Shown piece by piece: positions 1 to 64,000 of a stretch of DNA of 64,000 nt; the stretch's first letter is position 1, and each line of letters opens with the position of its first letter. The stretch lies in NCBI GenBank assembly GCA_030280995.1, contig JASXTE010000011.1, positions 17,316,603-17,380,602 of the forward strand, given 5' to 3'. Source of the DNA: Hemileia vastatrix (lineage: Eukaryota; Basidiomycota; Pucciniomycetes; Pucciniales; Zaghouaniaceae). The notes beneath the pieces are model-generated. The model was not told the origin of the DNA. It was given only the letters and a program-made list of their open reading frames with translations, and ran no database searches. Position numbers and translations under genes: made by a program.

Positions 1-387
1 TTACAGGGAAATAACAAACTCAAGGATCCTTTTGTGGGACAACTTGTTGTTAAAATAATTGTTGGTGATAATGCAGTAGAAGTAGTATTGTATTCTCCAT
101 ATGATAGAAAAGATCCTGTTTTCCCCATTTACCTACTTAAACCTTATACTTTCAAAAGTGAATTATTTCCCAAAATAAAAGGTAGACCTAAGAAAAACCC
201 TCAAGAAGTCATAGAAGCTGAAGAAATCAAGAAAATTCTCAATAATAGAATTATCACTTCTGAAAAAAGAACTGAATATTTATTTAGATATAAAAATAAA
301 TCATCTGAGAATGATACTTAGATATCTGGAAAGGAAATTTCAAACCTCTCTACTCTTTTGAAAAAGTATAAAAACAAAAAATCTTAG
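1..387 (+). pseudogene. Ty3/gypsy pol C-terminus with chromodomain (fragment)
   Basis: The reading frame enters from outside the window. It encodes the tail of a Ty3/gypsy integrase (KLKDPFVGQLVVK, then NAVEVVLYSPYDRKDPVFP and LLKPY) followed by a chromodomain-like segment (KKILNNRIITSEKRTEYLF, RYKNKSSEND). In related chromoviruses the domain continues with a Trp-containing acidic stretch; here a TAG at 319-321 interrupts it, and the matching frame resumes (GKEISNLSTLLKKYK) to a stop at 385-387. The chromodomain would direct integration to marked chromatin. The copy is therefore broken at the end of pol. The LTR follows directly after a purine-rich tract at 409-419. The family assignment rests on motif order and is fairly secure. 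Confidence 0.75.
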
Positions 388-419
388 CATTTGTTATAGT
401 TTTTCTTAGAGTGAGGGAG

Positions 420-1422
420 TGTCAGCCAAGATATACTGAGAGTCAAGTAAAATCTTATGTTAAAATACAATAAGAGACAAATTGAATTTAAATATATACA
501 AATCAAATATTATATTAAAAGAAATTTATATAACAATACTAATTAAAATAAATTTTTATGCTAGTTTTATTATTATATATACTGTATATACATTCAAATA
601 AAATATAAAAATATATTCTATGAAAATGTTGGAATATTTTTTGTACTTAATGATTAAAAATTAAAAATTAATTAATTACAAATTATTATAAGTAATAACA
701 TCAACTTATAATGTAATTAGTTTATTATTTGATTATATATATTAAACCATCAAAATAAAATAATTAAAAATAAAAATTTATTGAGAACTCTTTGTACTCA
801 AAATGGGGTCAATAAATCAATAAATAAATAAATTAAAACAAGTAAAAATTTAACTTGATTATTTTATTAACTTAGTGATTTGATCAAAATAATTACCTGT
901 TTAAATTTCAATAATAATTATACTAGTAAAAGTAGTTAATTTACTTACTCAATATTGTTTTAAACTATATTAACTAAGTATTAAAAATTTGAATTCACAA
1001 TCAGAATAATATTTTTGTTTCACTAAAAATTGGATTTAATACAATATAACAAAAATGTAACATGTTTTGTAATTACTATAGTTACATTTTTCTGATGTTT
1101 ACCAAATCAGTATCCTAGCTATACTATTATATTGTTACAGTGTTTAAAGGGTGAATACATTGGGTTTCTTTTATTCTGTTTTTTTAAATAGGTACATAGC
1201 AACCCTTATTTCCTTGTTACTCTTCATTTTGATTTTTTCCTTTCTTTTACTCTGTATATAGACTTAGTGACATCTCAGAGGGCCTCATTTGCCTATATGA
1301 AGGCTTTGGTTTCTCACTTTGAAGTCCACATTACTTACATTACCTTACAATATACAATTTACATGTTTTTGTTGCAAATATAAACTTATTTCTTACAATT
1401 TTATTACTGTGAATAGTTTTCA
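420..1422 (+). repeat. 3' LTR of the Ty3/gypsy element
   Basis: The unit begins TGTCAGCC immediately after the purine-rich tract GAGTGAGGGAG and probably ends TTTTCA near 1422, giving TG...CA ends. A TATA-like CTGTATATAG lies near 1251 and a second TATAT near 1293, as expected for a U3/R boundary. The mate LTR lies outside the window, so the right boundary is inferred. No target duplication could be tested. Confidence 0.55.
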
Positions 1423-2429
1423 GCCAGGCTACTAGACCTATCTAGTAAATAATTAATTATTTACTAAAGTAGAGCTATGCCTTTACCTCTCATTTTATTG
1501 GTTATATTTACTTTATAAATTACTTATAATATTTTAACTAATTAACAAGTAAAATTAAGTACGTATATAATTATAATGTTCCCTCATTTTTTATTCCTTG
1601 ACAGTGTCCTCATGTAGCTGAAAGGTAGACTAAAGTATAAAAATACTAAATATTAAAATCAAATATTTTTATTTTTCATTGACATATACAGAAAAACTAA
1701 TTAAATCAAATAATTTTAATTAAACTTGACATATACAGATAAATACTGTATATAAGAACATTCTTTATAGAAAAAACTTTAAAATTAGAAATTTCTATTT
1801 TGTGGGATTTTTCTCTCTGTGATACCCTTGAATGTAAACTTGTGGTTCCATATTCTCTCTTGTTTTTGCCTATATAAGGCCTCTCAATCTGGCTGTTTTT
1901 GAATACCATTCTTACTTTCAAATCAATTATTATATACACAATAAAATCTATTACTACCAGTACCACTCTTATTATTTACATTTTTGTATCTCTAGGAATT
2001 ACAACGTAATAATAATAATTAAAACTCTTACCTTTTAACTAAGTAATAAATTATAAGCTAGAAAAATACATACTTTATTATTGAAATCTTGAGGTACCTT
2101 GACTTTCATTGCTGTTGGACAGCTGAAAAATCACCACGGGAAATCTGGGGGTGAACTGCTAGCAGTTCCCTCTTTTTGAAACTATTAGGAATTTGTCAGG
2201 AAACTGTTGGGAAACCATCCTGAAACTGTCAGAAAAATGTTTTTAAATCTGATGAAAAAACATTGAAAAAATAAACTGTCACAGATTGAATCCAGAACAA
2301 TCCCTCCTTGAGCAGAGCTTAAGAACCACATTGAACATCAGTTAATCTCAGGTTTGGCAAAAGGTTGAACAACATCACTTAGCATACCTTAATATTCAAA
2401 TATTAAACTTGAATATATGTTGCATGTAT
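1423..2429. other. AT-rich intergenic DNA with LTR-like promoter relic
   Basis: No coding sequence is recognisable. At 1860-1960 there is a stretch with TATATAAGG followed by pyrimidine-rich sequence, resembling the TATA/R region of the LTR at 420-1422; it may be a decayed LTR. The segment at 2131-2170 is one half of a distant inverted repeat (separate entry). Confidence 0.4.
2131..2165 (+). repeat. Left copy of a ~31-nt distant inverted repeat
   Basis: CACCACGGGAAATCT followed by GGGGTGAACTGCTAG recurs, reverse-complemented and with about three mismatches, near 12585-12616, about 10.4 kb away. The pair brackets the palindromic satellite. The ends start CACCA, like the CACTA-type elements elsewhere in the window. 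The flanking trinucleotides (AAT left, TCT right) do not form a target duplication, so a transposon end is not proven. Confidence 0.4.
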
Positions 2430-2860
2430 GATATAGATGCATATGCATTTGAATTTGCATGGTGGATACTTATTGCATGCTAAAAATTGATGTGAAATGC
2501 CTATCCAAAGTGTATGCATAATGACTATGAAGAATAAATATGCATAAAAAATATGCATAAAAATATGCATAGTGATTATGCATAAAAAATATGCATATTT
2601 AATATGCATAAAAATATGCATATTGAATATGCATTAAAAATATGCAAATTGAATATGCCAAAAAAAGGTGCATATATGTATATGAATAAAATATATTAAT
2701 ATGCATATAAATCTGTATAATGAATATGCATATGAATATGCATAAATATGCATAATGATTGAAAAATGCAAAAAAAATGATGCTTAACAAGTATATTTTA
2801 TGCATAAATAGAAATATGCAATATGAATTCATATTGCATACAGATAACACTGGCAAACCA
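2430..2860. repeat. ATATGCAT-rich low-complexity repeat
   Basis: The hexamer ATGCAT and the related AATATGCATA recur dozens of times in about 430 bases, spaced 8-20 bases apart, on a background of A and T. ATGCAT is self-complementary, so the tract is rich in small palindromes. Long open frames here are by-products of the repeat. Confidence 0.8.
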
Positions 2861-3424
2861 TTTTGACCAAAACTCATACTAAATTTTCATTCTGGACTAA
2901 AGGTGTGAGGGAAGGAAGAAAAACAGTCCGACATTAGAAAAATGCTACATGCACTCATTTTGTAGCAGAGCAAATGAGAAGTGCTGAATTATGGTTGGTG
3001 CCCATAATTTAGTATGATATCATAATTTTATTTAATTGTTTTCAATATTGAAAAGACTTTAGGTCGGTTGGTATGGATCTAGCTGTGCCAGGGTCTAATC
3101 TAATTATTTTAACAATTTCTTAATAATTAACGGGCTTTAATACAAAAACAGGTTGTATTTTTTGTGGGATATTGGATATGATAAGGTCTTTTTTTAAAAA
3201 AACTTATATTGTTTAAAAATATTCCTGAATCAGATGTGGGATAATCACTACAAAAAATTGTAGTACTGTGGGCAATAAAATATATGCACAAGCAGTAAAG
3301 AAAGGACTAATTGAACCCTTTTTGTGCAGTGGGAATCATTAGAGTGGAATTGTGGATGAAAAATATAATTCATTATTACCATTTTATTTAATCAAAAAAT
3401 TTATAATATTAAAAAGAACTATTG
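2861..3424. other. Unassigned AT-rich DNA
   Basis: No gene, RNA or clear repeat seen. It forms the left flank of the satellite array. Confidence 0.4.
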
Positions 3425-6400
3425 ATTAATTGGTATTTGACCTTTGTGCCTCACTCATATTTATCATTTGATTGATTTTTGTCACCATTATGTTATTAAT
3501 ATTATAAGTATAGCAAAAACTTGTGTGCACAATGCATACCAGGTGATGTTACACCTTTTATAATATTATTAAATAAAGGTAAAAAAATATGAAAATGATT
3601 TGTTTTACAAAAAATAAATTGATATCCAAAAGCAATATGAGGGATAAAAAGGTAAAATTAAAGGGATCAAATATGAAATAAAAAATTAAAGTGAAATTCC
3701 TCCCATCAAGAGCAAGTAGACATGATGGGGTGAACGCCCACCAGTGGCACTAAACTTGGAGTATAATTTCTTTTTTGTAAAAATAAAAAAAATCCACTGG
3801 AGCTTTACCAAAACTTCAGGATGACAATTTTGCCATATCAAACAACTTCTAGTGCAATTATTGAAGAAAAATTCATTTTTATTGCAATAGAGAGAATTGA
3901 TCACATCAGACTGCATGTGACCAAAAGTGTCCAGCACAAGTTCGGCCGAACTTGTGCTGGACACTTTTATGATGGAGGTTAGCTAGGGTGGAATTTTTCT
4001 TCAGTTCATCTGGTATTTCTTATAAACATGTCCACTGGTATTTGACCTTTGTGCCTCACTCATATTTATCATTTGATTAATTTTTTGTCACCATTATGTT
4101 TTAATATTATAAGTATAGCAAAAACTCGTGTGCCCAACGCATACCGGGTGATGTTACACCTTTTATAATATTATTAAATAAAGGTAAAAAAATATGAAAA
4201 TGATTTGTTTTACAAAAAATAAATTGATATACAAAAGCCATATGAGGGATAAAAAGGTAAAATTAAAGGAATCAAATATGAAATAAAAAATTAAAATAAA
4301 ATTACTGCCATCAAGAGCAAGTAGACATGTTGGGGAAAATGTCCACCAGTGAGGCTAAACTTGGACTATAATTGCTTTTTTGAAAAACAAAAAAGTGCCA
4401 ATCTGAGGCTTAAAAAACTACAGCAGAACCATTTAGCCATATCAAACAACTTCTAGTTCAATGATTGATAGAGAATTGATCACACCAGACTGCATGTGAC
4501 AAAAAGTGTCCAGCACAAGTTCGGCTGAACTTGTGCTGGACACATTTATGACAGAGAGTAGCTAGGGTAGAATTTTTCTTCAGTTAATCTGGTATTTCTT
4601 ATAAACATGTCCATTGGTACTTGATCTTTGTGCCTCACTCATATATATCATTTGATTAATTTATTGTCACCATTATATTATTAATATTATAAGTATAGCA
4701 AAAACTCATGTGCCCAACGCATACCAGGTGATGTTACACCTTTTATAATATTATGTAATAAAGGTAAAAAAATATGAAAATAATTTGTTTTACAAAAAAT
4801 AAATTGATATACAAAAGCAATATGAGGGATAAAAAGGAAAAATTAATCTCAAAGAGATCAATTATGAAAAACAAAATACTAGAAAAATTCTTGCTCTCAA
4901 GAGCCAGTAGAAGTGTTGAAAAAAATGGGAGCCATCAGGGCTAAATTGTAATAAGTGACCTTTTTTTTAAAGATAAAAAATTATACACCTGAGGTTGGGA
5001 AGAACAACAGGTGGATGATTCAGCTAAACAAAACTGCTTGTAGTGAAGTTTAATAAAAAATGTTTTTTGTTGCCATATAGAGAATTGATCCCATCTGACT
5101 GCATGTGACTAAAAGTGTCCAGCACAAGTTCAGCCGAACTTGTGCTGGACACTTTTATGATGGAGAGTAGCTTGGGTGGAAATTTTCTTCAGTTTGTTCA
5201 TCTTGTATTTCTCATAAACATGTCTACTGGTATTTGATCAGTCCGTATATTTCATATTTATCATCCGATTAATATTTTATCACCATTATATTATAAATGT
5301 TATTAGTATAGCAAAAACTTGTGTGCCAAATGCATAGCATGTGAAGTTATACCTTCAATAATTTTTTAAAATAGACGTAAATAAATATGGAAAGGATTAG
5401 TTTTACAAAAATTAAATAGAAATATAAAAGTAAAAAGAGGAATAAAAGAGTAAAATAAAAGTCAAAGAGTTAAAATATGAAAAAATACTGGTAAAATTCC
5501 TGCTATCAAGAGCCAGTATAGGTGTTAAAGCAAATGGGAGCCATCAGGGCTTAATTGTAAAAAGTGACCTTTTCTTTAAAGATAAAAAATTATACACCTG
5601 ATATTGGGCAGAAAAGCAGGTGGATGATTCAGCTAAACCAAACTACTTCTAGTGAAATTTGATAAAAAAATTTTTTTGTTGCCATACAGAGAATTGATCC
5701 CTCTGACTGCACATGACCAAAAGTGTCGAGCACAAGTTTGGCCGAACTTGTGCTGGACACTTCTATGATGGAGAGCGGCTGGGGTAGAATTTCTCTTCAG
5801 TTCATCTGGTATTTCTTACAAACATGTCTACTGGTATTTTATCTTTGTGCCTCACTCATACATATTGTTTGATTAATTTTTTGTCTTAATTATATTAATA
5901 ATTATATAAGTATAGCAAAAAATCGTGTGCCAAATGCATACTGAGTGATGTCACACCTTTTATAATATTATTAAAAAAATGTATAAAAATATTAAAATAA
6001 TTTATTTTAAAATTTATTAATTGATATGCAAGAGCAATATGAGGAATAAAAAATTAATTTAAAGCTATCAAATATGAAAAACAAACTCCAAGTATTATTG
6101 CTAATATCAAAGGCCAGTAGAGATGTTGAAGAAAATGAGAGCCGTCAGGGATGAATTGTACTTAATTGATTGTTTTTTAAAGATAAAAAATTGTGTACCT
6201 GTGGTTTGGATGAACTCTAGGTGGATAATTCAGCTATATCAAACTACATCTAGTGAAGTTTCTTATCAAATAATTTTTTTAATTTCCATAGAGAGAATTG
6301 ATCCCATCTAACTGCACCTGACCAAAAGTGTCCAGCACAAGTTCGGCCGAACTTGTGCTGGACACTTTTATGATGGAGAGTAGCTAGGGTGCAGGTCTTC

Positions 6401-9400
6401 TTCAGTGCAACTGTTATTTTTTTAAAACATGTCAAATGGTATTTGATCTTTCTGTGTTATTCATATTTTATTATCTGATTAATTTTTTGTCATTAGAATA
6501 TTATTAATTTTATTAGTATAGAAAAAACTTGTGCGCCAAATGCATGCCATGTTATATTACACCTTTTATAATATAATTAAAAAGTTTTAAAAAAATATGA
6601 AAATGATTTCTTTTCCAAAATTGTAAATTAATATCCAAATGTAACATAAGTTATAAAAAATTAAAGTAAAAGAGATCAAATATGAAAAATAAAAATTCAA
6701 GAAAAATTCCTGCCTTCAAGAGTCAGTAGAGGTGTTGAAACAAATGGGTGCCATCAGGGCTAAATTTGATAAAATTTAATTTTTTTTAAAGATAAAAAAA
6801 TTTTCACCTGAGGTTTGGAAAAACTCAAGGTGGATAATTCAGCCATACCAAACTACTTCTAATGTAATTATTTAGCATTTTTTTAATTTAATTTACACAG
6901 AGAGAATTGATCCCATCTGACTGCGCCTGAACAAAAGTGTCCAGCACAAGTTTGGCCGAACTTGTGCTGGACACTTTTATGATGGAGAGTAGCTAGGGTG
7001 TAAGTGTTTCTCAGTACAACAGTTTTTTATTTTTCACATTTCTATTGGGTTTTAACTTTTTTTTATCATTCATATTTATCTTATAATTAATTTTTTGCCA
7101 CCATATATATTATTAATGTTTCTAGTATAGCAAAAACCTGAATTCCAAATGCAAAATTGGTGATGTTACACCTTTAATAATATTATTATATAAAGTTAAA
7201 AAAATATGAATATGTTTAGTTTTTAAAAAAATAAATTGATATTTAAAATTAAAAAGAGTAATAGAAAAGTAAAATGAAAATAAATGGGATCAATTACAAA
7301 ATAAAAAATACAAGTAAAATTTTTACTATCAAGAGCCATAAGTGGTGTTGGGACAGTTGGGGACCCCTAGGTCAAGACTTGGTCTAAACTTACTTTTATG
7401 TATAGCTAACAAATTTTGACCTGAGGTTTGGACAGACTTCCAGGGGACAATTTTACAATATTAAACATTCTTTACTTCAATAATTGAGTGAAATATCTTT
7501 TTTATTGCCATAGAGAGAATTTATCTCATATGACTTCATGAAACCAAAAGTGTCCAGCACAAGTTCGGCCGAACTTGTGCTGGACACTTTTATAATTGAG
7601 AGTAGGCATACAGCAAATCTTCTTAAACTCAAAAGGGATTTCTTATAAACATTTGCAATGGAATTTGATCTTTCTGTGTCATTTAAATTTACTATTTGAT
7701 TAATTTTTTGTCATCATTATATTGTTAACGTTATTACTATAGTAATAACTTGTGTGAAAAATGCTTACCAGGTGGTGTTCCACCTTTAATCATATATTAT
7801 TAAATAAAGGTATAAGAGTATGAAAATTATTTTTTTTTAAAATTAAAAATTGATATCCAAAGCAATATGAGCAATAAAAAAGTAAAATAAAAGGGATAAA
7901 ATAAGAAAAAAAATCTAAGGAAAATTCCCACTATCGATAACAAGTAGAGGTGTTAGATCAAATGTGCACCACCAGGGCTAATTTTGCACTATATTTTCTT
8001 TTTTGTTAAACCAAAGAAAGTGTCCTGATGAGTTTTGAAAAATCATCAGGAGGACATTTTGGCAATATCAAACTACTTATTGTGAAATGATTGAGCAAAA
8101 TGTCATTTTCATTTCCATAGAGTAAATTTATCCCATCTGACTGCATGCAACCAAAAGTGTCCAGCACAAGTTCGGCCGAGCTTATGCTGGACACTTTTAT
8201 GATGGTGAGTATCTAGGGTGCAGGTCTTCTTCAGTTCATCAGGTATTCCTTATAAACAAATCCACTTGTATATGATCTTTCTGTGTCATTCATATTTATC
8301 ATTTGATTCATTGTTTTTCACCATTATAATATTAATGTTATTAGTATTGAAAAAATTTGTAAGCCAAATGCATACTGGGAGATGCTACATCTTTCATAAT
8401 CTTATTAAATAAAAGTTAAAAAAAATATGAAAATTATTAGTTTTACAATAAATAAATTGATATTTGAAAGCAAAAACAGGAATAAAAAAGTAAAATAAAA
8501 GTTATTAAATATGAAATTAAACCTTCAAATAAAATTTCTGCCATCAAAGATAATTTGAGTTTTCAGACCAAATTTGCACCACCAGTTCTAGATTTGGAAT
8601 ATGTTTTCTTTTTTTAAAATTAATAAAAGTGTCCACCTGATGTTTTCCAAAAATTCAGGAGGATAGTATAGCAGTATAAAGCTACTTCTTGTGCAATTAT
8701 TGAGCAAAAATTCATTTTAACTTCCATTGAGTAAATTTATCCCATCTGACTGCATGCAACCAAAAGTGTCCAGCACAAGCTCAGCTGAAATTATGCTGGA
8801 CACTTTTATGATGGAGAGTAGCTAGGGTGCAAGTCTTCTTCAGTTAATCTTATATTCATGTTAAAAATGTCTATGGGTATTTGATCTTTCTGTGTCATCC
8901 ATATTTATTATTTGATTATTTTTTAGTCACCATTATATTATTAATGTTTTTAGTATAGCAAAAAAATGTGTAATGAATGTACACTGGATGATTTTACAAC
9001 TTTAATAATATAATATAATAAATATAAAAAAATGTGAAAGTTATCAGTTTTACCAAAATAAAATTGATATTTAAAAGCTAAAGGATAAATAAAAGGGTAA
9101 GATTAAAATTAAAGAGATCAAACATGAAATAAAGATATTAAGTATAATTTCTGCTATCATGAGCCAGTAGAGGCTTTGGAAAAAATGGGCACCATCATAG
9201 ATTAACATGGATCAAATTTACTTTTTACCAAAGGAAAAATTTGTCTACCTTAGGTTTGGACAAACTTCCAGGGGACAATTTGTCTATATAAAACTACTTT
9301 CAGTGCAATGATGGAGTGATAATTCAGTCTCATTTCCATAAAAATAATTGATTGCGTCTGACGGCATGCAACCAAAAGTGTCCAGCACAAGTTTGGCCAA

Positions 9401-11210
9401 ACTTGTCCTGGACACTTTTATCATGAAGAGTAGCCAGGGTGCAAGTCATTTTTAATCATCTGAAATTTCTTATATACATTTCCACTGTTATTAAATCTTT
9501 GTGCCTTACTCATATTTATCAATTGATTAATTTTTTGTCACCATTATATTATTAATATTATCAGTATAGCAAAATTGTGAGTCAAATGAATACTGGGTGA
9601 TGTTACACCTTTTATAATATTATTAAATAAAGGTAAAAAAATATGAAAATGATTTATTTTACAAAAAAAAAAACTTCTATCCAAAAGCAATATGAGAAGA
9701 ATAAAGTAAAATAAAAGAAATCAAAAATGAAAATTAAAATCCAAGTTAAATTCCTGCCATAAACAGAAAAAAGAGATGTTGAATTAAATTAGAAAAATCA
9801 GGGCTAAACTTGCACTAAATTTTCTTTTTTGTAAAAATAAAAAAAAATCCACTTGAGCTTTACCAAAACTTCAGCATGAAAATTTTGCCATATCAAACTA
9901 CTTCTAGTGTAATTTAATATTAAAAATTTATCTTCATTTCCATAGAGAGAATTGCTCCCATCTGACTGCACCTGACCATAAGTGTCCAGAACAAGTTCGG
10001 CCGAACTTGTGCTGGACACTTTTATAATGGAGAGTAGCTAGGGTAGAATTTTTCTTCAGTTCATCTAGTATTTCTTACAAAAATGTCTACTGGTATTTTA
10101 TATTTGTTCCTCACTCATTAATATCATTTGATTAATTTTTGGTCGCCATTATATTATTAATTTTATAAGTATAGAAAAAACTCATGTGCCAAATGCATAC
10201 CAGGTCATGTTATGCCATTTATAATATTATTAAATAAATGTATAAAAATATGAAAATAGTTTATTTTAAAAATTATTAATTGATATCCAAAAGCAATATT
10301 AGGAATAAAAAATTAAGTTAAAGGGATCAAGGATGAAAAAAGAAATCCAAGTAATATTCCTACTATCAAAGGCCAGTAGATGTGTTGAAACAAATGAGAG
10401 CCATCAGGGATAAATTGTACTAAATTGACTTTTTTTTAAAGATAAAAAATTGTGCACCTGTGGTTTGGATGAACTCAAGGTAGAAAATTTGGCTATGTAA
10501 AACTACTTCTAGTGAAGTTTTTTATCAAATAATTTTTTTCATTGCCATAGCGAGAATTGATCTCATATGACTGCACCTGACCAAAAGTGTCCAGCACAAG
10601 TTTGGCTGAACTTGTGCTGGACACTTTTTTGATGGTGAGTATCTAGGGTGCAGATCTTCTTCAGTGCAACTGGTTTTTTATTAAAACATATCCACTGGTA
10701 TTTGATCTTTCTGATTTATTAATATTTTATCATTTGATCAATTTTTTGTCACCAGTATATTATTATTTTTATTAGTATAGCAAAAAAACATGTACCAAAT
10801 GCTTACAGGGTGATGTTAAACCTTTAATAATTTTATTAAATACAGGTAAAAAATTATGAAAATAATTTGTTTTACATAAAATTAATTGATATCTAAAAGA
10901 AAAAAAAGGGATAAAAAGAAATAGGTTGAATAAAAGGGATTTTATATGAAATTAAAAATTCAAGCTAAATGCCTACTTTCAAGGCTCAGAAGAGGTGTTG
11001 GATAAAATGGGCATCATCAGGAATAAAATTGTACTTAATTTGATTTTTTGAAAAACTAAATGAAGTTTTCAACTGATTTTTTTTCAAATATTCAGTTGGA
11101 CACTTTGTCTATATCAAATTACGTCTAGTACCATGATTGACCAAATTAAATCCTCATTTGCATATGCAGAATTGATCCCATATGGCTGGACCAGGCCAAA
11201 GGTGTCAACC
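3425..11210. repeat. ~607-bp satellite array with a palindromic core
   Basis: Twelve recognisable units are spaced 578-615 bp apart. Each holds a palindrome whose left half is AAGTGTCCAGCACAAGTTCG; the full core is 42-46 bp. Core centres lie near 3945, 4523, 5133, 5741, 6346, 6955, 7570, 8176, 8785, 9396, 10000 and 10605. Units share landmarks outside the core, such as GAATTGATCCCATCTGACTG just left of it, GATGGAGAGTAGCTAGGGT just right of it, and GTGATGTTACACCTTTTATA further on. The core is almost invariant, whereas the rest of the unit has many substitutions and indels. No protein function is evident; open frames starting in the core are a consequence of the palindrome. Confidence 0.92.
3923..3968. 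repeat. 46-bp perfect palindrome (unit 1 core)
   Basis: From AAAAGTGTCC to GGACACTTTT the sequence is its own reverse complement, centred on GG|CC within TTCGGCCGAA. It can extrude as a cruciform with no loop. Units at 6324-6369 and 7547-7592 are also perfect or nearly so; other units carry one to four changes. Confidence 0.95.
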
Positions 11211-11844
11211 ACAAGTTTGAGAATTCTTCTGGTGGACACTTTTTTGATGGACAGTAGTAGGGTGCAAGTCTTCTTTAGTTAATCTAGTATTCTGCATAAA
11301 CATTTCCAACTTATTTTTGGCCAAAAATCAGGTGGAAAGTTTGTCCATATCAAATTACTTCTAATGCCATGATTGACTAAAAATTGATTCTCATTGCCAT
11401 ATAGAGAGTTGATCCCATATGACTGGATCTGGCAAAAGTGTCACCACAATTTTTGATAAACTTAAGTTTGAAAATTTTATGATGGAAAGTAATTGCAAGT
11501 CTTCTTCATTTCATCAAGTAATCCTCATAAAAGTTTCCACCTGTATTTTGGCCAAACTTCAGGTGGACACTTTGGCCATATTAAATTAATTCTAGTTTCA
11601 TGTTGATAAAAAACTGATACTTATTGCCATATATAGATATTAAACCCATCAGACTGTTCCTTTCCAAAAGTGTCTACTTGAATTATGGCTAAACCTCAGT
11701 TGGACACTTTTATGATGCAGAGTAGCTAGGGCAAAAGTATTATTCAGTTAATTTGGTATTCATAATAAATTTATCCTCCTGAAGTTTAGCCTAACTTCAG
11801 GTGGAAAATTTCGGAAAGCACCAGTTAGTCACTATCCATCAAAA
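11211..11844. repeat. Degenerate satellite units at the array edge
   Basis: Decayed relatives of the palindromic core occur near 11215, 11455 and 11695, but spacing falls to about 240 bp and the arms no longer pair well. Flanking landmarks (GTGGACACTTTG, TGCAAGTCTTCTT) still identify them as array members with internal deletions. Confidence 0.6.
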
Positions 11845-12040
11845 AAGTGTTCACCAAAATTTTGGCTAAATTTGTGGTGGACCCCTTTGATCAGCCACAT
11901 TCAGATGAGATCAACTCTTTAGATGGAAATGAGGATGATGTTTTGGTCAATCATGGAAATAGAAGTAGTTTGATGTGGCCAAACTACCCCCCTGAAGGTC
12001 AGACAAACCTCACAAGGACACTTTTTAGCTGGGAGTAACT
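11845..12040 (-). repeat. Inverted terminal satellite unit
   Basis: This segment resembles the minus strand of the other units. Translated on the plus strand it reads similarly (SDEINSLDGNEDDVLVNH) to minus-strand translations of units 1, 8 and 11 (for example SDGINLLYGNENDILLNH). The last unit is therefore in opposite orientation to the array. I see no reason to call it coding. Confidence 0.55.
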
Positions 12041-12584
12041 CAGAAAAATTCATTTATCAGAAGGAAAATCTTTAATTGGATAGATTCCAAGGTTTCATAC
12101 TTGTGTATTATGGTCAGTATTAATTTTGAAAGTGTCTGTCCAAGCAATTTCATTGCCCATCATGACACATTTTGTTTTAAATGTTTCAAACTGCGTGATA
12201 CAGTATTAAGGTGTCACATAGTATAATTAAGTTCTATTAAGTGCCCTTCTATGATGCCTAAATTTATAATTTAATATCTTACATAATAATTTTTTATATA
12301 AATTCATCAATATTTTATTTTATTATCAAATTTAATAGAGCAAGTATCCTGAATTATTATATATGCATAAGCTTAGGTTAGATCAATTTGTGCTCAATTT
12401 GTGCTCATCAGAGGACCAAAATCAAGTTCTGGAGGATCAACTTGTGCATAATTTGGAATCAGTTGATATTCTGTCTATAATCAATCTGAGAATAAATGTA
12501 AATCTAACTCTAATTTACTTATGTTTATAAAGTATTCATAAACCTGGCATAATTAAGGGACACTCTAAATTTTTAGAGAGGGGA
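12041..12584. other. Unassigned AT-rich DNA
   Basis: No gene or clear repeat is visible. The right copy of the 31-nt inverted repeat follows at about 12585-12616. Confidence 0.4.
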
Positions 12585-12616
12585 TTTCTAGCAATTCACC
12601 CCTAGATTTCCCGTGG
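12585..12616 (-). repeat. Right copy of the ~31-nt distant inverted repeat
   Basis: This is the inverted partner of 2131-2165. It sits directly downstream of a decayed copia gag on the same (minus) strand, so an alternative reading is that both copies are fragments of one retroelement in opposite orientations. Confidence 0.4.
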
Positions 12617-12624
12617 TGTCTTAG

Positions 12625-13690
12625 TGGAAGATTGTCCTCTACCTGGTTGTTTCCCTCTTTGTAGGCATTGTGATTTTCAATGTCCTTTTTTCCACAGTTG
12701 AAGCATCCAGAGCCTCTTTAATTTGCCCATGACACATTGCATGTGGAAACTCCTTCAATAGCCAGGTCAGGTGCATCAGGAATGTATTCTGGTTGAACGG
12801 ATAAGGTGAACAACAATGGGGTTTCATTTTCTCCACCCACAAATGTTTTATGAATGTTTGAAGCTGATATAGCCACTTCGTTTGCTGTTTGACTGGAGGG
12901 GTCTGTGCGTAATTGGCTGTTGAGTAAGGAGACAACTTCCAAAAGGTGTTTCAAAGAGGGATTGAGCAAAACAAGTATGAGCATGGCTTTCAAGGAATCC
13001 TTGGTGAAGTCAAAACCAAAATTCTCAAGCTCTTCCAGTAATTCATCTATTTTTGCAAGGTGTTCTGCAAAGGTGCCACAGGAATCAAAAGACAGGCAAT
13101 GTAGAAGTCGGTATGAAATCAGTTGGCTGCTGACTGATTTGACACTGAATTTCCCAGACAGTTGTTGGAAATCTTTTTGTGCTGGTCAAACTTTCATGAT
13201 TGCCTTTTTGTGGAAAGGGGAGACTGAATGGTAAATGGCTGACCATGCAAGTTAATCCATGTCATGGTCAAAGATGGGGGCTGGCCCATCTAAATAAGAA
13301 GATAGACACAGGTATTGGCCTAAAGTCACCCACAGTTCTTGTGACCAATCAGCAAAGTTTGATCCATCAGCTGAAAGGCATGTGATTCCTTTGGCTGCTT
13401 TATTTAATTTGCCTTGGAACTTGTACAGATGTTCTCCCCAGAGGATGGTGTCAATTAATGGGATATCAAGGGGTGGGTAAGAAGGGGCATTCTGATTTGG
13501 ATTTGGCTTAGATGAGGATGAAGTAGATTAATGAGGTGGTACTACTTTTCCTTTTTGGTCTGACACAGTGTCAAATAATGCAGAGGCAGACAAATCAGAG
13601 GAGAAAGCCGGTGATAATTCTGAATCAGATGCTGAAGGTTCATCTGTTGATCGGTTTTTTTATTGTTGTCTGGTGATAACCATTTTGGGT
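12625..13690 (-). pseudogene. Ty1/copia gag relic
   Basis: The minus strand, read across several frames and stops, resembles a copia-type gag. An acidic Ser-rich N-terminus is followed by segments such as IPLIDTILWGEHLYKFQGKL and FADWSQELWVTLGQY. Near the end lie TANEVAISASNIHKTFVGG and a CxxC-like zinc-knuckle relic followed by basic KSQCLQRGKQPGRGQ. At least five stops or frameshifts interrupt it. No protease, integrase or reverse transcriptase follows, so only the gag end remains. The 5' leader with a primer-binding-site-like sequence lies at 13780-13960 on the same strand. Confidence 0.55.
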
Positions 13691-13779
13691 GATGAAGAAT
13701 AAGACAGGACTTATTAATGATATGCAGCCTGGATGTTACTTGAAGGGAATGTGGTAGATATTGAGGCAGTAGAAGCGCA

Positions 13780-13960
13780 CTACAAGCCCATAACCTATTG
13801 TTCCATAAACCCAGGTCAGTGAGTCAATGCCTGTCTTCACTTACGCCAAATGGTGTGTATTACTTAAAGCAAGATGTACTAACCTATTGTTCCATAAACC
13901 CAGGCTGGTGAGTCAATGCCTGTCTTCACTTATGCCAAACAGTGTAAGGGAAGATTGGTT
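13780..13960 (-). repeat. Copia LTR end with tandem duplication and tRNA-iMet-type PBS
   Basis: A roughly 70-nt block (beginning AACCTATTGTTCCATAAACC on the plus strand) occurs at about 13792 and 13881, a period of 89 nt. On the minus strand the last copy runs into GGTTATGGGC (13795-13786), the core of the copia-type primer site complementary to initiator tRNA-Met. The duplicated block is thus the end of an LTR, repeated with a short filler between copies. Confidence 0.5.
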
Positions 13961-14317
13961 TACGGGACACAAACTATATACATGCTACCGAGCTGTGACC
14001 TAACCTAATGTGTCACTCTCACTATTCCAACACACATACTGATTGGTGACTATAGAACTGAAGCCTCAGTTAGAGGAATATTCTACAATCTAAATAATCT
14101 GTTTATATATACAATAAGTTCCAAATACAAGTATTTTATGTTCTATTTCATATTAAAGATTAACCGTATTAACCTTGATCTTTACCAAGACAGATCAGTA
14201 TAGAAATTTTAGGGTATACTCACCTGTGCCACAGCAACCCTAATTCATGTATATAGTTATAGCAACTTACTACTGTTAGAATTGTGAGGTATTAAGATAA
14301 TCAATCTATTCCAAAAC
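13961..14317. other. Unassigned repeat-flanking DNA
   Basis: No gene seen. It lies between the copia LTR end and the next LTR-like unit. Confidence 0.35.
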
Positions 14318-14618
14318 TGTTATGGTGTTACCATACTATGTACTTAGCTAGTCTCTCATCAGTATATAGTGTAGCCTCCAAGTACATCGGAAACCTTTCC
14401 CTGGTTCTGCAAGGCATCATTCTCTACAAAAACAACTCTCTCATGCCAATAAGAAAGACTATCCTTGACAGCACTGACGTAGCGGTGGATACATCAGCTA
14501 TTTGCACGTGGTGTTAGGTTGTCGCCTGATCATTGTAATGGTGTTGCCATACTATGTACTTAGCTAATCTCTCATCAGTATATAGTGTAGCCTCCATATT
14601 AAGGAGGAAAAGGATAGT

Positions 14619-14689
14619 GTCCCCTACAGGAGTCAAACCTGTGACCACTTATGACATGTTAGTTGCTCTAACCACTGAGCTAAGGAAAC
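14619..14689 (-). tRNA. tRNA-like sequence (pseudogene or SINE head)
   Basis: On the minus strand the 71-nt sequence folds as a cloverleaf. The acceptor GTTTCCT pairs with AGGGGAC (two G-U), the D stem is GCTC/GAGC, and the T stem ACAGG/CCTGT is perfect. Pol III boxes are present: A box TAGCTCAGTGG and B box GGTTTGACTCC. The anticodon stem has a mismatch and the loop CATGTCA lacks the usual U33, so the formal anticodon TGT is doubtful. The segment is missing from the related copy at 14345-14403, suggesting it was inserted. A decayed tRNA or tRNA-derived SINE fits better than a working tRNA. Confidence 0.5.
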
Positions 14690-15055
14690 CAGTGCGAGGT
14701 AAACCCACAACACTCCGAGTACATCGGAGACCTTTCCCTGTATAATAGTTACGATTTTTCCTAATTCAAAAGTTTAGTGGTGCGACAGTAAATTCTGTAC
14801 TCATACGGGTGTATGAGTCAAATAAGAAGAATGTAAATAGTTAATATTTCCTAATTGATGAATGTTAACCATTAGTTATACAGAATATATATATACTATT
14901 GAAGGATGACGTGTTGCTACTGAAGGATTCCTGAGTATTCCACACGTGCTTAACACATTTCTGAGTATTGACTTATAGACGTGATTAATCAATGAGGGTG
15001 AATGATGTTATTATTAGATTGTATATATAGTAGATGTCTTTATTCTAGGTTCCCT

Positions 15056-15620
15056 ATCCAATCTCATATTTCATCTTCATCAAATACTGATTGATCAACA
15101 ATCTTTTATTTTCTTTGCTTGAAACATCTTTTAACTCGCTAAACTATTATTCGTTCAATACCCTTCTGTTTGTCAATCACTGGGGACAGGTACATGTACT
15201 GTGTTATTGTTATATTTGCTATGACTGATTGTAGTATATCTTTAGGTGATTGTCACGACTGAATATAGAGGGTATCTATTACTAACGAATAAATACTTTA
15301 ACTATTTAAAAGGTATTGTTTACTTTTATATTTCTAATAATCTTAATGCGGAATCCAATCTCATATTTCATCTTCATCAAATACTGATTGATCAACAATC
15401 TTTTATTTTCTTTGCTTGAAACATCTTTTAACTCGCTAAACTATTATTCATTCAATACCCTTCTGTTTGTCAATCACTGGGGACAGGTGATTGTCACGAC
15501 TGAATATAGAGGGTATCTATTACTAACGAATAAATACTTTAACTATTTAAAAGGTGATTGTCACGACTGAATATAGAGGGTATCTATTACTAACGAATAA
15601 ATTTTTTAACTATTTAAAAG
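15056..15620 (+). repeat. Tandem LTR leader: intron-containing copy then intron-less copy
   Basis: Block A (134 nt) occurs at 15056-15189 and 15353-15486. Block B (67 nt) occurs at 15246-15312, 15487-15553 and 15554-15620. In the first copy A and B are separated by 56 nt (15190-15245) beginning GTACATG and ending CTTTAG, with a branch-like TGACTGAT. In the second copy A joins B exactly at that boundary. The B-B junction at 15553/15554 also matches what splicing from the end of B (AAAAG|GTATTG) to the start of the next B would give. Confidence 0.8.
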
Positions 15621-15731
15621 CTTTCGAATCAATATATACATCTTTTTATGTATTTGCCATCACTAAAGTTAATAAGGTAATTCATCTCTAATTATGTTAC
15701 CTGACACTCGTGGGATAGATTACCCATAACA

Positions 15732-16145
15732 CCCGGGTTCTGCAAGGCATCATTCTCTACAATCATCTCCCCTTATTTTACTTTCATGATTTTTTTCATT
15801 TTTATGTCTTCTCCATGTGGGGGCGGTTGTCAATCAGTATCTCACCAAGATTATCTCACGGCTTAAATAAGAAAGATTAATCAGAAAGTTATATATGGAT
15901 AAGACACTAAAGTTTATTAACGTTGATCTCTGTAATATTGTAAATATTGTTGTTATATTTAGACAATAGAAAGTTAAGCATATATTCTATTTATTGACGT
16001 ATACAATATTGTATGACGTACATTTTCACGTTTTACTTGAAAATGTATATTTAAACTTATACTTAACCGTAAAATTTTGAGAACATAAAAAGGCGGATGT
16101 TATTTCCTTAAATTCCACAGCAGGCTTTTAATCTACAATTTCAAC
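15732..16145. promoter_or_regulatory. Upstream region of the secreted-protein gene
   Basis: This AT-rich stretch has no open frame of note. ACATAAAAAGG near 16085 is a plausible TATA element about 60 nt upstream of the ATG at 16146. Assignment is positional. Confidence 0.35.
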
Positions 16146-16965
16146 ATGATTTTTATCAGTGCTATTCTTCTAATTCCTTTCTTGATAGGCATATCCCTTT
16201 CAGTGTCTTCACCAGCTCCTGAGAATATTGATTGCACCGGCTATACGCAAAACCCGGATAAAAAATTCTTCAGTAAGTCGGAATTTTGAACGAATGTTTG
16301 GGATTCATACTGATGCTTCAAAAATTAGCATGTACCTCTCCGAAGCTGATGCGATGTCAGACTTGCGAGATTAGAAGTAAGTATTTCTTGACGAATAGTA
16401 TAGTGGTTTATTACTCAGAGTACTAAATTTCTTTTTTTAGACGCAAAGAACTGTAAAGCCGACTCAAAACACAATCGAACAACTGTGAGCTGTACCTGGG
16501 CTTACTTTCTCAACAAAGATGGAAGTATTAGTAGGCATTTTTCATTTGGTGAGGTGTACAGTCAAGTCACAAAATCTTGCGGAATTTTCGAAGAAAAAAT
16601 AAAATTTTCGCCCACAAAAAAATGATTTGCTTATTCAAAAGGAAGTACCCCCGCCCTATCCTTAACACTTTTGAATAGGCAAATCATTTTTTGTTAAGAA
16701 CATCTTTTATTTTTTCGTCAAAAATTCTGCAAGCTTTTATGACTTAGCTGTACATACTGTGCCATTTCTAACTTTGTTGATTCAAACAGATGTATGTGAA
16801 AACGAGCAATTTAACTGGTTTTGTCAACAAGCAGATGAAAGAAAAACTACCCGTAAGTAAATCACGCCTAATTATATTGTTTTGAATCGCTAATGATAGC
16901 GCGCCCGTTTACGTTGGAGTGCAGCTTGCAAATCCTGCGTTCCTACCAACGTTACTACACAGTAA
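16146..16965 (+). pseudogene. Small secreted cysteine-rich protein gene with one apparent frameshift
   Basis: The ATG at 16146 starts a classic signal peptide (MIFISAILLIPFLIGISLSV) followed by a mature region from about residue 21. Exons inferred from canonical sites: 16146-16376, 16441-16548, 16790-16852 and 16925-16965 (TAA). Phases agree across all three introns. The mature chain holds about ten Cys, including CxxC pairs and the segment SCTWAYFLNKDGSI, a layout common in rust secreted candidates. The frame breaks in the TTTT run at 16284-16287: upstream reads to a TGA at once, while the -1 frame stays open to the donor at 16377 and carries the next Cys residues. Either a base was lost (or mis-sequenced) there, or a 167-nt intron from 16275 to 16440 removes the block. 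Function is unknown. The third intron contains a large hairpin. Confidence 0.6.
16555..16754. repeat. 87-nt-arm imperfect inverted repeat inside an intron
   Basis: The arms 16555-16641 (starting TGTACAGTCAAGTCAC) and 16668-16754 (ending GACTTAGCTGTACA) are inverted copies with roughly 80% match, separated by 26 nt. The left arm overlaps the start of the third intron of the secreted-protein gene. No target duplication was found, so a local inverted duplication is as likely as a MITE. Confidence 0.75.
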
Positions 16966-17179
16966 TAGATTTGTTGCACTTTGCTTTTTGTTACTTTTTT
17001 TATGCAACATGAATGTTTGGAAATCTCAATAACTAAAGACAGGGTGGTAAATAGTTGATTTTTACAACGTTATGCCAATATCTGGGTAGCTTCTCTGGTG
17101 GATTTCCCAACAATGTTCCCCTCTCTCTGTAGTCACTTATGGTTGTTATTGTCATTGCCCTTTGTCTTCCCCTCCTCTG

Positions 17180-17691
17180 TGTTAATATTCTATAAGCATT
17201 ACTATTTCATATATCCATATCTATACTTTCCGTTGTTAGCACACCCTTTATCACTATCTATATGCATACCCTAACCTAAGCATATTTAAGGATGTCGACT
17301 CACTATCTAGTCGGCATCCAAACTTCTATCTCTCTTAATTTATTATTTACTTATTTCTCTCTCTCAGTTTGTTTCCTTCTTTTCTCTGTCCTGTCCTCAT
17401 TCGTCCGCTCCTCCTCACTCGTCCACTCCAAGTCCATTGTCCATCTAAGTCCATTACATAGCTAATCTATTATATTGAATCTTATCAGGTAACATGTATG
17501 TGCTCTACGACTGCAATGAATCCAAACTTCTATCTCTCTTAATTTATTATTTACTTATTTCTCTCTCTCAGTTTGTTTCCTTCTTTTCTCTGTCCTGTCC
17601 TCATTCGTCCGCTCCTCCTCACTCGTCCACTCCAAGTCCATTGTCCATCTAAGTCCATTACATAGCTAATCTATTATATTGAATCTTATCA
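17180..17691 (+). repeat. 5' LTR of the copia element
   Basis: The LTR is 512 nt. A TATA-like CATATTTAAGG (about 17281) precedes the presumed transcript start near 17316. The segment 17316-17487 is repeated at 17520-17691 with a 32-nt filler (starting GGTAACATG) between the copies, so R-U5 is present twice. Confidence 0.9.
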
Positions 17692-17709
17692 GGGTTATGG
17701 GCCCAGCGC
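17692..17709 (+). promoter_or_regulatory. Primer-binding site, half-tRNA type
   Basis: GGGTTATGGGCCCAGCGC directly follows the LTR. It is complementary to the anticodon arm of initiator tRNA-Met (containing CCCATAACCC), not to a tRNA 3' end. Priming by a tRNA cut in the anticodon loop is known for Drosophila copia and relatives. Confidence 0.8.
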
Positions 17710-17808
17710 CCCTGCATTTAACTCAGTCTGGCTACTCCCCAATCAATTAATACGTCCTCACCACCCTCGAGTCCTTCATCTTCCTCTGCTTATACCGCTA
17801 CTGCTGGA

Positions 17809-20800
17809 ATGGCCTCCACTTCTAATCCCGCTCCTTCACCTGACTTCTCCTACCTCCAAGATTCCTCAAACTTCTCAGAAATTAAAGGAATCGAGAAACT
17901 TAACGATAAAAATTATAGCTCTTGGAAAACAGACATAAAATATGCCTTGACTGTTCGCAACCTAGATCAATTTCTAGAAGAGGACTGTGCAATACCCACC
18001 GACTCTGATCTCATGAATATCTTCAAAATTCGACAAAGACAAACCAATACAATAATCAAGATGTTTATGGACCGACCTAATCAACACAAATTTATTCTGG
18101 ACGATGATGCAGTAGAACCAGCTCAGCTGTGGAAACGCATCAAGGACCATTACGCCTCAAAATCCACTCAAAATTGCTCTTACGTTGTAAACCAATTGTT
18201 TAAAATCAAATTCACTGAAAGCAATATTATCGAAGCCATGAATGAATTTAGAGGAACAATGAGGCTGTTGAGGGAAGTGGCACCCGACTTATTCAAGGAC
18301 AATATTCTTTCATATATCATGGGCAACTACGTCTTGAACCTTCTTCCCGAATCGTATCAAACTTCAGCAACTATAATTCTAAGTAAATACGATATTACTA
18401 ATCAAAGACCTACGATCGAAAACATATTCTCCGATATTGAAACCGAGGTTACTCGACAAAAAGTTCTTAATTTATCCTCATCAGGTGCAGCTTTGGCCGT
18501 GGAAACCAAAGTTAAACACTTATGCTCAAAGGGCAAGCATAATCCTCTCGCCCCTCACTCAGAATCATCCTGCTTTCATCTTCATCCTGAGAAACGTGAC
18601 GAATTTCTCAAAAGAAAGAAAGAAAGGGAAAATCGCAGTTCCGACAACACTCACAAAGTATTGTCAGTATTTAACAACTTACCTAACGATCACGCCATAT
18701 TGGACAGTGGTGCTTCGTTCTCAATCTTTAACAATCAAAAATATTTCGATACATATCATAACTCAAAAACTGCTTTATCAATGGCCAACGGAGATGAGCT
18801 GACTGCCCTTGGACAAGGCAAAGCTCTCTTTTCTTCAACCTTAGGTCACAACTTTAACATAGATCATGCACTCTATGCACCGACCGTAAAGGCAAACTTA
18901 ATCTCACTTGTGGACATCTTATTGGACGGATGGAGCATCACCAATGAAAAAGGACGTTTTATAATCAAAAATGGAGACACACCCCTCATCGAATGCTCAT
19001 CAAAAGGACGTATTCTAACATTCCCGTTAGTTGCAAACTCTTATCACAATTCCATCAACTATATCAGTTCTCCGGACGAGAAATTGCGGATATTACATCA
19101 CAACTATGGACATCCAAATAATCAAACCATGGAAAAACTTTTCCCAGGTTTGAACTTTGCTTATTTCTCATGTAAGACTTGTGCACTCGCTAAATCTCAT
19201 GTTTTACCTTTCTCGGGCACTTTTCCTACTCCCGAATCTCCTCTGGATGTGATACACATGGACTTATGCGGACCGATTACTCCTGAATCTAAAGGAGGGA
19301 AATCCTACTTCTTCCAAATTGTTGATGGTCACTCTAGATACCGACACGTTCAATTTCTTCAACTAAAATCAGAAACCTTCGAAAAATACAAAACATTCGA
19401 AACCTTAGTTGAGAATCAATTAGATAAACGGGTCAAGTGTATAGTATCAGATAACGGGGGAGAATTCATCAACTTTACCATAAAAAATCATTTGAAAAAT
19501 AAAGGAATTATTCACTTACGTACGGCTCCCTACTCACCTCAACAAAATCCCATCGCAGAAAGAGGAAATCGCTCAATAGTCGAGAAAGCCAAGTGCCTAC
19601 TCATTGAATCTGGTCTTGATGCGCAATGGTGGGCCGAAGCAGTGAACACTGCCACTTTTCTCCTTAATATTCTTCCATCCTCTGCCTTACCCAACAATAA
19701 AACACCTTGGGAATTATGGCATAAAAATACAAAGTTACCGACCAAGTTACATCCTTTTGGCTCAGATGTAGTTTATAACCTTCAAAAACATAAGCGACTC
19801 GGTAAATTTGAAAAAGGAGGAGAAGAAGGTGTATTTTTAGGATACTGCGATGGACACATTAATTATCGAATATACTCTCCTTCCACCGACTCTATTATAA
19901 CAACTCACGACGTTAAATTCCTGAACACCTTTCATTTGTCAAGACAAATCTCAAAAGGAAACACTATAGAGACTCTACAATTCCCCGATATCTCCATCGA
20001 CCATAGTATTATTTTTACTGAATCCTCCTCCAACAACAACAATAACAAATCTTTTGAAGATATGCTTACTCCTATACCTGAACCTATCGAAGCTACTGAA
20101 TCGAATATAGAAAGCGAAAATTTGAATTTCTCTCAGTCAAACCACTACGAATACATTCCATATGACACTAGACCAACTAAAGAAATCTCCTCTCAAATCG
20201 ATCCCTCTAATATCCTAACCACGAAACGTAGGGCTAATGTTGCCTGTATGATTGTCACCCCATTTGATACTCCTCAGAATTACCACGAAGCCGTCAATTC
20301 ATCGGAAAGCGATGAATGGTTAAAAGCAATTAATGCTGAATTAAATAGTATAAATCATCACGGCGTCTGGGAAGAATCTACTTTACCATCGAACAATCAC
20401 CTGATTGGGACCACATGGACTTTCAAAAAGAAAACTGATTCAGATGGCAACATCATCAAATATAAAGCTTGACTTTGTGCACAAGGTTTCTCACAATTAG
20501 AAGGAATTGAATATAATGAAACTTACGCTCCTACTGGTCGTCTCGCCACTCTTCGATTTCTTCTTGGACTTGCTGCCTATAAAGACTGGGACTTATGTCA
20601 AATGGATGTGAAATCTGCTTTTCTCCACGGCAATCTTGACGAAGATATCTACCTTCGATTTCCACAAGGATATGTGCCCAAAAATGAAAACTTTTGTCTC
20701 CATCTCAAAAAGTCATTATATGGTTTGAAGCAGAGTCCTCGATGTTGGTATAATAAACTAACAAATTTCTTTACTAGCATCAACTTCAGGGCCAGTACTG

Positions 20801-21807
20801 CTGACCCTTGTTTATTCCTTCACACCGATCAAAAGAATCCCTGTTATGTATTCATCCATGTCGACGATCTTATCATTGGTGGCTCGTCAATCAACATGTT
20901 TAAGGAAAAGATAAGTAAAGCCTTTGATATTGGTGACCAAGGCAATCTTAATTGGATACTTGGTATGAAGGTTATTCGCAATCGAGCTGAAAGAACTATC
21001 ACTCTCACTCAACAACTCTACATCCAAAAGCTACTAAACGAATTCAATCATTCTAATTGTCTAACAGTCACCACTCCCCTTGTTCCCAACTCTCAATTTA
21101 CTCAGAACGATAGTCACAAATTGACCAATCTCTTCAACTACCGAAGAGCTATAGGCCTGCTGAATTACCTAGTCCTGTGCACTAGACCAGACTTAGCCTT
21201 TGCAGCCAGTTCCCTAGCTCAACACCTCAATCACCCTACCGACGAACAGATAGTGGCCTTTTTCCACATACTGCGTTATCTTCAACTAACTAAGGACTAT
21301 GGTCTAACCCTTGGAAAGGTACCAAACTCTGAATTTGGCTCTTTAATAGGATTTGCTGATGCCGATTACAATAAATCAGCTGATTCAAAATCAACATCTG
21401 GTTCATTAGTCTTTCACTTAGGGTTACTGAGCTGGCGCTCTTGTAAACAACAGTCAGTATCCTTATCAACCTCCGAATCTGAGTATTATGCGATGACTGA
21501 GTGCGGACAAGATCTATTATGGGCAAAAGAATTATTCAATGACTTTTCCATTCCTCTCAATTTGACTCAACTAAATGGCGACAATCAAGGTGCAATAAAT
21601 CGAGCCTTAAACCCCTTGTATCAACATCGTACTTGCCATATCAACACTAAAGTTTGCTGGTTGCGTGAATTAGTTAATACTCAACAAATCACTATAAAAT
21701 ATGTCTCTACTAATCATATGATAGCAGATATTCTTACAAAACCATTACCTAGATTTAAACATCATGAATTTCTTACTAACTTAAATTTGAGCCCAATGCC
21801 GTCTTGA
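17809..21807 (+). pseudogene. Copia gag-pol polyprotein, one in-frame stop
   Basis: The frame starts at ATG 17809 and would give 1332 residues, but TGA at 20470-20472 splits it into 887 residues and a remainder to 21807. The TGA replaces an expected Arg (context KYKA*LCAQGFSQ), consistent with CGA to TGA. Gag covers residues 1-280 with a GKHNPLAPH motif instead of a CCHC knuckle. The protease has DSGA at 299-302. The integrase has HHNYGH...CKTC near 430-458 and the catalytic D485 (VIHMD), D548 (VSDNGGEF) and E585 (IAERGNR). After the stop, the reverse transcriptase contains VKSAFLHGNL, SLYGLKQSPRCWY and the catalytic FIHVDDLIIG, followed by RNase H with CKQQSVSLSTSESEYYAM. All catalytic residues appear intact. 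Confidence 0.93.
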
Positions 21808-21818
21808 GCACGGGTGGG
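21808..21818 (+). promoter_or_regulatory. Polypurine tract of the copia element
   Basis: GCACGGGTGGG lies between the pol stop and the 3' LTR, the usual site for plus-strand priming. Confidence 0.7.
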
Positions 21819-22458
21819 TGTTAATATTCTATAAGCATTACTATTTCATATATCCATATCTATACTTTCCGTTGTTAGCACACCCTTTATCACTATCTAT
21901 ATGCATACCCTAACCTAAGCATATTTAAGGATGTCGACTCACTATCTAGTCGGCATCCAAACTTCTATCTCTCTTAATTTATTATTTACTTATTTCTCTC
22001 TCTCAGTTTGTTTCCTTCTTTTCTCTGTCCTGTCCTCATTTGTCCGCTCCTCCTCACTCGTCCACTCCAAGTCCATTGTCCATCTAAGTCCATTACATAG
22101 CTAATCTATTATATTGAATCTTATCAGGTAACATGTATGTGCTCTACGACTGCAATGAATCCAAACTTCTATCTCTCTTAATTTATTATTTACTTATTTC
22201 TCTCTCTCAGTTTGTTTCCTTCTTTTCTCTGTCCTGTCCTCATTCGTCCGCTCCTCCTCACTCGTCCACTCCAAGTCCATTGTCCATCTAAGTCCATTAC
22301 ATAGCTAATCTATTATATTGAATCTTATCAGGTAACATTTTGTTTCCTTCTTTTCTCTGTCCTGTCCTCATTCGTCCGCTCCTCCTCACTCGTCCACTCC
22401 AAGTCCATTGTCCATCTAAGTCCATTACATAGCTAATCTATTATATTGAATCTTATCA
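21819..22458 (+). repeat. 3' LTR of the copia element
   Basis: The LTR is 640 nt, longer than the 5' LTR because R-U5 is present two full times (21955-22126 and 22159-22330) plus a 5'-truncated third time (about 22338-22458). Fillers starting GGTAACAT separate the copies. Otherwise the two LTRs are nearly identical. Confidence 0.9.
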
Positions 22459-22564
22459 CTCTGTCCTCCTATCATGTAAATACTCATATGTGTCTCCCTC
22501 CTTCATGCCCCTTGCTGGGTGAGATTGTAAGAAATAAAAAGTAAAAAAAATATCTGGGTAGCTT

Positions 22565-22974
22565 TATTTTTTTGGGTTGAATAAATATTTGGTGATGGTA
22601 GAAGGTAGTTGACATATTGAGAATTTAATAGATTTCAATGAATTGCGATGAGACTTGTTTGGTTGAGAAGCTTGTATAAAAATATAGTAGTTGCATTAGT
22701 GAAGTGTTATTACATTGAGCTATTATACTGTTCTTCATGGAAAGACAATCATTAAATCCAAAATTCTAAGGGCCTAGTAACCGTTAAGAAGTTTTGTTAC
22801 GCTGTTTTCGCAAACCTACAAAGACCATGTGCAATTTATAATGGCAAAAATATTTAAAGAAAAAATTATTAATAAAATACAGAAAGAGGGTAAGTTATTT
22901 TCCCATAAAGCTAAAATCAACATCTATTAACAGACAATTTTTCTCTGATAGGCAGTTGGAAAATTTGTGGTATA
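22565..22974. other. Unassigned AT-rich DNA
   Basis: No gene or clear repeat seen. Confidence 0.35.
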
Positions 22975-23490
22975 TACTAGGGGGTGTCGGGGCAATATGG
23001 TCTATGTGGTTAGATCATCGCCTGGATGGCCACTAGTCACTCACCTTGACTTTTGTGTTGCAATTTTGAATCCTTGCTGCCTCACCCCTTTTAAGCACCT
23101 ACCCTCTTTGTCCATAGTTGGCACCCTTGCTTTCATGCTGGTGTTGATGTCTTGTTCTCCCTACAATATCTCTATTCTCTGTCAGCAACCTACGGTGGAT
23201 GGACACATGAGTTAAAGCTAGAGAACCCACCCCACTTTGCCATCCTCCCATTATCTGGATGATTGTGCTTGGTCATTCACCTTGGGTCAGCTGTGGAATT
23301 CCACTCCCCTTACATTCTTGAAAACCCTGCCCATCAAACCACAACCCTCTCAAGGATTAACCTCTACCCTTCCCCCTATGGCAACCCCATCTGTCAGTGT
23401 ATGCTAGTAACTAAGTGTGATTTAATAGTAAATATTAATGGTCCTACTACTTATTGATTAATGATTTAGTGATTAAACCTTGGGGGAAGA
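22975..23490 (+). mobile_element. Possible tRNA-derived SINE
   Basis: A tRNA-like head at about 22989-23090 has an A-box-like TGGTCTATGTGG followed by TTAGATCA, and a weak B-box-like sequence in CAATTTTGAATCC about 65 nt later. A non-tRNA body follows. No target duplication was found, so this is a tentative call. Confidence 0.3.
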
Positions 23491-24544
23491 CTAATAAAAT
23501 AGTTATTCACAATATAAACTCACAAGACTTGAATTTTTATGCATGCTAGTGGTGAAAAATAGATAAATAAAATATAGTTGTAGTTATATAAAGACAATAT
23601 CAATTTATAAATGCTTTAGAGTATATTTATATATGATAATAACTGTTTTATAATGTTTAATTGAATTGTAGTAAGTAAGTGATGTCCAATAACCCATCAA
23701 ATCCTCCCTTACTTACACTGAAATCCACTGGAGTGCACAGACCTTCAATCCAGATGATGTCACTTCTATCCCTGGCAATTAAAGCACTGTGAGGGCCCAT
23801 CACCTCCCCATGACTTCCACTTAAAGCAGTTTAAACACCCAGACCTCCAGTAAGAAGCCTCCATCATAATTAATGATACCACAGACCCATACCATAAATA
23901 GAATAAACAGATAAAAGTGGATACCATAAAGAAACAGGTAAAATAACTCATCCAAAGAGTATAAAATGAAACCCAAAGTACGTAGAAGAGCCAAATTAAC
24001 TGTCAAAGCCCTCAATAACATCCCCAAGCATCCATATTAACCCAGTAATGATATCCCAACCCATAAATCCGTGAAAATCCATCAAAGGAAGCAGATTAAG
24101 TTGTCCAACCTGGATATATGTGCCTGAAAATGGTGTATATGCTTGTGTAGGCGTTTTGAGTCCACTGAATACATCCATATAACCTAAAATAAGCAGAAAA
24201 ATAAAGGTTATAGGCTAATAAGAGGTTAAAAACCACTTATAGACCTAAATATACATAATATAACTACATATTTCACTGAATATGAAGTTTATGTATACAT
24301 ATAAGCTTATCTATTTGTATAATTACTTAATATCACTTAAGATAAGTATATTATGACTCCATTAACATCTTAATATGTACTATTAGGCTATGGATAATCT
24401 ACTTAAACTACTATAAGTCATATAATAGTGTAATAATTATATATATATGTATTATAAACATATATATAAATATTATTAGCTTAATGTAATTAAGGTTATC
24501 TTATTTTAAACATAATAATTACTCAGTCCTGGGGATACCCAGTC
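23491..24544. other. Unassigned DNA
   Basis: Minus-strand frames (for example LFYLWYGSVVSLIMMEASYW near 23890) are short and resemble nothing I recognise. 24240-24520 is very AT-rich with TATATA runs. Confidence 0.35.
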
Positions 24545-24975
24545 TGACACTTTCTTTACAGAGGGATAAGAGGGCACATAGCTTGGAGGAGATGAAATTC
24601 AAGATAAAGAATGAGGAGAAGGCTCTTGAGTACAATTTCCTATGAGAGCAGCTGAAAATCAAGTATCAACTTGAAGATGGTTCAGAAAAAGAAGTTTTCT
24701 TGAAATTATTTGTTAAAGCTAATAAATCTGTTCAGGAAATCAAATGCTTAATGAAAATTTTTGAAGATTAGTTTTTTATTTCATTGATGATTCATTCTAA
24801 ATTTTTTTAGAAAGTTTTCTTGATAGAATTTGTTAAAGCTAATATTTCTGTTGAGGAAATTGACTGCTTAATTGAAAAATTTTTATGACTAGTTTTTTTA
24901 TTTCATTCATATTTCATTCCAAATTTTTTTCAAGTCAAAAAAATTTCACATCTTATTTAAAAATATGGCAATACC
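24545..24975 (+). pseudogene. Fragment of a Harbinger Myb/SANT-type ORF (coiled-coil tail)
   Basis: The translation contains MKFKIKNEEKALEYNFL, KEVFLKLFVKANKSVQEIKC and a stop near 24771. This matches the C-terminal coiled coil of the ORF at 37505-38908 (KDFLIECVKANKSVDEIERL). The last ~80 nt are duplicated at 24811-24892. The 3' flank with GGCAATACCCCCCTCC matches the downstream minisatellite of that transposon. Upstream domains are missing. Confidence 0.6.
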
Positions 24976-25119
24976 CCCCTCCCCATGCAATTTAATCTGT
25001 GAGAAGGTAAGGATTACCAAATTTTCATTAAAATTTTATAAATAATTAAGTAAATTAATTAAAAAATATAATCAACCAAGTGAAGGAGTTTCAAATACTA
25101 TCTTCCAATGATTTCATGA

Positions 25120-25932
25120 TGTCACCGGACGACCTATGCACAAGGTCGAGGGTGTTCCTGGAAGTGAGATGAGGAGAGTAGTTTAGAAACTTCTTCAAAG
25201 CACAGAGGAAATGTTCAAGGAAGTGATTCGAAGATGACTCGAAGGAAGAGCTACTGCTTTGAGATATGTTCAATAAGAATTCTAATATAATTTAAAGGTA
25301 ATATTAATATTCTTAAGATCTCACAAAGGGTTGAAAACTCAATAATCAAAGATTTAGGATTTAGAAATGATTACTGAGAAAAATAAGGAAAGATACAATA
25401 ATAATGATTTAACCTGAAGTTTTTACCACTATTAACTATATATATGTTTTATAATTTAATTCTAAAGAATGTGGAACCAAAATCCAACCCCTTTTATATC
25501 CTTTACTCCTCCTTATATTGACCTCATACCCATCCCTCATTCCGCACACCACAGACCACCAAAATTACACCCGTTACACCTGGACCCTCCTCACTACCAT
25601 CCGTTAACCCTTTAATCCTCCACTAACCATTCTGTCCATGCTCACTACCCCTTTTTAATAACCCACAGATATTTTAATAAACCTTTCTAGTGAACTATTA
25701 CATTGACTATTGCGCTGTACGTCACTTATTGAGGAAAAGATTAAGAGACACTATTGAGAGATTGACTAATTTAGATTTAGAATTTAGACTAGTGCGGTTG
25801 AATAGTGAGTACACAAAGGAAAGTCACAGTTGCTATGTAGAATTGCTTTCTGCGCTTCGAGTATGGATTTAGACCTCTGTTTTATTGATTTAATGAGCTG
25901 CTTTTGCCTTGAGTGTCACATGGCGCGTGAAA
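25120..25932 (-). repeat. 3' LTR of the chromovirus (left copy)
   Basis: It pairs with 32690-33502 over its full length with scattered substitutions. It carries in-frame or directional features only for the minus strand element; the divergence between the two copies shows an old insertion. Confidence 0.9.
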
Positions 25933-25942
25933 GATGCCTGGG

Positions 25943-25950
25943 TATAAAAA
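25943..25950 (+). promoter_or_regulatory. TATA box for the antisense ORF
   Basis: GGTATAAAAATG lies just inside the left LTR boundary, 88 nt upstream of the plus-strand ATG at 26031, followed by a pyrimidine-rich leader (CTACTCTCTCTCCCTCTTGC). This is a well-formed fungal core promoter pointing away from gag-pol. Confidence 0.5.
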
Positions 25951-26030
25951 TGTGAGCTCCTTTGAGTGTGAGACATACTTTCCCACACTACTCTCTCTCC
26001 CTCTTGCTTTTAATTCTTTTATACTTTATT

Positions 26031-26987
26031 ATGTCAACTTGCCCTACCCCAACTCCCATGCCTCCACATTCTAAAGCAGATGGTGGAATCATTACCTGGC
26101 AGTACTCTCAAGCATGCACAGCCTGCAAATCAATAGAGTACTTCTGCGTTGAAAGCATGGCAGAATGAGGTCCTCGCCAGAAATGCGAGTTTTGCCACTG
26201 GAGACGGGTGGCTTGTGATGCCTTGTTGAAAAATATGGACATTGAGTGTCGATTTACAAAAACCAAATATTGGGTAATACTGAAGACCAAAGAGGTGGTC
26301 GAAGATATTTGGGGTGTATAAATCGGGGACGAGCAGTCGGTGGGAGAGACTGAGGAGGAGGTTGAAGATACTGTGGCAACCTTGGTAACCCCAGCTACAA
26401 GTAAAAACAAGGGGTCAAAGAAGAAATAGATGAATTAGTTGAAGAGGATGAGAATGAAATCCCTATTTTGAGACGGACACCAAAGAAGCAGCGTATTTTC
26501 ATTGAGGATGAAGAAGAGGAGAAGGAAGTGATGGTGGAAGTCACCCAAAGTTATTCTTAGAAGCTGACCCATTGTTTGAAGTAAGTCTGTTCTTCTTTTA
26601 TTTTAAAAATTTTGTTACTGATGACCTATGTTTTGGAATTAAGATGTCATCGCAGAGTCTCCAATTATAAAGGCTGCGCCATTGCTGCCAGTTGAGGCAA
26701 ATCAAACAGAGGTTGATTCAAGGGAGGACAACAAAGAGACTCTCGATCAGGTATGGTCAAAGAAACCTCGGCAAGGCCGACAAACTTGATTCATTGAAGA
26801 TTTAAGCAGTGAGATCGATAAGATTGTCGATGCTGCTTCCTTCGACGTGGTCAAAGAATTACTAGAAATTGGGGAAGTGGTATTAATAGGAGAAGAGGAG
26901 ATATTTGAGAAATGCAGGAAGGAAATAAGAGTGGTTTTGGAAAAAATGAAGAAGTTGGTTTGGGAGAAAATACAGGAGAAAATTTGA
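26031..26987 (+). pseudogene. Antisense zinc-cluster ORF carried inside the chromovirus
   Basis: From ATG 26031 the frame reads MSTCPTPTPMPPHSKADGG, then CTACKSIEYFC and, after 12 residues, CEFCHWRRVAC. The spacing C-x2-C-x6-C-x12-C-x2-C-x6-C is that of a Zn(II)2Cys6 (Gal4-type) cluster. A TGA (26166-26168) sits between the halves where Arg is expected. A second stop and a frame change follow, then an acidic segment (DELVEEDENEIPIL, IEDEEEEKEVMVEV). A likely intron (about 26580-26640) leads to a C-terminal coiled coil (EKCRKEIRVVLEKMKKLVW) ending at TGA 26985. It lies opposite to gag-pol. A DNA-binding or regulatory role would fit a zinc cluster but is inference. A decayed relative is at 55690-56640. 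Confidence 0.6.
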
Positions 26988-27789
26988 AATGGAAGGGAAA
27001 AGGAAGGAAAGAAGGAGGGAAGGAGAAAAGTAGAAAGCAATTCATGTATTTATTTATTTTTTTATTGTTGTTTTAATTGAAAATATTGATATATATTTTA
27101 TAAGATTTTGAGAAAAGAAAAGAAAAAAAAAGAAAGAAAAGATTTGAATTAAATTTTGTATTAAATTTTGAAAGAAGAAAAGAAAGAATGTTTAACTGAA
27201 GGAATTAAAGTTTTGAAAAGAAAAAATTTAAGTAAGAAAAAAGAAATAGTTGATTGAAACAATTTTGTTTGAAATGTGAATTTAATGGGAGAAGAAATTG
27301 TTATTCATAAAAGTTTATTTATTGAAGTTTTTGAGGAGTTTTGGTTTTTAAAAGAAAGAATTTGAAAGAAAGAAGTTATTTGTTTGAAGAATTTTTAAAA
27401 GAGAGATTTAAAGGTTGAAGTAAAGTTTGAGAAAGATTGTTGTATTGAGTTAGTGAAGAATTTTGATAGTTCAAAGAAAAAGAAATAAGGGAAAAGAAGA
27501 AAAGTTTGAAAAGAGAAAAGAAAGAAAATTAAAGGAATTGTTGATTTTTAAGATTTTATTTGAATGAATATTAAGATTTTAATTTTATTATTTTATTTTA
27601 TTTTATTTTATTTTATTTTATTTATTTTAATTAATTTATTTATTTTTAAAGAAGGTTGAAAAAAACTTTTGAGAAGAAGGAAGAAGAAAAGAAAAAACAG
27701 AGTAAGGATTTTAGAAGAGAAGAAGTTTTAGAATTTTAAGAAAAGAAAAAGAAGAGAGAAAGAAGAGAAAAAAGAAAAGAGAGCTCTAA
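26988..27789 (+). repeat. Purine-rich strand-asymmetric tract
   Basis: The plus strand is overwhelmingly A and G (AAGAAAAGAAAG runs, GAAGGAAGAAG) for about 800 nt, with a TTTTA microsatellite near 27585-27620. No open frame is convincing. It forms the spacer between the antisense ORF and the end of pol. Confidence 0.7.
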
Positions 27790-30700
27790 GGTTTTGGTTT
27801 TAAAGGATATTTAAGATGAAAAGATTTTAGGAGTTCAGGGGCGTTAGAAACATTGATGGCTGGTTCCCAGGATGTTCTGTCTGAGTCATCGAGGAAGCTT
27901 TCCCATTCCACGAGGTATTGAAGTTTCCCCTTATTCATTCTTGAATCAAGGATACAGCTTACTTCCCACTCTAGATGGTCTTCTAATTTGACCGGTTCCG
28001 GAGGAGGTTGGTTCCTGCCTGGGTATGTTTCTCAAGCCAGTTCCAGGAGAGATACGTGGAAAACAGGGTGAATAGCCTGCCATTTAGGAGGTAGCTTGAG
28101 TCAAAATGCAGTTTTAGAGACTTCGGAGTCGATTTAGAATGGTCCCAAGCATTTTTCAGCCAGTTTCTTTGATAGTTGAGTTGTTTGAATGTTTTGTGCG
28201 TTGAGCCATACTTTGTCGCCTGGTTTAAAAGAAGGAGTAAATTGTCAATGTTTGTTGGCCTGTTCCTTGTACCTTTGAATCACTAATTCCAAATTTTAAT
28301 TAAGTTCTTCTTGGAGTCGTGATATGGTTTGAAGATAATGTTCTTCAGGATGACTAGTTCCTACATGGATTGAGTTGAATCGAGGATGTCTTCCATAAAC
28401 AGTTTCAAAGGGAGATTGTCATGTCAAAGAATGAGTCAAGTTAGTATAAGCAAATTGGGCCAATGGTAACCATGTGGTCCAATTGTCTTGTTGGTAACTG
28501 ACATAAATTTGAAGGTATTGCTCAAGGATTTGGTTGACCCTTTCAGTTTGCCCATTGGTTTCAGGATGATAGGCCGTGGAGAAATTCCTCGTGATATTGA
28601 GTTGTCAACATAATTGAGTCCAGAATGTGGATACAAACAATGAGCCTCTATCTGAGATAATATCATTTGGTAAGCCATGTTTGGAAAATACATATTCTAG
28701 AAACAATTTTGACAAATCTTCTGCTTTAGCAGTAGTAGTGGTTTTAATGAAAATAGACATCTTTGAAAATCTATCTACTATTGCTAATATAGCATCAAAA
28801 TTATTAGAAAGAGGAAGTTGAGAAATAAAATTCATTGATAAGGATTCCCAAGGTTTAGAGGGAATAGGAAGCAGTTGAAGCAACCCATGCTTCCAGTGAC
28901 GGGGATCCTTATTCCTATTACATTCATAACAAGATCTTATATAGGCCTTGATTTCTCTGGTCATTCCTAGCCAGAAGAAATCCCTCACAATTAACTGGTA
29001 GGTTTTATCAACCCTAAAATGACCAGCTAATGGAGAATCATGTCAACTGTTGAAAATACATAATTTTATTTCACTGTTGTTGGGTATGACTTCTACCTTC
29101 AAAAACTAATAGACCTGATTCAATACTAAATCTTTTTGCCCCTTGCTTTGAGAGTATTTTGTCTTTTAACCCTAAACAATAATTGTCCTTTGACTGAGAT
29201 TCGAGGATGTTGGATAGTGGATTTTGGAAAGATTTAATTGTCATTGAATTAATTTGATGAGTTGTTAACATTGATTTCTTGAAAATTGATTTCATATTTC
29301 CTGGGCTCTTTTCAGAAAATGCATCCCCCCGCTGTGGGTAAACGTCGTCCTGACGTGACAGGATATCTGGGACAATGCAGCTCTTACCTGGGAGATAGAA
29401 AATAGAAAAAAGAAATTCAGACAAAAATTCAGCCCACCTGGCTTGATGCCTGGTTAACACTTTGGAAGACATAAAGTATTTCAAAGCATTATGGCCAGTC
29501 AAGATTTGAAAATGACTATCTAGGCTGAGAAGAAAAGAGCACCATTTTTTAAGACAATGGATAATAGCTAAAAGCTCCTTATCATGAATTTTGTAATTTA
29601 ATTCTGCTTCAATGAGTTTGCATGACTTGAAAGCAACAGGAGAAAAATTTTTGGTTCAGGATTGAATTGAGAAATGAACCCAGAGATAGCATAATCCCTA
29701 GTGTCTGTTTCGACTATTGTCGAAGCAGAAGGATCAAAATGTCAAAGAATTGGAGCTGTGGTAAATGAAGTCTTCAATGCTTCAAATTCCTTACATGCTG
29801 TAGAAGTAAAAACAAAAGGAATATATTTTCTAAGAAGAGAAGTAAGATTGGAAATATTTTTAGAATAATCTTTAATAAATATTCTATAGAAATTGGCAAA
29901 ACCCAAAAATCCTTGGAGGGATTTAATGGTTTAGGGCTCAGGCCATTCCAGGACTTTTTGGACCTTTTTGTCGTCCATGACTAAACTATCGGTGGATAAC
30001 GTAAAACCCAAAAAATCAATAGATTTAAGATGGAATTCGCATTTATTGTGCTTGGCGTAGAGACCCTGATCTTGAAGGCAATTTAGAGCCTGTCAAACAT
30101 GATGAATATGTTCATCCAGTGTCTTCGAGAAAATTAAAATATTGTCTAAGTAGAAGACAACAAATTGCTCAACAAAATCTTGAAAGAAGTCATTAACAAA
30201 AGTTTGAAAAGTAGATGGTGCGTTACATAATCCAAAAGGCATTACTAAATATTCAAAACTACCAAATCTAGTGCGCATTGCAGTCAGTGGTTCATGACCT
30301 TCTGCAATGCAAAAAATATTATAAGTGCCTCTAAGATCAATTTTAGAAAAGAAATTAGCACCATTAAAAAGGGTAAGAAGCAATGACATAGGAGGAACTG
30401 GATATGCATTCTTCTTTGTAACTGTGTTGAGCTTTCTATAGTCAACACACAACCTAAGGCTAACGTCTTTTTTCTTTACAAAAAGAACAGGGGAGCCGGT
30501 TAGAGATTTACTGGCTCTGATGAAACCTTTGGCTACATTCTCTGAAATGTAGTCTCAAAGAACTTGAGATTTGTCCTTCAACAAAGAATAGACATGACCT
30601 GCCGGAGGTACTAGACCTATTAACTCTATTTGATGGTCGTAGGGTCAATGAGGTGGTAACTTATTGGCCTTGCGGATTGAGAAAACATCAAGGAAATCAT

Positions 30701-31415
30701 GATAGATTTCCAGTAAAGTTGATTTAATGGCTTCAAATTTGATTTGGTTGTCCTCATCATCTTTGAGAGAGTCTGTTGAGGGAAGACCAGAATTGATAGA
30801 GCATAATTCAATTACTTTGAGGCAATTTAAATCCTCTTTGAGTAAAGTGATTGAGCTAGAAGAGTTAGCCGATTTCTCATTTAGAGAAATATCAGATGCT
30901 TGAAAGTCATCTGGCAGATATTTGTCCTCTAGCAGAACATTTTCAGGTGGGTTTTTTAACTCCCTATTGACCTGCATTGAAGAATTAGAAATATACTTAG
31001 TGCGTGGGGTGATCAATCCCCATGACCAATCAATTTCAGGATTCCAATGCATTAAAAAGTCATGGCCAAGGAAGGTATTCTCCATTCTTGGGGTGTCCAA
31101 GACTAATAATTCCCACTCAAAGAGGGGAAAATTCAGAAAGTTGAAAACCCATAAAACTTTCCTCTTTACCCAATATTTGGGCTCCTCTGATTTGACCAAA
31201 TATATTGGAGTTCAATCAATATCTGTGAATGTCAACTTTAAATTCTTGGAAAAAGATAAACTGAAAAAAGAAATTGAAGCTCCAGAGTCTATAAGACAAC
31301 TGAAGGGGTTATCCTCCTTGAAAAGAATGAATCTCAAGCGGTTTAAGGCAGCTCCAGTCCTTAAGACATGGAGGTTCTGTGCACTGGGAGAGATAAGATA
31401 GTTTGCTTTGCACAC
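27790..31415 (-). pseudogene. Chromovirus pol (protease, RT, RNase H, integrase, chromodomain)
   Basis: Reading right to left: the protease has CLIDSGASISFFSL (about 31280). The reverse transcriptase has LCVDYRKLNTVTKKNAYPVP, FSKIDLRGTYN and RFGSFEYLVMPFGLCNAP. The catalytic box reads VVFYLDNILIFS, with Asn replacing the second essential Asp (about 30165). RNase H shows VETDTRDYAISGFIS. The integrase has its zinc finger (SCYECNRNKDPRHWKHG) and core (AIVDRFSKM, IISDRGSLF, then [13 protein letters not shown]). A chromodomain (LQYLVEWESFLDDSD, SWEPAINV) ends near 27790. More than a dozen stops and frameshifts make it nonfunctional. The active-site change alone would abolish reverse transcription. 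Confidence 0.92.
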
Positions 31416-31429
31416 AAGTAAACTATCTA

Positions 31430-32617
31430 CTAGTTTTTTGACCTTGAACTAGTAACTTCTCTTTCCTTCAATTTAACACAATCTTCTAGCTTGTGCTTAC
31501 CCCCACAATACATACATAACCCATTATCTGCTCGCCTCTTCCTCTCAGCTTCTTTAAGTTCCCCTTTTGGATCCAGTACTTTGCTGATATTTCCTGGGGT
31601 CGAGCCTTTTGATTGAGGTTTTTCCTTTTCCTTATAGGGTTTGGATTGAGTCAAGGAAGATTGAGTTGTCCGTGGGTGTGAAGAAGGTCCCAATTATAAA
31701 TTTAGGCCTTGAGATTTGTTGGCGTATTGACAATGTTGTAGCCGTCCTTGGTAAATGCCATCGAGTTTGAGGGTTCGATCCATTAAATCCATTAAAGTAG
31801 TCATTTTCTGACCATGAAGATTTAATTGATCCAGAATCCTTGAAAGAAGTCCCTTTTTGAAATGATACTTGAGGGCAGCATCATTCAAACCTACTCGAGT
31901 TTGAAGTGCTCTGAAGTTTGAGATATATTCAGAGGCTTTACCATTATCACTAATGCGAAGGAAATCCAATTCAATTTCTGCGTTTTCAGTTTCATTAGGG
32001 TCACCAAACAATGTAAAGAGTTGGTCTTTGAACTTTTACCAGTTATTAATAAGTATATGGGTTTCTGTTGAAGAGAGCATGAGAAGATAAGGTTCGAACC
32101 ATCTTGCTGATTTTCCAGCTAGGAATGAAGAAGCATAAACAACCTTTGATTGGTAGTTATTGAAGGTTCAAGGGTCATTATGGAACAGGAGCTTGCAGGT
32201 TTGCAAGAAAGGGCACAATCTGTCTGGGTGATCTCCATCAAATTTATCAGGAGATTTCATGGAAGGAGTTTTAAATTTAGATCCCTCTGAAGACGTTGGA
32301 TTGGAAAGGGTTTTCATGAAAAGTCTCATGAAGTCTTCCAGCGAATTAGATGGTCCAAGTTCCGAAGGTTGACCAGAAGGGTGAGTACCAGGGGCGGATG
32401 GTGCCTCATGCATCATATACTCTCCTTCTTCTTCTTCACTAGAATCATCAAAATCCTTGGAGATGTCTTCCACAAATTGGACTGAATGTCCCCGTTCCCT
32501 AAGGTCGAGAGGTTCCAAGGAGTGAGCGCGGGAAACAGGCCATGTGGCTGTTGGCCTGCCTCTGGCACAAGCCCTAGTAGTAGTGCCCATAGGAGGAGTG
32601 CGTTGAACAGGTGCCAT
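31430..32617 (-). pseudogene. Chromovirus gag
   Basis: ATG at 32617 starts MAPVQRTPPMGTTTRA. An acidic linker, a capsid-like segment (MKSPDKFDGDHPDRLCPFL, then LDFLRISDNGKASEYISNFR) and a basic tail with one zinc knuckle (CMYCGGKHKLEDC, about 31490) follow. Stops near 32167, 32012 and 31693 break the frame. The gag start lies about 70 nt inside the 5' LTR boundary at 32690. Confidence 0.85.
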
Positions 32618-32689
32618 TTAAAGAATTTAAAACACCTGAAAAGGGACGTAGTAGTGCAAAGATTGAGATTACAAAGAATTAAATTATAC

Positions 32690-33502
32690 TGTCACCGGAA
32701 GACCTACGCACAAGGTTGAGGGTGTTCCTGGAAGTGAGATAAGGAGAGTAGTTTAGAAACTTCTTTGAAGAACAGAGGAAATGTTTGAGGAAGTGATTTG
32801 AAGATGACTCAAAAGAAGAGCTACTGCTTTGAGATATGTTCAATAAGAATTCTAATATAATTTAAAGGTAATATTAATATTCTTAAGATCTCACAAAGGG
32901 TTGAAAACTCAATAATCAAAGATTTAGGATTTAGAAATGATTACTGAGAAAAATAAGGAAAGATAAAATAATAATGATTTAACCTGAAGTTTCTACCACT
33001 ATTAAATATTAATATGTTTTATAATTTAATTCTAAAGAATCTCAAACCAAAATCCAACCCCTTTTATATCCTTTACTCCTCCTTGCATTGACCTCATACC
33101 CATCTCTCATTCCGCACACCACAGACCTTCAAAATTACACCCGTTACATATGGACCCTCCTCATTAACATCCGTTAACCCTTTAATCCTCCACTAAGCAT
33201 TACGTCCATGCTCACTCCCCCTTTTTAATAACCCACAGATATTTTAATAAACCTTTCTAGCGGACTATTACATTGACTATCGCGCTGTGCGTCACTTATT
33301 GAGGAAAAGATTAAGACACACTATTGAGAGATTGACTAATTTAGATTTAGAGTTTAGACTAGTGCGATTGAATAGTGAGTACACAAAGGAAAGTCACAGT
33401 TGCTATGTAGAATTGCTTTCTGCGCTTCGAGTATGGATTTAGACCTCTGTTTTATTGATTTAATGAGCTGCTTTTGCCTTGAGTGTCACGTGGCGCATGA
33501 CA
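32690..33502 (-). repeat. 5' LTR of the chromovirus (right copy)
   Basis: Ends in CCGGTGACA on the minus strand, followed by GTATAATTTAATTC, which is not an obvious tRNA 3'-end complement. Self-priming, known for some fungal chromoviruses, is possible but not shown. Confidence 0.88.
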
Positions 33503-33759
33503 AATGAGCAAAGTCAAAGAAAACATATCACAAGAATGGTATTATGAACTCATTCATAAAATATAATTTGATGAGCACCTTTATATGGTACAGGGGCTCT
33601 GTGGTATAATACTTAAAGTTGATTTATTATCTTTAATAAATGATAAATTAAAAATTTATGAAAAAAATAAAAATTTGAAAATCCTTTAATTACTATATTT
33701 AGGGCCCCTCCATAATGTTTTACTAAAAATTGACCCTTTATGCCTTTTTTTACTCACCT
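33503..33759. other. Unassigned AT-rich DNA
   Basis: No gene seen. Confidence 0.35.
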
Positions 33760-34009
33760 CACTATGCAATATAGGGGGTGGACTTTCTAGAAAGTTCTCA
33801 ACCTGAACTCAGATGGAACTCAGACTGAACTCATACTGAACCCATACTGAACTCTACTTGAACACCAACCTAAAACTGTTCTGCTGAGTGGTGATCATCA
33901 CTGATTTTATGGTTCCTTTATCAATAGCTCAATGTGAGTTCAATCTGTGGTGAGTTTGGGTCCAAGTTTGCGGACTTGATAGCAAGTCCACCCCCCATAT
34001 TATGTGGTT
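33760..34009 (+). mobile_element. CACTA-type MITE, copy 1
   Basis: The 250-nt element starts CACTATGCAATATAGGGGG and ends CCCCCCATATTATGTGGTT. The target duplication is CCT (33757-33759 and 34010-34012). It shares its body with copies at 50216 and 53231, including a run of degenerate GAACTCAGA(C/T)TG motifs. Confidence 0.85.
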
Positions 34010-35345
34010 CCTGGTTTATCAAACTTTGATTGATCTGGAATGAAAATCCAAAATGAGTGAACTTTTTGAAAAATTTAAATCCAGTGTGACATTATAAAGT
34101 CTATTATGGAACTAAATTTTATTAAAAAGGGATTTATGGAGATGATTATTGAGATTGGAAAGCCAATCTAATTTTATTATGGTAAATATAAAAGAAATGA
34201 GTATATAAAAGGGTATTTTACAAGTCAAGATTAAACAAATAATCGATGGTCAGAAAATGCAAGTAGAAGTCTGAATGTGCATGAAAAATTAAAGTAAGGA
34301 GTCTCATGAACCTTTTAAAAATTTTATGGAATTTTTACTAATTTTTCACTATTTCTAATAATTTTATAAAGTATTATTGATTATTTTTGATTTTTCATGA
34401 TTTACTTAACTTTGATAATTTTTTACTAAATAATAAGGGCTGTGCAGACTACAAAAATTAGTTATTATTATAAAGGATAAGTATTTCTATCATGTGTAGT
34501 GTTTTTGAATTTTCTATTAGTATTTTAAGGTTCTAATTGAGTCTGGAAGTCTGTATAAGCTCCAGAATGCTCCAGACAAGCTCTGTATGAACTTTGGTAA
34601 TCTCTGGACAAGCCCCAGGATGTTTCAGATGGGGAAAATAGGGAATGTGACATACTATGCATATAAAGCTTTTAGAATGAAATTAAGAAATGTGGGAACA
34701 AAATACAAACATCTTAATTAACAACTTGTATCTTAAGAGTTACATATAACAACAACATTCATTATTATTTTATATAACAAATTATAAAATTGTAATACCC
34801 TTATAGAAATAACACTTTTGAACAACATATTGTAAATTTCACTCAACAACTCATTAATATATACATATAGGGTACCATTTTGAAGGTCTCATCATCAGGG
34901 ATATAAATTTAACAACTAAATCTAATGAAAAAATAAAAGCTTCATAAAAACATATAATTCAATCATTTAAATAACTTTTCTGAATACAGCTTCATTGTTG
35001 TATTTCTTTCCTTCTTTATAAAGAACAGTGATTCAACATATCAAAACCATAAATAAAAAATAGTTTATCATTAATTTTATATCAATTAGAGGTTTAAGCT
35101 TAGTCAATTTTGAACTCTATATTTAGTTAAAATGACAGGATTTTCTTTGGTTTATCCAACTCCCTTGGATTATGCTTACAGCATGGCAACTATAAGAGTC
35201 TTTCTACATTGGTGGCACTCAATGTGGTGTTTGAATTCTCTAGTATTTAATTGATCCTACTTGGTATCTGGACTTGCTTAGCCTGCAAGAGGCTTATCAA
35301 ACAAACCCTTATCATATTTTAACAGTTTTATTATATAATTTTGAG
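34010..35345 (+). repeat. Probable decayed 5' LTR region of a Ty3 element
   Basis: No gene seen. ATGCATATAAAGC near 34657 is TATA-like, and TTCTACATTGGTGGCACTCA (35202-35221) has the form of an LTR end followed by a TGG-type primer site, just upstream of the gag at 35346. The left LTR boundary cannot be set. Confidence 0.4.
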
Positions 35346-35747
35346 ATGTCTTCTGCTACTGGATCTGTTGCTTCTCTTCCTGTTAATTCTATGGTCAGGA
35401 TTGTATCTTGGAATGTTCTCAAGTTTAATGAGGAAGAATTTGAAGGGCTTTTAAATTGTTATGCAGCTTCTGCTGCTGTTGATGGGACTTCACATTTGAA
35501 CATGGTGAAAAAGGTTAGGCTCTTTGTTGCAGAGAGAGAGGTTGAATTGGAGGTTATTAAAATGAAGGGTTATAAGAAGTGGGACTGGTTGAAATTTTCA
35601 ATGGAGATGGTTTATAGATGGGGTATTAGGTATACTATGGTAGACCTGAACAAGAAGTTCAGTGATTGGAAAGCTAAAGGTGGTGTTTCTAATATGGTGG
35701 ACTTCAAAAGTTTATGTAGGAATTTTACTGACATGGTGGATATTTGA
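35346..35747 (+). pseudogene. Ty3-type gag fragment
   Basis: The frame from ATG 35346 (MSSATGSVASLPVNSM) gives 133 residues. It contains VKKVRLFVAEREVELEVIKM and DLNKKFSDWKAKGGVSNMVD, a helical layout typical of a retroelement capsid. Identity as gag is supported mainly by context: a primer-site-like sequence precedes it, and an integrase tail follows within 150 nt. Protease, reverse transcriptase and most of integrase are missing, so the element has a large internal deletion. Confidence 0.5.
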
Positions 35748-35892
35748 TTGTAATGGAGGAGAGATGATGAAGATCAGGAATAATTCAGTTAGATATTAGG
35801 AAAAGAGGTTGGCTCACAGGTTGAGGAATCCTTTAAAGCTTTGGTGGTTGATATTGGTGTATGATAGGAGTTCGGGGAGTAAGTGAGGCAAG

Positions 35893-36054
35893 ATGTTTTT
35901 TGACAGGTGGAATGGTCCTTATAGAGTCAGATCTCAACTCTCAGGTGGATCATATCAATTGGAGGAGTTATATGGAACAGTCTTGAAGAAGAGAGTGGCT
36001 GCTGACCAGGTGAAGAAATTATATCCCAGAGGCACAAGAAGGGAACAAGACTAA
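35893..36054 (+). pseudogene. Ty3 integrase C-terminal tail
   Basis: The frame reads MFFDRWNGPYRVRSQLSGGS, then YQLEELYGTVLKKRVAADQV and KKLYPRG before TAA. This is the characteristic end of a gypsy integrase (WxGPYxV, xLxGxxxxxxVxxxxLKxY). It follows the truncated gag directly. Confidence 0.75.
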
Positions 36055-36188
36055 CTTTGCAATGAGGATAAACTATGAATCATTCTTTATATTGGGTTTT
36101 TTTGTTGGTGATTCTGTGCATCTGTTGTTTTGGAAACTTTTTTGTTAGATAGTACCCAGGGGGAGCTTCTAGATTTTATTTTGACAAG

Positions 36189-37040
36189 TGTGGGGGTAAC
36201 TGATGAGCTGGCTGCTCTGTAGAGCAGTTACCCCAGAATGTGTGTTTCAAGTCTTTTGTTTTTCCTAGTTGATTTCTAGTTCTGTTTTTGTCATTCAGGT
36301 TTTTAGTCCTCTATGACTTTAAACTGGCCCAGACTGGTCCTTAATCTTTGGTTTCTTTTGAATGGTGGTGGAACACTGGTGGACTCCCATCATTTTTACT
36401 TATTGCAGGGAGCCTACCAAGTGATATTTTCTTTGGGACTGGACTTTACCTTGGATTTCTCTTATTTTTTATGTTATTTTTTTTGGATGTGGTTTTAGAT
36501 AATTTTCTTTTTTTCCCTTTTTTTCTCATAACTTTTTTATGGGAGTTTATTAGATAAAAAGGTGGAAAATTAGAAAAATTAAAATTAAATGGTGTTACCA
36601 CATCAGGGTCACCTGGATGTGGGAAAGCATTGGTATGGAAAGGCTTAATAATTGGCTGGAATATTCTATTTTTCTCTTTAATTATTATTTATCAGTTTCT
36701 TTTATTTGTTTTTTCATAGATTTATTCTTCATTTTCTGCATCATTTATATTTTTTTTCAGTTCAAAATTATTCAAAAATTATTTAAAGGTATATCCACAT
36801 CAAGGTTCTCTTGGATTTGGGTAAGGTATCAGGGAATCAGCTCATCAATTGGCTGGGGGATACCATTTGTAATTATTATTTATTTCATTTCATTACTTTT
36901 CATTTTATTTTGCTCAGCTCTCATATTTTTTTGGGTATTATGGTTTTAATTATTTCCAAGTTTTTTTTTAGTTTTTTTAGTTTTTTTAGTATGTTAGTAG
37001 TTATAGGTAATATCTGTAAAAATAAAAATAAAAATAATGT
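36189..37040 (+). repeat. 3' LTR, GTGGGGGTAACTG family
   Basis: It begins TGTGGGGGTAACTGATGAGC after GACAAG, exactly as at 46546. Its first 45 nt fold into a hairpin (GGGGTAACTG with CAGTTACCCC, containing CTGCTC/GAGCAG). Two related blocks (ATCAGGGTCACCTGGATG near 36603, ATCAAGGTTCTCTTGGAT near 36797) lie further in. The right boundary is uncertain. Confidence 0.5.
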
Positions 37041-37043
37041 CAG

Positions 37044-37226
37044 ATAAGAGGTGAACATTGACACGTAAAGTGTCTAATAACCCAATTATTAGGGGGTATT
37101 AATGTTGACCAATCTGAAATTAAATTAATTGCAGAAAATAATCAGCATACCCCAATTATCTTCTGCAATTATTTTTGCTAATAATTGGTTTATTAGACAC
37201 TTTACGTGTCAATGTTCACCTCTTAT
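37044..37226. repeat. 48-nt-arm inverted repeat around the Harbinger left end
   Basis: Arms 37044-37091 and 37179-37226 are inverted copies with a single mismatch. They bracket 87 nt that begin GGGGGTATTAATGTTGACC. In the copy at 61940 only the inner arm is present, so the outer arm here was added by an inverted duplication or by nesting. Confidence 0.85.
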
Positions 37227-37504
37227 CCCAAATTTTTTTACTCAATTTTTCATAACCACATCTTGGACAACTTTCTGTCATAACCACATCTTGGACTACT
37301 CTCTAGATATGCCTTCTACCTTTCTGTGCACTCCTACTCTCATCCCATCCTGTTCATTCTATCCGCTCAGAACCCCTCACCATCTCATCTGTTTGTTTCT
37401 GCTCCTTTTCATCTCGCTATCTCATATGCTTGTTTCTGCTCCTTTTCATCTCTCTATCTCATCTGCTTGTTTCTGCTCCTTTTCATCCTCATTTATATTT
37501 TAAC

Positions 37505-38908
37505 ATGCATCGTTGTCCTAGATCTTCTCAAAGGCATCCATCACACAGTTGTTCTTCAAATCCCACTACTCCCTCTTTCCCCCACTCAGCTGAGAAATAT
37601 AAGACTGTTCAATTAAAAAAAGATGATCATCTCATTCTTATCAACTGGCTGAAAACCAAATAAAACTATGATTCTTGTTTTGGTACTGAGTATGCAAACA
37701 AATTAGGACACCCCCCAGCATCAAAAGTTAATGTCTATCTACTAATGGCAAATGAATTACGGAATAAGGCCAAGGGAAGGATTGATATTTTGCCTAAAAA
37801 GATGTCTGAACGCTTCAAGCATTACCAAGCCAAATAAAAGAAGGCAATGGCTCTTTCATCTTCTACTGGTTTTGGGGCTACCAACATTGATATAACTAAG
37901 GGTATAAAATCCATAGACAATAAACTTGAATCTTTATTTCCTTACTTTAAAGAGATGGATGCAATTTTTGGAGAGAGAGCCAATGTTAATCATGTAAACA
38001 TGTTGGATGGAGAAGATCCTATCTCCAAACATGATGTTGAAGCAAATCTTTTCCCATCCTCTTCCTCCACTCAAGCATCCCCTCATTTGAATGAGACAAA
38101 TCTAGATAGCTTTTCTGTAGATCCCATTGGTGATTTAACCCAAACAAATCTAACTCAGGTCTGTTTCTTTTTTCTTTTATCTTATCAATTCTATTTTTTA
38201 TTTACTTATCTTTTTCTTATTTCTTAAAAGGCTGACGAAAAAACCCAGGATCCTCAATCAACTGAGTCTGAAGGTAGTGACAATGATGAGGAGGAAAATA
38301 TGACCTTGAACAAGAAGCGTAAGGCTTCAACTAGTCTAAATTTCCACTCCCAAAGAAGCAAAAAAAGTGATACTTCATCACAAACCCCTTTTTTGTCTAT
38401 GGAACAATTTTTATAGAAACGTGATTCTGGTAAGTGATACCATACCTCTTATTACTTTACTCTGCTTTTCTTCTACTTTATATTAATTTTTGTTATCACT
38501 CTAGAGCAAGTGGAAATTTCTAAAGAAACTCTAAGCTTTGAAAAGAAGAAACATGGGCTCTCTTTAAGGAGGGATGATAGGCTACAAGATTTGGAAGAGA
38601 GGAAGTACAAGCTCTCTTTATGGAAGGAGTATCGGGCCCAAGATTTGGAGGAGAGGAAGAACGAGCTCTCTTTAGGGAAGGATGATTGGGCCCAAGATTT
38701 GGAGGAGAAGAAGTTTGAGTTAACTCTAAGTATTGAAAAATCAAAAAAAGAGGAGAAAACACTCAAACATCAAAACCTATTAGAGCAGATGAAATCTAAG
38801 TTTGATCATGAAGAAAATTCCAAAAAGAAAGATTTCTTGATAGAATGTGTTAAAGCTAATAAATCTGTTGATGAAATTGAACGTTTAAAGAAATTGTTGG
38901 ATGACTAG
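37505..38908 (+). pseudogene. Harbinger Myb/SANT-like DNA-binding ORF
   Basis: ATG 37505 begins MHRCPRSSQRHPSHSCSS. A Myb/SANT-like region follows (KKDDHLILINWLKTK, then PPASKVNVYLLMANELRNKA and LPKKMSERFKHYQAK), interrupted by TAA at 37661-37663 and another before 37847. The next part includes TKGIKSIDNKLESLFPYFKE. Introns at 38159-38230 and 38430-38504 have good borders and are conserved in the copy at 62379. The last exon is a charged coiled coil with a repeated block (EERKYKLSLWKEYRAQDL, EERKNELSLGKDDWAQDL) to TAG 38906. In this superfamily the protein helps bring the transposase to the ends. Two to three stops make this copy nonfunctional. Confidence 0.75.
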
Positions 38909-39059
38909 TTTGTTTTATTTCTCTCACACTTCAACTGTTCATATTTATTTGTACATAAAATTTACAATAATTTCATGTATTTCATTACTCTATCAATCAT
39001 TACTTGAATTTTTGTATTTTAATGTTAAATATTCTTTTTTTAAATAAAATTTTCATGTC

Positions 39060-39415
39060 TCCTTTGAAAATTTGACGATCCCCAACCCCTGGATTTTTTT
39101 GAAGTAATGGGTGGGTATCACCAAAATTCTTTCATGTCATGAATCTTGAAAGTCTTATATGAAACTTTGGCTTTACTAACCCTTGCATTTTACCAGTATC
39201 CCCAAAATTCTTACATGTCAAGAGTTTCACAAGTCTTACAAGAAATTTTGGCAATATCTCCCCTGGATTTTATTGAAGTAAGGGACAGGTATCACCAAAA
39301 ATTATTTACCAAAATATTTACAAGTCAAAAAATTTACATGTTACATATGAAAATTTGGCAATACCCCCCCCCCCTGCATTTTATTGAAGTAAGGGGTGGA
39401 AGTCATCTGAATTTA
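39060..39415 (+). repeat. ~80-nt minisatellite downstream of the Myb-like ORF
   Basis: About four degenerate copies of a unit containing GAAAATTTGGCAATACCCCC, TGCATTTTATTGAAGTAAGG and GGTATCACCAAAATTC. The same unit follows other copies of this ORF (24960, 63860) and occurs inverted at 53495-53560, so it belongs to the transposon family. Confidence 0.7.
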
Positions 39416-39699
39416 ATATAATTACATAAATTATTAATTAAATATATAATATTTATCAATTTCCCTATTTTAAAGTAATGACAATTCCTCAAGCCAAAAT
39501 GCAGATCAAATCTAGAAACAAAAGTTTGGGACTTTCCACAGGTATAGGCTAGAGGAACCCCATGAAAAAAATAAATGTTATCATGATTACCTGTTATACA
39601 ACCAAAGGTTGTTGGCTCATCACTTTAGTTGAGAAAATTGATATATAAAAAATATTTATTAAAAATTTATGAAAAAATATAAAATTTTAGATGAAAACT

Positions 39700-40924
39700 T
39701 TAATCCCCATACTTTTTGGATCTAGATAAAGTTTTTTTAAATTTATTAACTTTACCTTCTTTCTTTACCTTGTTGATTCTTTGAATCAACTTATGACTGA
39801 TTTGAAATGAGCAACCAAAATGTGTGAAATCTTGACAGGATTCCAAACCAGGAGGAGCTTTGTTTGTTTGATGATTATCCTGAGAAGAATTCCAAATAGT
39901 TTTGATGATACCATTTCCCAAACCAAAATAAATGATTCACCAGTGGTCTGGAAAATACAAAACATGTCCTTTGATTTTAGCTGGAGATGGTATTGGTTGG
40001 CCAGTTATTGGATTGTTATAAGAGAAAATACCAAAAGTAAGAAAATTGGCATCATTCTTATCAATATGAATCCTATTGTGGAGTTCATAATGAGTAATAA
40101 TAACATTAAAAAATAAAAGATATTTGTGGGTGATATCTTCCCATTTGGAGTCACACCAATTTGGTATTCCAACATTGGTTTCAAGTTCATGATTTTTTTC
40201 AAATGCTATATTACAGAGCTTTTTGAGTCAAAGAGCAAGAAAAGAGTTAAAGGAAGGTAGAGTGTCCCATAAGTGAAAATCTTCATCTTTTTGATCTTTA
40301 GTGATATTCTTGAGCAATGAATATATGCCTATATAATTGAAATTAGTGAAATGATATTAAGAATGGAACAAAAATTATTATACATACCAAGAGAATATCC
40401 TTTAAAAAAACCTGGTCTCCAACCAAATCCAATCATGATAACACCCAACAAGTTTGTATTCCTTATAGGTAATCAAACCAAAGCCATTTGATAAAGAGTT
40501 ATGATAAGATCCGATAGTTGATTAAAAGATTCATCTTTTACACCATCAAATGAATGAACTTCCAAAATGATTTTACCCTTATAAGTATTACTGATAACTG
40601 CAACAACTCAATCATCACCAAATTTGGTTAGATATTTGATATCTTCTGGTAATTTTTTTGGATATTGATTTTTTTTATCTACTTTAGTTTTATGAAAAAA
40701 AATGTTTGGGATATGACAAAAAAAACTTTTGCAGAGAATTTTTTTTTTCAGATATCTTTTATTTTGATGAGACTGATTATCTTTAATTTTTTTTGATGAT
40801 TTTGAAGATGATTGTATTGAAGTTAATTTTGAAGAAGATGATAGAGTTGATAAAGATGAAGTTTATAAAGAGGATAAAGATGATGATGAAGAGAATTAAG
40901 GGGTGAATCTGAAGAAGAAGACAT
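39700..40924 (-). pseudogene. TET/JBP-like 2OG-Fe(II) dioxygenase ORF inside the Harbinger element
   Basis: Minus-strand exons 40924-40388 and 40328-39700, joined by a 59-nt intron (GTATGT...ATATAG). The N-terminus is Ser-rich. The body reads EDIKYLTKFGDD, KIILEVHSFDGVKDESFNQL, MIGFGWRPGFFKGYSLG. The catalytic region has HYELHNRIHIDKNDANFLTF (the H-x-D pair at 40068-40060), SYNNPITGQPIPSPAKIKG, IIKTIWNSSQDNHQTNK (second His at 39873) and DFTHFGCSFQISHKLIQRI with a C-terminal Arg. The order H-x-D, His, Arg is that of 2OG-Fe(II) oxygenases. The wording around it matches the TET/JBP-like family expanded in basidiomycetes, thought to oxidise 5-methylcytosine or thymine. Three or more stops (for example LAL*LKK and DHW*II) and an N-terminal frameshift disable it. 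Confidence 0.68.
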
Positions 40925-41399
40925 TTTTTTGATCTGAAAAAAATTTAAAGGTCAAAAAAAAAATTCAACACATTTTTTTTAAAAAAAAACTCACCTAATA
41001 ATATCTTTTAAAATAAAATTTATAGCAAAATCCTTTTAAAAAAATTTTAAAAAAAATTTAAAAAAAAAAAAAATATAAATGTTTTCAGTAAAAATTATTT
41101 CAAAAAAAAATAAAATAAAAAAGAAAACCTGAAGTTTGGTTATAAAAAACCTTCACAGAAAATCCTAACAAAATAATTTAAAAAAAAAATTTAAAAAAAA
41201 ATCAGTAAAAGAAAAATCAAAACAAATAAATTAAAAAAAAATTAATTCAGTAAAATTATCTGGAAGAAAAATTAAAAATTAAAATATAAACCTTTTTTGT
41301 TTTTTAATTTACAGGGAAAGACCTTAACAGAATGTAAAAGATTTTTTTTTTTCTAAAATTCTGCCAAAAAAAAAAATTACAAAAAGCAAATTTTTAGAA

Positions 41400-42085
41400 T
41401 GTTTTTTAGAAAGTAGGTAGCCCCTCTTTAACTCCCATAAAAGTTCCCTTTCCCCCCCCCCTTTATTTCTCTGAAATCCTCTATAAAGTCCCTCCCTCCT
41501 TGCCTCAAAACCCCCCTCAAATCCCCTTCTTGCCTGCCTCAAAATCCCCCTGAAACCCCCCAAACTCCCCCTTTACCCCTCTTTATATGTCCCAAACCCC
41601 CCCCTTTCCCCCCCCTCTTTAGCCGCCTCAAAGGCCCCCCCTTCCACTCCCCTTAAACCACCTTTAGCCCCTCCTCCTTCTTAAAAAACAACCACTAACG
41701 ATAATTTGTTAAGTAAATGAATTGCTACCAATTTGTTTAATTAATGAACAATTGTTACGGATGGTTCGTTAAGAAGGGGCTGGGTAGAGGCAGATTAAGG
41801 GGAGTGGAAGGGTGGGAGGGGACCTAAAAGGGGGGGAAGGGGGGATTTGAGATGGCTAAAGAGAAGAGAAGGGGGGAGGGTTGAGGCACCTAAAGGGAAG
41901 GGGGGTCATGAGGCACCTAAAGAGAGGGGAAGGGGGGGTCATGAGGCACCTAAAGAGGGGGGAAAGGGGGGATTTGGGACAGGTAAAGAGGGTGAAATAA
42001 GGGGGACTTGAGGAAGGTAAATAGAAGGGAGAAGGAGTGACTTGAGGCAGGTAAAGAGAGAGAAAAAAAGGTTAAATGAGGCAGC
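41400..42085. repeat. C-rich and G-rich inverted arms with minisatellite
   Basis: 41405-41690 is C-rich on the plus strand (CCTCTTTAGCCGCCTCAAA, CCCCCCCTTTCC). 41775-42085 is the G-rich counterpart, made of about eight units like TGAGGCACCTAAAGAGAGGG with GGGGGG runs. Together they form a loose inverted repeat around an AT-rich centre. The G runs could form quadruplexes. Confidence 0.7.
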
Positions 42086-42530
42086 TAAAGAGGGTGAAGG
42101 AGAGAAAAACAAACAAAAAAAGAGAAAAAAGAGAAAAAAAAATTAGTCTAACCTTGAAAATAAAAAAAAACAAAAAAACAACAAAAACAACAAAAAAAAA
42201 CAAAAAAAAGCAAAATAAAAAAATTCATGATTAGCAAATAAAAAACAAGAAAAAAAAAGACTTATCTGGTGAGATGAGTTGAGAAAATAAAATTAACTAA
42301 AATATTTGAGTGATGTTGAGGAGAGGATGAAAAGGATATGAGTGATGAATGAAAAAAATAAGTGAAAAAATATGTGATTTCATGTTGAGTTGGGGAAAGA
42401 AAACCAATGAGCCATCAAAAAAAAAGATATTCACTGTAAATTCCAAAAAAAATTAATATGCAACAAACCAAAATACCAAACCAAGTGAATAAATTACACA
42501 AAGAGGACATTTGGAGAGTACAAAAAAAAT

Positions 42531-43753
42531 TTAAAATAGTGGTGAAGAGAGATTTTGGAGAGTAATAGGCATAATGACAGAGCGTATGCTGGTTGAATGA
42601 ATGTTTTGTGATTCAAGGGAGGGGAGAGCCTGTGCTGGTTCAGGATCCTCTTCTTCATAAAGATCATTCCACTCATCCTTTAAATCAGCTAGGATATTGT
42701 GAATTATAATGCAAGTCATGATCCAATGATTTGCAGTTTTGATCTCCTATTTTTTATGAAATTAGATGCTGAGCTCCAGAAGACTAGAAAATTGTCCCTT
42801 TAAAATACCTATAGCATGTTCAATTTGTACTCTTGATTGGGCAAGGTGATAATTAAAGGCATTTTTGGGGTCACTTTCTAAAATTGCACCACAGAAAGCA
42901 GGTATAATGTACTTTCCATATGCATATGTTGAGTCTTCAAGGAGGTACTGAGATTCATCAAAGATGAGTCAGGGGTTTGAGAAATCCTCATTCTTTGGAA
43001 GACAGAAGAGTCATGACATGAGCCAGGGCAGCCACTATGAAAAGCAATAAATTTTTTATTGAAATCGCATACAAGTTGAATGGCAATAGAGTATCTAGAA
43101 AGAAGATAAAAAGTTAGTTTATGAAGGATGAGAAATTGGAGAAGATTTTGAAGAAACCTTTTTGTGCGATCAAAATAATGATTGCCATCATGAGCAGGCT
43201 TTTGACTCAAAGGTATAGTTGTGCCATCAACAAATCCTACACAGCCAGGGAAAACTTCAGCTTGCATTACTTGAGAAGATTTAAGTTGCTGTTCTGGAGT
43301 TGGCCAAGAAAGTGTTTGAGACTTTAGGGAAAGGATAGAAATCATACAGCACTTGGTGTATAATATCACGGTACCATATCCTATGTTAAAGAGATTATTC
43401 AAACGTCTTACAGCAGCACGGTTTCCATTTGAGCCAAAGCAACATAGTGCAACAGCAAGTTGGATGGCAGGATTATGCTGTTTGTTATGGGAACTGTTAT
43501 GAAAGATAGGATGATTGGAGATGAGTTGATAAAGTTTGAAGAAAGAATTGGGAGAAGTTCTAAAAATTTGGGTGAAGTTTAAATGAGGAATGTTGAGAAT
43601 GGAGGCCAGATCATATCGGGGATCATGATAAAGATTTGGCCCCCTGGTGATGATGTAACACTTTTTGGAAAGAAAATACATATAAGCTAAAGCATCTTCC
43701 AAATCAGAGTCAGATTTATAGTAAAGAACTAAAAGAAAATTAATAGCATTCAT
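42531..43753 (-). pseudogene. PIF/Harbinger DDE transposase
   Basis: The N-terminal part reads FHNSSHNKQHNPAIQLAVAL, FGSNGNRAAVRRLNNLFNIG. The catalytic core has CVGFVDGTTIPLSQKPAHDG (first Asp), an intron at 43157-43095 and then YSIAIQLVCDFNKKFIAFHS, GCPGSCHDSSVFQRM. A frameshift near 42950 moves the frame; the rest continues as SRVQIEHAIGILKG-like sequence (with Glu) and then CIIIHNILADLKDEWNDLYE, ending near 42531. The motifs GFVDGT, PGSCHDS and IGILKG with a small-helix C-terminus define the superfamily. The enzyme would cut and rejoin the element ends. This copy is broken by the frameshift and at least one stop. A better-preserved core with DSAY is at 56845-57841. Confidence 0.88.
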
Positions 43754-44055
43754 TGTTGAGTGAAGTAGCTTCTAGTAGAGAGGTGTTTCATTGTTGCCGG
43801 TGGAAGGGTTATGTGATGAGGGAAGTGGGAATTCACTGCCAAATGTGCAGTTCGGGTGTGTATATAGAAAAAAAACTTAAATGTTTGCCACCAAAATTAA
43901 GTATCATAGAGTGAGGAAATACTTAAGGATGGAATCAGTAATTATGAGTCATGTGACTTTCTTGCAAATCCATCATGGATGAGATGAGTTTGGGATCAGG
44001 AATTAGGAGTTGAAATTGGGGTATAAGAGGCAGGATAATGCATTATTGTGGATTC

Positions 44056-44087
44056 CTTATCCACTAGCCCCGGGGCTAGTGGATAAG
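44056..44087. repeat. 32-bp perfect palindrome near the Harbinger right end
   Basis: CTTATCCACTAGCCCC is followed at once by its reverse complement. One base-skip further out the match continues (GATTC/GAATC). It lies about 85 nt inside the inner terminal repeat. Confidence 0.95.
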
Positions 44088-44164
44088 AATCTTCCGCAAT
44101 TAATAATGTCTGATCCTGGGAAAAAAAATTCCTGTTTCCTAATTGCGGATCCCTAAACATTGAT

Positions 44165-44263
44165 ACCCCCTATTAGCAAAAATAATTGCAGAAGATAATT
44201 GGGGTATGCAGATTATTTTCCGCAATTAATTTAATTGCAGATTGGTCAACATTGATACCCCCT
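44165..44263 (-). repeat. Harbinger right terminal repeat, doubled
   Basis: CATTGATACCCCCT occurs at about 44158-44171 and again at 44250-44263, so the terminus is present twice in direct orientation with 92 nt between ends. The inner copy resembles the end at 61940 (TCAATGTT(T/C)AGGGATC); the outer resembles the left end at 37091. Confidence 0.75.
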
Positions 44264-44433
44264 AATAATAATATTAAAAAAATTAAAATTAAAATTAAAA
44301 ATAAAAATATTTTTTTAAATTGCTATTTATTAATTTTTTTCTTTCTTTATCAATTTTTTATTTTATTTTGTTTTCTGTTTTCAATAACTTAATTTTGGGA
44401 ATAAGAAGCTTCTGGAGTTTGATTAGGATTGTG

Positions 44434-46150
44434 TTAACATTTTTGTTTTTTGTTGGGATTGTGGCATGCACTGTGTTCTTTAAAGTGTAGTCTGCTGTAA
44501 AGATGGTAGGGATTGTAGTGGTCTGAAACTGGTTCTGAATGCAGCTCAATAGAAGAAGCAGAAGAGGCTGGAAAGGAACGCTGAAAGGTGTGCTTAATGA
44601 TTCTGGGCAACATCCAGTGGTCATCCAGAAGTAGCTCTCTCAGTGTCTTCTCAAATTCATTCAAGGGTCTATGAAGAGAAAAACCTTTTAGCATGTTTGA
44701 AAACATGATTCTTAGGTTTTGTTTCATGTCTAACTAATCCAAGGTTAAAGTAGGTTCAAGAGGTTGAGCAACCTCAACATTGTCTTCAGGAGGAGGAGTG
44801 TCATCTAAACAATAAGCATTTTTGTTCAGAAGTTGTTTTTCTGTTGATGAAATTGGATTATTTACTATGTTACTTACAGATTGGAGATTTTTCAAAAGTG
44901 TAAGCCATTGGGATATGGACTCCTGAAGGATTTAGAAGGTTTGTAGTTGGTGGATCAGCCAGATATGAATAAGGGTTGTCTTGATCCTCTTCCATAGAGT
45001 GTTGAGAAGGTGAACTAGGATGGGACTGTTCCTGAAGCCTAGTTGAAGAAAAATAAGTGCTATTGGTGTTGTTGCTGTTGTTGTTGCTGTTGGTGTTGTT
45101 GGTGTTGTTGGTGTTGTTGGTGTTGTTGGTGTTGTTGGTGTTGTTGGTGTTGTTGGTGTTGTTGGTGTTGTTGGTGTTGTTGGTGTTGTTGGTGTTGTTG
45201 GTGTTGTTGGTGTTGTTGGTGTTGTTGGTGTTGTTGGTGTTGTTGGTGTTGTTGGTGTTGTTGGTGTTGTTGGTGTTGTTGGTGGTTTTGTCTTTGTTGT
45301 TTTTCATACCCTTCTCAGTTGGGTTGGTGTCTGGTGCAGGAGAACCAGAGTTGTTATATGAAAGAGCAGGAGAAGGAGATTTGGGGGCTGATAGTTGCTT
45401 TTTAGATGAAGTTCTTGAGGAGAAGGAACTGTCAGAAGAGTAATTGGCAGGTAGAGGTGAGGTGTAGCAACTTTTTCTAGATGGAGAAGGTGGTTTGGGA
45501 ACTGTGACTGTATTTGAAGCTCTGGTCATTTCTTGGGAAGTTCTGTAAGGTCTTCTGGCAGGTTGAAAGGTGTGGGCAGTGTTGTAACTTAAAAATTTGG
45601 ACTGCATTGCTCTGGGAGCACTAGAAGGTGGTTGGTTAGTAGTGTTGATAAAAGAAGAAGGAATTTGGTTGATTTCTGGTGATATTAGGGAGCTTTCTGC
45701 CTGATTTTTACTTCTGAGAAAGGTGGGTGGGCCACTTGGATGCAATCTAAGAGCCTAGGATTTAATTTGGAGGAATTTGAAGGTAGATTTTCAGAGAGGA
45801 AAGAAGAATCTTGAGAGGATAAAGCTGTTCTTTCAGAATGGTCTCTGGGGAATGATCTTCTAGAGTTTTTAGAAGGAGAAGAAGAGAGAGAAGAAGAGGC
45901 TGGGCCCAATTCTAGAGATCTGATAGGAGATCTAAAAATGTATTTATGAGAAGGTGAAGGTGAAGGAATGGAATAATTGGGATTTCTTTCGCATCTTTTT
46001 TTCTTAGAGTTGCAGTACTCACAAGCTCTTTTGTATAATTTGGCCTCAGGGGCTGGTAAGGTGAAAGTGCAGGGTCTGCACATATGAATGCATTTCTTTC
46101 AGGCATAGTCATTAGGAGCAGTGAAACAAGGAAGATTGGAAGGTTCAAAT
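44434..46150 (-). pseudogene. Low-complexity protein gene with Cys-cluster N-terminus
   Basis: Minus-strand frames join into one gene-like series. The 5' part (46150-45685) has MCRPCTFTLPAPEAKLY and then ACEYCNSKKKRCERN, a C-x2-C-x6-C half cluster. It continues Ser/Pro-rich, shifts frame near 45720, and reads on (45745-44870) through SPSPALSYNNSGSPAPD and a long Asn-Asn-Thr repeat (a 9-bp tandem at 45060-45290). A last exon-like frame (44727-44434) has RPLNEFEKTLRELLLDDHWM. Stops lie upstream of the cluster. Function is unknown. The Cys spacing resembles the zinc-cluster ORFs at 26031 and 55690, but overall similarity is not evident. Confidence 0.4.
45065..45288. repeat. 9-bp tandem repeat (GTTGTTGGT)n
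   Basis: About 24 nearly perfect copies; on the minus strand they encode Asn-Asn-Thr. Every frame on both strands stays open, which explains the spurious Cys-Cys-Trp and Leu-Leu-Val frames. Confidence 0.95.
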
Positions 46151-46289
46151 TCAGGGGATCAATGAGTTACCATGATCTGTCGGAGAGAAGAATGAAACGA
46201 AAGAGATGAAGAGAAAATTAATTTCAGTGATGGTAAAAATTGAAGTGGATGTTTAAGTCAACAAGTAGAATGTGGGAGGTATGCATAAA

Positions 46290-46833
46290 AGTGGTTCAAA
46301 ATCTTTATGCAAGAATGCTGTTAGTCCTCTAAGAATTTAAACTGGTTAATTTTTCAAGGCTTTATACATTATTGGATTTTTTTGTAGTCCGTTAAGACTT
46401 TAAACTGAGGAATTATAATCTCCCAAAACTATAAACTGAGGATTGGTGATGGGTGGGTCCTTCAGGACTATAAACTGATAATGTGTTGGTGTTAATTGGG
46501 TAGAGGGCATCCATAGGGGGGGTCTCTGAATTTAGTTAAGACAAGTGTGGGGGTAACTGATGAGCTGGATGCTCTGTAGAAAAGTTACCCCACAATGTTA
46601 GTATGTTTCTTTGAGTCTTTAATGGCTTGATCTCTTTTTCTGTCTTTTTGTATTTAGGTTTAGAGTCCCCCAAGACTATAAAATGAGGATTTTGAGTTCC
46701 CCAAAATTTTAAACTGAGGGTGAGTCCCCCAAGACTTTAAACTGAGGAATTATTTTATGTTGGCTACATTCAGGAAGCCAGGAAAATGGTCACAATTTTT
46801 TTTCTAAGTCAAGAAATTCAGTCAAGAATTAAA
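46290..46833 (+). repeat. LTR fragment and ~25-nt motif cluster
   Basis: TGTGGGGGTAACTGATGAGC at 46546 repeats the LTR start at 36189, including the preceding GACAAG. On both sides lie at least seven degenerate copies of a motif like CCCCCAAGACTTTAAACTGA (near 46330, 46388, 46415, 46460, 46660, 46690, 46720). One copy also occurs at 36305. Confidence 0.65.
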
Positions 46834-47650
46834 TTACAGAAGAGAAACAAGAGATGAAATAAAGTGTTCAGCATTAGCCTTGAACTGGTGGACGAGGTGT
46901 CTTCTTTTCTCAATTTCCTGTGGATCTTTAGCAGGAGTGAATTTGAAGTAGTTTAGAATAAGATGTTTTTGTTGAGATGAATGTTGTTGGAATTTGTCTT
47001 TGATGGTTGGAAAATTGTTGGGAATTGGTTTTTCAATGGCTCCCACATTGTAATCATCACTATCTGGATTGGAATGAACTGGAAATTCATTAGTTTAAAT
47101 TTCAGTATGGAGAAAAATGGGGTTTACCATCAGAAGGAAAAGGTAGAGTGGAGCTAGTGGTGGTAGTGATTTTGGAACTCTTTATAGAAGGGTGGAGCTT
47201 GTTGATTAATCTAAGTATAAGAATGGAAGGCCTAGATCTTTTGGTTTTTCTGGAAGAGGGACCAGATTGAGGTGTAGATGAGGATGATAATGAGGATGAA
47301 GGACCAGGTTTGGGGCAGGATTTTTTTCTGGAATAACAAGCATCACAAGAGGTCCTGTATGGATGAACTGGTAGTGTTATGGTACAGATAAGGTTGTGGT
47401 CAATGAAGTATTGGAAGAGACCAATTTCAGAGATAAAATTTGAATTTTTTTTTATCATGGTGGATTTTTGAGCAGAGAGAATGTAGACATTCTTGATTGG
47501 AGGGTGGATGTGGTGATCCAACATTGGCTGAGGCCTTTGTTGTGTTGCTTGGTACTGTTTGGTGATGTCTTAAATGGCATTTATTTATATTATTATGATG
47601 TTTTTCTAGGTTCACAGGATGAATATTGGAGCTACAGGGACAAGGCAATT
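46834..47650 (-). pseudogene. Second Cys-cluster low-complexity ORF
   Basis: Minus-strand frames give ITLPVHPYRTSCDACYSRKK followed by SCPKPG and a Ser-rich tail (47524-47102), then IEKPIPNNFPTIKDKFQQHS and RRHLVHQFKANAEHFISSLV (47046-46834). The C-x2-C-x6-C half cluster and the order of segments resemble 44434-46150, suggesting two diverged family members in tandem. Upstream and linking exons cannot be placed. Function is unknown. Confidence 0.35.
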
Positions 47651-48576
47651 ATCATTATATAGCCCTTTTTTTTCTCTATATTTTATGTTATTGATGGTAT
47701 TTTTTTATATTCTAAGTTTTAAGGGCTCTTTTGGCCACTTTTCATTTTACTATAACTTTTTAATTTTGTCTTTTGTGTTTTCTTGGCTAACCTTAAGTCT
47801 TAGGGTTAAGTGCTTAGTACCATTATATAGCCCTTTTTTTCTTTATATTTGATGTCTGGATGATATTATAGCATATATTTTACGGTTTAAGGTGTTTTAT
47901 TTTGTTTTCTGGTTTTTTAGTTATTTTTAGTGGTTTTCAGGCTTTAGGAGGCCAGGCTGCTTCAAGGCAGCCCACCAGCCTCTACCGTATAATTATGGGG
48001 AGCTCTCCTAGAGGGTTTTCATGCAATTTTTCTGGAAGAAAAGTCAAATTAGTTGCTGTAGCATTGATTTTAGATGGGGGTCTGTGTATGCATACTGAAT
48101 AAGACAGTTTGGGGTCCCTTTAATTATCCTACAACCATGTGATAGTTAGATTACTGTTTCTTACATTTTTTTCACTAGTTTTTTGGCCACAATTGGCTGT
48201 GTTTTTTGAAAGTTGAGTTCTTCATTTAACTCAACTCTTGTCACTGTTTCTCTGGTATAGTCTTGCAAGCTATATCAAGTATTTTTCTGTCTCTGGTGTA
48301 GCTTTGCAACCTACACAAATTATCTTGCTTTCTCTGATGTGCACATTGGTCTACATTTCAGTTCTTTGATGTGGTAGGCTTTCTGAGGACTAATTCCTTG
48401 ACTTATTAGGCAGTCAAGTGTGTTCAAAAGGGGTTTTAGTAAACAAGACTCAATTTACATTAGCAGGTAAATCTCACTTTATTTTTCTAAAGGCACAGGG
48501 TATTTTCTCTCTATTTTTTTCTCCAACTCCCTTGGTCAAGATCTATAGCCAGTACTATAGGATTTTATACACCCTC
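47651..48576. other. Unassigned repeat-like DNA
   Basis: A short direct repeat (CATTATATAGCCCTTTTTTT) occurs at 47655 and 47820. No coding sequence is recognisable. Confidence 0.35.
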
Positions 48577-50215
48577 TGCGCAGGGATGAGAAGATTAGGA
48601 ATGGGGTGGTGGTATTTGGTCATAGTAAAAATATCAATTTAATTATATTTACAAAATCTATTAAAACTTTCAAGAAAAAATGGAATGAGGAGATAAGGTT
48701 AATGAAGAATTCACATGCTCAACAGAGCTTGCATTTTATATATGGGCATCTGTCATGCTCCAATTGACACTTGAAGCAAAGTCAATCTTTCAATCCACAA
48801 TTCAGTACACAAATCCATACTCAAAGTGCAGAAAGAAAAATCTACCTATTAACTTCTCTTTCCCTTTTTTGTCTCAATTTGAATGTGCTAGAAACTGTGC
48901 TATCTAAATCTTAAATCAAAATTTGTCAATCATATGATTATACTTTTTAAATTTAAGCAAACACGCAATGTATTAGTGCTAGGATCAATAGTATACTTTT
49001 AATGTTTTTTTATTGTGTGTCTAAGGGTAATTAAAGATCTGTGGATAGGGATAGGAGTAAGTTTAACCAATCAGTGGGTAATATTGAAGGGTCAGTGATA
49101 AATTAAGGGCTTTTTATTAAATTTGTCAATGTGAGGTGGAGTTGGCTATATAATGGGGTGGATTTGGTTCAAAATTCTTTAGAATTAAATTATAATATTG
49201 TTGTGATAGCAGTTAAATTTATATAAGGCTATTATAGTTTCCTACCTTTCTTAATAATCAATTTCTCTTAAAACTATTAAAACACCTGAATTGCTTTTGA
49301 TTATTAATTTGCAACCCTTTTTGAGATTAATCTTAATAATTAGTGTTACTATAAATTAGATTATTATTCTCCTCTAACTTATCATTGATTAATCTTTGAA
49401 TCACTCCCTTGAAGCATTCATCTGTGCTTCAAAGTAGTCTTCAAGCACCTTTATCAATATCACTTACCAGGAAAACCCTTGAACTTTTGAATAGGCTATC
49501 TGGTGACAGATTTGCAGGCTTACTTGAACTGTTACATGGGTATACTGCTGTCAGCGCAGGGATGAGGTAGAGTGGGAATAGGGTCTTGATGTTCAAGCAT
49601 GAAAATATTAAATTATTTTTTTCTAATTTTTTTAAAAATTCAAGAGATAAAAGGAGATAAGTTTAATGAAGAACTCTCATGCTCAACAGAGCTCATGTTT
49701 TGTACCTGGATATCTGTCATGCACCACCTGACACTCAAAATAAAATTCAACCTTTTAGCCCATAACCCAGTACATAAATCCATATGCAAAGTGCAGAAGA
49801 AAAATCTACATACAACTTCAATCCACTTTGTCTGCCTATTTTTGACCATTCTAGCAACTGTGCTATCTAAAATTAAATCTTAATTAGTCAATCATATGAA
49901 TTTGCTTTCAATCTTAAGCAAATATGCAGCATATTAGTGCTATGGTTGATGTTATATTCCAAATGTGAGTTATTTTGTATCTAAGGGTAATTAAGGGTCT
50001 GTGAGTTGGAATATGAGTAGGGTTAAAGGATCTGTGGTTTATGCTGGAGGTTCAGTGATAAATTAATGACAGTTTTATTAAATAAGTTAATGGGAGGTGG
50101 AGTTATCTATATAATTGGGTAGATTTGTTTCAAAATTCCTTAGAATTAAATTTTAATATAGTTGAGATGTTAGTTGAAATTATATAAGACTCTTATTGTT
50201 TCTCTCCCTTCTTAA

Positions 50216-50476
50216 CACCACACAATATGGGGGGCGGACTTGCTAGCAAGTCCGCAACCTTGGACCCAAACTCACCATAGATTGAACACACATTGAGCTA
50301 TTGATAAAGGAACCATTCAATCAGGGATGAACACCACTCAGCAGAACAGTTTTAGGTGGGTGTTCAAGTAGAGTTCAGTATGGGTTCAGTATGAGTTCAG
50401 TCTGAGTTCCATCTGAGTTCCATCTGAGTTCAGGTTGAGGACTTGCTAGCAAGTCCACCCCCTATATTGCGTAGTG
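50216..50476 (-). mobile_element. CACTA-type MITE, copy 2
   Basis: The 261-nt element is flanked by TAA (50213-50215 and 50477-50479). Its ends are CACCACACAATATGGGGGG and the inverted CACTACGCAATATAGGGGG. Each subterminus holds the 18-bp palindrome GGACTTGCTAGCAAGTCC or a close variant. Confidence 0.88.
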
Positions 50477-50706
50477 TAATAATCAATTTTATTCAATCTT
50501 AAAATCCTTAATCTTTCATTGATTTTTCAGCTCCAACCCTTTGTGAGAATACCCTGAATTATTAGTGTCACTTTTAAATTACATTAGCATTCACCATTAG
50601 CCTATCTTGAAGTATTAGTAATTTCTCTTTGACATAACTTTGAACCACTTCCTCAAAGTATTTCTTTGTGCTTGGAAGTAGTCCTCAATCATCTTTTCCA
50701 ATCTCA

Positions 50707-52574
50707 CACCATGCAATATTTGGGGGGGACTTGCTATAAATTCCTCAACTTGAAGTCAGATTGAAATCAGATGGAACTCAGACTGAAGTAATACTTAACT
50801 TTCACTTGAAGTATCACACAAATAATAATGGATCTATATTGAAAACATAGTGAAAGTGTGAGGATAACTGAATGGAAGCCAGAAAAAATTGTTCCATGAG
50901 TCTACTCAATTCACAGTATTTTTTGAAGAAACTTATTTAAATAATACTTTATTAAAATAAGTTGATCAATAAAAATTGATTGAAATTATGACTATTATTA
51001 AATACAATAATTTTATTAAAAACTCTCAGGTTACATATAAAAAAAATCAGTGACTTTTTCTATTACCTACAACTGTTTTTACAGAATTGAAAACTATGAT
51101 TCAGCTAATATTTTATGGAAGTGAACTCTGTTCTTTGCCCAAAGAACAGAGTTCATCCCCCTATTTTCACACTCTGTTTGTACCAATCCCCATCCCTTTC
51201 AATTCTATCAGCACATGCTTGTCTTCTTTCCCCACCCCTTTTGCTATTCTCCCGGCCCCATTGTATGCCATCCTCTTTTGATCCCCATTTCACCCCTTTC
51301 AACCTCTCCCCCACCCTTTTCTTCATTCAAAACGCCTCAGAACCTTTAATCTTCCCTTCCAACTCTTTCCCAACCTTTTTGCTACCCCACATACCCTTCC
51401 TCACTTCTCTCTCCAGCCTCCCCAACCCTTGTAGCCCCATTCCTCCCCTTTACCTCACCTCCACAATCCTTGAACTCCAATTTCCTCCCTTCCAACTCAG
51501 TACCTATTTCTGTATATAAAAATAAAGTGTTAGGGAGAAATGGGGAGGTAATTGAACTGGAAGGAGAGGAGTGGAGAGGGAGAGGAAAATGTGGATAGGG
51601 GTTGAAAATTATGACAAAGGGAGTTAAAAAGTTGGGGAGAAAGAAGAGGTGAGGATAAAGAAATATTTCAAAGGGAAAAGAGTGGGGTATTCTTGAGAGG
51701 GAGTAAAAAAAGACAATAAAAGAAGATGGTAATACAAAATAAATATACAAAAAATATAAAATATATAAAATATTTTACAAAGAGTGGGCACAGAAATTCC
51801 TTGAATCCTAAAAATACACGACTCCTATACTGTTATTCTCTTCATTTACTTAAATCAAATAAAAATCTACATTTTAATATTTTCAAAATTTTGAAGAAGA
51901 GGGGAAATTAATTTTAATAAATATTAGTATGAAATTTTTTTTATTTAATTGTGAAATATAGTATGTCAATTGAATTTCAAAATTATATGTCTAAGTAAAG
52001 TCTTTGTAACATCATTTTTAAAATTTTTGCACCTTCTTTAGATATTTTAATGATTTATAATATTCAATATTATCTAGTCATAAAATAAGTATATAATTTT
52101 TTCAATTCTTGAAAATAATACAATAAATAATATAAATTCTCAAAATAACCTTTCATGAACAAATTGACATATTTCAAATTGTATTTTCTCCATGTATTTC
52201 TGGCCAAAGAAACTTATATAATAATTTCAGATGGTATCTTTCCGGATCTATAAATTGGTGTTCTTTTTTTATAAAATTGCAAAGAAACTGCTTAAATAGT
52301 TTAAAATGTGTATTTTTCAAATTAATTTGAGTGTGGTATGCACTGTATTAAAATTTCTATAAAAAAATCTCATTCTTCATATCTCAAGATTCGTTCAAAG
52401 TGTTATTACCTATGCTTCATTAAATTTTCAAGTTGTATTCATATTGAGTTCACCAGAATGTCAATATTTTTTCTTGGTGGTTTCATCACTAATTCAACGT
52501 GGGCTCAAAAAGATATGAATAAGGGTTCATGGTTGGGGACTTGCTAGCAAGCCTGCCCCCCATATTGCTTGGTG
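50707..52574. mobile_element. Longer non-autonomous CACTA-type element
   Basis: The ends CACCATGCAATATTTGGGGG and (inverted) CACCAAGCAATATGGGGGG belong to the same family as the MITEs, and TCA flanks both sides (50704-50706 and 52575-52577). The 1.87-kb body is unrelated to the MITE core apart from the first ~110 nt. 51160-51520 is pyrimidine-rich and 51525-51720 purine-rich, with no recognisable gene, so the element depends on a transposase from elsewhere. Confidence 0.75.
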
Positions 52575-52837
52575 TCACTTATTCAGGAACACCCTCAACC
52601 TTCAGCATAGGCTTTCTGGTAAGATTTTAATTTGGAGCTGATTTGGTTTTACATTGTTTTTTTTTGATTTTTTTGCAGAAATTTCAAATTAAAATATGTA
52701 CTTTCAATTGAATTTAGAAACAACTTTTTGGTGGAAAATTTTATAAGGTTATTTATTTTAAATTATGAGAGTTTTTTTTAAGCTTTAAATTATTTTTGAG
52801 GTTTTTTTGACCAGTAAAATTTTTTTTTAGAAAAAAA

Positions 52838-53035
52838 ATGCCTGCTTCTTCTGATTCAAGCCTTACAACTCCATCTTCATCTTTATCTTCCTTTTCATCT
52901 TTTGGAATTCTTCTCACAATAATCACCAAACAAGGAAAGAGACTCAGGGTTTTCAGTCTTGTCAAGAATTTACACATTTCAGGTGCTCATTTCAGATCAG
53001 TAAAAAGTTAATCCACAGAATAAAAAAGGTAAAAA
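52838..53035 (+). pseudogene. TET/JBP-like ORF, internally deleted copy
   Basis: The frame starts MPASSDSSLTTPSSSLSSFS, like the Ser-rich start at 40924. It then reads, one frame over, WNSSHNNHQTRKETQGFQSC and EFTHFRCSFQISKKLIHRI, matching the C-terminal His and Arg region of 39700-40924. The whole middle, including H-x-D, is missing. It lies in the same opposite orientation to its neighbouring Myb-like relic (53560-54340) as in the complete element. Confidence 0.6.
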
Positions 53036-53230
53036 AATAAGTTGAAAGTATTAATTTTAATAAAACATTAGGTAGATCAAAAAAGTATGGGGTTTTGTAA
53101 AGTCATCAAATATTTATTATTATTTGATTAAATATTTAATAAATAAATCTGATATTTCTATTTACAGTAATGGGCCAATGACCTTGTGTTTTATAATCAG
53201 TAATCATGAGTTGTAAAAATTTTGGTGATA
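53036..53230. other. AT-rich transposon remnant
   Basis: No gene seen; left flank of the third MITE. Confidence 0.35.
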
Positions 53231-53491
53231 CACTACGCAATATAGGGGGTGGACTTGCTAGCAAGTCCTCAACCTGAACTCAGATGGAACTCAGATGGAA
53301 CTCAGACTGAACTCAGACTGAACCCATACTGAACTCTACTTGAACACCCACCTAAAACTGTTCTGCTGAGTGGTGTTCATCCCTGATTGTATGGTTCCTT
53401 TATCAATAGCTCAATGTGTGTTCAATCTATGGTGAGTTTGGGTCCAAGGTTGCGGACTTGCTAGCAAGTCCGCCCCCCATATTGTGTGGTG
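53231..53491 (+). mobile_element. CACTA-type MITE, copy 3
   Basis: The 261-nt element is flanked by ATA (53228-53230 and 53492-53494). It starts CACTACGCAATATAGGGGG and ends with the inverted CACCACACAATATGGGGGG. It is close to an exact reverse of copy 2 and is inserted into the Harbinger-associated minisatellite. Confidence 0.88.
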
Positions 53492-53559
53492 ATACCCACA
53501 CCTTACCTCAATAAAATTCAGGAGAGTGTATTTCCAAATTTTTTCAAGTTCATTGCTGT

Positions 53560-54798
53560 TGAGGCTTGATGCTTTAGTTTGGAGTTTGAGCTAGAGGGTT
53601 CAGGAAGTTCATCTAAAGCAGCTTCCAAAGAAAGATTTTCATTGTCAGAATTGTTATTATTTTTTTAAAAAATTTGAGTTTGAGAAGGAGGAGACTAGAA
53701 AGCAAGGAATGAGAAATTTAGCATAGAATTTTTTAAAAAATAAATAAGTAAATAAGAATTAAATAATTGGGGCTCTGAGGACTCAGATCTGCTTCAAAAT
53801 AATTTTTCTTCTTGGTAGTCAGGATCATCTTCAGTTGAACTATGGTTAAAAACAGGAGGGGATTGATGTCCTTGAAATACAGGTGTGTTGGGAGGATTAT
53901 TAAATGATTGAGAATCAGAGAGTATATCCTTAGTAGTATTGTGTAGAAAACAAGGGTTGAAATCAACCTGCAAACCAAAAAGAATATCCATTTTCTCATT
54001 GAAAGGTTACATGACATTGAGCTTTTCAGAAACAGTAGTAGTTAAATTCTCCAAATAATAATCATCAATACCAAAGCTAGTTGATTTGGAAGCAAAATGA
54101 GCCTTTTCATATTTAGATCAATAACTTTTGAACCTCTACTTCATTTTCTCAGGATTGATGTTGATTCTACCTTTTGTTTTCTTTTTTTACTTCATTTGCT
54201 ATCAACAAGCAATTGACCTTTGATGAAGGTGGGTGTCCAACTTTGGTGGACTTCTCACATCCAAAACATGCATCATAATTTTATTTAATTTTGAGGAACT
54301 TAATGATGATGGGATAATCTTCTTTTTTTAGCTGTTCAGACTTTGGTTTCTAATGTGAGGGGCTTGCATTACAGGAAGACCTTTGTGATGTAGCATTTTT
54401 TTGAGTTGCCTTTGAGTGTTGGATTTTCATGAAGGAATTATGAAACAGGTATGTTACAAGAAAAGAGATTAAGAGGTTTAAAACATAAAAAAAAGGAAAA
54501 AAATGCCTGTTTAAAACGTTGCAATAAAATGTTTCAAATCTCAGTGAGTGTGTGTGTGCCAAGGATTGATGAGGGGATGGAGGTGAGGGTGTCACATATG
54601 ACAGCAATGGGGTGGGAAAGGAAGGCATAATGTGTCCAACATGTGGTTATGAAAAAAAATTTGGAAAAAAGCAATGATTTGATGTCATACCTGATACACA
54701 TTTTTGAAATAAGTAGCTTTTTTGAAAAATTTAAGTGCTGATTTGGTTTGAAATCCAATTTGAAGTTGAGTTCTGATTTGCCCAAGCTGACACCCCCC
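53560..54798 (-). pseudogene. Diverged Harbinger end with Myb/SANT-like ORF
   Basis: A terminal-type sequence, GCTGACACCCCCC, ends at 54798. Reading inward on the minus strand, translations include KGRINI, MKRFKSY-like sequence, SKYEKAHFASKSTSFGIDDY, then KMDILFGLQVDFNPCFL and SPPVFNHSSTEDDPDYQEEK. These parallel SKYKKAKALSSLTSFGVTDI and EMDAIFGEQADVNP of the copies at 37505 and 62379. Stops are frequent. This is a separate, more diverged subfamily sharing its end sequence with 58089. Confidence 0.5.
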
Positions 54799-54804
54799 AT
54801 TAAA

Positions 54805-54968
54805 ATAGTTTGTAATTACTCTAGGAAAATTCAATAAAAAACAAGAACTCCCCCTGTTAATGAATAATGTGATAGCTTTACCCATTTCGGGTGCTCATTT
54901 CAGATAAATGAAGAGTTAATAAATCATGTACGCAAGGTAAAACAGGAATTTTATGTTAAATAAAAATA
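54805..54968 (+). pseudogene. TET/JBP-like C-terminal fragment
   Basis: One frame reads FTHFGCSFQINEELINHVRK and VKQEFYVK to a stop. A related upstream piece (KTRTPPVNE) matches QTNKAPPGLE of the copy at 39700-40924. Only the final ~50 residues remain, abutting the Harbinger end at 54798. Confidence 0.5.
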
Positions 54969-55689
54969 TCTATGTATATATGCAAAGTATGGGATCTAAG
55001 AAAGTCTTCCAATTTTCTCTTTTAATGTCATAATTTTTCATACACAAGTCATTCATCTACTCCACCTGCATTAAGTTTTAGACCATTGGACTGTGCTGCT
55101 GTGGTTCATGTCTACATATCAATTTGTGGCATGTTTTCTTGAATACATTTGTGAATCACATTTTTTTTCTTAAAGTATAATTACTACATATTTTTTTTAC
55201 CTCTGAAAGAACATAATATCATTTTTTTATGCATTTAAATTGAAATTTGGAAATATAGACCCCCTACTAAGATAAAAAGCAGGTGGAGGTTGTGCTGATT
55301 TTTTTGACATTAAAAATTTAAGAAAAAAAGTTAGAAAAAAAAGAAATTTATTTTCTTATATTGAAAAAATTGAAACAGATTTAGTTTTCAAATTAGAGCA
55401 ATAAAATTTTAAGCACTTAAATGTATGAATTTTAGATTAAAAACATGATATTGATAATTTCTCAGATTTTCATATTACTTCTTAATTACATTTTGATAAA
55501 AAAAACATGATCAACCAAGTAAATAAATGTTCTTGTGCTTAAAATTTATCAGGTGAACATTTAAGCACATGAACACTTTACTTATTTTCATAAAAGTTAT
55601 ATTTCAAATCTCAAAGCCTTAGAAAATGGTCTATAATTTAATTAAAATAGTAGTATATCTTCTTTATCCACTTAAAGAAACTGCAAGGC
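54969..55689. other. Unassigned AT-rich DNA
   Basis: No gene or clear repeat seen. Confidence 0.35.
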
Positions 55690-56640
55690 ACAAGGCTATC
55701 AGCTCACTAAAGAATACAAAAAATGCTGCACTACTTGTGAAGATGTAAATTACTATTGTGTTCAGAATACAGAAAGTCATAAAAAGATTTTAAGTTTCAA
55801 AGGTGTAAATGGTGCCATAAAAGATGAGATGTCCTTGATTTCAATCCAGACCCTTCAAAGCAGTTTACATCATCAAAACTTTGGACTCATGAAGAGATGA
55901 AGAAGATAAGGTAAGAAAAATAAAAGTCAATAATTTTTGTTATGGATGTTGTAAAGGCACTAAATATGAAAACTCTCAGAACATCAAGAATAAAAGAATC
56001 AAAAATATCTTTAAATATATAAATTGATGATGAAGGTATTTCAAGTATAGAGCCTCATGGGTTTAGATTTTTCTCATAAAAGATAAGAGCCAAACTGGTC
56101 ACCAAACATAATTTAGTAGTTATGAAACATTCACAAAATGAATGTGACTCTAGTACAGGAATTAGTTGTAAGTTCAAGGATTTAGATTAGATTAGGATTT
56201 TAGAGACAAATCTTTGAGTTTAATTAATTAGCTACAAAAAAAAATTGAATCAGATTGCCTAGTCAACTTTCTAGTATAGGATCAGTTAGAGAAAGAAAAA
56301 AATCAAAGGAAATCAACAGATGAAGAAGATGATGGATCTATTTGGGAGCAGAGAAAAGAGTATAGAAAGTCAAGATAAGCAAAGGAACCTGTATAGGTAT
56401 TTAATTAAAACTCTGAAGGTATGATATCAGGAGTAAGAAGCTGTTAGAATCTAGTGAATTAGTGAGTGATGATTATATAGAAAAGTTTGATGATGTACAA
56501 AAAGAGATAAGGGTGATTTTAAAAGATTTTCAAAAATATATCAAGTTAGAAACTCAGAATGAATGAATTATACTTATAGTAATAGTGGATAAAAATCAAA
56601 AGAAATTATAAATAATTAAAGAATAAATTAAAGCTGAATC
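55690..56640 (+). pseudogene. Zinc-cluster ORF relic, relative of the antisense chromovirus ORF
   Basis: The plus strand reads KKCCTTCEDVNYYCVQNTES, then one frame over KCKWCHKR. This reproduces the C-x2-C-x6-C half cluster and the following CxxC of the ORF at 26031 (CTACKSIEYFC, CEFCHWRR). Further on there is an acidic stretch and YIEKFDDVQKEIRVILKDFQ, matching EKCRKEIRVVLEKMKK there. Many stops and frameshifts lie between. No LTRs or pol flank it, so the family is not confined to the chromovirus. Confidence 0.5.
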
Positions 56641-56844
56641 TCCCACTGTGCTACAGTGATTGGAAGAATTTTTTCCTTTATTCCAGTGGTTTGAGAAGTA
56701 GAAGTGTTGGATATAGTGGGAGGTGGTTTAACTTCTTTATCTTCATACAGCCCAAAAAATTAATCGTTGAGGTCAGCCAGTAGGTTATGAAGTATAGTGC
56801 AACTCAGAAACCAGTTGATCACTTCCTCCATTTCTGATTTATTT

Positions 56845-57841
56845 CTAAGAGGACTTATTAATTCTTTTAAAATAGAAAAAACAACCTTTCAAGATTCCAA
56901 TAGATTTTTCAATATGGACTCTTGACTTTTCCAAACAATTTTTGAACTTGGCTTTTTTCCTGTCTTCTAAAGCTGCTCCCTGAAAAGCAGGAAGTACATA
57001 CTTTCTATTCACATAAGCAGAATCTGCCAGAAGACACTGATCTTTATCTAAGAATTTTCCTGGTTTATTTGAATTTTGAATTTTTTTGAAGATGTAGAAG
57101 TCTTGACATGATCCAGGATAGCCAACAAAGAAAAAAATAAGTTTTTTGTTGATTTCTCTTATCAGCTGAACGTAAATTGAATATCTATAGAGAAGAGATA
57201 GTTGCTTGTGTTGGTAAGAAAAAGAATGAATGGAATCAAAAAATAAGCTACCTCTTGTTTCCACCTTGAGCAGGTTTCTGACTCAAAGGAATAGTAGTAC
57301 CATCAAGAAAACAAATACATCCTGGGAAAACTTCTGCTTTCATAACCTGAGATAATTCAAGTTGCTCTTCTTTTGTTGGTGGGGTAAGAAGCTGAGATTC
57401 CAAGGAGTTGATAGCAGTGATGCATTTTTTTGTATAAGAGTTAAAAGAACCATGCCTTAAATCAAAGACATTTTACAAATGTTTCAAGACAGCTCCATTA
57501 CCATTGGAACCCAAACAACATAGCGTGATGGCCAATTGAATTAAAGGATCATGTTGTTGTTTTTGAGAATTATTGTGAAAGATAAGGTGGTCCTGAATAA
57601 ACTTAAGCAATTTAAGGAAACATTCCTGAGAAGTCCTGAAAAGCTGTCTAAAACTGGGTACAGATAGGTTAAGAAGGGTTTGAATGATGTACTTGAGGCT
57701 TTCTTGGAAGAAGATAATGTTTTCTGGCCATTTTTGTCTAAAAACAAAGTCTTCTTGAAGATCAGAGTCCAAGAGGAGATCAAGAGCTATGAAAGTCATT
57801 GCTTGATGTAGCTTATCATGATTTGAGAGTGAGGAAGACAT
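56845..57841 (-). pseudogene. Second Harbinger DDE transposase
   Basis: ATG 57841 starts MSSSLSNHDKLHQAMTFIAL. FHNNSQKQQHDPLIQLAITL and LGSNGNGAVLKHL parallel the transposase at 42531-43753. A TAA follows, then FPGCICFLDGTTIPLSQKPA (first Asp), an intron (about 57257-57185) and YSIYVQLIREINKKLIFFFV, GYPGSCQDFYIFKK. The second Asp lies in CLLADSAYVNRKYVLPAF and the Glu in SRVHIEKSIGILKG. All three catalytic positions can be seen, which is better than in the other copy. PGSCHDS has changed to PGSCQDF. The element end ACTGACACCCCCT at 58089 lies about 250 nt upstream. Confidence 0.82.
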
Positions 57842-58438
57842 ATAAAATGATGTACAATGTTTTTTGAGTTATGAAGTGTTATGCTGCGGAGTGCTGTGTA
57901 TGAATGGGATGATGCTGACAAATCAGTGAAATGGGACTTGATGGTGAAATCAGCACTTTTGGTTGAGAAAGTGCAGATTTGAGTGAACTAAGTGACTTAT
58001 TTCATTTTGAAATCCACCAGTGTTGGGGCTAGTATGTTTTGGGAATCCACACTGAAATAAGTGCTGATTTGCTAGAACTGACACCCCCTAATATTGTTAT
58101 TTTTAAAATGAGCCGCTGTAATGTTTAACTCCTTCAAGAACCCAGCAGCATGTAAGTATTAACAATGTTTGCTTTGTGCAGTTTTGATCACTATAGAATA
58201 TTTTATTCATATATAACCCAACAATTTCTTGCATCTGAATCATGCTATTCGGGTTATGGTCTCTCATAAATGATGTTTTATTTATCTTTTCAAAAGGCAA
58301 AGACATCAGAAGCGTCAAAGGCAGCACAATCCATAGGAATTATGCACCAGGCCCCAGCCGCGTCATCACTCTCGATCAAGTTGCATTAGTCGGGACGTAT
58401 TCCTTCTCTTCATCTGCCATATTGTATCGTCAATAATA
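57842..58438. promoter_or_regulatory. Harbinger end and PRE2 upstream region
   Basis: The transposon terminus GAACTGACACCCCCT ends at 58089. The 349 nt from there to the PRE2 ATG must hold its promoter and leader. No canonical TATA is obvious. Confidence 0.5.
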
Positions 58439-59657
58439 ATGGATCGTATTCTCAAAGATATCGAGAAAAGGGATGCACCTGAAGATTCTGATCTTCGATC
58501 TCATCTTGATTCTCAATATGCACTTAAAATGCCCTTGAATTGCTTAAATTCCTTTGAAGCTACGCCAGTTCCTTTTTTCAAAATTCCTCAGGTGGATGAT
58601 GTGAGTGTCAAACTGTGAAGCTCAAGTTGAAATATTCAAATTGATCAGGATCTTTCTTTTTAGCCCGCTGAATTCCTCCGCCATCACACTGACGACAATT
58701 CTCCTGATGCCCGTATCAAAATCAAACATGGGACAACTACTTTAGCTTTTAGATTTCAACATGGGATTGTAGTAGCTGTCGATTCTCGTGCGACAGCTGG
58801 AAGCTATATTGCAAGTGGAACTGTTAAAAAGGGTACCCTATTTGATCTTTTTCACATCATATATACATTCTTACAGACTGCTGGCTTATGCATGTTTGAA
58901 TTTGATGGGGTTGCAGTTATTGAAATTAATCCATATTTACTTGGAACCATGGCTGGAGGAGCTGCTGATTGTCAATATTGGGAGGTCCGTTGGCTTTGTA
59001 TAAATTTGCATCCATTCTTCTTATGCAGCCGACTAGGCTAGAAACAAACAAACAAAGAAGTAAATAACTGATTACCTGATTGCCTGCTTTTTTCTACACA
59101 CAGACCTATCTTGGAATACAGTGTCGACTACATGAACTTCGAAACAAGAGTAGGATATCAGTTGCAGCTGCATCGAAATATTTGTCAAACTTAGTATATA
59201 GCTACAAAGGGATGGGTCTTTCAATGGGAACTATGATTTGTGGTTGGGACAAATCAGGACCTGGATTGTATTACGTTGATTCAGATGGGACGAGATTAAA
59301 AGGTGATTGTTTTTCAGTGGGAAGTGGAAGTACATTTGCATATGGTGTATTGGATCAAGGATACAAATGGGACTTGGAAGTTGAAGAAGCTCTTGAGTTA
59401 GGCAGAAGAAGTATATATGCCGCTGGTCATCGAGATGCGTTTTCTGGAAATACACTCAATCTTTACCATGTAAAGGAAGATGGTTGGCAGTTCATATCTA
59501 ACTACGACGTAAGCATTGTTTTTTTAAAGAAAAAATATTTATAATAATAATAGCAGCAGATATACTGATTGAGAACATCTCGTAGTTCAATAAATTGCAC
59601 TATGATATGAGTTATGGCTACGGACCTCGGATAGAAAAAGAAAAGTTGCAACATTGA
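58439..59657 (+). CDS. PRE2: 20S proteasome subunit beta type-5 (chymotrypsin-like)
   Basis: Five exons, 58439-58600, 58664-58832, 58917-58984, 59104-59508 and 59586-59657, join in phase to 291 residues, close to the usual length. Residues 1-77 are a propeptide. Cleavage between Gly77 and Thr78 (KHG|TTTLAF) frees the nucleophile Thr1. The other active-site residues follow at the expected mature positions: Asp17 ([10 protein letters not shown]), Lys33 (VKK) and Met45 ([12 protein letters not shown]), the Met being the S1-pocket marker of beta-5. [32 protein letters not shown] and [10 protein letters not shown] complete the fold. The subunit gives the chymotrypsin-like activity of the 20S core in cytosol and nucleus. 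The first four exons are secure. The last short exon was chosen because NKLHYDM fits the family's C-terminus. Confidence 0.95.
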
Positions 59658-59662
59658 AATGT

Positions 59663-59704
<42 letters not shown>

Positions 59705-60197
59705 CTGCACACTTTTCACAAGTATTCAATGATGATGATGATAAAGATGATGATGAAAATGATGATGGTGATGCTATGCATCATCTTGCTCGGCTAACGC
59801 AATGAGATCATCATTTATTTTGTTTGTATATTCACCTCTACAACTTTAAATTTCCATGATTCATACTGAACTTCACCTTTGAAGATCAGTATTGTATGAC
59901 TAGTGGATTTGTGGAGTGGATAATGATAATAATTCTTTTGATCACAACTCAATGTTATGCATACAGCAATGGGAGCAGAAGGAGATCGATTAGAGAGTGA
60001 AAAAGACATTTTTGGATCAAATATTGGCTATGAAGCCTGATTAGAAAATGATGACCCCAGTCATAGCTTCTACACAAAACCAGAAGTGCATTCATTGGTT
60101 ATCAAAAGGGGTGATGTGCATTCCATGAGAAATTTTATTTATTAGTTTATTTTATATATTGTATTGTGAATTTTTTTTTTTTTTTTTTTTTTTTTTA
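59658..60197. other. Convergent 3' region with (TA)n and poly-T tracts
   Basis: The 3' ends of PRE2 and the SAM35-like gene face each other across 540 nt. The region has (TA)n at 59666-59702, GATGAT repeats at 59730-59770 and a poly-T run at 60171-60197. It holds no further gene that I can support. Confidence 0.6.
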
Positions 60198-61828
60198 TTA
60201 AGAAGAAAAAAATTCATTATATAAATGATCTTTCCATTCGACAAGTTCTTTAAGTCTCATCATTTTTAACGTCAAAACATGGCGATCACTCAAAATCATT
60301 CTGGAGTAGGGTCGATGAGGGTTTAAGGAAGGCAAGTTCAAAATGACATGAGTATATGCAAACAAAGTGGCATCTAAAAGTGAGGGACCCGTTTTTCTAC
60401 TTTCCTTCTCATTTTCACTTTCAATGTCTTGATCTCGGGGTGATAGCCAAGGATGACGATCAATCCTTTTTTTCTCTGTGTGAGTGGTGGTGGTAGCGAT
60501 GGTAAAGAAGAAATGGTTGTAGATTTGGTCAATCGTTGAGATGGCTTGACGTTCTAGAGTTTCTAGGTCAATGGGTTGTTGGTGAGAAAAAGAAGAAGTG
60601 AAGATTGACGACGGTTGGAAGTGGAAGTGGAAGATGTGGTTGAAGAAGGATGTGGGAGAAGGAGGGAGAGAGGGGAGAGGAGAAGGGAAATTGAGTAGGT
60701 GTAAGTGAGATGAGATAGGGGGGTATTGATGGTAAGATGCCAGCCAGCGATGAAGAAGAGATGATAGGAATGGGGTTTGAGATTTGGAGTGCTTGCTTGG
60801 CGAGGGTTTAGAGGTGGCTTCTGGATAGTAGAGTGGAAGAGTGAAAGTGGAATAGATGGGTTCGTTATAGTGCAAGTTATTCATCTACCGCAATAAAAAT
60901 GTCAAGGATAATCCTCTATAATCATCAATCTTGATGAAGAAATATATATAATACTAACGAACCAAAGCTGGTCTGACTTTCATTTCCAACGATTTAACCC
61001 AGTCTTTTTGTTCTTCTTGGAAGTCTTTTGTGATCTTATCTTGAGGAGGGAGATCCTCTTGACCAGTTGTCCGATTCACATCATCCGATGGTGAAGGAGG
61101 AGATTTCTTTTGCAAACTAGTAATAGTGGTATCGACCACCCAATTTTCTATTTCGTCTGTTTTCAAAAGAGTTCCATCGGGTAAATGTAGCACGGGCAAG
61201 CGATCTGATCCACACATATCCATCCATCCAAAAAGGCCAGAAAGAAGAGAGAAAAAAAAAAGAAGAGCACAATAAACATGACACCATCTATCGATCTTCA
61301 TCTCATCACTTACGGCCTGGAACACCTTTAGGATCGAAAACGACATATTTTGTATTGAAATGAATTTTTTTAAACTTAAGAAACGCTTGATAGACCAGAC
61401 AATCCAAGTCAAACGAAGCTGAACTGCCATTTAGTCCGGGTCCATCTATTTATATACAAATAAGAGGGGAAAGTGGGAGTAGGAGTATGACTTTAATCAA
61501 CAATATGAATTGTTCTTTTGGTACTCTCAATCTTCCTCTTACTACTGCCTGTTATTATTATTTAATGAGGATGTTGTGCCAGGCTCAGTTACAATGACTT
61601 ACATATCCACAAAGTAGGAATCAAGGACTGGGTTGCATCTCGAGAAAGGAGAGATACTTTGTGGGCAGGATAGGCTTGAAAGATGGAACAAAGCCAAGCC
61701 AAGCATGAAGATTGGGCAGAGACGATTAGAGGATGAATGAAGAAAATACCTATGAGAGGAAAGGCGGAAAGAAGCGATTTGACGAAAGAGGGCGGATGGA
61801 AATGAGGGGATGTGGTGGGCGATGACAT
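60198..61828 (-). CDS. SAM35: SAM35/metaxin-like subunit of the mitochondrial sorting and assembly machinery
   Basis: Five exons (61828-61750, 61674-61603, 61445-61314, 61204-60963, 60884-60198) join in phase to 403 residues. The frame had to be followed across introns, since unspliced frames give misleading products. The N-terminus has SLLSAFPLIAYPA, matching the FPLxTYPA hallmark of fungal Sam35. A GST/thioredoxin-like half follows: TLWIYGPG, SFDLDCLVYQAFLKFKKIHF, VVFDPKGVPGHRLPVLHLPD, GTLLKTDEIENWVVD. The C-terminal half has PALMNNLHYNEPIYSTFTLP and the GST-C-like GPSLLDATLFAYTHVILNLP. Sam35 sits on the cytosolic face of the outer membrane and helps insert beta-barrel proteins with Sam50 and Sam37. 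Sam37 or a plain metaxin is the alternative. Confidence 0.75.
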
Positions 61829-61939
61829 CTTCTGCGTGTAGTTTAGCGTCAGTGGCAAACTCCGAGAAGAACCAGACTTTTTCCAGGCGTGTAAACTACA
61901 GCCTATATACACAGATCATGTGGTAGCAAAATCTATAAT
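61829..61939 (-). promoter_or_regulatory. SAM35-like promoter interval
   Basis: Only 111 nt separate the inferred start codon from the Harbinger end at 61940, so the native promoter is either very compact or partly displaced by the transposon. TATATACACAG (about 61902-61912) is TATA-like on the plus strand. Confidence 0.4.
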
Positions 61940-62378
61940 AGGGGGTATCAATGTTCAGGGATCAGCAATTAAATTAATTGCGGATAAAAATCCTTATACC
62001 CCAATTATTTTCCGCAATTATTTTTGATAATAATTGGGTTATTAGACACTTTACGTGTCAATGTTCACCTCTTATACGACATTTTTTTACTCAATTTTTC
62101 ATAACCACATCTTGGACAACCTTCTGTCATAACCACATCTTGACCTACTTTCTGCCATAACCACTTCTTGAACTACTCTCTGCATATGCCTTCTACCTTG
62201 CTGCGCACTCCCATTCTCATTGCATCCTGTTCATTCTATCCGCTCAGAACCCCTCACCATCTCATCTGCTTGCTTCTGCTCCTTTTCATCTTGCTATCTC
62301 ATACGCTTGTTTCTGCTCCTTTTCATCTCTCTATCTCATCTGCTTGTTTCTGCTCCTTTCATCTTCATTTATAATAAT

Positions 62379-63729
62379 ATGCCTCGTCATCCTAGATCTT
62401 CTCAAAGGCAGCCATCACCCAGTTGTTCTTCAAATCCCACTACTCCCTCTTTCCCCCGCTCAGCCGAGAAATCTAAGACCATTCAATTAAAAAAAGATGA
62501 TCATCTCATTCTTATCAACTGGCTGAAAACCAAATCTAACTATGATTCTTGATTTGGTACTGAGTATTCAACTAAAGTAGGATGGCCCCCAGCATCAAAA
62601 GTTAATGGCTATCTTTTAATGGCAAATGAATTACGGAATAAGACCAAGGGAAGGATTGATCTTTTGCCTAAACAGATGTCTGAACGCTTCAAGCATTACT
62701 GATCCAAATACAAGAAGGCAAAGGCTCTTTCATCTTTGACGAGTTTTGGGGTTACTGACATTGATATAACTAAGGGTATCAAATCCATAGAGGATAAACT
62801 TGATTCTTTATGTCCTTACTTTAAAGAGATGGATGCAATTTTTGGAGAGCAAGCCGATGTTAATCCTGTTAACATGTTGGATGGAGAAGATCCTATCTCC
62901 AAACATGATGTTGAAGCAAATCTTTTCCCATCCTCTTCCTCCACTCAAGCCTCCCCTCATTTGAATGAGACATAGCTAGATAGCTTTTCTGTAGATCCTA
63001 TAGGTGATTTAACCCAACCAAATCTAACTCAGGTCTGTTTCTTTTTTCTTTTATCTTATCTTTTCTATTTTTTATTTACTTATCTTTTTCTTATTTCTTA
63101 AAAGGCTGATGAACAAACCCAGGATCCTCAATCAACTGAGTCTGAAGCTAGTGACAATGATGAGGAGGAAAATGCTACGTTGAACAAAAAGCGAAGGGCT
63201 TCAAATAGTCTAAATTTCCTCTCCCAAAGAAGACCAAAAAGTGATACTTCATCACAAACACCTTTTTCTTCAATGGAACAGTTTTTAGAGAAACATGATG
63301 CTGGTAAGTGATATCATACCTCTTATTACTTTACTCTTCTTTTCTTCTACTTTATGTTAATTTTTATTCTCACTCTAGAACAAGTGGAAATTGCTAAAGA
63401 GACTCTAAGCTTTGAAAAGAAGAAATACGAGCTCTCTTTAAGGAGGGATGACAGAGTACAAGATTTGGAAGAGAGGAAGTACAAGCTCTCCTTACGGAAG
63501 GATGATTGGGTCCAAGATTTGGAGGAGAAGACGTTTTAGTTAACTCTTAGTATTAAAAAATCCAAAAAAGAGGAAAAAAACACTCGAGCATCAAAACTTA
63601 ATGGAACAGATGAAGTATAAGCATGATCTTCAAGAAAGTTCTAAAAAGAAAGATTTCTTGATCAAATGCATTAAAGCAAACAAATCTGTTGAAGAAATAG
63701 AACATTTAATGAAATTTTTTGTTGACTAG
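62379..63729 (+). pseudogene. Myb/SANT-like ORF of the second Harbinger copy
   Basis: ATG 62379 begins MPRHPRSSQRQPSPSCSS. The region KKDDHLILINWLKTKSNYDS then meets a TGA; GWPPASKVNGYLLMANELRN, LPKQMSERFKHY and a TGA follow; a TAG interrupts near 62975. Both introns of the first copy are conserved (63034-63104 and 63304-63378). The coiled-coil exon has EERKYKLSLRKDDWVQDLEE, a TAG at 63537-63539, and ends near 63729. It has one repeat block fewer than the first copy. Where the first copy has a stop after WLKTK, this one does not, so the two decayed independently. Confidence 0.78.
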
Positions 63730-64000
63730 TTTCTTTTATTTCTTTCACACTTCATGTGTTCATATTTATTTGTACATAAATTTTACAATTATTTTCTGTA
63801 TTTCTTGAAATTTTGTATATTAATGTTAAATATTCTTTTTTTAAATAAAATTTTCAAGTCTCCTTTGAAAATTTGACAATCTCCCACCCCTGGATTTTTT
63901 TGAAGTAAGGGGTGGGTATCACAAAAATTCTTTCATGTCATGAATCTTGAAAGTCTTATATGAAAATTTGGCTTTACTACCCCCTGCATTTTACCGGTAT
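63730..64000 (+). repeat. Minisatellite downstream of the Myb-like ORF (start)
   Basis: GAAAATTTGACAATCTCCCA and GAAGTAAGGGGTGGGTATCA match the ~80-nt unit at 39060-39415. The array runs off the window. Confidence 0.65.

What the first reader, a model, noticed from the sequence alone, without database searches (positions are those of the whole stretch)
37091..44263. Harbinger-type transposon carrying a TET/JBP-like DNA-base oxygenase
Seen: between matching inverted ends lie a Myb/SANT-like ORF, a DDE transposase and, between them, an ORF with H-x-D, His, HFGCSFQI and Arg motifs interrupted by an in-phase intron. Known: basidiomycete TET/JBP-like genes are expanded, and the association I am aware of is with KDZ-class transposons. 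Inference: in this fungus the oxygenase has been taken up by a PIF/Harbinger element, where it could oxidise methylated bases to counter silencing of the element. Two more fragments (52838 and 54805) beside Harbinger relics suggest a stable association, not a chance insertion.
Basis: partly seen in the sequence, partly recalled or inferred. Interest (0 to 1): 0.88.

Follow-up and report, generated by a model that had tools for sequence, protein, structure and literature searches.

The report
Rust-fungus transposon with TET-like oxygenase
A family of cut-and-paste transposons, apparently in a rust fungus, carries its own TET-like DNA-oxidising enzyme, probably to undo the methylation that silences it; this kind of element was described in print in December 2025, and here it is found in a genome whose copies are only distantly like the proteins found in databases.

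Summary
The core observation holds, with corrections. A TIR element lies at 37092-44170 (not 44263), flanked by TA. It encodes a weakly Myb/SANT-like protein (+), a PF20515 Tet-like 2OG-Fe(II) oxygenase (-) and a PF13359 Harbinger transposase (-). The window copy is broken in all three genes. The repeat at 44171-44264 is the remnant of an older copy into which this one jumped. In the host genome (747.6 Mb), 14 of 14 complete long copies examined carry sequence of all three genes in this order, and 13 of 14 have TA on both sides. A second family (L030) has the same three genes with open frames. Changes shared by several copies spare the oxygenase's amino acids (ratio 0.39, p 0.0006), while single-copy changes are neutral (0.96), so the enzyme was under selection while the element was active. 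CpG sites in the copies are depleted and hypermutable, as expected of methylation. However, the youngest copies seen (two opened, 2.56 kb) keep the transposase only, so the oxygenase is not needed in cis. Kojima (Dec 2025, PMC12730594) already describes TET+ Harbinger elements (PHISTA, TA target sites) in six Pucciniales. This is a new member of a known kind; its anti-silencing role is still inferred.

The parts
37092..44170 (.). Element E1 (7079 bp), family A, broken copy; ends GGGGGTATTAATG...CATTGATACCCCC
   Evidence: other copies share both ends; TA at 37090-37091 and 44171-44172
37090..37091 (.). TA target-site duplication, left
44171..44172 (.). TA target-site duplication, right
37505..38908 (+). 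Third-protein gene (weakly Myb/SANT-like N-terminal part, charged probably coiled-coil C-terminal part), at least three exons judged by eye, interrupted by stops in this copy
   Evidence: homologous open frames in other copies match PF13837 weakly
39700..40924 (-). TET-like 2OG-Fe(II) oxygenase gene (PF20515), with a probable short intron; in-frame stops and a frame break in this copy
   Evidence: HxD and distal His seen
42531..43771 (-). DDE (PF13359) Harbinger-type transposase gene, frame broken in this copy
37031..37091 (-). Left part of an older reverse-oriented copy into which E1 inserted
44173..44264 (-).
61941..64000 (+). Element E2, family A, cut by the window edge; it continues in L029 with oxygenase and DDE and ends at L029:4527
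52749..54802 (-). Relic E3 of family B (L030 type), inverted: oxygenase remnant, third ORF, left end
56656..58094 (+). Relic E4 of family B: DDE (- strand) and right end
54799..54948 (+). Oxygenase C-terminal scrap next to the end of E3, apparently outside it
   Evidence: tblastn E 6e-12
34011..34082 (-). Oxygenase scrap beyond a Gypsy insertion (tentative)
   Evidence: tblastn E 0.001
24493..24994 (+). Third-ORF relic and adjoining spacer on the near side of the Gypsy insertion (tentatively one element with 34011-34082)

Best explanation
The feature is a degenerate copy of a TA-targeting PIF/Harbinger-related DNA transposon of the kind named PHISTA. Its unit is: end - third protein (+) - TET-like oxygenase (-) - DDE transposase (-) - end. 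Shown: the anatomy, the TA target sites, that oxygenase and transposase sequences travel together in complete long copies and in two families, and a signature of past purifying selection on the oxygenase. Inferred: the DDE protein cuts and pastes at TA, the third protein binds the element's DNA, and the oxygenase oxidises 5-methylcytosine on element DNA. That oxidation would relieve silencing and slow CpG-to-TpG decay. Because oxygenase-free derivatives also spread, the effect can be shared in trans. I put the identity at about 0.93 and the anti-silencing function at about 0.5.
For: PF20515 match of an untouched window piece; PF20515 in open frames of L030 and L031 and PF13359 in L030. 14 of 14 complete long copies carry third, oxygenase and DDE sequence in one order, and 13 of 14 have TA on both sides. 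Family B (L030) has the same order with open frames. 4 of 4 loci that I picked from the PF20515 list have the third ORF beside the oxygenase, and 3 of 4 also DDE. HxD is kept in 12 of 14 copies and the distal His in 14 of 14. Shared changes in the oxygenase: 33 non-synonymous to 24 synonymous against 44.5:12.5 expected, ratio 0.39, p 6e-4; one-copy changes: 133:35, ratio 0.96. This holds without CpG sites and is absent in the sense frame-shift controls. CpG: among columns with at most one deviating copy, 15 of 23 CpG columns show a C>T or G>A change against 171 of 1530 other C/G columns. CpG observed/expected is 0.15-0.41 in the 14 copies against 0.63 in the proteasome gene. In A. psidii, TEs are reported as hypermethylated at CpG (PMC12774611, passages).
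Against: No methylation or enzyme data for this host were seen. L035 and L036 (99.95% alike over 1822 bases) carry the DDE but no oxygenase, and 71 of the 150 listed DDE hits, these two included, share one score; whether the other 69 lack it too was not tested. Two 457-458-bp copies carry no genes. L009 has the third gene but no oxygenase or DDE match in its stretch. So the oxygenase is not needed in cis. CpG observed/expected is much the same in a carrier (L030, 0.41) and a non-carrier (L036, 0.42), and the whole window stands at 0.30, so CpG depletion is not special to these elements. One antisense control frame also gives low ratios (0.56 and 0.62). The substrate may not be 5mC. The copies read were chosen by likeness to E1's left end, and 20 of the 39 other listed copies were read. 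In 2 of the 14 copies (L022, L025) only the first part of the DDE is left.
Confidence: 0.8

Rival explanations
1. The oxygenase is a passenger (captured gene) with no role in the element's life.
For: Oxygenase-free copies exist and are young; this window copy is broken.
Against: Selection signature on changes shared between copies, at least as strong as in the third protein and the transposase (ratios 0.39, 0.44, 0.60); kept in two diverged families and in 14 of 14 complete long copies.
Confidence: 0.12
2. The oxygenase belongs to its own nested element that happens to sit inside this copy.
For: The window is full of nested insertions.
Against: Same order and orientation in 14 of 14 complete long copies and in a second family with other ends; flanking spacer also homologous.
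Confidence: 0.02
3. The oxygenase acts on another substrate or makes another product (hypermodified base as in CMD1 or JBP, or 6mA), marking or protecting element DNA and not demethylating it.
For: The enzyme is far from characterised ones: no solved structure matched the L030 oxygenase by sequence and no database protein scored E <= 0.001 for two queries; Kojima leaves this open for PU-type enzymes.
Against: HxD and distal His largely kept; CpG decay pattern points to 5mC as a relevant mark.
Confidence: 0.25
4. A host-serving role: the many oxygenase copies act as a host demethylation system.
For: At least 150 close copies in the genome (a capped list out of 8592 first-look candidates).
Against: The copies opened lie in mobile elements, many in decay; changes within single copies are neutral.
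Confidence: 0.05

Closest known systems
PHISTA, TET+ Harbinger of rusts (Kojima 2025, PMC12730594)
   Same: Harbinger-type DDE transposase, TA target sites, TET/JBP-like oxygenase, a third protein, rust hosts
   Different: Named relatives of the transposase are only 43-57% identical in Puccinia and 38-51% in A. psidii MF-1; the third protein shows a weak Myb/SANT-like match, whereas Kojima reports none
Nuwa and canonical PIF/Harbinger elements
   Same: DDE transposase plus a second, DNA-binding-type protein
   Different: 3-bp target sites, two proteins, no oxygenase (from PMC12730594)
TET+ KDZ elements (Kyakuja, Dileera, Zisupton)
   Same: DNA transposons carrying a TET/JBP-like gene
   Different: Other transposase and 7-8 bp target sites (from PMC12730594)
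ESTA, TET+ elements with TA target sites
   Same: TA target sites and PU-type oxygenase
   Different: EnSpm/RAG1-like transposase (from PMC12730594), not PF13359

Membership tests
PHISTA (TET+ Harbinger) | PIF/Harbinger-type DDE transposase | tested here: met
   PF13359 in E1 pieces and in L030 (E 2.5e-25); best named relative is annotated DDE Tnp4 in Puccinia coronata
PHISTA (TET+ Harbinger) | TA dinucleotide target sites | tested here: met
   13 of 14 complete long copies and 2 of 2 short ones have TA on both sides
PHISTA (TET+ Harbinger) | TET/JBP dioxygenase with HxD and distal His | tested here: met
   PF20515; HxD in 12 of 14 copies, distal His in 14 of 14
PHISTA (TET+ Harbinger) | Third protein without Myb/SANT domain | tested here: inconclusive
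   7 of 9 third ORFs match PF13837 at E <= 1, best 0.0016, 19.2 bits against a cut-off of 27; in the PDB only two chance-level hits, E 0.54 and 0.8
PHISTA (TET+ Harbinger) | Transposase groups with Puccinia PHISTA in a tree | not tested
   Kojima's sequences are in a supplement that could not be read here; only a best-hit list
PHISTA (TET+ Harbinger) | Host in Pucciniales | tested here: inconclusive
Canonical PIF/Harbinger | 3-bp target sites | tested here: not met
   TA only
TET/JBP dioxygenases | Oxidation of 5mC or thymine in DNA | not testable with these tools
   Needs an enzyme assay
KDZ-linked TET elements | KDZ transposase in the same element as the oxygenase | tested here: not met
   Harbinger-type DDE in 14 of 14 complete long copies; a KDZ family search of the genome did not complete, so KDZ-linked oxygenases elsewhere in the genome are not excluded

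The most novel reading that the evidence does not exclude
In this host the element-borne oxygenase works as a shared good. Full three-gene copies keep it under selection, while young transposase-only derivatives spread without it, so transposon-encoded base oxidation may shape methylation across much of the genome. In addition, an A-like element (L033) carries an oxygenase only 56-60% like that of E1 although its third and DDE genes are 67-84% like E1's, which hints at oxygenase exchange or long-standing variants within one element lineage.
Probability: 0.25. Interest if true: 0.62.

Novelty: new member of a known kind. Interest (0 to 1): 0.42.

Why it matters
It gives independent support, from many copies in one genome that is apparently an unlisted host, for the recent proposal that rust transposons carry their own TET-like enzymes. 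It adds a selection test (shared against single-copy changes) that I did not see in the sections I read of the paper describing the class. It also adds a counter-observation, oxygenase-free derivatives that have still spread, which makes the cis-or-trans question testable.

Tried and rejected
Nested-element origin of the oxygenase: rejected by 14 of 14 complete long copies. Protein database searches with the oxygenase found nothing at E <= 0.001 (11 candidates; 2261 candidates), so no outside phylogeny of the oxygenase was possible. PDB: no match to the L030 oxygenase; two chance-level hits for the third protein (E 0.54 and 0.8). The KDZ family search of the genome was asked once and not answered. 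The deletion-junction search was asked six times and not answered. The cis-protection prediction by CpG content was looked at with two elements only (0.41 against 0.42) and says nothing firm. dN/dS pooled over pairs (oxygenase pieces 0.41-0.55, third 0.25-0.45, DDE 0.44-0.91) agrees but mixes active life and decay.
Full report
The region 37091-44263 was read and its frames listed.

The true right end is 44170. Three results agree. The left flank 37031-37091 is an inverted copy of sequence just inside another copy's left end. Joining the two flanks of the insertion gives a stretch that aligns with the reverse complement of that copy's left end at 139 of 164 positions, the largest gap being the cut site itself. 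And in the 13 other complete long copies the sequence matching 44090-44170 is followed by TA and then by other flanks. E1 therefore jumped into an older reverse copy, and the outer repeat at 44171-44264 is that older copy's remnant.

Genes. The oxygenase piece 39940-40227(-), searched as it stands, matches PF20515 2OG-FeII_Oxy_6 (Tet-like) at E 1.3e-8, 35.5 bits, cut-off 27. The next piece, 39703-39936(-), has no Pfam match on its own. Two of the transposase pieces match PF13359; the last, 42534-42746(-), does not. A database search with the main transposase piece gave 62 hits at E <= 0.001, the best 48% identical over 90% of the query. By my count 33 of the 62 bear an organism name: 32 are Pucciniales (43-57% identity in Puccinia, 38-51% in A. 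psidii) and one is Podila. Frames are interrupted by stops or frame breaks in all three genes of E1.

Genome. The window lies in an unnamed 747.6-Mb assembly. A search with the left end listed 40 copies, a cap, from 1325 first-look candidates. I read 20 of the 39 other copies, plus the continuation of E2. Of these 20, 12 are complete and long and 2 are complete and short (458 and 457 bp). The other 6 are truncated, nested, rearranged or not closed within the stretch: L011, L012, L021 and L023 contain oxygenase matches, L009 (third gene only) and L019 (no gene match) do not. With E1 and E2 there are 14 complete long copies: 14 of 14 carry third, oxygenase and DDE sequence in one order, and 13 of 14 have TA on both sides. 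In L022 and L025 only the first part of the DDE is left. Most of the 14 have stops somewhere in the pieces compared. The 2 short copies carry no genes.

Selection. Among the 14 copies, changes seen in one copy only are neutral in the oxygenase (133 non-synonymous to 35 synonymous; expected 134:34). Changes shared by two or more copies are constrained (33:24; expected 44.5:12.5; ratio 0.39; p 0.0006; Fisher test single against shared p 0.003). The third gene gives 0.87 and 0.44, the DDE 1.06 and 0.60. The result holds without CpG sites (0.39, p 0.004). Sense frame-shifted controls give ratios of 1.10 or more for shared changes. Among antisense controls one frame gives 0.56 for the oxygenase (p 0.04) and 0.62 for the third gene (p 0.02), but 1.23 for the DDE; third positions coincide with the true frame there, which may be why. 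Shared changes are not independent events, so p values are indicative only.

Methylation traces. Among columns with at most one deviating copy, 15 of 23 CpG columns carry a C>T or G>A change against 171 of 1530 other C or G columns. CpG observed/expected is 0.15-0.41 in the 14 copies, 0.30 in the whole window, 0.40 in the Gypsy element, 0.77 in the Copia element with 99.8% alike LTR parts, 0.63 in the proteasome gene and 0.67 in an unidentified ORF region. So depletion is general, and strongest in old repeats. In the rust A. psidii, transposons are reported as CpG-hypermethylated (PMC12774611, passages seen), and CpG methylation is mapped in P. striiformis (PMC12129025, passages seen). No methylation data for this genome were seen.

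Other families. A PF20515 search of the genome lists 150 hits, a cap, from 10849 first-look candidates, all listed ones over the cut-off, with none in 14 control genomes. A search with the E1 oxygenase piece also lists 150, a cap, at 83% identity or more, 143 of them without a stop in the match by my count. I opened four of the PF20515 hits, chosen by me and not at random. L030 is a complete element of a second family, with TA on both sides and three open genes in the same order. L034 is like it, but no right end was found in the stretch and part of its DDE is missing; L031 has third and oxygenase but no DDE match in the stretch; L033 has all three, its DDE interrupted. Relics at 52749-54802 and 56656-58094 of the window belong to this second family. 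L033 has third and DDE genes 67-84% like E1's but an oxygenase only 56-60% like E1's (34% in the N-terminal piece) and 51-59% like L030's.

Evidence against a simple reading. A PF13359 search lists 150 hits, a cap, from 7944 first-look candidates, and rings in 1 of 14 control genomes; 71 of the 150 share one score (my count). Two of these 71 were opened. L036 is a 2555-bp element with TA on both sides, an open transposase, no oxygenase and a 33-residue stub of the third gene. L035 is its twin, 99.95% over 1822 bases, partly masked. So the youngest copies seen have lost the oxygenase. Whether the other 69 are alike was not tested, as the junction search did not complete. They may use products of full copies in trans, as MITEs do, or may not need the enzyme.

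Third protein. 7 of 9 third ORFs match PF13837 (Myb/SANT-like) at E <= 1, best 0.0016, below the cut-off. Kojima reports no Myb/SANT domain in the third protein of TET+ Harbinger families. This remains open.

Literature. PMC12730594 (Kojima, Dec 2025) was read in its summary, abstract, introduction, methods, results, discussion and figure legends, not its conclusions or supplement. It describes fifteen TET+ Harbinger families with TA target sites (PHISTA) in six Pucciniales species, and proposes escape from silencing. Judged by titles and abstract beginnings, the listings of my searches showed no other paper on this combination (15 of 53 papers listed, none, 1, 2, 6). PMC12210899 was seen in passages only. 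The KDZ link of Iyer et al. is known to me from recall and through Kojima's citation.

Verdict. A new member of a known kind in an apparently unlisted host, well supported as a unit, with an inferred anti-silencing function.

Noticed in passing
L036:346-2900 and L035:1097-2918: Transposase-only 2.56-kb derivative of family B, 99.95% alike between the two; 71 of 150 DDE hits share the same score, suggesting a recent burst without the oxygenase.
   Followed up: partly
L033:3952-4974: A third, diverged oxygenase type (56-60% identity to E1) inside an element whose other genes are like family A.
   Followed up: partly
window 3428-11308: Array of tandem repeats of about 600 bp, 73-77% alike between units.
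   Followed up: no
window 17179-22338: Copia-type element (type judged by eye) with 99.8% identical LTR parts and internal 174-180-bp duplications in the LTRs.
   Followed up: no
window 25120-33506: Gypsy-type element (type judged by eye; LTRs 94.6% alike) that seems to split an older third-ORF/oxygenase relic.
   Followed up: partly
window 33760-34008, 50213-50478, 53230-53491: About 265-bp MITE-like repeat with inverted ends, one copy inside relic E3.
   Followed up: no
window 41420-42100: G/C-rich, strand-asymmetric, partly palindromic spacer between oxygenase and DDE, also present with variation in other copies.
   Followed up: no
window 45050-45300: Long run of Asn-Thr-Asn type codon repeats in an open frame on the - strand.
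   Followed up: no
window 58337-59544: Proteasome subunit gene (PF00227), an ordinary host gene.
   Followed up: no
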